64,000 bases of DNA from Microbotryum silenes-acaulis (lineage: Eukaryota > Basidiomycota > Microbotryomycetes > Microbotryales > Microbotryaceae), in assembly GCA_003665825.1 (NCBI GenBank), contig QPFY01000010.1, positions 372,001 through 436,000 of the forward strand, written 5' to 3'. The notes below the pieces were generated by a model, which worked only from the letters and a program-made list of their open reading frames with translations, was not told the origin of the DNA and ran no database searches. The translations under genes and the position numbers were made by a program. Of this stretch, positions 1 through 64,000 are shown piece by piece. Positions within the stretch are counted from its first letter, which is position 1. Every line of letters begins with the position of its first letter.

Positions 1-101
1 TGCGCCGTGTGGCCCCTCAGGTCTGGTCATTTATTTCGGCCCAGGGCAGTCCAGCTTGTCACGGGAACCATTGTTCACTCTGACATTCCGTCTTCCTACA
101 G

Positions 102-391
102 GTGTCGTCAGGTCGTCGAGTTCTTTCCTCTTCTCGATCGCGTCGCATGGTGCTTGGCTCGCGTTGACCTGGCTCTTCTGGCTCGCCGGATCGGCCGCTG
201 TCACGGACGGTTTCCGCAAGCTCGGCGACTGCGGGGCCCGTCGCCTTGGTCACTGCGGCCAGCTCCAATCTGCCGAAGCTTTCGGGTGGATCAACTGGAT
301 CCTCAGCACGATTGCTCTCGCTGCCATCGTCGTCGTTGGCGCCCGATCGGCTCGATCCGGAAACGGGTTCGGCGGTGCACTCAGTGCCTAA
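102..391 (+). CDS. MARVEL-type membrane protein, last exon (partial)
   Basis: This is the 3' end of a gene that starts left of the window. A splice acceptor (TTCCTACAG) ends at base 101, and the frame then runs to TAA at 389-391. The roughly 96 residues hold two hydrophobic stretches: one with LTWLFWLAGSAA, and one near the C terminus with WINWILSTIALAAIVVV. A cysteine-containing loop and an AFGWINWIL motif lie between them. That pattern is typical of the C-terminal half of fungal MARVEL-domain (four-helix, Sur7/non-classical-export-like) plasma-membrane proteins. The family call rests on this pattern only, and the N-terminal half is not visible. Bases 1-101 look like intron plus possibly upstream exon and were not resolved. 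Confidence 0.6.
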
Positions 392-850
392 ACGAACTCC
401 TCGGCCGGCGTGACCTCGCCCAAATTTCGTGATTGTCCTATGCAAATCTTCTACTTTATATATCTAATTTCCCTGTCAAGCATCATATTCGAGCTTGAAT
501 TTGAATCCCCTCGGTCTCCCTCTCAAGCCCTATGTTCCTACCCGTAATACATGTTTTGTTAGACACTTTCCCCGCCGCTGTCCCATGAACATTGCACGCA
601 AAGAAAGCTTGATTCATCTAAAGGCTGTACTGTACGTACCCTTTGGTCACCGAGATCGGTACTCGATTTGGTTGCCAACAAGTTGACAACTAAACCGGGG
701 AACTCGCGCCGACAAGCGCTTGAAGAGCCCGACGAGGATGGTGAAAACCGGGGACGGATTCGTGTGGGAGTTTTCTCTACTTTTTCGGTTGATCTCGAGA
801 TGGTGCTCTCGCACGGTAGGACTCGGCGTCACCTACTCCGCGGTTCTGCG
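392..850. other. intergenic region
   Basis: This is non-coding sequence between the MARVEL-type gene and the minisatellite. I saw no convincing ORF, RNA gene or repeat in it. Confidence 0.5.
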
Positions 851-1195
851 AGTCAACGACGTCCAGTCAACGACGTCCAGTCAACGACGTCCAGTCAACG
901 ACGTCCAGTCAACGACGTCCAGTCAACGACGTCCAGTCAACGACGTCCAGTCAACGACGTCCAGTCAACGACGTCCAGTCAACGACGTCCAGTCAACGAC
1001 GTCCAGTCAACGACGTCCAGTCAACGACGTCCAGTCAACGACGTCCAGTCAACGACGTCCAGTCAACGACGTCCAGTCAACGACGTCCAGTCAACGACGT
1101 CCAGTCAACGACGTCCAGTCAACGACGTCCAGTCAACGACGTCCAGTCAACGACGTCCAGTCAACGACGTCCAGTCAACGACGTCCAGTCAACGA
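851..1195. repeat. 14-bp minisatellite, about 24.6 perfect copies
   Basis: The unit AGTCAACGACGTCC is repeated without a single change for 24 full copies plus 9 bases. Each unit contains the palindrome GACGTC. Because 14 is not a multiple of 3, all three frames cycle through the array and it stays open, which produces long spurious ORFs. The array ends 112 bases before the start codon of the acylpyruvase gene, so it sits in that gene's presumed promoter or 5' UTR. The perfect identity suggests recent expansion or ongoing homogenisation. Confidence 0.97.
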
Positions 1196-1307
1196 GAGTC
1201 TCAGTCAACGTCTGTCAACGTAACCCGAACCCCCACGCACCAACGCCCCCACGGCCCCACGGCCCACCGGCTTCTTTGCTTCGAGCCGGTGATCCTATTC
1301 GCCCATC

Positions 1308-2875
1308 ATGTCGATTGCTGCCGAGTTTCGCACGTCGGGCAAGAAGGTGAGCGGCTCTCTCGGCAATCTGTAGTCCATCATGCACCTCTGCATCTGCGCC
1401 CACTCCTGCCCAGGCAGCCCTCGCACCGGCTGTGCGCCGCGGCTGACGTCGGGCGAGTCGGCGTCGGACGTCCGGCGATTCGCAGAACTCCAGGGTAGCA
1501 AAGATGGAAGGCACTAACCCATGCCTTCGTCTTTACACCTCGCTAGATCATCGCGATCGGCCGGTACGTTCAGGCTTGGGCTCATACAGTCGAAGCTGGC
1601 AAACTCCGTCGTCTTCGCCCGTCTAGTCCACCGAGCGCAGCTCACAAAGTTGCCACACTCACCACCACAGCAACTATGCCGCTCACATCGCCGAGTTGAA
1701 CAAGTGAGCTTGTGCTATCCTCTAGCTCTGCCCGCCCCGCCTAGAGCTGCCACTCATGCTCGAACCCCGCTTTTGACGCTACCTTCGAACCTACCCGACG
1801 TCTTTGCTTGCGCCGGATCCGTCCGGCTTTCGACAGCACAACCCCGACCGAGCCTTTCTTCTTCCTGAAGCCTACCACGAGTGTGAGTGCAGGACCACCT
1901 CTCGCATACTCACACTTTCGGCCTGTGTTGACGCGCAAGTGAAATCCTCGTCTGCCCGGCACTCGGCAGTACAATGCCGACAAGGAGCCCGTCGAAGTTC
2001 CTCGAGGCGTCAAGGTCCACCACGAGTAGGTCTACACGAAACGTGCTCGAGTCCACGGTGTAACGAGTCGTTGTAACCTCGCTCAACCGAATGTTGCACT
2101 CTAAGGGTCGAGCTTGGCGTTGTGATTGGCAAGGGCGGTCGGGACATTCCTTCCGCTTCGGCGATGCAACACGTCGCCGGATACACGCTCGCGATTGACT
2201 ACACGGGCCGCAACATGCAGGACGCAGTCAAAAAAAAAGGTCTTCCTTGGTCCGCCGCCAAAGGCATGGACACTTGGTGGTTTGTCCCTCCCTCAACAGG
2301 TTGACCCGTTGTCTGACTTTGCTCAAGTCTGACCCACTGCGGTCAACTGTTCACATTTGCAACAGCCCGGTATCGAGGTTCATCTCCAAAGACGAGGTCA
2401 AGGATCCGCATCAGCTGAGATTATGGTACAAGGTAAGGCAAACTTTCCTGAATCCACAAAGGATAGCAAAGTGCTGATGCTCATTCTTTTCGGTCCCGGT
2501 CCTCTGTCTTCTCTGACACCCGACTTCTTTCGCTGCTCAAAGGTCAATGGAGAAACCCGGCAGGACGGACCGACGTCGTTGATGCTGTACAAGATCGATA
2601 GACTGATTGAACATTGCTCGTCCATCATGCGGTTGGAGGAAGGCGACTTGATCTTGACCGGTGGGCATTCTAACCTCTCGATGGTGCTAGGTTGATTATC
2701 AACTCACGCGAGAGCCGCTGAATTGCCCGAATCAGGTACGCCCGAGGGGGTCAGTCAAGTCGTGGAAGGCGATCAGATTGAAGCAGGACTTCAACAGGAT
2801 GAAACCCTACTCGCTTCGCTCTCGCATCGCATGATCAGGCGGGAAGGAGGGTACGAGTTCAAATCTGCGGCTTAA
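1308..2875 (+). CDS. FAHD1-like acylpyruvase / oxaloacetate decarboxylase
   Basis: This is a fumarylacetoacetate-hydrolase-family enzyme expected to cleave acylpyruvates or decarboxylate oxaloacetate, often in mitochondria. Nine exons join in frame: 1308-1346, 1547-1563, 1671-1703, 1837-1882, 1970-2025, 2106-2276, 2366-2432, 2543-2660 and 2736-2875. Together they give 228 residues, the usual FAHD1 length. Family motifs appear in order: IIAIGRNYAAH near the N terminus, FFFLKP, the metal-binding HHEVELG with its spaced glutamates, IGKGGRDIP, KKKGLPW, AKGMDTCPVS, and ILTGTPEGV near the C terminus. Two exons are only 17 and 33 bases long. Several splice sites are weak (a TTG|GTGG donor and a CTAAG acceptor), so the model relies on conservation of the protein. 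No targeting signal is obvious at the short N terminus. The 14-bp minisatellite lies just upstream. Confidence 0.88.
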
Positions 2876-3158
2876 ACTCCTCCACTGCTTCTTGGGGTTC
2901 GGGTGGACCGCGCGCACTGGGTCATCTTTAGTGAAGACCCGAAAGGTGTGCAAAAACAAGTAATTACACTTGGTCATGACGATAGTTGTATCATATGGGT
3001 TCTTGCGTTTGCTAAGAGTCCTGCAGAGTGCGAAGAAACGGTTCCTACGAAAAGACAAGTTGCGACGCCACGTAAGAAACAAAAAATGTAATCAGGGGTG
3101 GCCGGGTATATGCCGGCGGGAATGCGAATCGATTGTTCAGACGAGAGAGAAGGAAGGT

Positions 3159-6100
3159 TCAGGTCAGGGCGGCCAAGATGTCCAAAACGCTTGCTACGGC
3201 TTCCAGGTGCCAGGGTACTCGACCGGATGCGCCCCAGCGCGCATGTCCGAGCGCGGCGAGATCAGCAAAGCTCTGCATGATATCCGCCACATGTTGCGAG
3301 AGATCGATACGCAGGGTCGAAGTTTTGGTACAGGCTGAGGAAAGTACGTGGAGAGCAAGCACCGATATTGCCGGGCTGGCGGGCATGAACGGTTGGAAAG
3401 GTGCTTGGGCGAACGTCGGCAGACGAGGGGCGTGAATAAGGAACGAGCTGGCCGGGGCGACCAGACTGGAGGACGTGTCAAAGGTGATGGGATGGTTCGG
3501 CGTATGCACGAAGAGGCATGTGCCAGAGTCGAGATGAATGGGCTTGCTTTGGTTTCTCGTACGGCCTGCATGACTCCTACCTAGCGCCGGTGACATGGTC
3601 GTTCCAGCGTCGTTGCCGGCCCCGAGCTCGCCCTCCTCGGACATCGGCGAGCTGGTGTGCTCGGAAGCTTCGTGGAGCACTGGCAACATCGACAGCGCTG
3701 GACCGATCTCAGCACAAGAGATGGTGATATGCAAAGGTCTTCTCAGTCCGCCGATGATTTCTCGGCTGATCTTATCCCACGCTGATAAGTAACGGACGGC
3801 CAGTGTCAGTCGGTTGCTCTAATGCGCAATTGCGGAAAATACGTCCAAATCCGGCTCACCGATAATTTCCTCTTTCGACATGTTCCCGAGTTTGGTGACG
3901 ACGACCCTCCATTCGATATCAGCGGTATCATGAAGCGACTTGGCTGCTTTCCATACTTGGCGCGCCCTCGCCTCCTCCAGCTGCATTTGCGGCGGGTAGC
4001 GCACAATCTGCGGGACCGACTTCCACGTCTCGCCCTTTTCATCGATACCAGAAATGACGATCCACTCGAGGGCAGGACCGTGTTCGCCTTCGGCGGGGGC
4101 GCGAAAGCATCCATAAGCAACGTGGAACAGTCGATGCCGATGCAGGACTTCAAGACTCGAGGGCGGCCACACAAGCGCGAACTCGATGGAAGTCCCCCGC
4201 ACCGGCGAAGCGGTGATGGCGGGGCTCTGGTAAAGACGAGTCAGAGGACCGAGCACCGGATGTCTGCCGATTTGCGACGAAGGGAATGTTTCCGGGACTG
4301 GTGCTGGAAGGCTCGAGACGGATACAAGCAGGGTATCATAAACAGCGAAAGCGAGGCGTCGCAGGCGAGCGGCAATCGAGTCCGCCGACGCGATCGACCT
4401 CCAGCGTGACACGGTCGAGAGCGGTAAGGGGTAGACGACCAGTGACATGGTGTTTGCGCGTAACTTGAGTATGTGTGCCAACGCTGCAATAATGGATGGC
4501 GCCGCAGAGGCAGAGGTCCGAGATGCCTCGGATGGGTCGAGTAGATAAATGACAACATGCTTTCGAGTGCGCGCCGCATCGACCAAGTGGTTGGCTGCAG
4601 AGCGTGGTCGGGAAGTTCAGCGTTCAACTTCAGTGAGAGCAAGAAGGGACCTCGGAGCGAAATGCTACTCACCCATTCCTTTGTAGTCATCCCTCACCCT
4701 CGATAATGCTCCTGCTGGCAGCGCGGCCAAGCCATTCTCAACTCCAGAGAACGTCCCCGAGGCTGCAATGTGCCCCAGTTCATGCCGACCAAGGCGAGAA
4801 CTTTGATAGCCTTCCGAAACGTCGTCAAGCCAACTTGCGACGGCCTCCCTTGTATCAGTATTGAGTTCTTCGAACACTGCAAAGGCTGTTACGTCCTTGG
4901 GACCGGACAGAGGCTCAAAACCCATCGGGTTCCAGAAGTCCAGCGCCGACGTGCTGAGCTGCATGATCGTTCGCTGAGCTCGTAAGAGTAACGTCGGAGC
5001 GTGGAGAGTCGACACTGGCAGTGGATCCGGGTTGGGCGCGACCCGAGCGAGGCGATTGTAGACGATCCGGGTTGCAATTGACGAAGCTGTGAATAAAGGC
5101 ACTACGGCGTCAGGACCGCGCATCTCATCGCGGTTCAAACTCTCGGTCGACTCACCCTTCGCGCCGCTCGACTTGCTGCGCACCTTCAAGGCAGCGGACC
5201 TGTTGCGGAAATCGGGGTTGTGTAGAGTCTGATCCGCCATGAGCCCGACAGTAGTTTCAAGCGCATGTTCTGCTGCCTTCGTCGCCTTCGTCGCCACGGG
5301 CACAGGCGCTATGATGTCCACTTTGGCACCTGCGGTGGACAGCATGCGGTTGAGATGGTCCCGAAGAATCAACAAGCCCGAGCCGAAGGAATTCTCTGAA
5401 GCTCGATGAGAAGGGCCTGTCTCCGTGGCGGCAAGGTCATCTCCACCATGGTGCTGCGGCTCAATGGGCCCATCCATATCGTCATCCTCGCTGTCCTCCT
5501 CTCCTGGGTTGTCGCTGTCAACTTCGGTGAAGCGAACCCATTTTCGGTCTCGTGGTTGGACCCGTGCACATGGATATGAGGTGCCGTCCGTGCCTGGGCG
5601 CTTCTTGGCCAGAGATGGTGTGCGCTTCTGCTTGAGCTGTCGAGCGGCATTGGCGCGCGGATCGCACATTGCGGTTAACCAGGGTACGCCTGACGCCGAC
5701 GCATTCGACATCTTTCCCATGGGAAGTTCCTTACGATCCCAGCCGGGGCTAGGGAGTCCAAATTTGCCTTTGCGAGGATCGTAGCGATCATCTGCCTTGG
5801 CGTGAGAGCTTCCAAACGGGACCGCCTCAAACTGGGTCAACTTCTTCAGCGCGAGTGCATTCGAGGCTGGCGTACCTGCCACCGACACCGTGGCAGTAGC
5901 GTGGGTACCACTGTGGGCAATCTCGGGCTCGTTCTCCTCATCGACGACTTCGACATATGGAGTGTACGGAGTCCGCGGAGTCTTGAAAGGCGATTGCTCT
6001 GCAAGTTGCTGAGCGCGAGGCGTTGTGCCCCCGAGACCGAGCGCATTGTGACTTTGGCTGTTGTCAAAGCTGAAGCTGAGGACGGCGGGTGAGGTGTGCA

Positions 6101-9100
6101 CATTTGGCGAAGCTACTCCCAATGAAGGCGAAGCCGGGCTCGCCACCGAAGGAAACGGCGTGGCTCCTGAGCCAAGGTGACTGAAGTGGTCCAAGAACTT
6201 GGGGCTTGGGCCTGCCGACTGCAGGCCGTTCAGAGTTCCAAGCGGCAGTGACGTCGGTAAGGGCGCGGGGTCGTCGAAAAAGGAGAAGTCGTCATCATTC
6301 AAGTCCATCATCATCCCGTCGTCGAAGTCTTGATTGTGACGGAGTCCGGGGTTCTGTCCGGCGCTAAAGTCCTCACCCCAGTCAAAGTTTGGAAAGGTGG
6401 CGTCGTGCGAGGACCCCAGCTCGACCGTATTCATCACGCTATCACTTCCGACGCCCTCGCTGACAATTGATAGCGCATTCGGGGCTTCGAAGGGAGAGGA
6501 ATAGAGATGGTCCATTTCGGCATTTTTAGTCGTCGTCAGCGCCGACGCGTTCGACGCCTGCATCGTCGCCGGGTCGGTGGAGGCAAATGGCGCCTCCCCG
6601 AGGGCACTCATCAAGCTGCGCTCGGCGGCGCTGAACGCGTCTCCCGGGCTTAGCGCCTCGGTGGACCCCCCAACGAGAGAGATTGGAGTACGCATGCTGA
6701 TCGGCGCACCAGCTGTGGAAGCAACTTTCCCAGGTTCGGCAACGGGCGGCGAAGCGGAGGGTGCGGTCGTCGCCGCAGCGGCAGTGGAAGCTCGCACGGC
6801 CTCGGCTTCCCGCTCGAGCCGGAGTCGTTGCTCCCGTTGTTCTTGAAGCTCCACGATTATGGTGCCCACCTGCTCTACGCGAGCTCGTATGGGGTCATGG
6901 TACGTCGTAGATGACGACGACTTGTGAGGTTTCAACGCGTCTGCGGCGAGCCCCCGATGGAGGGCCGCCGCCAATTGTTGGCGTGTCAAAACGTCGGGAG
7001 AGCTGAGTCCCGCTTCAGAAGTGGTGCGTACGAAAGGGTCCAGAGACGAAGAATCGGCGAGGTCGACCGCCTTTGAGCGAGGCGGTGTGCTTTGAGGTGA
7101 CCGCAACGGTTGTGACCGAGTGCCATCAAGTAGGCAGAGGCTGGCAGGCCACATGACGTCGAGGTGTTCTGGTGAGGAAACCGAGACCTGGGGTGACATG
7201 TTGGCAGTGGTGCCATGCGGAGGAATCAAGATTCGACAAACGAGCCAATGCTCATGCTCGTCCAGCGCGAGGTCCGAGCCGTCGAGAGCATTCAGCCAGG
7301 TCTGGCGCAATGACGCATTAACCCGGCTCGCGTGTAACGAATGCGACGATGGCGCCACAGTTCTGATGAATGTCGCCGGTGTTCCTAGTGGGGCAAGCAG
7401 CACCGGTGCACCGATCGGAACAGGGGTCACTGTGGCTGACAACACAGGGTAGGGCCGGTACGCGACGTCCTCGACGGCGCTCCGCACGAGCAACCCCTGT
7501 AGATTGAGGGATAAATGCAACGTCGTTTTGATCGCTTCGGGCGAGATACGGCGACCGCTATAGCCGAAAGGCTCGCTTGCTGGCGGGAGAATAACGATCG
7601 CTGAGCCCAGCGGCAAAGCCGGGCGCCGCAGCTCGGAGGATGAATGCCCGTCTTCCTGAGCGAGCAGCGATTGGCGGATAACACTGCCGAAACCGGCCAA
7701 GAACGCTTCGCACGGTGAACAGATGCGAGTTTGCGGTTGAGGCGCGCTCGCCGGGCAGGGGAGATCTGCGTGGAATTGAGCGGACAGGGAAAGCACGGAA
7801 GGAAACGCCGAGGCGGGCAACGCAAGCGGCAATGCGACAGATGCTGGCTGCGACGGAGCCGTCTTGGCGTCGCTCGAAGGCGACGTCATCATCTTGTACA
7901 TGGCTGGGAATACATCTCGATGCGCGAAATGGCCTTTGCCAACACCTGTGACATACAGCGACGTCGGGGTCAGCACTCGCGCACGTGGCCACACAAGCCT
8001 CCGCAATTCATGAACCTACAAATGATGTCCGCGAACTCAAGGGCACTCAAGGCTTCTCGAGTGGGGTCGTGCTCGATTGAATCCGAGGATAGACCAAAGA
8101 CCCAGAGCATCCTCCCAACGGCCGCGTCCTGCGCCTCGGTGGCCTTCTCCTTCCCTTTGCCTTTGAAATCCTCGATCGGTCTGACCGCGCTGATTCTGAC
8201 GTACGAGAAGAGCGACGGCACCGCCGATGAGACCGTGTTTGACGCAGACGCGGTGAGATTAGCGGCTACGCGTTGGACTTGCTTCAATGCGAGCTCTATT
8301 GGATCTTGACTGGGATCCACTTTCTGCAAGCCCTGTAGCCTAGCTCGCAATGATGAGCCGGGCGCGGAGCTCGTCGAGGCGATCGGTATCGAAGTCGAAG
8401 GGTCGTCGTCACCGAGAGCTGACCGGGCTCGTTTCAAAGTCGTCGTCGGTGTTGGTGCAGTGGATGCCAAAGGGTCATATTTGGCCGTCGGGGTGTGCTC
8501 GTGCAGCGGCATGCCGAGATGAGACGCCAGCGCCTTGTCGGAAACATTTGTCGTGCTCGGCGGAGTCGGAGGTGCCGCGACCGAAGTGTCGAGTAACGCT
8601 GGTCCACGCCATGCCCTCCAATGAACTTTCCAGCGGCCTTGCCCCGGCAGGTCGACCTGGACCGAGTTCACTCGGACATCCTGGCTGGTGAGGGCCTTGC
8701 GCATGCTCGGTGCTCTCGGCAGCGCGAAACTCGGCGTTGAGGAGGAAGCGGGGTTGGGAGTGTGCGTCGGCGTAGCGAGATGGTGCTGCTGATGCGACTG
8801 CGGCAAGGGTTGCCCTGGTGTGCCCCACTTTGGTGAAGCGGGTAGTGATCCCGGAGTGTTGCTTCCATTCGGACTCGTAGCATTCCCTTGAAACGAGGAA
8901 CTTCTCGCGGCACCGAGCGCGGGCAGCGGCAACGGGCCACCTTGACCCTGAGACTGAGAATAGACCTGGCCCAAAGACTGCTGGGCGGCCGCTGACGCCG
9001 GTCCCGGATACGGCGGCGGCGGCGGCATCGGCAGCCGGGGCATCGGCTGAACAGCGGATGGAGGGGGTGGTAGTGTTGTCGACAAGCCGGTCGTACCAGC

Positions 9101-9232
9101 CTGGTTGCGAGCGGCTTGCTGGTGCATAGTCGCGCCGGTCGACAAGGGTGGCTGCGCCAAGGAAGGCCACGAAGGCGTCGCCGCCCCGGCCACGGACTGG
9201 ATGGGGCGAGCCGGCAGTGGGTGGGGAGCCAT
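3159..9232 (-). CDS. Mediator complex subunit 13 (MED13/SSN2-like)
   Basis: This encodes a subunit of the CDK8 kinase module, which binds Mediator and mostly represses transcription. Four exons on the minus strand (9232-7993, 7945-4673, 4594-3860 and 3781-3159) join with matching phases to give about 1,956 residues. The first 150 residues are rich in Pro, Gln and Ser. The N-terminal region then shows a Med13_N-like stretch (GRWKVHWRAWRG, LWVFGLSSDS). The centre is long, acidic and disordered. The C-terminal third (from ARTRKHVVIYLLDP through IEFALVWPP, LEWIVISGID and WRVVVTKLG to LHITISCAEIGPALSMLP) matches the PIWI-like MED13 C-terminal domain. The first intron is 47 bases and was placed by frame. 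The start is the first ATG of the long N-terminal ORF. The gene converges on the acylpyruvase gene, and its promoter faces BST1. Confidence 0.85.
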
Positions 9233-10854
9233 CCCGAATGAGAGGGAAACCGCACGGGCGAACTAATGGGGTAGCGCAGACGAACAGGTCGTCGGAGGGT
9301 AGGTTTGGGGGCGTTCAGGCGAACATCGTCTCAAGGTCGTGTGCACGCGCAGCGGCTGTCGGTCGACGACGTGGGCAGTACGTGGGCCGGGAATGGGGTC
9401 CGGTCGATCAGCACTCAAATGCTCAGCGATCACGAACGGAATCAAGGTTGAGCGGCGCAGCGTTAGGTGGGAATTGAGGTCTTGCTCACCTGCTCATTCG
9501 TGAGAAACACGCTGGAAGCGACGGTAGAAAACGTAGCAACGGGACGGGCGGGAGACGAGCGAGCGAACGAGGACAACACCGCTGGACCGAGTGGGGGATA
9601 GTGCTGCTAGGTGCTGCTGTGCTGTAGTGAGTGTCGCAAGAGCCGTCAGGTCCACGCTGGCAGAGGCCCGAGGCGCGTCACTGATTTCCCCCGCCGCCAC
9701 AATGAACCAAGCTGTACATGATGTCTACTTGAGAAGTAGATTGGTTGGATGGTTCTTACAGAGCTATGTGAAAATCCGTCAAATAGGTACCGCCTTGTCA
9801 TGTCGCACCTGAAGCCTGAGTCTTTCAAGTATATGTGACTGTCAGATCGTGCTCGAATATTTCTCAACGCAACGTTACAGTGAAGCAACCTCATGGAACC
9901 ATAACGCACCATGCAGTGTCTGCTATTCTACGGTTAATTTAGCTGAGCTTTGATGTCAAGGTCGTGCAGTTGCTACATCTGATGAAATTTCAAAAATGGA
10001 ACTGCCCCCTATCGATCGCGAGCCCCGCGCGTCCTACTGGCGCTAGGTGATGGCATTAGGTATGTTGGAAGTGGCCGTGGTATTAGTTAGGGGTTATCTA
10101 GGTACCTAAACAACCGGGTAGGTGGGTGCATCGGACATGGCCAATCGGTGCACCTATTTTGGGGTGGGTGGGGTGGGGAAAAACTGCACCGTGCCTGAAA
10201 ATCCTCGACTTGAAGGCGATTAAGTCTCTGAGTCGCTGTACATTTCAGTCCGTCTACCTCCTAGCGCCGAGTGAATACAGAGTAGTAGGTGCCTAGACCG
10301 CTTTAGCAAGGGTGTCAGCGCTGCATGAACTCCCCTGTACGTCAGCCAAGTGAGATATAGTTGATTAAAGAATTCGTAGTAGTCTGTAAAAAAAAGCGCA
10401 ATCTTGAGCCTTGCCAGATTTCCGAGGCAAGTTTCAGAATCCAGACTGTCGACGTCCGTGACTGTCAAATGGCAAGTAGCGCCGGCGGCAGGTCGCGCAG
10501 TTGGACCGATGTGTATGGGCGGCGCCGACCAAGGCAGAGAAGTGCAGGGTACAAACCTAAGGTACCCAGCAGTTTTCGCAATCAATTGCAAGTGGTCGTT
10601 AACAGGTGCAGTTGTCGGAGCGAAAGGTGGCCCGGCGCGAGCCGGCAACTCGGCTGAAGGTCCCGAAGTTTCATTCCCACCGCAACTTGTCACCAATAGT
10701 GCAACCCGGTGCCGTGCGGACGCGCTGCTGCTCCTCCTTTCCGCACGCTCATCTGACTGGACCGCCTCTCCTGTGCCGTTTCTAACGTGTCGAGTCGAGC
10801 CGACTCTTTGTTGCGTGGCGGCCACTAGCCGAGAAATAGCTGGCTGTTGATCGC
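9233..10854. other. divergent intergenic region between MED13 and BST1
   Basis: About 1.6 kb separate the start codons of two divergently transcribed genes, so both promoters should lie here. I saw no convincing additional gene. The ORFs that overlap the BST1 start on the opposite strand are frame shadows. The one distinctive element is the G-rich block at 10,161-10,178. Confidence 0.6.
10161..10178 (+). other. predicted G-quadruplex motif
   Basis: The sequence reads GGGGTGGGTGGGGTGGGG: four G-runs of three or four separated by single T bases. This is among the most stable classes of intramolecular quadruplex. It lies in the shared MED13/BST1 upstream region, about 930 bp from the MED13 start and 680 bp from the BST1 start. 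A role in regulation is inference only. Confidence 0.75.
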
Positions 10855-13800
10855 ATGCGGGACCCGGCGGGAGTTGCATCACAGGAACCGGGACTCTTGA
10901 GCTCGACCCGATCGACGATCGCACCGGACGCGCTCGACGCCGCAACAACGGCGACAACAGCAAGACCAAAGAGCGCTGGATATGTTGTTCATGTCGCCAC
11001 AAACCGCTCCTCGTTCGGTCGTACCCCCTTGGCTGGGTTCGTCGCCATCATTCTCGTGTCGCTTGTCGCGCTGGTGACCGTGTTGCTCGCACACGTCGCC
11101 TCGCCTCCGCGATACCCGCCGGGATCGTTGCCTCCCGACGCAAAAGGGGGCGGAGCGGGCGCATGTCGACAAAGCTGGATGTCGCCGTCATATCTCCATA
11201 TTTCTGGCACGTCACTTCCTCTCTTTCGGCTGTGGTCGTCACGCGTTCCCGAAGCTCATGCCCGCTTTTTCGTGCCTCGCTCGCCCTCGCCCTCGCCCTC
11301 GCCCTCGCCTGCTCCGAATCCGGATTCCACAGCCTTTGGGCGTGAATACAGTCGGCTAGGCGCAGGACCCTGGGGTCTGTATCTCTACCGGGAGGAAGGA
11401 TGGGACGACGACACTTTCGAGCCGCATGTCGGCCATGGGGCTGCAAGTACCGATCCGACTCCAAGAGCTTTCGCCCTTACCGGAATTCCGGTCATCTTCG
11501 TCCCTGGCAACGCTGGAAGTTTTCGCCAGGTCAGATCGCTCGCAAGTGCAGCAAGTCGAGCTTACTACGAGCTTCCCGGCGTGCGTCGCAAAGGAATCGG
11601 TAGTAAGGAGGGGGGAAGACCCCTCGATTTCTTCACGCTCGATTTCAACAACGACTTTTCGGCTTTCCACGGCCAGACCTTGCTCGATCAGGCCGAGTAT
11701 CTCGCCGATTCGATTCGCTATGTTCTTTCGCTCTACCACCAAGAATCAAACGCGAGACAAGGTCGACCTGACCCAACGTCGGTCATCGTCATAGGCCATT
11801 CGATGGGTGGAATCGTCGCGCGTGCCGCTCTGCTGCATCCGCACTATCAGTCCGGCAGCATCTCGACCCTTGTCACGATCGCCACGCCCCATGCCGTTCC
11901 ACCAGTGACCGTGGACAGGGGTGTGGATCGAGTTTACGACAATATCAATTCGTACTGGCGACGTGCTCATCATCTCGAGGCGATGTCGTCACCGCCTTCG
12001 CGCCGAGACTTACGCGGCGAGGCCGAGCTGTCCAATCTCGTCCTTGTATCTATCTCAGGAGGCATCTCGGACACAACCGTCGCGTCCGAGTCGGCGTCGC
12101 TGACATCGATCATGCCTCTGAACGATTCGCATGGCTTCACCGTCTTTACGACTGCCATCCCGGGTGTGCAGACGCCGATCGATCATCTCGCGATGCTTTG
12201 GTGCCGCCAATTGATGGAAACGGTGGCCACCGCCTTGCTGGTGATTGTCGATGTGCGCTCGCCTCTGGGCGTGCTTCCGCGAGAGGCTCGTGTTGGAAAG
12301 CTGGCAGAGCGCTTGCTTGGGGCCATCGAATCCCACCCAGTCAAACCTGAAGGGCGTAAGAGTACTCTCGAGTCGCTAGAGCGAGGCCAACATGGTCGGG
12401 AGCTGGCGATCGGCGAGCGCCTGTCACTGCGAGGCCACGGGGATCAGCGCTCGACGTTCGTCCTTCCCATTCCTCCGCGGCGAACGTACGGCTCAGCTCG
12501 TGTCTTCTCGCTCCTCACGTCGGCGAATATCGGGCGATCACTCGACAGCTTGGTCGAAGTCTATGCCTGCGGTAAGAACGAGTCGGCGCCCGAGTCGACG
12601 CGCAGCAGTTCCTGCACGTCCCTCTTCCCTTCTTTTGTCACCACTATCCCCATATCGCCTCACTCTGCTCAATCACCGATATTGCCCGCACCCGCTGAGG
12701 ATGGGACGATGGCCTTCCTCAACGTCGATGTCTCTCAGCTCGAAAGTCAGGATGTGATTGTCGTCGTCGTCAAGCCGGGTAACGCCTGGCTCCTCGCCGA
12801 ATTCGGGGACAAAGATCGGCGTGTTCACACCGTCGACAAGTCCGCTTTCCGTGAGTCCTACCTAGCTGTATCCGCCCTGCATGAACCTTACTGAATACTG
12901 AACGCTCGCCTATTCTTCTCAGAGCTGATGCTTGGCGGCTTCAAAATTGAGAACTTTCCGACCACGCCCTCGCTCATCTCTGAGCTTTGGCTTCCCGCGC
13001 TGGACTCGTCTCTGCTCACGTTCAAGATGAAGGTCTTCCGGAGCGATTGCCAAGGTGAGCATAGGAATATTCGATACCAGCTCACTTTTATCACCTTTCA
13101 GCAACTAATCCTATCCGAACCCTTACAGACTCGTCCACCGTCCTCTTTGCGCCATTGCTGCGGCAATACTCGTCGCTGCTGCACGAATCCAAGTATTTCC
13201 CCAATGTCCGCGAGGCTTCCTTATACACGCATGCCTCAGGACCGTACCTGCCTGCTCCAGCGTCACCGTTCGTCTCGTCGGGCGCACGTTTGCAGCTCAT
13301 CGTCGATCCGACCTGTGCCCGCGAGAACTCTCGCGCATCCGCGGATGTTGCGATCGAGATCAAGCTCGACCTGTGGGCGTCGCTGGGGAGCCTGGCGATG
13401 CGCTACCGGATGGCGGTCGTTGCCTTCCCTTTTGCACTCATCCTGTTGGTATTCGCATGCCAGCTCCGGGACTACAATTCGGGACACTCCTTCCCGCCTT
13501 TTGCCACGGCCCTCGGCACGTTCGCGAGACATCACCTCATGCCGTTGCTCGGCGGCCTCGTAGCGCTTTCTTTCCTGCAGTCCGTAATGTTGGGCACGCG
13601 CCTATCGTTCGCTGAAGCAAAGCTCGCAAGTGCAGACGCCCACGTCCTCCCGTCGTCGCCGCCGAGATGGATCTCGGAGATGCTGCTGGGCAATCAGGGC
13701 CCCTTCTTCGCATTTCTCGGCGCATTCATTCTCTTCACCATGCTCTCGGTCGTTGTCCTCGAGTATGCTGCGCTCTACCTACTCGTCACTGTCCTGGCTC

Positions 13801-14654
13801 GACTCGTCCGGCTGATCCGTCAGCGGGGTCCTTCCCCAATGCGGTCCTTTGTTACGCTTGTGGAGCCTCGGGAAACGCTGCCGCTGCAGCGCATCGTGAC
13901 GATGGGAGCGCTAGTCTTGTTCGTGCTCTTCTTTGCCCCCTACCAATTCGCTTTCCTCGTCCTCTTCCTCGTGCACCTCCTCTCAACCGTCAGGGCGCTT
14001 CTGTTGGCGCAGGACGCCAGCGCGCCCTCTACGCCTGCATCGACTCGCCGCCTGTGGGATCGCTATCACTACTCGTTTGTCTCCCTCTTAGTCATGATCG
14101 GTCTCTTGCCCATCAATGCCATGATTCTTGCGGTCTGGGTGCGCAACCTAGCCGTCGGATGGCTTGCGCCATTCTCTACTGACCACAACGTACTCAACAT
14201 CCTCGGCTTCCTCCTCAACGTCGAGGCACTGCATTCGGGCAAAATGTTGCAGCGCACGCCTGGTCCGTAAGTCGCCCTCGCGTCTTTCTGATTCCTAATT
14301 CAGGTTTCTTATCTTTTCGTTTCCCTTACTGACTCGCCAGCTGACTTGGCTTGCAGAACGGCCTCGACTGTTTCGATCGCGCTACCCCTGATCGCAGCAG
14401 GGTTTGCGCTGCTGTACGGCATTCGCTGGACATACAACATCTACCCTCTCGCCAACGCATTCTTCCTCTGGCTCGCTAGCAACCATTCGCACCATCTGGT
14501 GGGGGCTCTGAATGAGGCCGTCAAGGCAAAACGGCGGCTCAGCATCTCCACTGCTGGTCAGCACGTTCAGTCGAGCTCGGTAAAACAGCTGAGCTCCAGC
14601 GCACTGTCGCCGTCCCCCGCGCCGCGCACTCCGACGAAGCGTCAGTTTCTGTGA
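10855..14654 (+). CDS. BST1: GPI inositol-deacylase (PGAP1/Bst1 family)
   Basis: This ER membrane enzyme removes the acyl chain from the inositol of GPI anchors, which helps GPI proteins leave the ER. Four exons (10855-12850, 12923-13054, 13129-14266 and 14357-14654) join in frame to give about 1,187 residues. An N-terminal membrane anchor (LAGFVAIILVSLVALVTVLL) is followed by the Bst1 signatures GPWGLYLYREEGWDD, IPVIFVPGNAGSFRQVRS, LDFFTLDFNNDFSAFHG and the lipase motif GHSMGG, whose Ser is the nucleophile near residue 315. The C-terminal 450 residues contain several hydrophobic segments, as in the family. A run of Ser-Pro repeats sits near residue 145. All splice borders are GT..AG. Confidence 0.93.
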
Positions 14655-15581
14655 TTCACCCATGCGAGACTGCGATTTTTAAGCGTTCCTCCTCTAGTCT
14701 TCCCCGCTTTGCTTAATTTGTTGTATGAACACTGTTGCTTATCGCCTTAGTCGTTTACATGGGGGCTAGTATGACGGTCCTCGCGGCAGGAGAGAGGTCT
14801 AGGCTGAGACTAGACTCTCGGGGACGAGGTGCGAGGAGGGAGTTCTCGAGGGAGGATCAGGTTAGGACTGCGAAGCAACTGAAGCAGGACTGGAACTGTA
14901 GGGTTTCTCGAGAAGGGGAAGGAGTGTGATTGCAAAGGAATGTGGTGTGAGTTTTAGGTATGAGTATGAGTATGAGTATGAGGATGAGGATGAGTTGTTG
15001 CTTGCAGGAAGCAAAGGAGAAACTATCAGATGGCCGGCTTTTATAGTAAAAGCCATGGAATGTTATGGAAGGTTATGGAACGATGTGGAATTCCATGGAG
15101 CGAAAGACGAGTCTCGGGTTTCGGCGTGCTTCTCTCACAGAGGAAGGTGAGGAGAGGACCGGCGTTAGTCACGCTTGATCTTTGGGCCGGACCGGAGTTG
15201 GCCTTCGGCTCACCAAGACCGTTACAGCTAGGCTTTATCGGAGTCCTGTCACGTGGATGCATGCAGTACTGCAGAGCTTCTCTCGTTCCAGTGGCATCAG
15301 CAAGATGTTGTGAGCAATGCCCTCATGGTTGAGTACAAGGCGACTCGTTTCAACGGCGTTACGGCGTTAGTTTTGGCGTCAACGGCGAACGGGACAGTCT
15401 CCGAGCTGTCGCCATGATCTCGAGGGGTCGACAGTCTCAACTCCTCAAGCGCGCGAGTCCCGGCTTAGGTATCGCACTGACCACTCACATGACGTCCTTA
15501 TTGTGTGGTGGTTACCTCCCTCAAAAAAAGGTACATTCATCATCGTCTATCTTTATCTTGGAACTAGGGCTGTCGATCTCT
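14655..15581. other. intergenic region with short simple repeats
   Basis: No gene was recognised downstream of BST1. The stretch contains an imperfect hexamer array at about 14,957-14,995 (GAGTAT units passing into GAGGAT) and a TGGAA-rich patch at 15,054-15,100 flanked by CCATGG on both sides. The region ends at the left inverted arm. Confidence 0.5.
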
Positions 15582-16635
15582 GAATTTCAAATCCGTGGTG
15601 CATGCGCATCTCGATACGTGCACTCAAAAACTACAAAACACGAAAAGGGTTCACAAGGGAGGCTCAATGTAGGAGTTGGATCTGGCTAGGCTAAACAAGG
15701 ACAAGTCACCTTCCACTTAGCACCGCCAGCGTAAGAGTTCCGAGGTGAAACCAATTCGAAAGCAACAGAAAAAGAAAAGGGGACCTTGTCGACCGAGGTG
15801 GAGATGGCTCGAAGACCGTGTGCAGCTGGAGGTTGATGCGTACACTAAATTAAGCTGTCTGGTACCATAGGACTAGGGTACATGCTACTCACTGATGTTT
15901 AGGGTACCGTGAACCTCCCTTGATCCGAGCAGGTGAGATCGGTCCACTCGGTGACGCAGTGGAGGCTACTCTGTGGAGAGTGTAGGCGAGGATCGAATCG
16001 TCAGCCCCGTCTCGCCCGTCGTCAAGGGCCGGCGAGTACGATCGATCCATCGATCGATCCAGGGTCAAAGCAAAGACTCACGGGGTACATCAGATGCAAG
16101 CGGTCTTGTGGACCATACACAGCCTCAGCGACATGCCGTAGGCGCCATTCAACACTCGTCGACGAGTGGATAGGCTGATGGCAAGCCGTGACGCAGCGAG
16201 AGACGGTAAGGTCGGAGGCAGTGGCGAGGTGGGAAGCGAGAGATCACAATGAGAGGGGAGAGGTGGTGTGGGGTAAGATGATGGAGGTGATGTGGTGAAA
16301 GATGGACGCGAGACGGGTAAACACGAGACGAGTCAGTCCGACCCTACGCCACACAAACACGATCACAGCTAGGTGGTTACTCACACTTTTGACGGTGGGA
16401 GGGATCGAACGACAGACTCTACCACACCACAAAGGCCACCGTTTCGTATCCTCCTGAAAAGGGGGGCGATGTCGGCAAGATTAAGTGGTGCGAGGGTTGC
16501 AGAGCGCGTCGACGAGGAGAAGGAAGGAGAAAGAGAGAGAGGCGACGAGCTCGAGGTGGTCGCCGACTTGGGTGCGGGGCGTGCGCTTGGCAGAATGAGT
16601 CATGTCATCGATATGACGCCACGCTGTGACTTCAA
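15582..16635. repeat. left inverted arm (copy A)
   Basis: About 1,054 bp that recur in reverse orientation at 33,797-34,929. The inner 700 bp are almost identical: an 81-codon and a 62-codon shadow ORF are the same in both copies, and only about three changes appear in the 300 bp nearest the inner border. The outer 300 bp are more diverged. The outer tip reads GAATTTCAAATCCGTGGTGC and is shared with the solo copy near 60,900. The inner border is CTGTGACTTCAA. No gene was recognised inside, and the ORFs here look incidental. The arm is likely the terminal, non-coding part of a transposable element or segmental duplication. Confidence 0.85.
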
Positions 16636-16697
16636 ACGGTCAAACACGGCCACGACTGCCTCGGTGACGCTTTAGAGGTCGTTCCAGACGCCCTTCT
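16636..16697 (+). repeat. 62-bp module shared by both Fanzor loci
   Basis: This 62-bp sequence is identical (62 of 62 by eye) to the reverse complement of 32,972-33,033. Here it directly follows the left arm and leads into the XPG-like gene region. In the other copy it is fused directly to the splice acceptor of Fanzor exon 2. It may be the start of a transcribed or coding region, but no start codon or family motif settles this. Confidence 0.85.
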
Positions 16698-16860
16698 CTC
16701 TCGGGAGACGAACCTGAGCAGCGCGCTGGTTTCCCTCGTCGGCAAGATCGATGGCAAGTCCTTCCTCAGAGCCCCTTCGCAGCCCATAACTGCTCCGGGA
16801 CGATTTGCCGAGCAAACCCTAGCTGACCCTATACGCTGTCCATCACTATTCTCCACTCAG

Positions 16861-18308
16861 TCGCCATCATCGACGGCTCTACCACATTCCAACATCAATG
16901 CAAAGCCGCGACGGACCGCGCGAAACACAACGAGCCGAAGCGAGGCCGGTTGTTCCTCAATGCGATCATTCGACACCTCGAGGAGATCATTGCAGCGACG
17001 GCAAGGCGGATCCAAGTGGTCGTGGTATTTGATCATCCCATCCTTCGTCCCGAGCTCAAGCGGAACACCGTGCTCGATCGCCAAGATCGCCAGCAGCCGC
17101 AACAGCCTTCCGATAAATCGACCCCTGTCACCCACCCCGTCCCCTTCATCACGAACGACACCCTCGCCGCGTGCGTTCACGGACGATCGAGCAAAGAATG
17201 GGAGGTCGCTTTTTGCCACGGTGACGAGCCAACCCGAGTCGCCACCTTTGTTCGCTGGTCCGAGCAAGGCTTGCTCGTCGTCGCGGCCCACGAGGCCGAT
17301 CCCCTCGTCTCGGCGTCGACCAAGTTTGGCCAGATCTGCGACGTAGCGCTCGAACCCAACCGCGTCGTCCTCGTGAGCGCCGACAGCGACTTTTTCATGC
17401 TTCTCGGCGCCGACCAAGCCCGTTATCGGGGCGTGCTATCGGGCAAGGACCAACACATCAGCTTGGTAGACCTTGCCGTGCTCGACGCTCACCCCGCGGT
17501 GTGGAGTTCTCGTTAGCGATTCGTCGCGAGCCTCATCCTCGAGTGCGACTATTTCAGGGGCATCAAAGGGATCGGGCCAGCAGGACTTCGAAAGTTGCCT
17601 GGGCAATGGTTGGACGCGGCGACGTGGCAGAGTGGCTGGGAGCGCGCCGTAGATGCGCTGCAGCTGGTCCAGAGGAACGTCGACTCGGAGGCGGCGCCGA
17701 CGGCTGATCGACTCGAGGACATCAAGTCGCTCTGCGCCAAGATCGATCCCATCCAAGACCTCAATCTCCGACGCCATCTTGCCAAGGCTCGTCGACTTCA
17801 GGCCGAGCAGCCGGCCCGCATGGCGTCTACGCGGAAGCTCGCCGTTCAAGGTACCGTCAAAGCGCCCGATTACCACCTCGTCGAGCCCGAATTCAGGGAC
17901 AGCCAAGTAGATCGTCAGCACAAATCCAAGAGCGCCGAGCCAAAAAAAAGGCAGATGGCGACCATCGCCGCCGAAGTACGGGCGCTGTTCTCGAAGCAAT
18001 CGGACTCGGGCGGCAGCGGCAAGACCCCTGGCGGTACGATCTACCGCATGTCGACGGTGACGGGTACGCTTGAGCAAATGGTGAGGGAATCAACGATGCC
18101 AGGCGAGTTGAAGCAAGGATCACTTCGAGTCCGACGAGCCATGGCCAGGACGACGGTTCAAGAGGTTGGAGCGAGCGCACCGTCGGCAGCGCGGGACCGA
18201 ACAAGCTCCGAGCACGATGAGTGCCTGGATGTCGAGTGTCACTTGGCTTCGGTCAGCGATTCCGGTTCGCGCGACGACGGGATCGTACCGATGCAGATCG
18301 ATGGATGA
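16861..18308 (+). CDS. XPG/FEN1-family (PIN-like) nuclease, 5' end unresolved
   Basis: This resembles structure-specific nucleases of the XPG/FEN1/GEN1 superfamily. After an acceptor at 16,860 the frame shows VAIIDGSTTFQHQ (first metal aspartate), VVVVFDH, then the I-region VVAAHEADPLVSA and LVSADSDFFMLLGAD, then the helix-hairpin-helix signature CDYFRGIKGIGPAGLRKLPG. A basic, low-complexity tail ends in QIDG and a TGA at 18,306-18,308. An in-frame TAG at 17,514-17,516 lies just before the H3TH motif. It is either a premature stop or lies in a 51-base phase-0 intron (17,466-17,516, GTAGAC..TTAG) that would remove it. A first exon upstream, within 16,640-16,850, is expected but not identified. 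The gene lies between the left arm and a Fanzor fragment on the same strand. Confidence 0.7.
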
Positions 18309-18754
18309 GTTGACTCGCGAGACGGAAAGTCGATGCGTCCTGTCGGAAGGGCTTGGGGCGTGTCTCGCTATACTTCGATAATTTCGTATGTGCTTTCTTC
18401 GAAGCTTGTGCTCACTGCATTCGCGCCTCAAGTTGGTAGATGGTTTCCAATATGCTGTTCAGTATCAGTGGTGTAGCGTTTTTCTTTTTCTTTTTTTCAG
18501 TTTCTGATAAAAAGGAATGTTCACACGGGTCGTGCGGTACGCGGCTACACTGGACATGTTCCATAGGGTCGCTCCTGAGCCGGAACCGTCTCAGCTCTGG
18601 CTAGCGGGATCGCGTGATTGGCTCGAAATTCGAACGTCTCGTCCGAGCGTAGATAGTGTAGATCGAGGTCGATCCATGAATGGAGACCGTGGTCGGGAGT
18701 TTCTTCTTTATACACTGGCTGCGGTGCTCGCATCTGAACCACCGCGCGGCCGCG
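18309..18754. other. spacer between XPG-like gene and Fanzor fragment
   Basis: No ORF with recognisable content. It contains a strong polypyrimidine tract ending in CAG at about 18,480-18,500, which could be a splice acceptor for an unrecognised upstream exon of the Fanzor gene. Confidence 0.4.
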
Positions 18755-19563
18755 ATGCGTTTTTTTCTGACGTCATGCCCGAAATCAATTTCGGACAGGA
18801 GACATTGCGCCCGCGCTGGGCACGCCAGAGCACGCCGTGTCAGTCCGGCCCCACCCATCTCTCGGTTCCGGACCATCAACGGCAAACTCCATCCACCACA
18901 CTCCAACGGTATGCCCTTCAACCGTTTCGAAACCCCCAATCGTCCCAGGCCGGCCCTGGATGCCTTCCAGCCGGTCCTTCGCCTCCTGGCCGTCTCGAAT
19001 CGCGAGGTCGAGAGCATTCTCGCCGATGCTCTCGGCCGTTGCTTGGGGTATCTTACCCCCGCGCAGTGGCAGAAACTTGGACTCGACAAGAATCGCTGGC
19101 GAACCTTGATCATGGCGATAGTGTACCTCTTGCGCGAGGACGGCGTGGCAGGCAGTGCGGGCCAGGGATCCAGGTGCCACACGAGGCTCGACGACCCGCT
19201 GACGCTGCCCGACAAGGCGTCAGTCGGGCCGCAGAAATACGAAGAGGAGCAAGAACTCTTCCGTCGCGTCTCGAGTGGCAAGGACGTCATCGGGTTCGCG
19301 TTCGTGAGTACACGGGCGGTTTCGTTACCCGTGGACGGGTGCCAGACCTGACGCCGCCTGTCCTGCGCACACACCCCTTTTCCCTCTCGTTTCGCAGGCC
19401 TGGACTAGCGTCATCCGGGCCACGATGGAAACCAAGGAGAAGAGGCCATCGATTCCTCACTTCGTGCACGCGCCCGAATGGTGGGACGACCGGGTCGTCA
19501 TGATGATTGTCGGTCTATTTGGATGGAAGGATGCGATTCCTTCGGTCCTTCGTTCGTTTGCCT
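18755..19563 (+). pseudogene. Fanzor N-terminal fragment (copy A)
   Basis: Two exons are visible. Exon 1 runs from an ATG at 18,755 (a later in-frame ATG is at 18,911) to a phase-0 donor at 19,303. It includes WRTLIMAIVYLLREDG. Exon 2 starts at 19,398 with AWTSVIRATMETK and continues with EWWDDRVVMMIVGLFGWKD. Exon 2 aligns with the first exon of the minus-strand Fanzor gene at 32,370-32,969 (WWEDRVVMLIVGLFGWKD). The frame then passes near 19,560 into LINE sequence, so everything downstream, including the RuvC nuclease domain, is missing. The Fanzor identity is therefore borrowed from the other copy. The protein similarity is clear, but the DNA is only moderately alike. Confidence 0.65.
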
Positions 19564-20217
19564 ATTCGATCTGCCTGAGCAACGTTGGAACGCTTGGTGG
19601 AAGGCTTTGCGCAAGGTTCGCCGGGTTCACTCGGACGCCGAGGATACCGGCCATCTTCTCTCCCTGGGGTCCCTCCATCCGGGCAGCCAAGTCGCCTCCC
19701 CAACCAGCCCTCACCCCAACAATCGATCTGCCTCCTGTGTGATGTGCCTCTCGGAAGCACCCGAGTGCCTGGCCCACCTAGCGGTCGGCTGCCCATTTGC
19801 CCGGCGTCTCTGGTCTGCTCTGTCCTCGACCCCCCACCCAGTCTTTGTGGACTTTGTATGTCCGGTCGTGTCTCGCTCGGAACGTCGACTTGTCGAACTA
19901 CGAGTCTTCTTCTTTCACTCGATCTGGAAGCTCTGTCGCCGTCGCCGATTCTCGTCGGATCTTTTGGAACCGATCGCCGAAACGGACTTCGAGGGGCTTC
20001 GAGCCTCTATTCAGGAGTCCAAGGGTCGCCTAGTGTCTCTGTAAGCCACCAAAGGGGGTTTTAGTGGGTATGGTTGATCCTGGTTCAGGGTCAATGAGTC
20101 CTACACTACTGGCTTCTGCCAGTGTGCGTAACAGCATTCCCTCCGACTTTTCCGAAGATTTCTAGGTATTAATATAATTATGCTGTTAATGAAGTCTATC
20201 AAATAAATAAATAAAAT
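19564..20217 (+). mobile_element. 5'-truncated LINE (non-LTR retrotransposon) 3' end
   Basis: An open frame to TAA at 20,042-20,044 encodes the C-terminal end of a LINE reverse-transcriptase ORF. It includes the zinc-finger-like CVMCLSEAPECLAHLAVGCPFARRLW (C-x2-C, H, C spacing) and the conserved tail HSIWKLCRRRRF. About 170 bp of 3' UTR follow, ending in an AAATAAATAAATAAAA tail. This is the normal layout of a 5'-truncated insertion of the fungal Tad/L1-like type. It sits exactly where the Fanzor fragment stops, and the F-box gene fragment begins immediately after its tail. The 5' junction is placed to within about 15 bases. Confidence 0.75.
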
Positions 20218-20738
20218 ACTTCGATACCGCACCTTTGGCGATCGCCCAGTGGCCGGTCGAAGCCGCACCTCATCTTCGTTGTCTGGCGTATGCCCAAGAC
20301 CTTCTACCTTCGCATGGCATCGTGCGTCAAGCAACCCCGGCGTTCGGCCTGCAAGAACTGACCGATTCGCTTGACGAGTTCGGCGCGGAACCCCCGGCAA
20401 CGTCGGCATCGTTAACACCTAAGCCACCGATCCAATTGCCGGACACCTCAGCCCCTCGGTTGGCAAACGTCTCGAGGCCGAAAAGGCGGACTTTGCTCAG
20501 CCCATTGTGAGTTTCAAGACAACGAGAATGAGAACCTGAATTCCGGCTGGTGTACGATAAAAGACACTTGTGAAAGGTCGTCCGTCTGCTTTCGGTTCGA
20601 CGACCTTATGGCGCTCTGACCTCGCGCTGCATACCTCGATTCAGGTTTTCCACCGACTCTATTGCATCACCGCCTTGGCCACCTCCCCCATCGGCTCTCA
20701 ATTGACCCATTTCGTCCTTCGCTTGCCTCGTCGCAATC
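20218..20738 (+). pseudogene. partial copy of the F-box-like gene
   Basis: These 521 bp match 35,684-36,205 with a few percent differences. They cover nearly all of exon 3, the intron and the first part of exon 4 of the F-box-like gene. The intron is retained, so the copy arose at the DNA level. A missing A in the stretch GGCAAACG (GCAAAACG in the parent) shifts the frame, and the match stops abruptly after CGTCGCAAT. It starts directly after the LINE tail. Not expected to be functional. Confidence 0.88.
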
Positions 20739-21199
20739 GATCTTCGGACTTTGATCGAGACGCCTTTGTGGCCACAGCGAAATAGAGCGGGGCGGGCACG
20801 AAAGCACATGAATGAAGTCAGGCGAGTTCCCCGAGCATCACGGACCGCCCCACAGGGTCGGGCTGGACTAGCAGCTCGCACGCTGAGCCGCGCAACCCTC
20901 CGGTTTGGCAACGTTGCCGGACTCTGCCGGACTCCGATCTGACGCTTCGACTCGGCTTGGCTTGCTCCTGCTTGCCCTTTGCCACAGTCCTCCTACCTAC
21001 CTTCCAACTCTCTCTTACTCACGCAACGCACAACCCTTACTTACATTATTACAACTCTCATCTTAGTGAGTGTTAGACTCCCTCCTGCATTTCAAAGCCT
21101 TGGCTCTCAACCGGCGGCGGCAACTTTCCATCATCCTTCCCAATCATTTCTATTGACCTCGCGCCGATTCCCACACTCAGCCTTCTCAGCACTCTCACC
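20739..21199. other. promoter region of the thiolase gene
   Basis: Non-coding sequence between the F-box gene fragment and the thiolase start. It is pyrimidine-rich (CTCTCTTACTC, CTTACTTAC) over the last 220 bases, as is common for fungal promoters and 5' UTRs. No specific site was assigned. Confidence 0.45.
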
Positions 21200-23033
21200 A
21201 TGGCTCCCCGGAAGACGTTCATCGCTGGTGTCGGCATGACGGCGTTCATGAAGCCCCGAAACCTCATCGACTATCCCGAACTGGCCGTCGAAGCTGCGTG
21301 AGTAGGCCACGGATCAAACCCCGCCCCCGCTTTGGGCACGGCCAAGGGACTGGTTGCCGAGGCGCGGATTGTCTTGCTGACCGACTCTCCATTTGTTGCG
21401 CTTCAGTACCAAGGCTCTCCTCGACGCCGGAATCAATTACGACGAGGTGGAACAAGCCTATGCTGGATACGTCTATGGCGTGAGTCTCTCTTCGCCGGTG
21501 GCCACCCAGAGTAAATTGCACACGCTGCAGGCCGAGCCCGGACCCTACCCCTCCCCGCACCAAAAATTGCTTCGCTACAGAGTCTGATCGGGCTCCCTTT
21601 ACTCCCACACAAGGATTCGACTTGCGGTCAACGTGCCCTTTATGCTCTCGGTATGACGGCAATCCCTATCGTCAACGTTAACAACAATTGCTCGACGGGT
21701 TCTTCAGCACTCTTCCTCGCCCGTCAAATGGTCGAGGCCGGCGTCGCCGATTGCATCATGGCCATCGGCTTCGAGAAGATGGCCCCTGGCTCATTGACCA
21801 CCACCTTCAGTGATCGTGCGCCCCCTCTCGAAAAGACGATCGAGTTGATGAACGACGTCGTCGGCGTCGGATCAGGACCCTTTGCTGCTCAGATCTTCGG
21901 CAACGGTGCCGAGGAGTACTGCCAAAAGTATGGCTCGACATGGAGAGATGTGGCCAGCATCGCCGCCAAGAACCATAAACACTCCGCAGTGAACCCGTAC
22001 TCGCAGTTCCGCAACGTCATGACCACTGACGAGGTTTATAACGACAAGAAGATCACTGACAACGTGAGTCCTTGGTGCTTGATGTTCATCCGCTGCCGAA
22101 GCGGAGGTCTGAGCCTCACTCTGTCAATATATATTGAGTACAGATGACGCGTGGTATGTGCTGCCCCACTTCAGACGGTGCGGCTTGCGCGATCGTCGTC
22201 TCCGAGGACTTCGTTAAGATGCACAACCTGCAGAATCAAGCAATCGAGATGGTGGCTCAAGCTATGACGACCGACAGCCCTCGTCTCTTCAACGATCGCT
22301 CCTCGATCGAGCTGACCGGCGCCGACATGACCCGTATTGCGGCGCAGAAGTGCTACAAGCAAGCCGGTATCAACGCCGATGACCTCTCCATCATCGAACT
22401 GCACGACTGTTTCGCCGCGAACGAGTTGCTCGTCTACGACGCGCTGCAGTTGACCGCCCCCGGTAAAGCACACGAACTGGCTCGTTCGGGCGATAACACC
22501 TATGGCGGCAAGTTCGTCATCAATCCCTCCGGTGGTCTCGAATCCAAGGGACATCCCCTTGGCGCGACCGGGTTGGGTATGGCTTTCTACCTCGTCAATC
22601 AGCTCCGTGGATGGGCGGGACCGATGCAAGATCCTCGCTGTGTACCCGGAGCTGCGGAAAAGCAAGGCAAGGAGTGCTATGCTCTCGCTCACAACCTGGG
22701 TCTCGGTGAGTTTGTTTTCCTCGGCTGCAAGAGAGTTCAGATTGTGCGAATTAATTTCTCGTCATCCTTGACGATCAGGTGGCGCGTGTGTGGTCACCAT
22801 CTTCAAGCGACCCGGCTTCTATAAGGAAGGGGGCGCTGATGGTCGAGCGCGCCTCGGCTACAACCACGCCGCCGAGGTAAGCACCGATCCGCAACACATA
22901 CGACGAGTTGGGCAGGTGGCTCACCCGCCGCAACACTTCGCAGTGCAAGTCCATCACCCAAGCGGACGTCGACAAGGTCAAGTCGAGGAAGCAGTACTCC
23001 AAGTTTGCCGATGTGAACTTGGCCGAGGCTTGA
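21200..23033 (+). CDS. SCP2-type thiolase (sterol carrier protein X-like acetyl-CoA acyltransferase)
   Basis: This enzyme of fatty-acid or branched-chain beta-oxidation cleaves 3-oxoacyl-CoA. Six exons (21200-21297, 21407-21479, 21614-22063, 22144-22705, 22779-22876 and 22944-23033) join in frame to give about 456 residues. Diagnostic features are FIAGVGMTAF at the N terminus, the active-site segment NVNNNCSTGSSAL with the nucleophilic Cys, CCPTSDGAA, the SIIELHDCFAANEL motif with the catalytic His, and NPSGGLESKGHPLGATG. The SCP2 lipid-binding domain of animal SCPx is absent, so this is the stand-alone thiolase form. The C terminus is NLAEA, with no SKL-type peroxisomal signal. Exon 3 uses an AAG acceptor chosen from conservation. 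Confidence 0.92.
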
Positions 23034-23374
23034 ACATGAACTCTTTTGCATCTGTTGGCCGTTTTTATCTTTGTCTACTGTATGCAACGTCACCTCCATT
23101 GGAACGAAAATGTCTCGGATGCAATTTGGCACTGATATGGTTGAATTTCGAATGTTGGTGCAAGATGTCGCCGGTTGGCGCAAAACAATGAATAACACTA
23201 CTCGCGCTGGGCAGTGTGCGCAAAGAAGATGTGGCTCGACTATGGGCAAGGGGAAGAGAGAGAGCGGTCTGGTTCAGCTTAGAGCTGCTCGTCAGCTTCG
23301 CGGGTACGGTTTGACCTACGTCGTAAGTGAATGGGTTGGGCCAAGGCATGGATCCAGGGGCCATGAAGGGCTGG

Positions 23375-24663
23375 TCAAGGTAGCGCAGTTGGGTCGTCAT
23401 TCAGCTTGAGCAATTCGGACGTGGTCTCGACATAACGTGAAACACCAACTCACATGAGCATTGTACGCCCCGCTCCTTTGAAACTGCTCGAGCATCCACC
23501 TCTGATATTCCTCGTGTGACCCAGCGGTTGATGTGGGCAGACCCATCGGCATCGAGATCGGCATGCCCATGCCCATCCCCATGCCCATCCCCATTGACAG
23601 GCCCATCAGGTGGGGTGGTGCCTGCATACTTTGCGCAGACAAGCCATACATACCGCTATTGTGACCCGAATAGTGGCTTGTCGGATTAGGAGGAGGCATT
23701 TGGGGGGCCGGGGTCGGTGCTGGGTTGCTCGCTTCGGCTGCTTTGCCTTGCAAGTGCCCCATTGCTGCAGCATGCCTGGCCTGCTCCTCAGCGACTAGCC
23801 GAGCTCGTTCGTGCTCAGCTTCCCGCTCGCTGTGTGACGGCCCCGTATCTGTCGCCGGTCTCTTCTTTGGTCGACCTCGCGGTTTGCCAGTGGCACGTGA
23901 GGCTCGCTTACGCGCATTCGTCTTTGATGCACCGAGGGTCCCCTCAGCGAGCTCATCCTCGCCTGGGCCAGCTTCATCTTCGGGATCCTCGACGGCATCT
24001 TCCGCGGCACCAACGTCCAGAGTCGACGTGAAGCTGTCGAGCGTCGTGCGGCTAGTTGAAGCTTTGCGTGCTTCGGATTCTTCTGTACCATCTTGACCCA
24101 AGTTTGGAGCCGAAACAGACGCGGATGTTGAGGGGGGGAGGGGGGTCGACTCGTCGCGCGGCACGACGTCGACGAGGAAATCGAACGTGTCGGATTTGGC
24201 GACCGCTTCGGCGACGTCTGACCTGGCCAAGGTGCGGCGGCGAGAAGCAAGGGACACCATGTGGGCCCGATTGGTGATTTCTTGGATGAAAACTGTCGAG
24301 CGATAGACGCGGGAAGGGTCAGAACTCAGCAGGCTCACCTGGCGGCGGTGTCCGCCCTCTCTACTCTCTACTGCGCGCCACCGTTGGGTGTGAGCTATTA
24401 CACCCGCATTCATTTGACTGACTTTGGCAAGCTTTCTCGAGCAATACTGTCACTTCGGACGAGATCATCTTTGTGCGTCCAAAGGCCACAATGATATGTC
24501 AGCTGTCACGTCTCTGAAATTCTAGAGCTACAGCTGTGTGCTGCGACTAGCCTTGACTTCGGGATCCGACTTCATGACTTTTTTGATTCGGGCGAGGGGC
24601 AGTGCCTGGTGTTTGAAGTCGTCGTGAACATTCTCTGCAATGTCGATGCTATGTTGCCAGAAG
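23375..24663 (-). CDS. HAP5: CCAAT-binding factor subunit HAP5 / NF-YC (5' end unresolved)
   Basis: This is the histone-fold subunit of the NF-Y/HAP complex that binds CCAAT boxes. Exons on the minus strand: 24,663-24,552 (FWQHS then LPLARIKKVMKSDPEVK), 24,468-24,423 (MISSEVTVLLEKACQ), 24,292-23,454 (FIQEITNRAH, RRTLARSDVAEAVAKSDTFDFLVD) and probably a short last exon, 23,405-23,375. The histone fold is followed by an AT-hook-like GKPRGRPKKRP, a Met-Gly repeat and a Pro-rich tail. The first intron needs a GC donor (AAG|GCTAGT) to keep the conserved DPEVK-MIS junction. An upstream acceptor at 24,664 means at least one earlier coding exon exists, perhaps within 24,900-25,488. Confidence 0.82.
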
Positions 24664-25192
24664 CTGCGAGTTGGAACGTTATGGTCGGTAACGGCAGGCG
24701 AGGCGAGGCAGGTCGGTTACCGAGCAGGCATTTTTCCAGGTAGTACGAGTCACGGGTCACCGCCGAGGGACACGGGTCGAGGAACGCGGGTCGAGGGATG
24801 CGGGTCGTCGGGAACCGCGATGGCCAAGCCAAGGAATTGCCGGCGCGCCAAGTCCAAATGGGGTGCGTGTTGAAGAGATCGTCATCAGTTGTCAGTCACA
24901 GCAGCTGCTCATGTGAGACGCAGCCATGCCGCTGACGAGAAGGATAGAAAAGGTACTGACCTCGTCAAACTGATGAGGCAAAATATCGAGTGCATAGTCC
25001 GATGTACGATGAGAGAGTCAGCTCAAATAGCTCACTCGATCGCCTCTCTGCTGACCTGCGCCTGCAGTGGTCCGAGCCCCCTCTCGCTCGCGGGCCGTCG
25101 ATCGCTCTTATCCCCGTTCAGACGATACATCGGTAGGCGTACGTGCTTAACGTTCGGGGGTGTTACACATGGAGGAACACGACCGGACTCAC

Positions 25193-25488
25193 AATTCGGT
25201 CGAGGATTGCTCCGGGTGCGCTCGATACGGGCTGGGCGATCTCGGCCGATTCTTGGTCGACGTACTCGCTCGCTTGGGCTTGAACTCGAGCTCTCGGACG
25301 AGCACGCGCTCGGGCTCGTCGCGCCCGGCGTGCCTGTGCTCGTGCCCATGGCCGTTCACGTAGTCGTGCTCGTGTTGTTGCTGCTGAAGGTGCAGGTTGA
25401 GCTCATGATACGCGTCGTGGTCGATTCGAGTGTCGCTTCCGCCCATACTTTTGCTAGTGCCTGGTTCCGACATGAGCATCCGCGGCAT
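25193..25488 (-). CDS. Gln/His-rich ORF, possible N-terminal exon of HAP5
   Basis: From an ATG at 25,488 (another at 25,473) the frame runs through an LHLQQQQHEHD stretch and an Arg/Ser-rich segment to a good donor (GAATT|GTGAGT) at 25,193. Low-complexity Q/H segments are common at the N terminus of fungal HAP5 proteins. The ORF lies about 530 bp upstream of the first certain HAP5 exon on the same strand. I could not connect the frames through 24,664-25,192. It may therefore belong to HAP5, be a separate gene, or be 5' UTR. Confidence 0.35.
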
Positions 25489-25703
25489 CAAATGTGGGGC
25501 GAAAGCACAAGAGCAAAAATAACGAAACCGCGCGTATCATTTCGCCTGGCACATGACCCTCTGCTTCCCGAAGCAGATGGAGACGCCCTGTTTTGATGGA
25601 GACGCCCTGTTTTGTGTGTCTACCACATCGTAGCGTAGTTCCTTCGATCATCCAGTTCCTGCCACTGCCGAAATGAGGTATCATTCACGTACAGGAGACT
25701 CCA

Positions 25704-26093
25704 GTGCGACCATCTTCACGGAGAGCAGAGGGGCAGCAGAGAGGTTGGCAACGTGAGCGAGCTGAGCGCGCCGCCCGCGAGACTGAGCGCGCCGCCAGCG
25801 AGGCTGCTCGCGCTTCTCCTCCGCACTACCCGACCTCCGCTCTAATCACACAGACGCCGCTGCCAACAACCTCTGCAACTCCCGAAATGTCATCTGCCAA
25901 CTTTCAAGTCCCGTCTCCTCAACAACAACCTTCACGGAGAGCAGAGGCGCAACAGAGACGTCGGCAACGTGAGCGAGCTGAGCGCGCCGCCCGCGAGGCT
26001 GCACGCGCCCCTCCGCACAACCCGACTGTCGCTCTAATCGCACAGACGCCGCCACCAATCGATCAACACAACGTCGCGCAAAATGGAATGTAG
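25704..26093 (+). CDS. hypothetical protein with an internal duplication
   Basis: This 129-codon ORF contains two copies of a segment: SSRRAEGQQRGWQRERAERA and PSRRAEAQQRRRQRERAERA, each followed by an Ala/Arg-rich stretch and a P-T-x-A-L-I-x-Q-T-P motif. The duplication is also visible in the DNA (about 150 bp, starting near 25,711 and 25,929). No ATG opens the frame near 25,704, so it may be a 3' exon or a non-coding tandem duplication. No known domain was recognised, and the basic coiled-coil-like composition gives no function. Confidence 0.3.
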   Translation: MRPSSRRAEGQQRGWQRERAERAARETERAASEAARASPPHYPTSALITQTPLPTTSATPEMSSANFQVPSPQQQPSRRAEAQQRRRQRERAERAAREAARAPPHNPTVALIAQTPPPIDQHNVAQNGM

Positions 26094-26273
26094 AATCGAT
26101 CTGCACAAGCAGCAGGCAGTCCCAATGTCGCACGGCAAGTGCGGTCGTGCGTGGTGTCCGTCAGCGTGTTGCCTTCAAACGATGATTGAATGCAGTGAGA
26201 AGTGAACGTACTGGGGACAGCGGATGCTACGAGCAGTGTGCAACATGCAGTCAGCTCTCAAGGCCATTTAATG

Positions 26274-27467
26274 TTACGCTATTGGGCACTGGGTTTTGCT
26301 TACCATCCGGCAAGTTCGGGTACGTTTGCTCCGCCGAGCGCGCCTATCGAGGGGTTTCAAAAACCAGAAGCTCAGCCCGCCGGCCACGCGCGCTGAGAAC
26401 CGCGGAAGCGCTTGGCTCACAGTTTCGCTGTATTCATCGTCGTCATCGTCGTAGTCGGTCCCAGCTCGTCCCTTCTCTCCTTCGTCTCCCTGCTCTTCCT
26501 CGCCCATTTCACCCTCCACGTCGAAGCGCCACTGTAGGACCGACGTACAAGCATCAGCCTCCTATCAGCACGCGGAGCCTGCGGCCGAGTGACCCTACCT
26601 GCTCCCCTTGACTTGGGCCGGCCCCTCCATTTCGCCCTCCGCTGTTGTTCTCCTTCGGCTTTGGCGTTCTGGTGAAGGGGAGTCGCTTGCCGTGGGCTTT
26701 GAAGCCGGGGTTGTCCCGGAGGAATGCAAGCACCTCGTCGCGGTACTGCGCGCGCAGATTCTCGAGGATGTCGCCGAGCCAGACAAGCGCCTTGTACGAC
26801 GCTGAGCAGAGACGAAGTAGCGGCCCTACCATTTCGAGCTCCTCGAGGGTCTTGATAGCAGGCGCATACAGTGAGTTGTGATGCTCCTTCTCGAGTTTGT
26901 CGAGGAACAACGTTCGACAGTCGACGGAGTCGTGCGACCAAGACGATCGGATGAGGCGAGCCACGAGTTTCTTCCCTTCGTCGACTTCGCGAACGTACGA
27001 GAGCCTATCTTTGAAATTGTGTTTCAACACCATTTCTCCCGATTTGGTTCGAAGGACGAGAGCAAGACGGGGCTCGGGGGTGTGGACTTTTTCTTTTCGA
27101 CTCGATGTCGTTTTGCGCGGCTGAGCCTCCTCAGAGCCGCGACGGCCTCCTGGCGCGTCCAGAGAACCGAGGGTTCTGCGTCGGCAGGCCGTTGGACATG
27201 CGACACCATAGTGGTGGAGGAGTTGCCTTGTATTTGAACGGGGATCGATCCAGAGCTCGAAGTCTCGCGACTCGCTACTGGGGTCCTGGCCATGAGTAGC
27301 TCGTTGAGCTGACGGTAGGCGTGGCAGAGCTCATCAACCTTGTTGTGGTATAGGGGATGCTGGAGAAGCTCGTTGTGTGTGGCCGAGAGAATGGTTTCCA
27401 TTCTGGAGGTCGAATATTCGTCTTCGAGCTCCTCAAATTCCCTGTCCTCGTCGTCGTAAATGTTCAT
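26274..27467 (-). pseudogene. unrecognised gene, frame broken once
   Basis: From an ATG at 27,467 the first frame starts NIYDDEDREFEELEDEY and ends at a TGA at 27,024-27,026. A second frame starts at the overlapping ATG (27,031-27,033, the two sharing ATGGTGTTGA) with KHNFKDRLSYVREVDEGKK. It then runs through helical, charged sequence to a donor at 26,599 and a further exon, 26,531-26,274, with the acidic stretch DYDDDDDEY. The two frames look like one protein split by a one-base difference: a frameshift mutation, a sequencing error, or a stop-restart arrangement. I do not recognise the family. It may be lineage-specific or belong to a transposon. Confidence 0.4.
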
Positions 27468-27554
27468 GGTGTCAAGTGCGCAGTGGAGAGCTCGGGTGGC
27501 GGCGAGTTGGGAAAGGAGGGTGCAATCCGGCCGCAACAGTATCACGAAGGACAA

Positions 27555-28263
27555 AGATAGGAGGGGTGAGCGGGAGGAAGGGGTTCGAGACGAGGGTCGA
27601 GGGACGAGGGACGAGTCGAGGGATGTCCTAGGGACTTCTCAAGAGAGACGAGGACGAGGGACGAGAGCAAGGATGTGACCTTTTTACGAGAGTCGAGTTG
27701 CAGAAGAGGAAGAGAGAAGCGAGCTACGAAACTGTGGAGCTAGGTCAGAGGAGGCGGTGGAATCCAAGAGAGCGAAAGTCCGAGAGTCGAGAGCGCGGGA
27801 GGAGAGTCCGAGAGTGGGGAGTTGCGGAATCCTCATTCGTGACAACCAGCCGGATGAGATCGGGGTAAGCGCAGGAAGGCGCCAAGGTGAGTCCGTGACT
27901 CGAACTAGGCCGCCACGCTCGGCTCTGTTAATTGATATGTGTCTGTGCCTGTGGTATCTGCGCGAGGTGCGCGTGTGTTTGGTCATTAGTCACTTTGGTA
28001 TTGGAGTTTGATCTGTTTAAGTTAGGGAGCGCGCGGGGCTTTCTTCCCGCGCGGCTGTTTACTCTTGGTAGCTTTCTCATCACTCGCTCTACATTGTGGT
28101 CCTGACTTCTCGGCGTCGTGCACCCTCACCTATCGGAAGGCTTTACTTCCGCGCTCGCATCTTTTCTGCGATAGGCTCGTCTTCGGTCGCACCACCACCT
28201 CGCAAGCGAAATGCCGCCGAGCTCTTCAGTGAGTACAGCGAGCTATGACATCTATTCGACGTG
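27555..28263. other. GA-rich divergent region
   Basis: Non-coding sequence between two divergent broken ORFs. Bases 27,590-27,670 carry irregular repeats of GAGGGACGAG-type units, and the stretch around 27,700-27,830 is strongly purine-rich. No gene was recognised. Confidence 0.4.
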
Positions 28264-29259
28264 TCTGACGTTCTGGCCACTGTTTCGTTGGATCCCTCAG
28301 ATCTCAGGCGGTGGCTCGACACGATTTCGCTGTCGCTGCTACCTCCACAAACTCCACCACTCGGGGAATGGATCAAGCGGGTCGGTAATCTCAGCCTTGT
28401 GTCGCAGTTGCTGCTCGAGCGAGTTATCGGCTACTGCAAGAAGGACGCGACTTCAAACGTGAACCCATGCATGAGCTTGATGAAGAAGGCAAGTCCCCAG
28501 TGCAGCGGGGAAGTGCTCGGGATGCCTGCGGCTGACCATAACCGGGTACTTGCCTTCGACGCCGCTTCACAGACCCTCGTACGCGAACAGCAGAAGTGAT
28601 GGGCGGACAACGATCCCGAATTCGCCGCACTCGTCCTAGCGCTTTTGCCCGAACCGTCGCTGCCCGAGCCAGGACGGGTCTTGACGCTCTTCTCGCCGGC
28701 CGAGACTCGAGCCAGCGAGGACTGGCACCGAGAGTGCGAAGCTTGGACGAAGGCGATTGGGGACGGCGGAATGAGCGGGTTGGTAGGAAACGTCGAAGAC
28801 GAAGTCATTTACTGGGATCACTACGGTCGTGCCACGCTCGGTAACGCAAAGCGAAACTACTTGTCGACGACGAGGCGCGAAGGCGAGGACGACAACGACC
28901 GGCGGCAGGTGTCGCGCTTTGTGACGACATCGTTCGATTCGACGGGAGCTCGAACTCGTAAAGCAATGTATACGATTGGTCGAGCCATGGCGATCGTACG
29001 GGTGCCGCCCCATGTCGACCTCGAGCTCGGGCGTTCGCGTCTTGCCGTCGTCGCCGAACTGTACCCGCCGACGCGACTGTTGCACAAGTCGATGCCGTTT
29101 GTTCGCACAGAGCCCACGACACCGGCCGTGATTCCGATCGAGGAGGTGAATAAGCTAGTCGGTGCTTACTACTCGACCAAGGACCCCCGCATGTACGTGT
29201 TTGAGGACATATGGATCCACCATGGTGAGGGTTTTCGAGTCCTAGTTCAGGAAAAGTAG
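28264..29259 (+). pseudogene. unrecognised ORF with in-frame stop, possibly transposon-derived
   Basis: One frame stays open from 28,264 to a TAG at 29,257-29,259 except for a single TGA at 28,597-28,599. Sequence on both sides looks coding: LRRWLDTISLSLLPPQTPPLG before, and WADNDPEFAALVLALLPEP after. No ATG or usable acceptor opens the 5' end, because a TGA lies just upstream in frame. The tail (TIGRAMAIVRV, RLAVVAELYPPT, TPAVIPIEEVNKLVGAYY) resembles the C-terminal segment I recall from large basidiomycete transposon proteins, but this is a weak impression. It converges on the Fanzor gene. It could be a decayed companion gene of that element or an unrelated relic. Confidence 0.35.
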
Positions 29260-29880
29260 ATTTGAGCATCAAGTTGGCCAAGCCTTCAATCCCACCTCTA
29301 TGTCCATCATTCATGCCACATCCTGTACCACTCACTTTGAGTCGAGATTACCGTGTACACGAGAGCATAGCGCCGGGTCCGAATAGAAGCAAAGAGAGCA
29401 AGGTGCTAGTGGTCTGACTCGTGTCGACCACTCTCCGGACCGGCACTTGCAATGGCTCGCCGACCAGTTCACGGCGTCGACTCGCGCCCGACTGAGCGCC
29501 GACTCGCGCCCGACTGCCTCGACTCGCGCCCGACTAACCGTTCCTTAGAGCTTCAAGCTTCAAGCTTCAAGATGAGAATGCGCCATCGTTGTTCGGCACG
29601 CACCCAGCCCATTTTCGTCTCCCCCCGAACCCCGACGCGCTTGTTAGTTGTGATCATGGGGTTGGAGAGGAAGAGAGCGGTGCCGGTGACGAAACGGACG
29701 AGAGAGAGAGAGAGAGAGAGATCATCATTTCAAGACCTTGTCGCGCTATAGCACATGTAGTCCAAACGGACGACCATGGCGCGGGAAGGCCGAAGTTGAG
29801 AGTGGCGAACTTCCATTCATGACACTCTGCCGAATTTGCGAACTTTGATTGCTAACGTATTATTACAGGAGCAAGTCTCA
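29260..29880. other. region downstream of the Fanzor gene with short direct repeats
   Basis: Between the stop of the minus-strand Fanzor gene and the convergent broken ORF. It contains three copies of CGACTCGCGCCCGACT (starting at about 29,478, 29,500 and 29,520), three AGCTTCA units at about 29,549-29,571, and a GA dinucleotide run at 29,700-29,722. In known Fanzor and TnpB loci the guide RNA is encoded at the 3' end of the nuclease gene next to the element end, so this is where one would look for it. No RNA structure was established here. Confidence 0.4.
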
Positions 29881-32800
29881 TTAATGGTACTGCTTGAAGG
29901 GGTGGTGGTCGGAGAAGAGGCAATGGAGGCCCGCGAACCTGATATTCTTGCCTGCGACCAAATCACGATGGACAGGGGGTTGACATCCGCGTTCGCACTG
30001 ATAAACGCGGAACAGCGGCTTCGCGCTGCCCTCGACGGTTCCCTTGTTGTTGAGCCTGTAGAGGGTAGGGCGACGAAGGAGAACAACGTTGGTGATCAGA
30101 CCAGCAAACATGACCTCGACTCGGCCCTGTTCGATCTCGGAGACTGACCTCGACCGGTGGCCGTGCTCGTTCCGACAGTCTTGGTTACTGCATAGCGACG
30201 ACGTCAAATCTTCATCGACGTAGTAAACCAGAATATCCAAGCCGACGCGCTTCAGACGCTCGATCTCTGCAACGAGCGCCCGCAGGAAGACGTTGGTGCG
30301 GTAGATCGCGTGAACCGTGCCACGGCTCGAGCCACCCGCGCCGATGAAGAAAATGAAGAGGCGTGGCTCCGACGACAGGATGTCGTCTCGAAGCGCCAAC
30401 TCGGGCGAGCGCAGGCTGCCGAGGGCTTGCTGCTGGCGAGTTCCATTCAAGGCTCGTTCTGAGTGAGGAAGGGAAAGACCAAAAGAAAAGAGAGAAAACC
30501 CCGCCGTCCGGGCCAGAGTCACGCAGTGGTCAGTCACCGCGGGGGGGGGGGGGGGGGGGGGGGGGTTAGGCGTGCCACCAGAAGCTCGATCGGCGCCGGG
30601 AGGGCCCCTGTCAACTTGGTGCACTCACCGACGACGCGGACACCCGTCGCGCTCATCACTTGGTCGACGAGGCGCTGAACGGTCGCTTTGGCGTGGACCC
30701 GGGAATTGTGCACTGCTGCCTGGCGTTCTGGCTCGGACTGCAGCCACTCGGTCGAAGGTGCGTCGTCCGATGTGCCAGCATGCGACCGATGGGCGTCGGT
30801 GGCAGCTACTGCGAGCGCGTCGGTAGGGGCGATTGGGGCAGGGGCGCGAGGAGCGGGGCCAGGAGTGGCGGTAGCGGGCACGACACGAGGCATTCCGGCG
30901 GTGTTCGGCTCCGACGAGATCTGCAGGCCGAACCTAAGTTCGGCGTCGATTAAGCGCGTGCGCTCTTGCGTCGAATGAAGGGCGTGATCTGCGGAGGACG
31001 CGTATAACACCAGCTCGTCTTCCATTGGGCATCCGTTCCGATCGTACAATCTGGAGGAGATGGCCACGGGGCACTTGGTACCCGGGTCGATGCCGACAGT
31101 GACTACATCGCGGTTAACCCCGGCTTCGAGCTCACTCGCCAACTCGTTGCAGCCCGGAATGCAGGTGGAAATTGGTGGGAGCTCGTAATCGCCCCACGAC
31201 TACCCGGTCGATATGAGGTGCAAGGAGGAAAGGCACCACACGAGGTTAGCAAACTTGGGTTTACAAAGGATCAATGCCCCCCACTCAGCTCGCGTAGGAG
31301 TGGAACGTACCTCCCCAGTCGCCGTTTGAAAGATCGCCTGCAGCGCCTCTTCCCTCCCGTTCTCAACCCTCTGGATCATTGGCATGCCCCCGGGGAGGGT
31401 GGGAGGTTGCTTGACCGCACGTTTGGGGACCCAGCGCACCGACTGCTCCTCGTGCCCCACTCCCTTTGGGTTTGTGGCGGTCTTTGGGACGGAGGGGATC
31501 TTTCGAAGACTCTGAATCAGCTTGCGGAAGATGGGACCCGCGTTCTTGGACGAATGCCACGTTGGGTAGTGCTCGGTGACGAGGTCGAACGTTTCGTATA
31601 CCGTTTGGCGAGGAACAATCGCAGCTTCAGAATCAGGCGACGAGCGAGCTTCGAGAACGGCCTCTGCGACATCGAGCGTGAGGATCTGGACCGAATGGCC
31701 GTTGGTTAACCACTGACCATGTGGAACGCGGTGGGGACCAAAGAGCTCGACATTGAAGAGCTGCAAGACGACGAGCGGTCCCTTGCCGGTCAGGTAACGC
31801 GGAACGCCATCCGAGTTGGGCTTGAAGAGGCTTCGGTCGGACTGGGCGGCGGTCACCTTGCGCACCTTGGTGGGTGGGCCGAGGTCGGCGTTGTCACTGT
31901 CGGAGTCGCTGCCAGGAGCATCCGACCGGGGTCGGGTTGTGACGGAAAAGATGCCATGAATCGTCGCTTCGCAAAACGCAAACCACTGGGCCTCCCATTC
32001 GGGGCTAATTACCCATTCCTCGCCTCCGCCTCCTCCTCCCAGCAGCACACCCTTCGCGTCGACTTGTCGCCTCAACATCTCGCGAACCCTTTGACCGGCG
32101 CCGGCGAATTCCTCGTTCGTCGTCTGCGCATCAGCACGCTGCGCAGCCCACGGGATCCAGACCCCATCGAGCCATTTGACAAGCACTCGGGCAACCTCCG
32201 GTCCCTTCCAGAGGATGATTGCGGTACGGCGCAAGGACATCGTTATAAATTCCGGCGCAAAGTCCTGTGAAGTATCGGGGGGCGGGTCGAGCTTCGGTCA
32301 GTACGAAGCGCTCACTTGGCTATACCAATGCAGTGGCAATTCCACCCGAAGGTGTCAAGGGGTGCTCACCGGTCCGATGCCTAAGCTACGACCACTTTTG
32401 ATCTTGAGCGCGTGCAGTGCCGGAAGCAAGACCTGGGTCGGCAAGAACTTGAACTTCCCCTTCACCAGGTCGCCGAGCGTGTGCTGGCGGCGGAGTTGCA
32501 CGCGCTCAATCGGACCGATCATCCTGTCGAGGTGTTCTTCGACGACTTGGATTGCGTCGAAGATCACCCCGCGGGCGGATGCGTAGATCGTGTCGAACGT
32601 CGCGGTCTTGTACGAGGCACGGAGAGCGGCCTCGAGCCTGGGGTCTGCAGTGGCCGGGTGGGTCGCCCTGTCGCGTAGCAGAGGAACCAAGAGAATCGCC
32701 TCGACAATGCGCTTGAGGCTCTGGTTCCGAAAACTCGCTTCGGCCACCTTGAGCTCGTAGACTTGGTGGCGACCCCCGGCGGTGGGGGTCACAAAGCCGG

Positions 32801-32969
32801 CCGAGGCGAACACGCGAAGGACCGCAGGTACCCGATCCTTCCACCCAAAGAGCCCAACGATCAGCATAACCACACGATCCTCCCACCAATCCGCCGAGTG
32901 AACGAGCTTCGGCACGAAGACCCTGTGCATCTTGGTCTCGATTGTTGCTCGTATGACGCTTGTCCAGGC
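29881..32969 (-). CDS. Fanzor (TnpB/IS605 OrfB-like) RNA-guided nuclease, first exon missing (copy B)
   Basis: This is a eukaryotic relative of TnpB and Cas12. Four exons on the minus strand (32,969-32,370, 32,264-31,311, 31,199-30,629 and 30,458-29,881) join with matching phases to give about 900 codons. RuvC-I appears as VVTVGIDPGTK near codon 555. RuvC-II and the zinc ribbon appear as VYYVDEDLTSSLCSNQDC near codon 790. A second Cys pair (YQCERGCQ) is followed by RuvC-III as HRDLVAGKNI near the C terminus. The segment FFIGAGGSSRG before RuvC-II also fits the family. All three catalytic acids (D, E, D) are present. Exon 1, seen in copy A, is absent: the acceptor of exon 2 (CTTCTAG) is fused to a 62-bp repeat. 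The first in-frame ATG is at 32,930. The last intron carries a 25-base C run. Confidence 0.82.
30541..30565. repeat. 25-base G:C homopolymer
   Basis: An uninterrupted run of 25 G on the plus strand (C on the coding strand of the Fanzor gene). It lies inside the intron between the last two Fanzor exons (30,459-30,628), upstream of the CTCAG acceptor. Its exact length may be unreliable because such runs are hard to sequence. Confidence 0.9.
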
Positions 32970-32971
32970 CT

Positions 32972-33033
32972 AGAAGGGCGTCTGGAACGACCTCTAAAGC
33001 GTCACCGAGGCAGTCGTGGCCGTGTTTGACCGT
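32972..33033 (-). repeat. 62-bp module, second copy, fused to Fanzor exon 2
   Basis: Reverse complement of 16,636-16,697 with no differences seen. Its end (GACGCCCTTCT) touches the AG of the Fanzor exon-2 acceptor. In copy A, about 2.7 kb carrying the XPG-like gene and Fanzor exon 1 separate the same two points. This reads most simply as a deletion junction. Confidence 0.85.
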
Positions 33034-33796
33034 CATCGGAGGAGGTATGAGGTGTGTAGGTGCAAGGCGCAAGGCACAAGGTGCAGGGTGCAGGAAGAAT
33101 CAAGGGTGTTCGAGAACGTCGCGCTGCCCGCTAGCTCGCTCCGAGCCGAAAAGCAAACGGGGGCAGGTCCAACAAAGGGTCGTTCGAGCTCAGAGTAGTG
33201 TGAGAAGATGCATTATAATGTCTCAAATTGTACCGTAAAATAGCCTGTACCCCATATTCGTTATTTTTGCTCTCAATCTTAGTCTGGTCAAGGCGGCGGC
33301 CTCCTTTCGGAAGATCGCAGTGGGGAGCTTGAGCGTCCACGATCTAGGCAGCGAGAATCCGCCAATTTTCTAATGAACAATGGATCGACGTACATGTAAA
33401 AAAATCATCTTTTCTTCTTTCAATATGACTTTGTCTTTGGGTGCCACCCTACTTGCATGACAGCCTCGACTCGCTGCGTCGGAGCTCTCGCGTGAAGCCG
33501 GTCCCGCAACCCAGCTCCGCGGCGGACTCGAGGTCGAATCGGGGTCGTCCCAACTCGGACCAAGCTGCTGGAGCGACAACCGCTGTATCGATCGCGGCGA
33601 TCTCAACTCTGGGGTGATCCCTGGAGCTCAACCTACTTGCTGAGATTTGACCGAGCTTGATCGACAAGGTATTTGGTCTTTCCGAGGGGTGGATCGTTGG
33701 CCTCGATGTGGGGTGTACGGTCCCCTGTCCGTTCAGGTCTTCGGCGCTCTCGGCCGCTCTCGGCCGCGCTCGGCAGAGGTGGAGAAGATCGAAAGG
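33034..33796. other. 763-bp segment present only in the right copy
   Basis: In the left copy the arm and the 62-bp module touch each other. Here they are separated by 763 bp. The segment contains a short imperfect repeat (GTGCAAGGCGCAAGGCACAAGG) near 33,059 and GCTCTCGGCCGCTCTCGGCCGC near 33,746, and no recognisable gene. I saw no clear target-site duplication at its borders, so it could be an insertion here or a deletion in the left copy. Confidence 0.6.
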
Positions 33797-34929
33797 TTGA
33801 AGTCACAGCGTGGCGTCATATTGATGACATGACTCATTCTGCCAAGCGCACGCCCCGCACCCAAGTCGGCGACCACCTCGAGCTCGTCGCCTCTCTCTCT
33901 CTCTCCTTCCTTCTCCTCGTCGACGCGCTCTGCACTTCTCGCACCACTTAATCTTGCCGACATCGCCCCCCTTTTCAGGAGGATACGAAACGGTGGCCTT
34001 TGTGGTGTGGTAGAGTCTGTCGTTCGATCCCTCCCACCGTCAAAAGTGTGAGTAACCACCTAGCTGTGATCGTGTTTGTGTGGCGTAGGGTCGGACTGAC
34101 TCGTCTCGTGTTTACCCGTCTCGCGTCCATCTTTCACCACATCACCTCCATCATCTTACCCCACACCACCTCTCCCCTCTCATTGTGATCTCTCGCTTCC
34201 CACCTCGCCACTGCCTCCGACCTTACCGTCTCTCGCTGCGTCACGGCTTGCCATCAGCCTATCCACTCGTCGACGAGTGTTGAATGGCGCCTACGGCATG
34301 TCGCTGAGGCTGTGTATGGTCCACAAGACCGCTTGCATCTGATGTACCCCGTGAGTCTTTGCTTTGACCCTGGATCGATCGATGGATCGATCGTACTCGC
34401 CGGCCCTTGACGACGGGCGAGACGGGGCTGACGATTCGATCCTCGCCTACACTCTCCACAGAGTAGCCTCCACTGCGTCACCGAGTGGACCGATCTCACC
34501 TGCTCGGATCAAGGGAGGTTCACGGTACCCTAAACATCAGTGAGTAGCATGTACCCTAATCCTATGGTACCAGGTAGCTTACTTCTAGTACACGCTTCAA
34601 CCTCCAGCTGTACACGGTCTTCAAGCCATCTCCACCTCGGTCGACAAGGTCCCCTTTTGTTTTTTGTTAATTTCGAATTGGTTACACCTCGGAACTCTAT
34701 GTTGGCGGTGCTCAGGCGACTTTGTTTTTTGTTAATTTCGAATTGGTTACACCTCGGAACTCTATGTTGGCGGTGCTCAGGCGACTTGTCCTTGTTTAGC
34801 CTAGCCAGATCCGACTCCTCATTGAGCCTCCCTCGTGAACCCTTTTCTCGCATCCCTAGTGTTTTCATTTGTGTTTTGTAGTTTCGAGTGCACGCATCGA
34901 GATGCGCATGCACCACGGATTTGAAATTC
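33797..34929. repeat. right inverted arm (copy B)
   Basis: Reverse complement of the left arm at 15,582-16,635, almost identical over the inner 700 bp. It is longer because of a perfect 65-bp tandem duplication at 34,656-34,785. The outer tip ends in CCACGGATTTGAAATTC and lies 95 bp from the start codon of the F-box-like gene. It contains the 51-base hairpin-forming segment at 33,990-34,040. No gene was recognised inside. Confidence 0.85.
34656..34785. repeat. perfect 65-bp tandem duplication
   Basis: Two adjacent identical 65-base units starting TTTGTTTTTTGTTAATTTCG and ending GCTCAGGCGAC. The left arm and the solo copy near 60,740 carry a single, slightly diverged unit, so the duplication happened in this copy. 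Confidence 0.93.
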
Positions 34930-35024
34930 GATGGCTCCATACTACCCTCCTGAGGCTCGAGGCTCGAGGTCCCGGGTCCCCTCCGCGACGATTGGGCGAC
35001 TTTGCCCGCGACACTCGCCACAGC

Positions 35025-37334
35025 ATGTCGGGTCAGGGAACACCGCAGCTGCCGGTCGAGCTGCTCGAATACATACTCTTGACGCTGTCTAGAACGGACC
35101 TGCAGCCGACTACGCTCGCGGTGATCAAGGCCTGTTTGTGTATGTCGCCCTGGTCGTCGGCATTGCTACTGCGCCACCTGCGAATCACCCGGCCAGGCCA
35201 GGCCGCACAGTGCCTCGCCAAGTTGCGCCAACAACCGAGGTGGCCTGCACTCGTGCGCACTGCTGTCGTAGAATGCTGGAGGTCAGTGTGGCGTTGGCGA
35301 TCCGGAACTCGGGGAAAGATGACGTCGTAATCGAAGGCCTCCGGGTGCAGTCCAGCTCTCATTGCATGGAGTACCTCTCTGACCGAATTTGTTACCGCAA
35401 CAGAGGTGATCCTCAACTCATCATCAACTTGGTGGCCGCGTTGCCCGTCCTCACCTCGCTGCGCATGACGATTGGACCCATGTTCGCGCCGGACCATCTC
35501 GAAGAAATGCTCGAGCGCCCGACCTTTCGAGCTTCGATACAGCAATTATGGCTGCGTTTTAACCCTTATGTACTCGAGAGGTCCTACTATTCCTTTCTCA
35601 AGGTAAGGTACTTGCCTTCTCGTACAGGACCCAAAGTTAGTGATGTCTAATACCGAGCTATCCTCGCTTTCGGACAGGGCGCCTACTTCGATACCGCACT
35701 TTTGGCGATCGCCCAGTGGCCGGTCGAAGCCGCACCTCATCTTCGTTGTCTGGCGTATGCCCAAGACCTTCTACCTTCGCATGGCATCGTGCGTCAAGCA
35801 ACCCCGGCGTTCGGCCTGCAAGAACTGACCGATTCGCTCGACGAGTTCGGCGCGGAACCCCCGGCAACGTCGGCATCGTTAACACCTAAGCCACCGATCC
35901 AATTGCCGGACACCTCGGCCCCTCGGTTAGCAAAACGTCTCGAGGCCGAAAAGGCGGACTTTGCTCAGCCCATTGTGAGTTTCAAGATAACGAGAATGAG
36001 AACCTGAATTCCGGCTGGTGTACGATAAGAGACACTTGTGAAAGGTCGTCCGCCTGCTTTCGGTTCGACGACCTTATGGCGCTCTGACCTCGCGCTGCAT
36101 ACCTCGATCCAGGTTTTCCACCGACTTTCTTGCATCACCGCCTTGGCCACCTCCCCCATCGGCTCTCAATTGACCCATTTCGTCCTTCGCTTGCCTCGTC
36201 GCAATGTATTACTCTCGTTGACTGCCTACATAGTCTGGCCACCCCCGCGACCGTTTGCCTCACTGCTTTCGATCGACCTTTCCACAACGCATATCGTCGC
36301 CGATCAACGGCTACCGCTTTTCCTGAGGTTGCATCCAAATCTTCGACATCTGACACTGGATCGCTGTTCGGGATTGATCGGGGATCGCGAAGCTGATCAA
36401 CCGGCGGCGACCAACACCCTCAAATGGCTAGGTAGGTAGTTCCCCGGCCGAACTCTTTTCCATTCCCAGATACTGACCCCCGTCCCTTGTGTTCGCCTCT
36501 TCGCTAGGTCACACCTGTGCGAGTATTGGCAAGACGCGTGCCGATGAAGCCCTGAGGCAATGGCGTAAACTTGTTCGCGATCGCTCAGAAGTTTCCGCTC
36601 CAGGATCCGGATCCGCGACCTCGTCGGCTGCACCAATGCGTCGGCTCCGTCGTGGATCGATGTTGTCCCTTCAGCACGCGCCAGCGCAACCCTCCCCTGC
36701 ACCCTCGCACGCGGTTGTTAGGGATTTACTCATCGTCGCCCCTCCACCTCGACTCGAATCCCTCGGGCTAGGCTTGTTCGACCTCGCAGCGCAGCTCGTC
36801 CCGTTGTGGCGCGAGACGTTTGCCGAAGGATACGTTGAAGCCATGGATCGATGTATTGCCAAGCTGCGTGAGCAAATCGCCCGATGGGAAGCGTGGAACG
36901 AAGCCGATAAGCTGAGGGATGGGACTCGGCGGATGATCGCGTTCAAGGAGGAACTACCGTCTTTCGACGCAGACGGGCCTCGGCTTGGACAACAAGAGTT
37001 CGATGAGGATCCCTTGTTTTCTAGCTTCCTCTCGACCAACGGTATGATTGTTGTCGATGCAAGCTGGGCTCGGTCGGTCCTGTCGACCTACCTGTCCAAA
37101 CTGGGAGGGTTCATCCTCTGCCTGACGCCGGATTGCTCCAGTGCTCGCGGGGTCGCCCATCTTTCGCTTGCGTTGAATGGAGCCCAGGACAGGCAGGAGA
37201 GGGAATGGAGCGAAAAGATGAATTGGGAGAGGGAGAGAATAGATCGGAGAGCGTGGAGAAGACCTGCTGAGGAGCATGAGGTTGGGTGCGCGCACGTGCA
37301 GAGTCGAGTGGCTTGGGAGGAAGAGGAGGATTGA
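35025..37334 (+). CDS. F-box-like protein
   Basis: Five exons (35025-35285, 35351-35602, 35678-35974, 36113-36431 and 36508-37334) join in frame to give about 651 residues. The N terminus LPVELLEYILLTLSRTDLQ, followed by LAVIKACLCMSPWSSALLLRHLRI, fits an F-box, the Skp1-binding motif of SCF ubiquitin ligases. The rest is a long region with scattered Leu-rich stretches (LTSLRMTIG, LLSIDLSTTHI, LRHLTLDRC) reminiscent of degenerate leucine-rich repeats, and a charged C terminus. Substrate and process are unknown. The start codon lies 95 bp from the end of the right arm, so the promoter is probably inside the repeat or was replaced by it. Part of exons 3-4 is copied at 20,218-20,738. Confidence 0.7.
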
Positions 37335-37391
37335 TTTGAGTTTGAGACGATTTCGATAGTGGAACGGCGTTGCCCATGCAGTATGATCATG

Positions 37392-38504
37392 CTAGATCCA
37401 CCATCTTGTATCGGCGCTAATCCTCCAGGTCGGCGGGCTCGCGACATTTCGACTGCTCATATGAACGCATCTCGCCGGATCAATGATGACGACATCGCCT
37501 CTGTTCATATCGGCCGATTCCCACCGTATCGTCTGATCCTCGAGGTACTTTTCATGAATCCACCCCGACTTGGTTCCGTCTCCGCCAACCTTCATCGGTG
37601 GGAGAAAAATGTCGGGAGCGATAACGAGTGATCCTAGTTCTGTCGGGATATTGTCGAGGGGGATCCAAGCCGTTAAGAGAGTCGGGAAGGACGAGGTGGG
37701 AAAATAGGTTCGATCGACGTGCAGACCCGTGTAGAGCGAGGGGCCTACAGCTCGCAGCCATTTGTAAGGGTGGGTTCGCAATTCGGGTAGACATGTTGTA
37801 CTCGGCGGCGTTGCGAATCCGACCGTGTCGGAACTCGGAGTGATCAGAAGTGACCTGATCAGGCGCCGAAGAGAGTCGTGTTCCAGTACAGAGAGGACGT
37901 CTGGATGCCGGTGCAAGTCCGTTCGATTGAGCAATTCGGGTGCTCTCTTGTCTTTGATCGATTCGGGATTGATGTACAAGGGGTCCTCGGTAAGGTCCAG
38001 GCACGTGCTCGTGTCGAGGAACCCATTGGAAGCGAGGTCGAGCGCGAGCGTACGGCGTGCGATCGTCACCAGTTCACACGGCAGGAACGAGCGAAGGTAC
38101 AAGAAGCCATCCTGGGCGAGTTGCCGGCGCAACGCAAGGGGCTCGAGGATGGTGGGCTCGCGTAGTTGATGGGCCACCACAAGAGAGCACTCAAGAGATG
38201 CCACGGGTCGTGGCCAGGTAGCGGTCTGCACGTGAGTTTGAACACTGAGCGGGTTAGAAGCAAGCACTCTGTGGACCGGTCTGAGCTCTGCGTTGCCTCA
38301 CCATGCGGTTATGCGTTCGAAGAGGAAGGCTGCGGGCTGTAATCCGGGGCAAGCAAGCACATCGTTACAATCCGATCGGGGGCTAGTCGCGCACGGTCCG
38401 CGACAGCCTGCGGAAGCAGTGCGTTTGAAAGCTCGCGCGGACTCGGAGGCGCTGGTCGAAGCATCGTACGGCACTTCGGAGTTGCTCTCAGTCGATATGC
38501 TCAT
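37392..38504 (-). CDS. phytanoyl-CoA dioxygenase (PhyH)-like protein
   Basis: This resembles Fe(II)/2-oxoglutarate-dependent oxygenases of the PhyH family. Two exons (38,504-38,302 and 38,244-37,392) join in frame to give about 351 residues. Exon 2 shows QDGFLYLRSFLP at the start of the double-stranded beta-helix, the iron ligands in GLHVDRTYF (H-x-D), AWIPLDNIPTELGSLVIAPD, and the distal ligand region GDVVIIDPARCVHMSSRN followed by WRISADTRW, with the Arg that binds 2-oxoglutarate. The substrate cannot be told from the sequence. The Ser/Ala-rich N-terminal exon has no recognised domain. The gene converges on the F-box-like gene with only 57 bases between stops. Confidence 0.82.
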
Positions 38505-38758
38505 CGGATGTTCAAGAAAAGGGATGGTTTCGCGCGACACATGCTTTGGTTGCCTCTCGTTGGGTAACAAGTATTAGCGGCAGGTTTCCTCAGCGGTCTC
38601 GGTGGAGGCAGTCAACTTCAGAAGTCGGCTCTTTGAAGCAGTTAAAATCTACTTTGATCACTTCCTCTTACGACATAATAAAGATATACGGTGTACACAC
38701 CGATCCGTACCATGAATATGTCACAGGCTTTCCCGTTGTAAGAGAGACACACAGATAC

Positions 38759-41238
38759 TTAGTTCGAGAAGAGAATGCGAAACGCGCGAGTGAAGAAAGG
38801 GGCGTTGCGTCGCTCCTCTCGGTAGAGGCGCATCTCCTCGACGGTGAGCCACGATTTACGTCCCGTCTACAGAGTATGGAATAAGGCACACGGTCAGCAT
38901 AGGCGCTGTAGAATCATATTCAGGGCACTCTACTCACATCGAGATCGATGTCATGGGCTCGCTGAGGCAACGTGCGCTTCCACAGGAAAGCGACGACCCA
39001 GAAGAAGAGCAGTACGGGCATGGCGAGGTAGACCTTGAAGAACGTTTCGGCGGCGGCCTTGGGATCGCTCTCCATGCCTCCAATGGGCCAAATCGCAACG
39101 TAGAACTGGGCGATGAGAACAAGGATGACGAGGATGAGGCCGAACCAGGAGCCATAGACGCCACCGGCGGCCTTGAAGGGAAGCTCCTCAACGGAGTGGC
39201 CTTGGACCTTCCAAGCGCGACGGAAACGGATGTGGCACAAGCAGATCGAGCCCCAAGTGAAGAGAGTCGACAGACCAGACAAGGCGAGGAGCCATTCGAA
39301 GATGACATCCCCAGAGCTCGAGACATTGACGTAGGCGATGGGGCCGAACGCGAGGACGAACAAGACCGACCAGAGGGGTCGTCCGCTTCGATCGACGTAG
39401 GCAAACACCTTGGGGGCGTAGCCGGTCTCGGCCAGGGCCGTCAAGACACGAGATCCGGCGTAGACGCAGGACAACCCAATGGATAGAACCGAGATGCAGA
39501 TGGTAGCGTTAATGAGATGGTTGAGGCCGCGGATTCCCGCTCGGTCAACCATGATGACGAACGGCGAAGTACCGGCTCCGCTGCCACCGAGGAGACGCTC
39601 ATCGTTATAAGGGATATTGAGACCGATGATCAGGAGCGACGAAAGGTAGATAACGGTAATGCGCCTGTGATATACCACCCCGGTGAATCAGCAAGTCGTT
39701 ACCAGACAAAACACTGGCGTGGCCAAATGTCGGCCATTCTACAACTTACCAGAAAGTGCCCTTGACGGCGCCGGGCATCGTCTGGCGGGGGTTGGGGGTC
39801 TCAGTAGCCGCAAGGCCGACGAGTTCGGTACCAGCAAAGGAGAAAGCAGCAGTCACGAATACGGCGCACACGCCTGCGATGTAACCTCGACCTCGGTCAG
39901 CCCAAGAGTACTCAGAGACTTCGGCTTGAGCAGGAGAACTCACCCTTGAACCCGTTGGCGAACGCTCCCGGGCTCCTCCATAGATCACCACCAAGATATG
40001 TGGTGTATTCGCCCGCCGAGGGGCCGGCACCGACGTTGAGCACGATACCGATGATGACGAAGATCACGACGACGGTCAACTTGAGGCACGAGGACCAAAA
40101 CTCCTCTTCGGCAAAGCCGAGGGTACCGAAGATGTTCACAAAGATGATGGCAAACCAGAAAATGGTGATCCACGCCGCGATTGGCACTGACTCAGTCCAA
40201 TATTGCACCTATGTGAGCAGTTAAAAAGGGAAAGGTCAGCAAGGGTCGTACAGCTTCAAGCGCAGCGATCACAGGATTGGTGTAGAGGGCCACTCACCGT
40301 GATGCCCGCTGCGGTAATCTCGAGCGGCAAGACGACCGCCCATTGGAAGAGATAGTTGTAGCCTGTGTTCAGGGAGCAGCCGTCAACACGATCCAGAGAG
40401 TACCGGATGACTTCACATTCAGATGCAACCCACCGAGAGCCATCCCGAAGCCGGGATCTAAAAAGCGGACAGCAAGGGTGTAGAAGCCACCGGAGATGGG
40501 ATAGAGAATAGCGAGTTCACCGAGGCATTGCGTAACGTTGATCATCATGATGCCGATGAGAGACCATGCAATGAGGATACCAGCGGGGCCACCGTTTCTA
40601 AGAGCTTGTCCCGAACCGCTGCAGGACGAGAACGAGGCAAAGTACGTCAGCAACCGATGGATTGTCGGCTGCTCCTGGGCTCGGGCGAAGGCGCCTGAAA
40701 AACTTGCATGAAAAGACCGGTACCGATTGAGCCGCCGACGGCGATCATGGTCAAATGACGAGGCTTCATCTTTTGCTGAAGCATTGGGTTCGCTCCCTCT
40801 TTGAGGGGATCGATGTGAGCCGCCGAACCATGAACTTTGAGACCGGCAGTGCTACCGGGGGCGCGGGTGTACGATCGGAAAGAAAGACCGGCGCGCGTCC
40901 AGATCGACTCCTGGGAAGGGTCGTAAATTTCGGGAGCGGCGGTGGTGGTCTGCGGTATTTAAAATGGCCGGCACAGGAACATCAGTCAAGTGTCGTGTAA
41001 GTGAGAAATGTTCCCTGCACTGATGATTACGACCTGCTAGTCACTACCCAAGCTTTCCGACGCCCCTGACCCTCCGATCAGGAGCGGCGAGGGGGTGGCA
41101 AGCTTCGCTTGGTCTGGGATCCGGGTTCATTCGCCGAGCTGTGGGAAAGGACGCGACACTTACGACGTGAACATCATTGTCACTGGGTTCCTTCTCGGAG
41201 CTCTTATCAAAGGCGTGCTTGTCTAGGGTGGCTGACAT
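38759..41238 (-). CDS. amino-acid permease (APC/YAT family)
   Basis: This is a plasma-membrane proton-coupled amino-acid transporter by family. The first exon is 41,238-41,164 (SATLDKHAFDKSSEKEP), followed by about six more exons down to a TAA at 38,759-38,761. Conserved features include MKPRHLTMIAVGGSIGTGLF, GSGQALRNGGPAG (TM1), NVTQCLGELAILYPISGGFYTLAVRFLDP (TM2-3), YNYLFQWAVVLPLEITAA, FSFAGTELVGLAATETPNPRQTMP (TM6 region) and SVLSIGLSCVYAGSRVLTALAETGYAP. The TM1 intron starts with GCAAGT, not GT: only a GC..AG splice rebuilds the conserved IGTGLFIGSGQ. The acceptor of exon 2 (near 40,972 or 40,938) is not settled. Substrate specificity is unknown. Confidence 0.9.
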
Positions 41239-43231
41239 CGCGGTGCGGCGGCGCACTTGAAAAGCGACGAATGGGAAAAGAGGAGGAGAAGAGGCAAAGA
41301 TACGGGCGGGAGGGATGCCGCGCCCTATTTGCAGAGGCGATATTGCAAAGACAGGCCTACCGGGACAAAGCATGTTCAGCTTGGGCTTTTCAACTGGCCA
41401 CGTCTTGAGCAAAGTCTTGGGATAAGCCCATGGCCAAAGTTTACCATGCGTCACCGTCCGAATCGCGCTCGGCGCCAGCGATCCTCGACCAGTAAAAAAA
41501 CCCTTGGCTCGCGGCGGCCGCCTTGGCTTGCCCGATCGGTGTTCTTCCCCGCTGGCCTTTCGCGAGCGTGAGCTCCTGCGACGCGGGGAATTGGCAATCG
41601 CCACAATCTTCGACGGCAACAATTCCACTCTCGACGGCAACCCGTGACCCTGGGACCCGTGTGGCTGGCGGTCTTCTCTCCACTGTGACGGCCCTGCTCC
41701 GTGCTCTCGCCTATCCGCCCAAGCGTTCCCCACGCCTCCCACAACACATCGCCGAATGATTTGAAGAAGCGTCCGATAAGCACGCAGCCCTCGGAGTGCC
41801 ATCTCTCGGGGGTCAGTAGGTATCGAACGCCCCCCCCCCCTATTGTCACTCGCCGGAGCATACGGGTCGATCAATGACACGCAGGCACGAAAATGGTGCT
41901 GCGACGTAAAAAAAGCCGACGGGCTGCAGCTCTAGTTCACCAGTCGTTGCGCCTTCTGAGTTGTAAGCGCTCAGCGGTCAGGATTCTACCCAGGCTGATT
42001 CGCTTGTCGGTCTAACGAGATGATTATAAGTAGATTTTGGGACTTACACATGGGTAACCGATTCATCTCTTCCGATCGGTGGCGTCCGAGATCGCGGGCG
42101 ACCGAGCGACTGATCGGCTGCGCCGAGCACAGCGCTTAGCTTGGCGATGGCCCCTTCCCGGAGGAAATCCAGCTTGGTTCCCCCTGAAGGGTTCCTCCAA
42201 TGGGAGCGTTCGGCCCATGTCCGGTACCGCAGTACCTCTGGGTCTCACCGATATCTACCAAGGCAACAAGGTACCTTCCAACATTTCTTTAACCCAGAAC
42301 ATTCCACAGAAGCAGCAGACTAAGTAGTAGTATGTCGTATCGCAGGAGTTACTGGGGATCACTCGATTCGGGTTAACGCCAAGGCATTTGATTTTCGTGA
42401 TTTTCGCTGTCTCGAATGCTCTGCAGCCGACCCAACAGAAGCTGGCGCGCCACGTGACGCCTGCAGCACGAGCTCAACTTAACCCTCTCAGTGGTACCTA
42501 CCTACCAAGGTACACTGGCACTCGCCTACGTTGACACCAAAAAAATGTTTGATAATCAGGATCTTAAGATATCAAACATCTACACATACTCAGAGCAGCT
42601 CCCTCTGAGAAGCTCGTCTGAAGTAGACTCGCGAGATATCTCCGAAGGCCGCTCAAAACCACAAACTTCGTAGCTGTGAGGGAATAGTGCCGACTGCTCG
42701 TGATTCTCCAGCATCCTCAAATCGCCCATATTCCTATGTTCACTATGTTGTAAACAGACTCTCGGCGGCGCATGAGTGCTCGTCCCTGGCCCCCTGTCTC
42801 TGACAAAGACTGATCCTGCAGTGCGCCGGCTCCGAGCGTCGTACCGTGTACGTCATCGCCAGAACCACTGCACTGCCACTCAAAGTCCACGACACGAGTC
42901 ACCAAGGTGACTAGAGTTGCTCCTCTTTGATTCCTACAAATTACAGGCTCCTTCCTGCATTGACTGCCAACTGCCATGGAGGACTGGGATGGAGTTGGTC
43001 ACAAGTTGCAGATCGGCTGAGTTTGGACCCTGAGGGCCGTGAGTTCGTCGGCTAATTTGACGTTAGACATCCCTCGTGTTCCCAATTTGGCCTCGCGCGC
43101 GAGCTATATGGGCACTACACTACGCCAATGAGAGCCAACGACTCGCGCCAATTCCAATCACAGCCGGGTCAGCAGTCGAGACCACGGCACTTGCCTTCGA
43201 GCCACCGCTTGACCTGCTTCGGCTTCTGGGC
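41239..43231. other. divergent intergenic region, permease and Zn2Cys6 regulator
   Basis: About 2 kb between the start codons of the permease and the regulator, which are transcribed away from each other, so both promoters are here. ORFs in it lack family signals. A 12-base C run lies near 41,831. The ACCTACC/GGTACCTTCC-like pieces near 42,230-42,510 are scattered and not an array. No RNA gene was seen. Confidence 0.5.
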
Positions 43232-46200
43232 ATGTCAGGCGACGGCGCCCACGCAGATCTGAAGCCAATGAGCATGTCGTCACGCCTGTCCTCACCTGAG
43301 GCTGCTGTTGCAGGGCATGAAGCTTCTGCCGGCCCGAGTCAGCTGCAGGGCCTGGCCAAGTTGACAACGTCGAGCATCCGAGCCCGAGAACCGTCGGCCT
43401 CGTCGCATCCGGGGACAACGGAACCGATATTCAAGCGTGTGCGATCAGGATCTTACGGTCATACGTATGATAGATCTCCGACCGTACCTTATGCCGTCGC
43501 GGCGAGTGCCTCGTCGTCGCAATGCTCGCCGGCGCCGTCGACGATGGCTTCGAGTCAGCTGGCCCCCTTGTCCGCGGGTGGCAGTACGACGCGCAGGCAG
43601 GTGCAGTCGTGTGCAGAGTGCAAGCGGAGGAAGATCAAATGTGACAGGGTCTATCCGTGTGCGCCCTGCCAGATGCGCGGCGACGCCGAGTCGTGCGAGA
43701 AGCCAGAAACCAATCCGGGAACCCCCTCGTACGTCGGTCGGCGGGCGGGCAGGTCGTGCGGTCCGGAGTGGCCCATCGGAGACGGTTGCGCCGCTCGGAC
43801 TGTTGAAGCTGGCCGAGGACTGAGCAATTTCGAGTGGTATCAATCTCACAGGCCCATATATGACTCTCTCTTCACAAGGATGTCGTCTCTCGAGTCGACG
43901 GTGCGAGCCCTGCAGCACAAGATCGCCCAGCTCGAAGATCACGGCGCCCCGAGACCGCGCCAGGCTTCCTCATCAGGCTCGACGAACTTGAAGCCTTCGG
44001 CGGTCACCGACGCGGGTGCGGGGGTGGGGGCGAATGCGGTTGCATCGACTAGACGTCTCGCGACGTCTACGAGTTCGTCGAGCGCTGCTCTCGGTTCCTC
44101 TACTCATGCACCCATCCGTCCCTCCACGGCATCGACACCAACGAATGATGCTGTCAACGCTCGGGGCGAAAGAGGACAGCCGCCGGAGGAAGAGGTGGCT
44201 CTCATGCTCGAAGGTAAGCTCGGTGGGGAGTGTAAAGCTTGACAACCTTGTCAATGAGGCTCAACTTTTTCCTTCTGCCCATAGATATCGCCATGTCTTT
44301 CAATGCCAACAAGAGCCGCCTGAGGCAGGCCATGAATCCTTTGCATCAGGATTCCGGAACTTTACGATCGGCATCCGTGCGCCACGAACGAGCCCGAATG
44401 ATGAACCCGTTGAGCGTCATTGGGGCGCAACGCAGCTGGATGCTCGTCGAGACGTACTTTGGGCGGATAGAGTGGTACACCAAGTCGCTTCATACCCCGT
44501 CCTTCATTGTCGAGTGCAAGTCCATTCTCCATCTCGACCCCGAGGAAGCGCATCGCACAACCAGGACATCGTTCCTCTGCGTGCTGTACATGATCTTGTG
44601 CTGTTCACTGCATCTCATCGAGCCGTACGAGGCACAGGCACTCGGATACTCGCTCGAAGACGCTTCGATGCTGGCTGAGGACGTGTACCACTGTGGTCTA
44701 TCCATGCTCAGCAACTCGGATTGGCTGCGACACCCATCGCTCGAGTATCTACAAAGTATCATCGTTGCCGGGGTCTTCATGTACAACACGAGTGCGGAAG
44801 CCGATGTTCATTGGGCTCTCCTCGGGTCCGCGATCAAGTGCGCGACAAACCTGGGGCTGAGCCGCTTGGGATGGGAGACGGACGGAAAGAAGTGGCCACC
44901 GGCCTGGAAGAGCTTCCGAAGGAGGGAGACGGGTCGAAGAATATGGTGGGGACTAGTCGTCCTTGACTGGAGTCATGCTCAGGCGCACAATGGCACTTGT
45001 GAGTTCTTCTCCCCGGAGTTTTACTGCAGTTCTTCTCTGTGCTGACCCGACTCTAAACCCTCGGTGCCAGATTGTGTTCATCCTTCCCAAAATCACACGG
45101 CGCCACCCAGCAACGTGAACGACGCCGACATGAACGATGATTACGTATCGAGACCCCTGTCACAGTACACCGTAAGCCAGGTCTCGCCTACAAAGCTCCG
45201 AGATGAGGTCGTTGAACACCATCTGATGTGCATAGGAATCGACGATGACCATCCTCAAGCTTCGATTCGTCACTCTGTACCGCGAATTCGTCGACCACCT
45301 CAACGTGAACCAACTTGCCGACTATGATTTTATTGTCGAGTGAGTTTTCTCGCGATAGGCTTCAAGTCATGTGACTATGGCTCAAATACTTCGCCCAATC
45401 GGCAGGATGGACGGGCGGATTTGCGACGTCATTGCGGACTTCCCCGAATACTTTTCCAGTCTATCGCATCCTTGGCAAAAGGATCGACGATGGCCGAACC
45501 TCGAAAAGGAGGCGCTACTGATTCAGATCACCGCTGCGAATCGACATCTCCGACTGCATCGACCGTATTTGATGCGCGGCTACCACGACAGCAAGTACCA
45601 CGCCTCTACCGAAAGGTGTGTGTCGTCGGCTCGTTCGGTTCTCGTTCTGCTCCGGCAAGCAGGGGAGCGATGCCCGGAGATTTTCAGACTCTGGATCGTC
45701 TCGCTGTACCAATTCGTGGCGTCGATTGTCTGCTTCATCGACTTGATCCACAAGCCCTCGATCGAGATGAGGGCCACGCTTCGCGAATCTGTCGAACTGC
45801 TTAAATTGGCTTCCTCGAATTCGGCCGCTGCGAGGATGGGCGTCAAGGTGCTGGAAGGGCTGCTGGCCGCCGAGCAAGACATTACGTCCGTCCCGGGAAA
45901 GAGACCGCGCCTTGACCTTGAGGACGAGGAAAGCAACTCGCCGTTCCGTAACGTGGTGAATCATTTATTGGTGAGTGGATAGCTCTACTGTGAACGAATG
46001 GATTCGGCTGACCTTCCTGCGCCACTTGGGCGGGCCTAATCACAGCTCTCGGCGTCATCGGAAGTGCTGCCCTACTCGTCGTCGGCTCTCAAGTCAGAGC
46101 CATACGTGCGTACGACGGCCGAATCGATGCCAGGCGTCGCGCCGTGGAATATCGAGTCAAGCATCGCCGCGGCGCTCGCCTACGGCGAACTCGGGTTCGA

Positions 46201-46396
46201 AAGCGGACTGTACGGGACGGCAAGCGGAGTCCATCCGGAAGAATACGGGCAGCAGTACGCGTGGTCGCAAGCCCCGCCGCGCTCGGAGGATGTACCTGCA
46301 GGTGTGTACAATGGAGTTGGTCCGGCTGCGCGATCCGTGTATCCCATGGGTGACGGTTATGGCCGACCGTGGCCGACCGAAGCGCCTCGGGAGTGA
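43232..46396 (+). CDS. Zn2Cys6 fungal transcription factor
   Basis: This is a nuclear DNA-binding regulator. Six exons (43232-44213, 44285-44998, 45071-45171, 45236-45339, 45406-45970 and 46046-46396) join in frame to give about 938 residues. The binuclear zinc cluster CAECKRRKIKCDRVYPCAPC..C lies near residue 130, with a disordered Ser-rich N terminus before it and a leucine-rich heptad-like stretch (SLESTVRALQHKIAQLEDH) after it. The fungal_trans middle homology region includes QRSWMLVETYFGRIEWYTKSLHTPSF and SAIKCATNLGLSRLGW, then RRIWWGLVVLDW. The start is the first ATG in the frame, which is also open upstream to 43,076 without an ATG. It is divergent from the permease gene, but a regulatory link is only a guess. 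Confidence 0.88.
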
Positions 46397-46619
46397 ACTC
46401 GAAACCGGGACACCTTGTTTGGGTCGGAAGGTGATGTGTAGGGGGTCTCGGCAGTGATTAGAGATATTTGTTTTTTTGCTTCTTTGGCTAGTTTTGGTCC
46501 AGAATGTGCATGTTGTAACACTAGAAGGGAACCCAAATTCCACCTGTTATTGCTTTTCGTCGCCCGCTTCAGACCCCCTCCTCGGTCTCCCCCCACCTGC
46601 TCGCGGATTCGGTCACGCC

Positions 46620-48777
46620 ATGGAGCCCGGTACGCCGACGCACTTCAACGCGATCATAGTCGGTACAGGATTGACCGAATCAGTCGTCGCAGCGTGAGTT
46701 TCGCACTGTCTACTCCCGAGCTACATGCTTGATCCTGTTGGCTCTCCCCTGAGTGCGGCTCCAGCTCCCATCGACGACTGACCTGGCTCTTGCCTTCCTT
46801 TGACCGAGCAGCGCCTTGTCAAAATCCGGGTATTCGGTCTTGCAACTCGACCAATCCAGCAACTACGGCGATCAATGGGCCTCGTTGTCGCTACAAGAAT
46901 TGAGCGAATGGGCCTCTACAGCGCCTGGTGCGTCGACGAGTCCGAGCGCACCCCCCACGGACCTACTCCCCACCGGCCAACGCTTCGCCCTGTCTCTGTT
47001 CCCGACCTTGTTGCGAGCGACCGGTCCGGCGATCGACGTTCTTGTGAGGAGTAAGGTCGCTTCGTACCTCTCGTTCGGCAAAGTCAGCGGTGTAGGGCTG
47101 TGGAGTTGGTCCGAGCACGACGATGGCGATGACGAAGCAACCAATGAGATTGCGAAACCTCACGGCAAGGGCAAAGGGAAAGGCAAGGTTGATCCCGTGC
47201 CATCGAGCAAAGCCGACGTCTTCAACCATGAGACTCTTTCCTTGATCGAGAAACGCCGCTTGACTAAATTGTTGCTGCTCGCTGCGGGTCAAGAGTCACT
47301 CGCCGACGATCCAAGATTGAGCGGTCAGTTCAATCCGAACTGTCTCGGGCACCGGCATGAGGAGACTACAGGCTTATGAGATTCCATCCTCATATACATG
47401 TAGACCCCGATTTGACTCTTCAAGATTGTCTGCAAAAGACGTTTTCGCTCTCGTCGGAAGTGTCGAGCTCGCTGGCGTATTCGCTCGCTCTATGCACTTC
47501 GGATCGAGGTGAGTCACGTGACCCTCATTCGAGGTCGACCCTGCGCTGACCCAGCTTTGTGGTCCATTATTGTCTTTTAGACCTTGCGCTACCGGCACTT
47601 GAGCGACTACGAACATTCATACACTCGTCGGGGCGGTATGGTCCGTCTCCCTTCCTCGTCGGCCACTACGGTGGCGCGGGCGATCTCGTCGGTGGTTTCT
47701 CGCGGTGAGTCCGAGACACTTCTTTCAGGTCAAAGGTTTCGTGGGTCCCCCGGAGGCTGATTGTGGCTTTCTCTACGAGACTCTGACAGGATCTGTGCTG
47801 TCTGGGGTGGCGGACAAATCCTTGGACGACCCATCGGACCCCTGATCCTCGATGCGAAGCCAGGGATTGTGGTTCCTACGGCCCAGTCTCCCTTCTTCGT
47901 TCACGCTTCCCAACCTCCCCCGCCTGCCGCGCCTTCAACGTTCGCCGACGACACTATACCACATAGTGCTTTGGGCGTCCCCGTTCGGATCGAGAAGGAT
48001 CAACCCGCGGACGTCTTTACGGCCGATTGGATCATCGCGACCCAGTCCCATGTTCCCATTTTGTTCCCTGAGGAGATACGGACGACCCCTGGTGAAGGAG
48101 GATCTTCCGATATCGATTCCGTCCACGCCATCGTCATCCTCCCTGATGCGATCCCTTTTCCGAATCCGAAACGGAACCCAGGGGCCGAAGGAGAGGAAAC
48201 ACAGGATGCGGATGACGTCCCTGATTCGAGCGTGTTCGTGTTTTCGCCCAAGGAGTTGAGCGACGAGTTGGGTACGGTCACGGCCTTACAAGTCGGACCG
48301 GGGACGTTCGCGTGTCCTTCTGGATCCTGTGAGGCTTTGGACCAGGGATGAACGTCCGGTGACGACGAGACGTAGGTTTGCTGATCGTTCTCGGCGTCTG
48401 CCTCCTGTCCGCCAGTCGTGCTTTATCTTGATGCACCGGTCCTCACAGCTACTAATCGTGACACGGCTGCTCTTCTCTCCCCTTACCTCGACGCATTGCT
48501 CGCGTTGAGTTCATCGGACATCTCCCCGCGGTACAGCGTCTTTTACGCCTCCAAACCGCCTGAACCGACATCCTCCGTCCCTCGGAATTTCTTGGCCGTC
48601 CCACCTCTTGCCAGCTCGGGTAAGACGGATCGGTTAGCCACTGCGTTGGATGAGGCGGTAGTGGAAGCCGAGAGGGTATTTTGGACCGTCGTGGGTGAGG
48701 AAGGGAGGAAGGAAGGGGTAATTTTTTTCGAGCAGGGGCAGGTCGGCGTGGGGGAGGAGGATGAGGACGAGCAGTAG
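46620..48777 (+). CDS. MRS6: Rab escort protein (MRS6/REP family)
   Basis: This presents newly made Rab GTPases to geranylgeranyl transferase II and delivers them to membranes. The first exon (46620-46693) gives HFNAIIVGTGLTESVVAA, the dinucleotide-fold start of the GDI/REP superfamily. Exon 2 (46812-47323) continues with GYSVLQLDQSSNYGDQWASL. Later exons contain VASYLSFGKVSGVGLW, YGPSPFLVGHYGGAGDLVGGF and RICAVWGGGQILG. These are conserved Rab-binding-platform elements, in forms closer to REP than to GDI. Long insertions and an acidic tail (GEEDEDEQ) fit REP. Six exons were traced, and the last begins at 48,417. It lies 1.2 kb upstream of its paralogue GDI on the same strand. Confidence 0.85.
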
Positions 48778-48934
48778 AGACCGATCGATAGCTTGATAAT
48801 TGATCATGTCAGCTCTTCTTTCCACGATGTACTATCTTTTATTACATCGCCTGGATCGAACCCCCAAACGTTCTCTACAAGACTTGGACTCTTCTTTAAC
48901 CAGGTCCGACTGTGGGGAGGGGACGGAATGGGCA

Positions 48935-49540
48935 TCAGAATCGGAGCGACACAGGCGTGCTCGTCGAGTATGACTCGCCTCGAGGGATGTCGTAGTGCTC
49001 GCTCATGTTTTCGAGCTTCTCGTTGAACTCGGCGACGCGTTCCTTGTGGGTCTTGGTCGCCGCCTTGGCCGCTTTCTCCAACAACTGGGAGACACAGCAG
49101 CGAGGGTTGGATCAGTTTCTTCTGGCCCAGTCTGAGCTGACCCATCGTGAATGACCGACCCTCTTCTTCTGCACCTGCTCGAACCGCTTCTGAGCTTCGG
49201 TCTTGGTGGATCCGGGGTGATGGGACGAGGACGAGGACGAGGCGGACGATGACTCGGGGTGGGTGTCCGAATCCCTTAGGCTCAACGAGGTCGACGACTT
49301 TGTCTTTTTCTTCTTCTGTTTACTGTGGGCGTTGGAGTGGGATGGGAGGAGGGTCAATGAGGGGTGGGAGGAGGAAAGGGGGGGGGGGGAACGGAGGTGC
49401 ATGTGGGGAGAGAGGTAGAGTCCTGCGGTGGTAAGGGCAGCGGAGGAGACGGAGGACTGACGCATCGGGTGTGGGTAGACCCCCTTTGAGCTTCAACGAG
49501 CCCGGGGTCTTGGTGTAGGCCGATGAAGACGACAGCTTGG
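48935..49540 (-). CDS. FAM32A-like nuclear protein (5' end unresolved)
   Basis: This is a small basic protein of the FAM32A/DUF1754 family, associated with the spliceosome in animals. The minus strand shows the N-terminal signature YTKTPGSLKLKGG, a Lys-rich block (KQKKKKTK), a Ser-rich linker, TKTEAQKRFEQVQKKR, then after an intron (about 49,087-49,165) LLEKAAKAATKTHKERVAEFNEKLENMSEHYDIPRG. That C-terminal THK-RV-EFN-L-HYDIP pattern is diagnostic. The stop is at 48,935-48,937. No ATG opens the SLKLKGG exon, so a short first exon upstream is likely. The low-complexity stretch between SLKLKGG and the Lys block could partly be intron. It sits between the REP and GDI genes on the opposite strand. 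Confidence 0.78.
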
Positions 49541-49982
49541 CGACGAGGGCGGCGCGGGCGGCGCGGGCTGAATTGCTGGGGAGAGCGAACGGGCGAGAAA
49601 GGGGCGTACGCGCACGGGGGACTGCGCAGGACTGGGCGTCGTCGAAATGCAATTGTGGGGCCGATAATGAGTCTAATCGGAATTAGCCTCGGCCGGCGTG
49701 CTGCTTGCCACTCGTCTTCTGCTTCTCACGTCGCACGAACCCCGTCTTTGTGCCCCTCGTTGTGGTGAGTTCGGCAGCAGCCACTGAACACCGATCCAAG
49801 CTGGGACTATGAGCGCTCACATCCACCCCCAATGTCCTCCGATCCCGACCGTTTCATCGTGTTCGTCGAATGGCCTTCATCGTCATCATCATCGTCATCA
49901 TCGCCGAGTGCTCGCCGCCTTCGTTCTCCCCTCGTGTCTAGATCACAAACCCCCCTAGTCCAATCAAACCAAGCGGTCCAAT

Positions 49983-51819
49983 ATGGATGAAGAATACGAC
50001 TTTGTCAGTGTCCCCCGCTTTCGCTTTCAGTTCGTTCGTCCGTTCAGTGGCCGACCTCGCTCTCATCGAACCCGTTCTCAGATCATCCTCGGCACCGGCT
50101 TGACCGAATGCGTCCTCTCCGGTCTGCTCTCGGTCGAGGGCCACAAGGTACTCCACATGGACAGGTCAGTCTTGGTCACTGCTCGTAGCCTGGCCCGAAC
50201 CGATACCTCCTGTCGTCTCGGTGCGGGAACCGTCGCTCCGGAGCAGGCGCGCGTGTCCTTCTCGGCCCAGGCGGACCCGCCCGATCTGGCCACGCGCCAC
50301 CACCACCTACAACCCAGCGGCTGACGTGCTCCCCCTTTCTCCCCCACAGGAACGACTACTACGGTGGAGAGTCAGCCTCGCTCAACTTGACCCAGGTCAG
50401 TGTCCTCGTCACACTCCCAAGTCCCAACTAGACCGCGCATCTTCACACGTTAGGTTTATGCCCACAGTTGTACAAGCGGTTCCGCAACGCCGACCCACCT
50501 TCCGATCTCGGGCGCGACCGTGACTATGCCGTCGATCTCATCCCCAAATTGTGCGTACGAGGCATCCGCACCACCCTCATTGCAGCCAACTCACCGTGCT
50601 GATCTTCCGTTCAACAGCATGATGGCCAACGGCGAGATGGTCAAGATGCTCGTCCACACCGACGTCACCCGTTACCTCGAGTTCAAGCAGATCGCCGGAT
50701 CCTACGTCTTCCGCGACGGTCGCATCTCCAAGGTGCCCTCGACCGAGATGGAGGCCGTGCGCTCGCCCTTGATGGGTCTCTTCGAGAAGCGACGCGCCAA
50801 AAAGTTCTTCGAGTGGGTCCAAAACTACCGCGAGAACGACCCGGCGACCCACCAGGGCGTCAACCTCGACCAGACGCCCATGTCCGAGGTCTACTACAAG
50901 TTCGGCCTCGAGGTCGGCACCCAGGACTTTATCGGCCACGCCATGTCGCTCCACCTCGACGACACGTACGTCGACCGACCCGCGCGCGAGACGTACGAGC
51001 GCATCCTGCTCTACACCACCTCCATGGCCCGCTACGGTAGCTCCCCTTACCTTCACCCGCAGTATGGTCTCGGTGAACTGCCGCAAGGCTTTGCCCGTCT
51101 ATCGGCCATCTACGGTGGTACGTACATGCTCGACAAGAAGATTGACGAGGTCGTCTACGACGACAAGGGCAAGTTCGTCGGCGTCACCTCGGGCGGCGAG
51201 ACCGTCAAGGCCAAGAAGGTCATCGGGGACCCCTCGTACTTTTCCGACCCGAGCGGTAGAGGAAAGGGAGAGGACAAGATCTACCTCGAGGGTCGCGTCG
51301 TGCGAGCCATCTGCATCCTCAAGCACCCGATCCCCAACACGGACAACTCGGACTCGGTCCAGTTGATCATCCCGCAGAAGCAGGTCAACAGGAAACACGG
51401 TCAGTGCCAATTAATAGCTATCAGCCTAGGCAGGAAAGTGCAAACTGATGATCCGACTCCTGTTGTGTGACACAGACATCTACATCGCCGAAGTGTCGCA
51501 CAATCACATGGTCTGCCCCAAGGACATCTACATCGCCATCGTCTCGACGATCGTCGAAACGTCGGACCCCGAAGCCGAGCTCGAACCGGGCTTGCAATTG
51601 CTCGGCCCGATCTATGACAAGTTCATCGAGGTGGCGCCCATCTTTAGCCCCGCCAGCTCGGGATCGTACGATGGCGTCTTTGTCACGCGTTCATACGATT
51701 CGACTTCGCACTTTGAGACTGTGTGCGATGACGTCAAGGATGTGTGGAGGCGCGCGATCGGGAGTGATTTGGTGTTGAAGAAGAGGGAGGATGGGGAAGG
51801 AATCCAGGAGGCTCAGTGA
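49983..51819 (+). CDS. GDI1: Rab GDP-dissociation inhibitor
   Basis: This extracts GDP-bound Rab GTPases from membranes and recycles them through the cytosol. Six exons (49983-50003, 50082-50164, 50350-50395, 50468-50550, 50618-51399 and 51476-51819) join in frame to give about 452 residues, the normal GDI length. Motifs include [69 protein letters not shown], the conserved [20 protein letters not shown] and AIYGGTYML of the Rab-binding platform, and [13 protein letters not shown] near the end. The high conservation makes the exon model very reliable. The first coding exon is only 21 bases. Confidence 0.96.
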
Positions 51820-52050
51820 TGAAGTATAACGTTTGTTCTCTCGACTTGTCTTGCGTTCACTTTGATCGTCTCTTGGTTTGGTCCGATTCTGCTTGTGCGG
51901 CCTTCCTCGCCTCTCGTTGACCCGTTATCGTCTTTGCCTGTAATCCTATGATCCTCTTCCTACGCATCAAAACGTGAATTTCTTGCAAAGTGGTGACTTC
52001 TTGTGACATCCCATGCGTTGCTACAAAAAGACGTCCCCAAACAACATGCA

Positions 52051-53821
52051 TCATCTATCGTCGCCACGCGAACCCCCTTGCCGATCGAGAATCTTGTCCC
52101 GCTCTCGCTCGCGCTCGACCTGCATATGCGTCTGCCGCAACGCCAACACCTTCTCCAACCTCCTCCTCCCTTTGGTCTTCTTCGGTATACCCTGATCCGC
52201 ACTCGAGGCCAACTTGGTCTTCTCCTTTAAGAACAGAGCCTTATTTTCTTCGGCTTGTGTCCTCAACCTCTCGACGGCCCCGTGGACGATCATCTCTTCC
52301 TTGAGCTTGACCATCGTCGCCAGACCGTCAATCAACGGTGTCGGGATGTGGTATTTCCTTCCGAGAGCCGAGACGTAGCCATTGATGTAGTCCATCTCGG
52401 TCTTCGTAGCGAACTTGCCCCGCAAGCGTGCCGGGCCAGCTTTCTCCCCAGTTGGTAAAGGGCGGGGAAAGATCCGAGCTAGATCCTGGATCGGTTCGAT
52501 CGCTTCGAGGTCGGCTAGGGTCGAAGAAATGTTGGTGGACGTGGCGAAGATGACCTTCATCATCGCTTGGAGGAGGGAATGTTCGGATAGGGCATGATTG
52601 TGCGCGAACGTTCGCGCAGGTCTTGGATGGATCGTGGTCGGGGTTGAGTCGTCGTACGAAGCCGATGCGGAATCGGACAAGGCCGATGCCTGTTCTGCTT
52701 CGCCGTCCTCTTGGGGACCCATCACGTGCGCCGCAAACACACTCGAACATTCCCTCGCGACCTCTCTGCACATATCCTTCGCCGCTCGACTGCCGACCAA
52801 AGCCCCGTTATGCACCCCCACGATCGCGGTCAAACTGTTGATGGCGCAGTTGATGGCCAATTTTTGTAGTTGTGCTATTTGTAGTTGGGGTAGAGGGAGC
52901 CAGAGGGGGTTGAGGTTGGTGGTGCGCAGTAGGAGGTCGAGGGTCGCGTGGAGGGAGGATGAAGTGGGGAGGTGTTGCAGCGTGGGAGAGATGAGGGATC
53001 GTGGATTGAGGAGAGGGTTGGAGGAAGGTTCGTCGGGCCAGTGGGATTGGATCGAAGAGAGCGTCGCCCGATTGGGTACGACGCCGAATTGAAGGTTGCC
53101 CAATCCGGCATGGACGAAATGGTCGGCCGATCTGCGCCACACGCCGTGGGAGGTGGTGACGCAGATGAAGGAGGGGCGACCTCGGCGATGGCCGTAGTCG
53201 GAATAGGGGTCATCGCCCTGGTCGTCGGGCCAGTACTGTTCGAGCAGGTTCTCGAGTACGCCCATGCCGTTGTGGCAGAGCACGATCGTCGACGAGGACG
53301 AGAGCCGAGGTAGGAGGTGCTTGATCGCCTTGAGCGCCTGGGGTGCTTTGGTCGTGGCGATGAGGGTGGAGATGGGGTCCTTGCGCGAGAGACCTCCACC
53401 GGTGGAAGGGTACTTGGACGAGCTGATGGAAGGGACCACGTGGGCGGAAAGGGGGTCGATTTGCAGTTGGTCGGTCGGGGTGAGCGTATGTTCGATCTCG
53501 AACGCGGCGTAGCGGTGGGGTATGCCGTCGCGTTCGATCGTGAGCGCGACGCGGGGCTGGGTGTTGGAAGCGGACGAGGACCGAAGTGAAGTCGAGGCGG
53601 AGGGTGTGGGTCGAGCGACGAGATTGGCGAGCAGGTCCTTGCGGCGTACGATCAGCCGAATGGTCGGCGGCGAAGGAGTGGCTGCGAACGAGGTCGCCAG
53701 CAACGATCCGATCGAGCCGACTACGAGAGGGGGAGAGCACGCGTTAGGTCAGTCTGGGTGAGGTCGACAGGGGAAGAGGTCGAATGATGGCAAACTGACC
53801 GCCCAGACAGTGTATCCGCAT
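52051..53821 (-). CDS. 2-dehydropantoate 2-reductase-like (ApbA/PanE family)
   Basis: This is an NADPH-dependent ketopantoate reductase by family; that step makes pantoate for coenzyme A. A 22-base first exon (53,821-53,800) encodes the start of the Rossmann fold, and exon 2 (53,720-52,051) completes it as MRIHCLGVGSIGSLLATSFA. Further hallmarks are VLCHNGMGVLENL, KLAINCAINSLTAIVGVHNG with the conserved Lys and Asn, and TKTEMDYINGYVSALG with the catalytic-site Glu. The protein is about 563 residues, much longer than bacterial PanE. It has Ser/Pro-rich insertions and a highly charged Lys/Arg/Glu C-terminal helix that ends in GGSRGDDR. Given this extra length, a role other than pantoate synthesis is possible. 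Confidence 0.82.
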
Positions 53822-54329
53822 GGCTGGTGGCGCGCTGAAGGGAACGCTCTCGAGTGAGCTTGGAGTGAGCTGGTCCCCAGTGCCGATCACGGCTGGCTCG
53901 CCGAGAGTGCACCAAGGCCCGAGGTGGAGCAAAGAGTGGGTCCAACAGATGCAAGGTGGAGCAAAAGCAGCAAAGAATGAACCCAATAGATGCGAGGTGT
54001 CGCTGGGTGTGAGCGTTGTACCGTCCAAGGAGCCGGCGAGATGATGGTGGAGCCGATGACGGCCTTGGTGAAGGGTGGTAAGATCGGTAAGAGCTCAGCC
54101 GCTCAGCCGCTCAGCCGCTCAGTGTGTACAGTGTGGAGCCTTGTCCGAGTCATCTTGCGCGCTTTTCCCCAGCTATTATCTGCGCATTAGCCTCGTGCAA
54201 TTCCGAATTCCGATTAGCGCACGCACGCGCGTCCCAAGTCGCTCTCGCCCTCGTCTGCCCAGTGCCCACGCTCTGCCCACGACTCGCACTCACGCCCAGT
54301 GTCGCACTCCAGTCTCCCGTCACCACACG
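53822..54329. other. divergent promoter region
   Basis: Non-coding sequence between the reductase-like gene and the RRM-protein gene. It contains four tandem copies of the octamer CTCAGCCG near 54,093-54,120. No gene was recognised. Confidence 0.45.
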
Positions 54330-55735
54330 ATGCAATCCCCAGCGGTCGAGATCGCGTTCGCGTCCGTCGCCTGCACTGAGCCATCGACATCGACATCGGC
54401 CTCTGCCTCGACCTCGACCGCACCGAATCCAGCTGCCGGCGACGTCGAGATGACCACTGCGACCGACCCCACCACAGCTACAGCGGACGCGCTGGACCGC
54501 GAACAAGAGCAAGAGCAAGAGGAGGAAGAACCCCGCTTCGAAGTCGTCTACATCAACAACCTCAACGAAAAAGTCAAGCTTGCCGGTCAGTCCTCACCGC
54601 TCCTCACCGCTCCTCACCGCTCCGCCCCGACCTCGCCCCACCAAGCCCATGCTGATCCCTGATCCCCCACTCCACACAGTGATGAAACAATCGCTGACAA
54701 CGCTCTTCAAAGAGTACGGCAAGGTGCTCGGCGTCACACTCCACCGCAACGTCAGGATGCGAGGACAGGCCTTTGTGACCCTGCTCGACCGCAAAGCCGC
54801 TCAACTCGCCGTCAAGGAGGTCAAGGGATTCCCTCTGTATGGCAAACCCATGGTCAGTGATTTGCCTTCCTTGTTCCGCCATTCGTTAAGCTCTGACGGC
54901 ACGCCTCCCTTCCCCGAGGCCAAGCCGTGCAACTCGCCCAGCTGCTGACCCGACCCCTTACCCCCCCTTCTCACCGCACCTCGTACAATACCACAGCAAC
55001 TCGCCTTTGCCAAGACAAGATCGGACGCACTCGTCAAGAAGAAGGACCCACAACACATGTCAGAACACATCGCAGAACGCACAGTACGAAAGAGTAAGCA
55101 ACCTCGGTTCGGCTTCGGTCAGGTGCCGGCGCGCAAAGATCACTCCCCGAACTGACCCGTGCCATAACCCCTGAGCAGAGCTGTCGAGGAGAGAGAACCC
55201 GCTGCGAAAGAAGGAACTACAGAAAAAGTTGGCCGCTAAGCAAGGTAGGGCTCAGCGTCCCCTCGTCAGCTCACCGGCGCCTAGAAACTGACGACCGAAT
55301 CCTCCTTCCCCTTTCGCGACCGCAGCCGCCGAAGCAGCAGCAGCCGCATCATCTTCTCTACCCGACGCCGGAGCCTCGACATCAACCTCGACGACCGCAA
55401 ACGGCGCACCAACCTCGACGACGACGACAGCGGCCCCACGTCGCCAAGTCCAAATGCCGGACGAGTACCTCCCCCCGAACAAGATCCTCTTCATCCAAAA
55501 CCTCCCTTCCAAAACGACCAAAGCCCACCTCGAAGCCGTATTCACGCCTTATCCTGGCTTGGTCGAAGTGCGTACGATCCCCGGAAGGAGCAATATCGCC
55601 TTCGTCGAATTCGTCGATGAGGTGCAGTCCGCACCGGCCAAGGAGGCGTTGCACAATACCAAACCATGGGAGGAGGTCATGCCCGGTGATGAAGAGGCAG
55701 GGTTGAGGATCAAGGTCACGTTCGCCAAGATGTAG
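54330..55735 (+). CDS. U1A/U2B''-type snRNP protein with two RRMs
   Basis: This is a spliceosomal RNA-binding protein of the U1A/U2B''/SNF family. Five exons (54330-54585, 54680-54852, 54997-55093, 55179-55244 and 55326-55735) join in frame to give about 333 residues. After a disordered N terminus, RRM1 starts with VVYINNLNEKVK (RNP2), has LTTLFKEYGKVLGVTL and the RNP1 RMRGQAFVTL, and ends in QLAFAKTRSD. A basic linker and an Ala/Thr-rich region follow. RRM2 begins NKILFIQNLPSKTTKAHLEAVF and has NIAFVEFVDE. One protein likely serves for both U1A and U2B'', as in many fungi and in Drosophila SNF. That last point is inference. Confidence 0.9.
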
Positions 55736-56253
55736 GGATGAGCTTATAAAACACACCAAAAGTTTCCTGCCACCCTCTCACGCGAGAGCGCACTTCACAC
55801 CGGTTTATCTCGCTTGGCCACCGGCTGCTTTCTGTCGGACCCTTGTCGTGTGACCTGCCTGGGGGTCGATCGTGCTGTAACATCAAATGCAACAACTCCA
55901 CAAGTTCCTTTCTCTCGTGACAAGGATGAAAGTAACCTCTTACTTGGCCTCACTGCCCGTGCGCTCGAAAAGCTTGGCGTTGAATCTTAAGACGAAGACT
56001 GATGATATCATCAACACAGACTCCACAAACAAATGTGAAAAAGAGAGGGCGGCGGGGGAGGAAGCCAGACATAAAAAGGCCTTTAGATCAAAGCTATGAT
56101 ATCTCGAAATGGACACGCACAACGTGTAAAGAAGAAAGCGAAGCGGCAGTACAAGTGTCTGCCTCGTTGACGTGAGAGAAAGACGGGGTTTCGGATTCGG
56201 ACACTGGTGAAACCAGCGACAGGCGTTTCACACCTGGCTCGGTGTGACCAAAT
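55736..56253. other. intergenic region between convergent genes
   Basis: 3' flanks of the RRM-protein gene and of the disordered protein gene. It is A-rich around 55,990-56,090. I saw no gene or structured element. Confidence 0.5.
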
Positions 56254-58781
56254 TTACGGAAACTCGCGAATGTTGCCGTTGGCCTTGGCCGTTTGAGCAG
56301 GTGGCCCCAGCCCTCCATTTCCCTTCGTCGGCCCGGGCGGAAGCGGTGAAGGGAGGCGAGGCAGTGGCCCAGCAGGGAGAGGAGGTCGGGTCGAGATTCC
56401 CGGTGCCGATCCCACGGCCGCGGCAGAAGATTTGGACCGTTGTCGACCGAACGAGGCGAAGAATCCACTCGGCGGTCGTGATACTGGAGCCTGACCCTGG
56501 CCGACCGTTGACTTCTTCTTCGACAACCGCGTCGAGGTCGATGCAGAGGTCGATGACTGCGGGAGTGTGGTCGTGGACGTTTGCGCCGAGGGCAAGTCTC
56601 GTTGCTGTTGATGGAAGGCGAGTGCAGGCATAGGTTCGCGCGGTCGAATGTTACTCGATCTTATGGGCGAAGCAGCCATCGATTTCGAGCCGTTGGAGAA
56701 CGGGGCCGTGCGAGAACTCAGCTTCGGTAAAGAAGGCACGCTCGGAGGCAAGGTCGGTACGGCGCGCTGCGAACGACCAAAGAACGTTTGCCGGATCGAC
56801 CTGCTCGGGCTCTTGCTCGACAACACGGGCGCGGACTGCGTCGATCGATTCGAGTTGGTCGAGTCCTTCATCGTGGGATTCGCCAAACGCTCATTCTCGT
56901 CCTTCTTGCCCACTCCAAAGAATCGGAACGATGATTTGCGCGGGCGCTTGATTGCTTCGATCATCGGAGGACCGAGCAGAGCAGGAGTCTTGTCTTGAAT
57001 GGGCGGGGGCAGGTCGACGGGCGGTTTCTTTGCAAATTGCGCTTGAGCAATGGGCTTGATGTGTTCGTCGAGAGGAGGAGTCAACGGTGCAGCGGGCAGC
57101 GGCTCCGTCGAAGCGGTCGTCAACGATGTAGCCGGTTGGTCAACGGCGCGTTGCTGCGGCATCAGGATGGGTTCCACACCAGTGTCGGCATAGATAGAAG
57201 AGACACGAGGGGGCGGGTTCGTCAATTCGCCTCGCTCTGCAAGAGGCGACGGATCGCGACGTCTCGGCGGTGGCGTAGCTATGGACTCCATGTCGTGATC
57301 GCTTTGACGAGAGCTCGAGGACGGCATGCGTGCATGCCCCGTCTTGAGGCTGTTGCGCGAAGCCGACTTCGGGATCGGCTTGACGGGAGAACTCGGTTCG
57401 GTAGGAACGGGTGCCGGTGTCTCGACTGTGCGGTCGATCGAGTTCGATGAAGATGCTCGAGGTAGATCTCGGTCAGACGCCGAGGGCGGCAGGGAACAGG
57501 CTCGCGGTGTCTCACTTTTCGGTGTCTCCGGCAGGGGCACCGAGGCCGCCAGCATTTGAACCGCGATTGGGATCGGGGTGGCTGCGCTCGGACGGTTGCC
57601 CCGCGACGCAATGCTGTTGCTCGAAACCTCGCGGCTGCGTCGGTTATCGGTCGTAGGAGCAGGAGACGACATCCTCGAGGGTGTGGCCGAGTTCGGACCC
57701 TGTCGCGACGGCGTCCGCAGACTACGATGCTCGGGCGAAGGGTGAGGCACCGACTGTGGCTGGGTTGCGTACCTGGGGTCGAGCCCAGGTGACGGAGGGA
57801 GTGGGAGAGAGTAGGTCGGTGAAGGCAAGGGGAGTTGGGTCACAGATCGAGAGGTCGGTATTGGGGGTGCTGCAAAGCTCGCTGGCGGCGGCGGCAGGGG
57901 CAATGTTGCCTCGGAACTCGATCTGAACCACCCCAACGAGCTGCGGCTCCTGAACCCGCCGACGTCGGAAACGAACGAGCCGGCGTTGGACTTTCTCCGA
58001 TCGGCGCGACTGGTGAGATCTTGGGTGTGTACCTGTAGGTCGGCTTTGCTGATCTTTCCCTTTGCAGCGGCTTTGGCCCGGTCCTTCTCGAGCGCCTTCT
58101 GCGCCTTAAGCGTGCGTTGATAGAGCTTGGAGTGCGTGTAGTCGATATTTGGAGGTAGAGTGCTCGTTGTCGTGTCTGCGAGTGACATGTTCTGTGCATT
58201 CGGGGAACGGGAAAGCCAAGATCAGTCAATGAGCCTGGTCCGGAGCTTCGAATGACGCGAGAATGAGCGCTCACATCGGCATGAATTTCTCCCGACAATT
58301 TGCTTCGGCCTTGACTGCTCCCCGCCGTCAACAAAGGGGGACGAGCGCTTGCACTGCCTTGCTTCTTGGTCCCATTTGCACCCGCCATGAAGCTCGCCCT
58401 GACCGAGGCACGATGCGATTGCGATTCGCCGAAGCTCGAGCTGCGTTGCTTGGACCCCCACGGCGCCTCAGGGGTCTTCCATGGAACGGGACTCGTCGCG
58501 GGCGACGACGGTGCGGTCGTCGAGCCGTTGCCCAGGGTCGACCCGGAGCTGGTGAAGCACGATGAATTCCTCGAACTCGAAGAAATGGGGCTCGGAGCGA
58601 GCCCGTTCGGCGGTGTAGGCCCCAGAAACGAGGAGCGCACGCGTTCGTTGACCGAGTACTGCAGTGCCGTGTCGTAAGGTGATCCCTCGAAGCCGGCGTC
58701 GAAGCCAAAGGGGTCGATCAGGTCGACGGGCAAACGCGACTGACGACGACCATCGGAGATGTGCGGCGCAAAGTCGGCCAT
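56254..58781 (-). CDS. large intrinsically disordered Ser/Pro-rich protein
   Basis: Two exons (58,781-58,275 and 58,191-56,254) join in phase to give about 814 residues. The only regular segment is a predicted helix near the junction (SKLYQRTLKAQKALEKDRAKAAAKGKIS). Most of the rest is Ser, Pro, Thr and Arg with many S-P and R-x-x-S sites, and two short aromatic islands (FRFFGVGKK and SGFFASFGRQRSK) that look like binding motifs. I do not recognise the family. The composition suggests a phosphorylated scaffold or cell-polarity type protein, but nothing in the sequence proves this. The long uninterrupted ORF and the good splice site support a real gene. Confidence 0.72.
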
Positions 58782-60692
58782 ACGTGAATACTGTAGACGG
58801 GTGGAAAAATGTTGTATGTCGCGTCGGGATGGACATGGCGCGACCAAGCACAACCGCAAACGGTAAAGCCAAGACGATCGGGGTGAGAGACGAGGGGTCA
58901 AATGAGTGGCACGCGTTAGTACGAGGGCATGGACACACGTGCACGCCATACACAGAGAGAGGTCATCCCGACACCTCTTCTTCAACATGCGGTCTTGACG
59001 CCTTGCGCATGCAAGGGAAAAGAAGCCTGTACTGCGACGACGTACCCTATTGATCGCGTCCAACGGTCTCTCCACGCCCACGGCCGCGACCTTGAGATCC
59101 TCCACGAGCAGTTCCTCCTGCGCCAACACGTGCAAGCCCGGTGCGACGTGCGATTGCATCCGTCCGTTGTAGATGCTTCCCATCTCGGTCCGAGTCGGTC
59201 GGTCGTGGAACTGCAAATGCGATGCGATGCGATGCGATGCGATGCGATTTGCTGCTGCGACTCGCGATCGGGTGACTGGCCTTCGCGTGTTTCCTCTAGG
59301 CACGTTCGCACAGGAAGGCGTCCCAAGGGTGATCCTACTCCTGCGTACTCTGTTCAGAATAGCCGTGCTGCGGGACTTTGACCCAGTGGAAGCAGACGAT
59401 GCGGGTGATGTAGACCGATCGGTGCGAGCAGATCGTCGCGATTTCGACCGCGGGCGGGTTGGTGCTGGGCGGGCGCGAGCGTGTAACGAACGGGTCGGTC
59501 GCACGGGGCGCGTTCGAGCTCGCTACTTCTTCTCGCGAAGCTCACGCAACAGCCTCGAAAGTCGTCCTGAAATCGTAGAGAAATGGTATTGCCACTGCAG
59601 TCGACTAAGTCGCAGGTGGGAGGACGAGACGAGGCCGGACGGAGTTGAGGCACAGACTGAGCTTGAAGCCGCCGACGCGTGGACGATGACTGACGATGAG
59701 ACGGGCACGAGGCAAGCCGGCGCACGAGGTGCCGCGTTCGACGCAGACAACGGACGCAGGCGCGCAAGGACCCCGAGTGCTCGGGCACGCGTGTGTGTGA
59801 GCCAGAAGCCTCAAGCTTAACTTAAGTTCGGCCGGTCGCAGAAAAGGCTACCAGGGTTATGTTCGAAGTCGGCCGTCGCTCCTGCGTATCGATCGCCCAG
59901 AGGTGAGACGGGGGAGGGGGTTTAGAAGAGAAAGAGAACAAAAACACAACGCAAGGTGATCGAATTCCGTACGCACAAAAAATCAGTAAGGTGCTCAAGC
60001 TCAAGAGCGAGCGCGGCTGATTACAAGTTTCGACATGCCCTGGGGCCTGTGCACACTGCAAGTATCTAAGATTGCGGTTGATCCTGGCAGACTGTCAGGA
60101 GAGCGGGTCCTCGACTCGGAGCTCCGTAGGCAACACCGGGAGATTGCAATTACAAGGTGACTTTTCTACAAAAGTCACCGCTCACGAAATTGCTCCAGTC
60201 AAGCAAGTCCGTCTGGTAATGAACCCTCCGAACTTGCGAGTCTGTTGACAAGGTTATCGACGTCGATCGGACCGCGTCCGGACGGTGTCCCGGAATCACG
60301 GGACCGTGATCGGAAGCGTCGGTCCCAAAATCCAAGCGCGCCAAGAAATTGCCAGCGAGCAAAGAGCTTTCAAGGAGCATGGCGTACAGCCATGCTAAGA
60401 AATCGGATGATTCGAGGGGATGATCAAGCCACTTGGAAGTTGAGATCTAATAACGCGCGCCATGGACCCTCTTTGCCCGTATCGCCGAACAACCTCGTAG
60501 GTCCTCAGCCCATCTGATTACGCGTCCGCCCCATTTCACGGGTCCGACACCTCGGCCGCAGTCGACGCCGCACCGTTAGCAGCCGAGGTCCGAGCCACAC
60601 GTGTGCACATTGATGCACAGCGATGCACCCGAATGCACCGCCGGGCAATCTCGGCGTCTCGGGCGCCCGTGGATCAAGCGCGTCATACTCAG
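58782..60692. other. intergenic region with pentamer array
   Basis: About 1.9 kb without a recognisable gene. It holds six tandem ATGCG pentamers at about 59,218-59,247, GC-rich sequence up to 59,820, and no structured RNA that I could support. It includes the upstream region of the disordered protein gene and ends at the solo arm-end repeat. Confidence 0.5.
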
Positions 60693-60928
60693 GGTCTTCA
60701 AGCCATCTCCACCTCGGTCGACAAGGTCCCTTTTTCTTTTTCTGTTGCTTTCGAACTGGTTTCACCTCGGAACTCTTACGCTGGCGGTGCTAAGTGGCAG
60801 GCGACTTGCCCTTGTTTAGCCTAGCCAGATCCAACTCCTACATTGAGCCTCCCTCGTGAACCCTTTTCGTGTTTTGTAGTTTTTGAGTGCACGTATCGAG
60901 ATGCGCATGCACCACGGATTTGAAATTC
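60693..60928 (+). repeat. solo copy of the arm outer end (copy C)
   Basis: About 236 bp matching the outer ends of the two inverted arms (34,609-34,929 and the reverse of 15,582-15,830). It starts at GGTCTTCAAGCCATCTCCACC and ends at CCACGGATTTGAAATTC, exactly the tip seen in the other two copies. Nothing of the inner arm, the XPG-like gene or the Fanzor genes accompanies it. That fits a solo terminal fragment or a small non-autonomous element. Confidence 0.8.
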
Positions 60929-61156
60929 GACACCTCGGGTCGTTGCTGCGCACCATCCACTGCCAAACCGAGCGGCCACCATCAGGAGCCTCAGAACGAT
61001 TCATAAAGCTCGGCGAATGGTTACAGGGGAAAGACAACAACAACAACGAGCGGACTTTGTATTCTTCACGACTTAGTAATCCGGCTATTTTGTCTTCTAC
61101 GCAAATGGTGCGACCAAAGTCAACCCTTTCACCCGTCTTCGCTTCGACCCTAACGG

Positions 61157-63636
61157 CTAAGTCGAACTTGAGGGGTTCGCATCCTTCCCAGCCGTAGCTG
61201 CTCCCCCTTCTCCACCTTTGCTCTCGTCGAAATCAATGACGCCAACGTCGTGCGACTTGCCGCACACAGCAATCTGTTTCCCATTGGCCTTCCACGCGAG
61301 CTCGTAAACGGGTCCCGTGTGCGTGTATTCGAGGTGCAAAGAGCGATCCTTGACGCGCCACACGAGCAACTTGCCGTCGTTCGATCCGGTCGCAAGGAAC
61401 GCGCCGTTGAGAGAGAAGGCAATCGAATAAAGCCAGTCCGAGTGGAACGCGAACGTATGCAAGCAGACACCCGCATCGGCGTCCCACAGTCGAGCCGTGT
61501 TGTCGAACGAGGCCGAAGCGACGAGCCGGGGTCGTGCGGTCGCAGAAGGAGACCATGCGAGAGCGTGGACATCGGCGGTGTGGCCATCGAGCACGAGCTG
61601 ACCACCATTGTCCTCGCTGTCGATGAGGCGCTCCTCGTCGCGGTCAACGGCGGCTTTGGATTCCTCGATTTGGAACCCGGGAATGTTGCGCAGTGACCAC
61701 AGACGAAGCGAATAGTCGTCCGACACCGAAGCGAGCAAGGTCCCACACGGCGAGAACTTGACATAGTTGACGTCATCGCGATGCCCTTTGAAGCGATAGA
61801 CGGGTGTGATGCGTGCGACATTGAAAAGGTGGATGGTCTTGTCCGACGAGGCGCTGGCGAAAGTTTGATCGTCGTTCCAGTCGAGATGCAACACCGAATC
61901 GGCGTGCGTCGCCCACTGCTGCTTGACCTTGCCGCTGCTGATCTCCCAGAGGCAGACGGTACCATCAATCGACCCCGTCAGAAGCATCGTACCAAGCCGG
62001 TTCCACTGCAAAGACAAGATTGCGCGTTGATGCATCGACAGGACGAGATGCAGATCACCGGAAGCAGTCCAGATCCGGGCGATGCCATCTTCGCTTCCTG
62101 TAGCGAGCAACGACCCGCTGGGATCCCAGGCGATTGCGCCCACGTCGACGCGTCGTTGTGCCGACGAATGCTTCAGTGTAATGTTGTCCTTGAGCACGTC
62201 TCGATGCTGCGAGGACGAAGATGCTCGTGTGGAAGGCACGTCCCATATCCGGCATGTCGAATCCGTGGCACCCGTGGCGAGAAGAGATGGCACCTTGGGG
62301 TTCCATGTGCAAGCTTGAATTTTCTGCAAGAAGATTCGAGTAAGGGGGTTCGAATGAGCATTTGCACCCTCTGGCTAACGGTGACCAGCACGCAAGGCAC
62401 TCACCGCGATCGTGTGACCCTGCAGTAACCTGACAGGCCCCTTCTCCGCCGACCACTTCAACGCTCTGGATGCGTCGACCGTCGGGAAGACTTCGGCCGA
62501 GTCGCTCGAGCTAGGTTTATGCGGCGGCCCGTTCGAAGGCTTAGCCCCCCGCTTCTTCTTCTTCTTGTCGTTCGAATCGTCGAGTGCGCTACCATCTTCG
62601 GCCTTGATCTTGACCAGCTCGGCATGACTACGCTTCTCCCCGTCGGGCAATGACGCCCTACGGTCGGATGGTGCTGTCGTATCGGATGGACTTGTCGGTG
62701 TGGACGTGACGCTGGCCGACCCTGCCCCGCTGCTCGACATTGATGTGGGTCGCTTTTTTGGATTGGCAACACCATCGGCACTCGTTTGGATCGATTTCGG
62801 TTTCCTCTGCACGTTCGGAGAGACGGACCGAGGTGTCGAACTGGCAGAATGACCATTCTTCTTCGTCGTCGGGGCAGCCGGTGACGCCGCGTCGACCTCC
62901 ATCGCATCATCGGCATGGGCGCCATTCGCTTTAGGTCCTCGCTTGGAGGATCCGTCGCTGGCGGTCATCTTGGGTCGTTTGCCGACCTCGGAGCTGACAA
63001 AGTCCCGGTCTGATCCTTTTCGCTTGCCATTCAGATTGGATGTCGAGGTGGCGTTCAACTCCTTCTCTTTGCCCTTGGCCTTTTCGGACTTGTTCGAAGA
63101 GGTTGCTTGGGTCGACGCTCGAGGTGCTGCTGCGGCTGCGCTGGGTTCAGACGGTTGCTGGGGTGGAACAGCGGAAGAAGTGGATGGTGTTGAGGTGGAT
63201 TGGGCGGCGCTCGCAGCTGTTGTTGTCGCTGTGGGTAAAGTGGGCGATGGCTGCTTGTGCATGACCCTGGGTAACGGTGGTAGCGGCATTGTGTTGGGGA
63301 TCGTGTACCCAATCAATCGTGGTGAAAGTTCCTTGGGGTCCTATGAAGACCGCACGAGGTAGAGATTAAGTCAGCTGGCGAGTCGAGGGACGTTGGTAAA
63401 GTGATCACTTGGGAGCGGGTGTGCTGGACTGACGCCTCGATACCGTGCCTCCGCTTCGAGGTAGAGTAGCCCCTTTTGCAGTATCCGTACGAGATGACCT
63501 GGCGGGATCGAGTGGTCGAGCACTGCATTGAGGGCGTTCTTGCGTCCGTTGATGGGGGTCGAAGCCGAGGACGACGACGAGGTCGGACCAGCGAGCGACG
63601 ACTCGTGCATGAGCGAGAAGGCGGTGTGTGTGTAGC
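61157..63636 (-). CDS. TBL1/SIF2-like WD40 corepressor subunit (first exon not found)
   Basis: This resembles transducin beta-like 1 / SIF2, a WD40 subunit of histone-deacetylase corepressor complexes (NCoR/SMRT; Set3C in yeast). Three exons (63,636-63,434, 63,340-62,405 and 62,323-61,157) join in frame to give about 767 residues. The N terminus continues a LisH motif (YTHTAFSLMHES), followed by the family signature PPGHLVRILQKGLLYLEAEA. A long disordered Lys/Ser-rich linker follows, then seven or eight WD40 repeats (for example LLATGATDSTCRIWD, LLATGSEDGIARIW, GHRDDVNYVKFSPCGTLLASVSDDYSLRLW). The first part of the LisH motif must lie in an upstream exon. I could not find it in the remaining 364 bases, so it probably lies beyond the right edge. 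Confidence 0.88.
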
Positions 63637-64000
63637 CTGCGGGAGCCGAGAGGCAATGACATGTCAGTTCATCTTGATAATGTGGTGAGTCGGCATGATG
63701 CTTGAGCGCCGGAGATTGGGAACGACAGCGACGATGGCATGGGGCTGCTTTGTTTTGGCGCTCGCGCTGGCTCGAAACGTCAAATGGCGGGCAGCGAGCA
63801 GGCGCGCCAAGCGGGGAGGGAGGGCGTGACCGATGCCCCCGTCCCTACACTGCAACGCAACATGGCCGACCCAACATGCCATCATGTATGTTCCCGGAAT
63901 TCGCTGGACACGTCGAGCGGGGAGTGTGACATTCATCCATCGGATTGGCGTCCCCATGGTCGTCGTCGTCGTCGTCGTCCTTGGTCGTCCGCCCGCCAGG
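63637..64000. other. right edge of the window, no exon identified
   Basis: Upstream of the first visible TBL1-like exon. It should contain an intron and perhaps the 5' end of that gene, but no LisH start was found in any minus-strand frame. A short GTC-type triplet repeat lies at about 63,959-63,977. Confidence 0.45.

Follow-up and report, generated by a model that had tools for sequence, protein, structure and literature searches.

A probable Fanzor/TnpB-superfamily gene copy with a 5' deletion in a multicopy element of Microbotryum silenes-acaulis, and a predicted flap-nuclease-like gene upstream of its relatives

The window (the whole stretch of 64,000 nucleotides of Microbotryum silenes-acaulis DNA analysed here) carries on its minus strand a spliced gene, probably of the Fanzor/TnpB superfamily, that has lost its 5' part and belongs to a multicopy element in which, at several loci, a predicted XPG/FEN-like nuclease gene lies upstream. 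The Fanzor-like gene is encoded in a multicopy element of a eukaryote, with about 20 loci, a common left end and GT-AG introns. The features of the window, among them three ordinary fungal genes, and the groups of related loci in the genome are collected in Table 1.

Table 1. Features of the window (positions counted from its first letter) and groups of Fanzor-like loci in the genome
Feature	Position	Strand	Remarks
Med13 N-terminal	4665-8012	(-)	ordinary fungal gene
PGAP1	10840-14267	(+)	ordinary fungal gene
3'-truncated element copy	15582..19563	(+)	left end, flap-nuclease-like gene, N-terminal part of B-type Fanzor-like gene
Rad2/XPG/FEN-like gene (predicted)	16636..18305	(+)	one in-frame TAG at 17514-17516; five stretches, seven expected acids present
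B-type Fanzor-like gene start, truncated	18911..19563	(+)	begins MPFNRFETPNRPRPALD...
Fanzor-like exon 4, to stop codon	29881..30458	(-)	RuvC-II, cysteines, RuvC-III HRD
RuvC-III D861	29964-29962	(-)	motif HRDLVAGKNI
C854	29985-29983	(-)
C850	29997-29995	(-)
C790	30177-30175	(-)
C785	30192-30190	(-)
RuvC-II E778	30213-30211	(-)	motif VDEDLTSS
Intron, 170 bp	30459..30628	(-)	GT-AG
Fanzor-like exon 3	30629..31199	(-)	RuvC-I motif GIDPGTK; D543 at 31088-31086
Intron, 111 bp	31200..31310	(-)	GT-AG
Fanzor-like exon 2 of window model	31311..32264	(-)	middle region
Intron, 105 bp	32265..32369	(-)	GT-AG
Fanzor-like exon, partial	32370..32930	(-)	first in-frame ATG at 32930; homologous frame open from 32969
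Internal-deletion junction	32971..32972	(-)	flap-nuclease-like gene start joined to acceptor AG of Fanzor-like intron
Flap-nuclease-like gene, first codons	32972..33036	(-)	MTVKHGHDCLGDALEVVPDAL; severed by deletion
Element 5' region	32972..34931	(-)	left end TCGAATTTCAAATCCG at 34931; pieces common to B elements, about 88-98%
Ketopantoate reductase	52054-53748	(-)	ordinary fungal gene
A group	window; C2:950 kb; C5:1066 kb; C5:922 kb; C2:276 kb
B group	C9; C17; C18; C1; C2 at 966, 1577 and 1841 kb		B model 63% identity to P0001
C group	C7:737 kb; C2:478 kb; C7:1012 kb; part at C1:1027 kb		37% identity
D group	C5:57 kb; C12:932 kb

Removal of three GT-AG introns joins the four exons into a single stop-free frame of 887 codons, or 900 codons counted from position 32969, which bears out the earlier note, made from the letters alone, in its claim of four exons in frame coding for about 900 codons. 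All three splice junctions agree with the protein P0001 of Microbotryum saponariae (1027 residues, 92% identity); in P0001 and in other copies at least one additional exon lies upstream of the most 5' exon of the window model. The motif order that the note had described, with GIDPGTK followed by VDEDLTSS, two cysteine pairs and HRDLVAGKNI, is found complete in the spliced protein. The cysteine pairs have the form CX4C and CX3C with about 60 residues between them, an unusual spacing. The Fanzor pattern D-X(125,275)-[TS][TS]-XX-C4-X(5,50)-RD, taken from Bao and Jurka 2013 (PMC3627910), is present in the window protein and in none of 2000 shuffled proteins, the cysteine spacings having been widened for this test and full shuffles being a weak control. 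The third intron contains 25 consecutive G (C as read along the gene) at positions 30541-30565.

A tblastn search of the 29.85 Mb assembly with the window protein gave 78 matches, which by our own count fall into about 20 loci including fragments; the groups A, B, C and D were set by identity. All three RuvC motifs are found in five of the ten A and B models (the window, C2:950 kb, C5:1066 kb, C18 and C1, the last with one stop), while the model at C2:966 kb is without the RuvC-I stretch and those of four other A or B loci end before the C-terminal motifs. The C models retain the three motifs in all three cases with one or two stops each, and at each C locus the in-frame stop falls within an apparent intron starting GTAGGT. 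For the window gene, dN/dS lies at 0.20-0.23 in comparison with three B models (dS about 1.2) and at 0.25 with one C model (dS saturated), and ratios of about 0.2 between subfamilies point to long-term selection on the Fanzor-like protein. Among close copies the ratios rise to 0.56 and 1.44 for the window against two A copies (few changes), 0.59-0.73 within B and 0.71-0.82 within C, so that the recent copies appear to be decaying under weaker constraint.

The left end of the element has 26 genomic matches with at most two mismatches, and its reversed control has none. In the B copy on C9 the element is at least 7.9 kb long, counted from its left end to a point shortly after the stop codon of the Fanzor-like gene. 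Three B copies have about 418 bp in common past the stop region, the part from about 230 bp onwards being a repeat found elsewhere; in two other B copies the similarity breaks off about 12-20 bp after the stop, and the right end of the element may lie there. The A and B elements are 89% identical in the left part and about 90% in the flap-nuclease-like gene, and only 63% in the Fanzor-like genes. With similar left parts and flap-nuclease-like genes next to diverged Fanzor-like genes, the elements look mosaic. We infer that the element is mobile. No target-site duplication was seen for it; in the search for a transposase, none of 10 further open reading frames of the two window copies matched a Pfam family at an E below 0.2, and two flap-nuclease-like pieces gave no Pfam match, the scanned frames being part of those of the family. 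A Helitron was considered and rejected: the left end begins with TC, but the preceding base is not regularly A. No sign of a guide RNA was seen: there was no Rfam match, and the 3' end is not more structured than its shuffles (z 0.76). Synonymous constraint over the last 100 codons is marginal against B (p 0.03-0.06) and absent over the last 60 codons and against C.

Several unusual arrangements of the element were also seen. At locus L053 (C2:958500-962499) an A-type and a B-type element stand back to back at 1835 and 1869, with left ends about 33 bp apart. In locus L056 (C24:120950-121950), at about 120-890, two left ends in inverted orientation form a foldback, which is inserted close to the middle of a palindrome (GATTAGCCAGA...TCTGGCTAATC). 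In the window, an isolated short fragment of the left end lies at 60690-60930 (minus strand), and a perfect 65-bp tandem duplication is found at 34656-34787 within the 5' region of the element.

At ten loci, all seven of group B, one of group A and both of group D, a second gene on the same strand lies between the left end of the element and the Fanzor-like gene. At the A locus (C2:949-957 kb) it lies about 3.6 kb upstream of the Fanzor-like gene; at the D loci (C5:57 kb and C12:932 kb) it has diverged to 31% identity with the pairing kept. The copy at C2:276 kb occupies the opposite strand. This gene resembles, on weak support from its sequence, the Rad2/XPG/FEN flap nucleases. Its sole sensible PDB match is yeast Rad2 (4q0w), found with a composite query at E 0.0019, two other queries reaching E 0.096 and 1.4 against Rad2 and a seven-member profile giving no PDB match. 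Acids at the positions that we take to be those of the seven catalytic acids of XPG/FEN nucleases (five stretches) all occur in order in the plus-strand copy of the window and in the C9 and C17 copies, the latter two with E in place of D at one of the seven; six other copies with a match retain one to four of the five stretches. Pfam XPG found no match in two window pieces or seven homologs, the XPG_I matches of the genome all lie at places other than these loci, and the AlphaFold model is useless (mean pLDDT 30); the gene is therefore called XPG/FEN-like only, and not a member of the family. In a PHROGs search with the family no match fell below E 0.026. The protein database, from which at most 7998 candidates were scored, yielded 12 homologs, all from Microbotryum.

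We hypothesise that the two predicted nucleases work in partnership. The competing explanation, to which we give a little less than an even chance, is that they do not cooperate and are neighbours only because one repeat lineage picked up both. In its favour, several of the 52 tblastn matches of the flap-nuclease-like gene in the genome, including those at C24:87 kb, C16:458 kb, C10:470 kb and C14:121 kb, lie at places without a listed Fanzor-like match. In the same direction, the gene was not seen in the examined DNA of four C loci or at C5:1066 kb and C5:922 kb, and no open reading frame of at least 100 residues in the C-type flanks, inspected by eye, resembled it. The mosaic A and B elements, alike in the left part and flap-nuclease-like gene and different in the Fanzor-like gene, fit this explanation as well. 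It accounts less readily for an order and strand that are constant in B, A and D, even where the D gene has only 31% identity, and for another species, M. lychnidis-dioicae, in which the homologs of the two genes carry the consecutive locus tags MVLG_00388 and MVLG_00389.

The assignment to Fanzor proposed in the earlier note is partly supported. The single Pfam match of the window protein is PF07282 (Cas12f1-like TNB), at E=0.0078 and 16.8 bits, below the curated cut-off of 26.3; exon 4 alone reaches 21.7 bits. Three C-type paralogs, each joined across one intron from two exons of its own locus, score 30.4, 28.7 and 24.9 bits, so two of the three pass the cut-off. A five-member alignment (A1) was built from two M. 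saponariae proteins, the window protein, one B model and one hand-edited C model. PF07282 is matched by all five members (E 1 or better, best E 6.2e-6) and is the sole Pfam family found with more than one of them, four others matching one member each (best E 0.0044); its match spans RuvC-II to RuvC-III. In NCBIfam, guided_TnpB is the sole family, with three of the five members and a best E of 0.0022, far below its cut-off. Residues D679, E918, C925, C930, C990, C994, D1001 and N1007 (P0001 numbering) are invariant in A1, at identities down to 37%; the A copy at C2:950 kb, outside this alignment, has lost one cysteine. A six-frame PF07282 scan of the genome gave no match, and the PDB, searched by sequence with three queries (the window protein, alignment A1 and a C-type RuvC region), returned no nuclease and no Fanzor structure. 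The AlphaFold model of the Fanzor-like protein is poor (mean pLDDT 32), and of its matches in the PDB the first, third and fourth are of Cas12 type, the best at E 0.029 and none at 0.001 or better. Viral contigs searched with the alignment gave 40 stretches fitting a pattern and no relative among them, and the protein database, again with at most 7998 candidates scored, yielded five Fanzor-like homologs, all from Microbotryum.

A rival placement is in a different zinc-ribbon family of transposases or nucleases with an RNase H fold, one that would move the element itself and use no guide RNA. The window protein falls below the Pfam cut-off and has no Fanzor match by sequence in the PDB, its cysteine spacing is unusual, no guide RNA signal was detected and no transposase was recognised in the 12 further frames scanned. 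We consider such a family unlikely, given that PF07282 is the only Pfam family found with several members and passes its cut-off in two C-type paralogs, that guided_TnpB is found in three of five members, and that the order of the motifs and the TNB match between RuvC-II and RuvC-III fit Fanzor/TnpB. TnpB/Fanzor is thus the best-supported family for the window gene, which by its sequence likely belongs to the Fanzor/TnpB superfamily.

The catalytic residues were described in the earlier note as apparently intact; the letters are indeed all kept, but the gene copy is without its first ~115 residues owing to an internal deletion, and the wording is misleading. Homology to the Fanzor part of the window ends at 32971 in L031, L033 and L035-L039 and at 32969 in L040. 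From 32972 onward the similarity to the six B loci L035-L040 resumes 2.87-3.26 kb farther upstream; the spacing between the deletion points in the six B copies is thus 2.87-3.26 kb, and the window deletion about 2.9 kb. P0001 begins about 115 residues earlier than the window protein and the B model is likewise longer. Since the deletion joins codons of another gene to an intron acceptor, the first ~115 residues are lost, and with the N-terminal exon or exons deleted the window copy is probably inactive, making no working nuclease. A shortened protein that is functional, domesticated or expressed to this day, using the internal ATG at 32930 and the 5' region of the element, would suit the open 900-codon frame, the intact splice sites and the AG acceptor kept exactly at the junction, yet it is very improbable in view of the ~115 additional residues of P0001 and the B model, dN/dS values against the two A copies that are as for decaying copies, and a flap-nuclease-like start codon that is not in frame with the Fanzor part.

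For a Fanzor-type protein of full length, a mechanism can be outlined. The protein would bind RNA made from its own element, and its RuvC D-E-D site would cut DNA matching the guide of this RNA. Through guided cutting the element could return by copying to sites that lack it, or persist in the population. The part of the flap-nuclease-like partner would be to trim the branches or flaps in DNA that arise from excision, cutting or repair, and an enzyme of mobility may act in trans. In its furthest form the proposal is a two-nuclease mobile module of anther smuts, in which a Fanzor-type guided cutter would open the target, an XPG/FEN-type flap nuclease replacing a classical transposase would work on the branched ends so as to insert or retain the element, and the Fanzor cassette would be swappable between elements with one 5' end and flap-nuclease gene. 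This full scheme is speculative, and we think it more doubtful than not by a wide measure.

What is new here is the flap-nuclease-like gene found upstream of a Fanzor-like gene on the same strand, a pairing that was not found described in the literature searched. In that literature, the main texts of open papers, Fanzor had no joint mention with Microbotryum, with XPG or with basidiomycot-; Fanzor and flap endonuclease are mentioned together in published texts. A Fanzor-like gene with a second predicted nuclease, diverged subfamilies and recent copies offers a comparative system for testing what Fanzors do for their transposons and whether they depend on partners. A 2013 survey names nine fungi with Fanzors in its Table 1 (PMC3627910). 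The present family hints at unusually long Fanzor relatives in basidiomycetes, which sequence profiles come close to missing. To our knowledge, none of the nine fungi in that table is a basidiomycete.

Among known systems, the TnpB proteins are prokaryotic, of about 400 aa and with canonical CX2C pairs. Unlike these, the window family has CX4C and CX3C pairs; with TnpB of IS200/IS605 (InsQ of IS609; ISDra2 TnpB, 8bf8) the likeness is confined to the RuvC-III/zinc-ribbon stretch, the profile of 24 InsQ-like TnpBs aligning at the RuvC-III region only (E 0.0077, probability 5%). The flap-nuclease-like gene has in common with Rad2/XPG/FEN1 (4q0w, Rad2) the acidic residues in the expected order and a GCDY..GI.GIGP stretch, presumably the Rad2/XPG/FEN1 motif; it differs in having no Pfam XPG match and in being multicopy within a repeat element. 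PGv-1, which carries transposase, endonuclease and Fanzor (PMC3627910), likewise combines a Fanzor gene with another nuclease in a single element; the transposase there is of the Mariner type, whereas here the partner is Rad2/XPG/FEN-like and no transposase was recognised in the scanned frames. Fanzor1 proteins occur in fungal transposons, as in SPu-1/SpuFz1 of Spizellomyces punctatus (PMC3627910, PMC10432273 and PMC11423790; see also PMC10711439). SPu-1/SpuFz1 resembles the window family in the RuvC D-E-D residues, in a C4 ribbon placed between RuvC-II and RuvC-III and in multicopy elements with many degraded copies. The protein SPu-1-1p has 633 aa in a single-ORF element of 2.1 kb with 33-bp inverted repeats (PMC3627910), whereas the Microbotryum family has proteins of about 900-1030 aa encoded in at least five exons, an element of at least 7.9 kb and a second gene.
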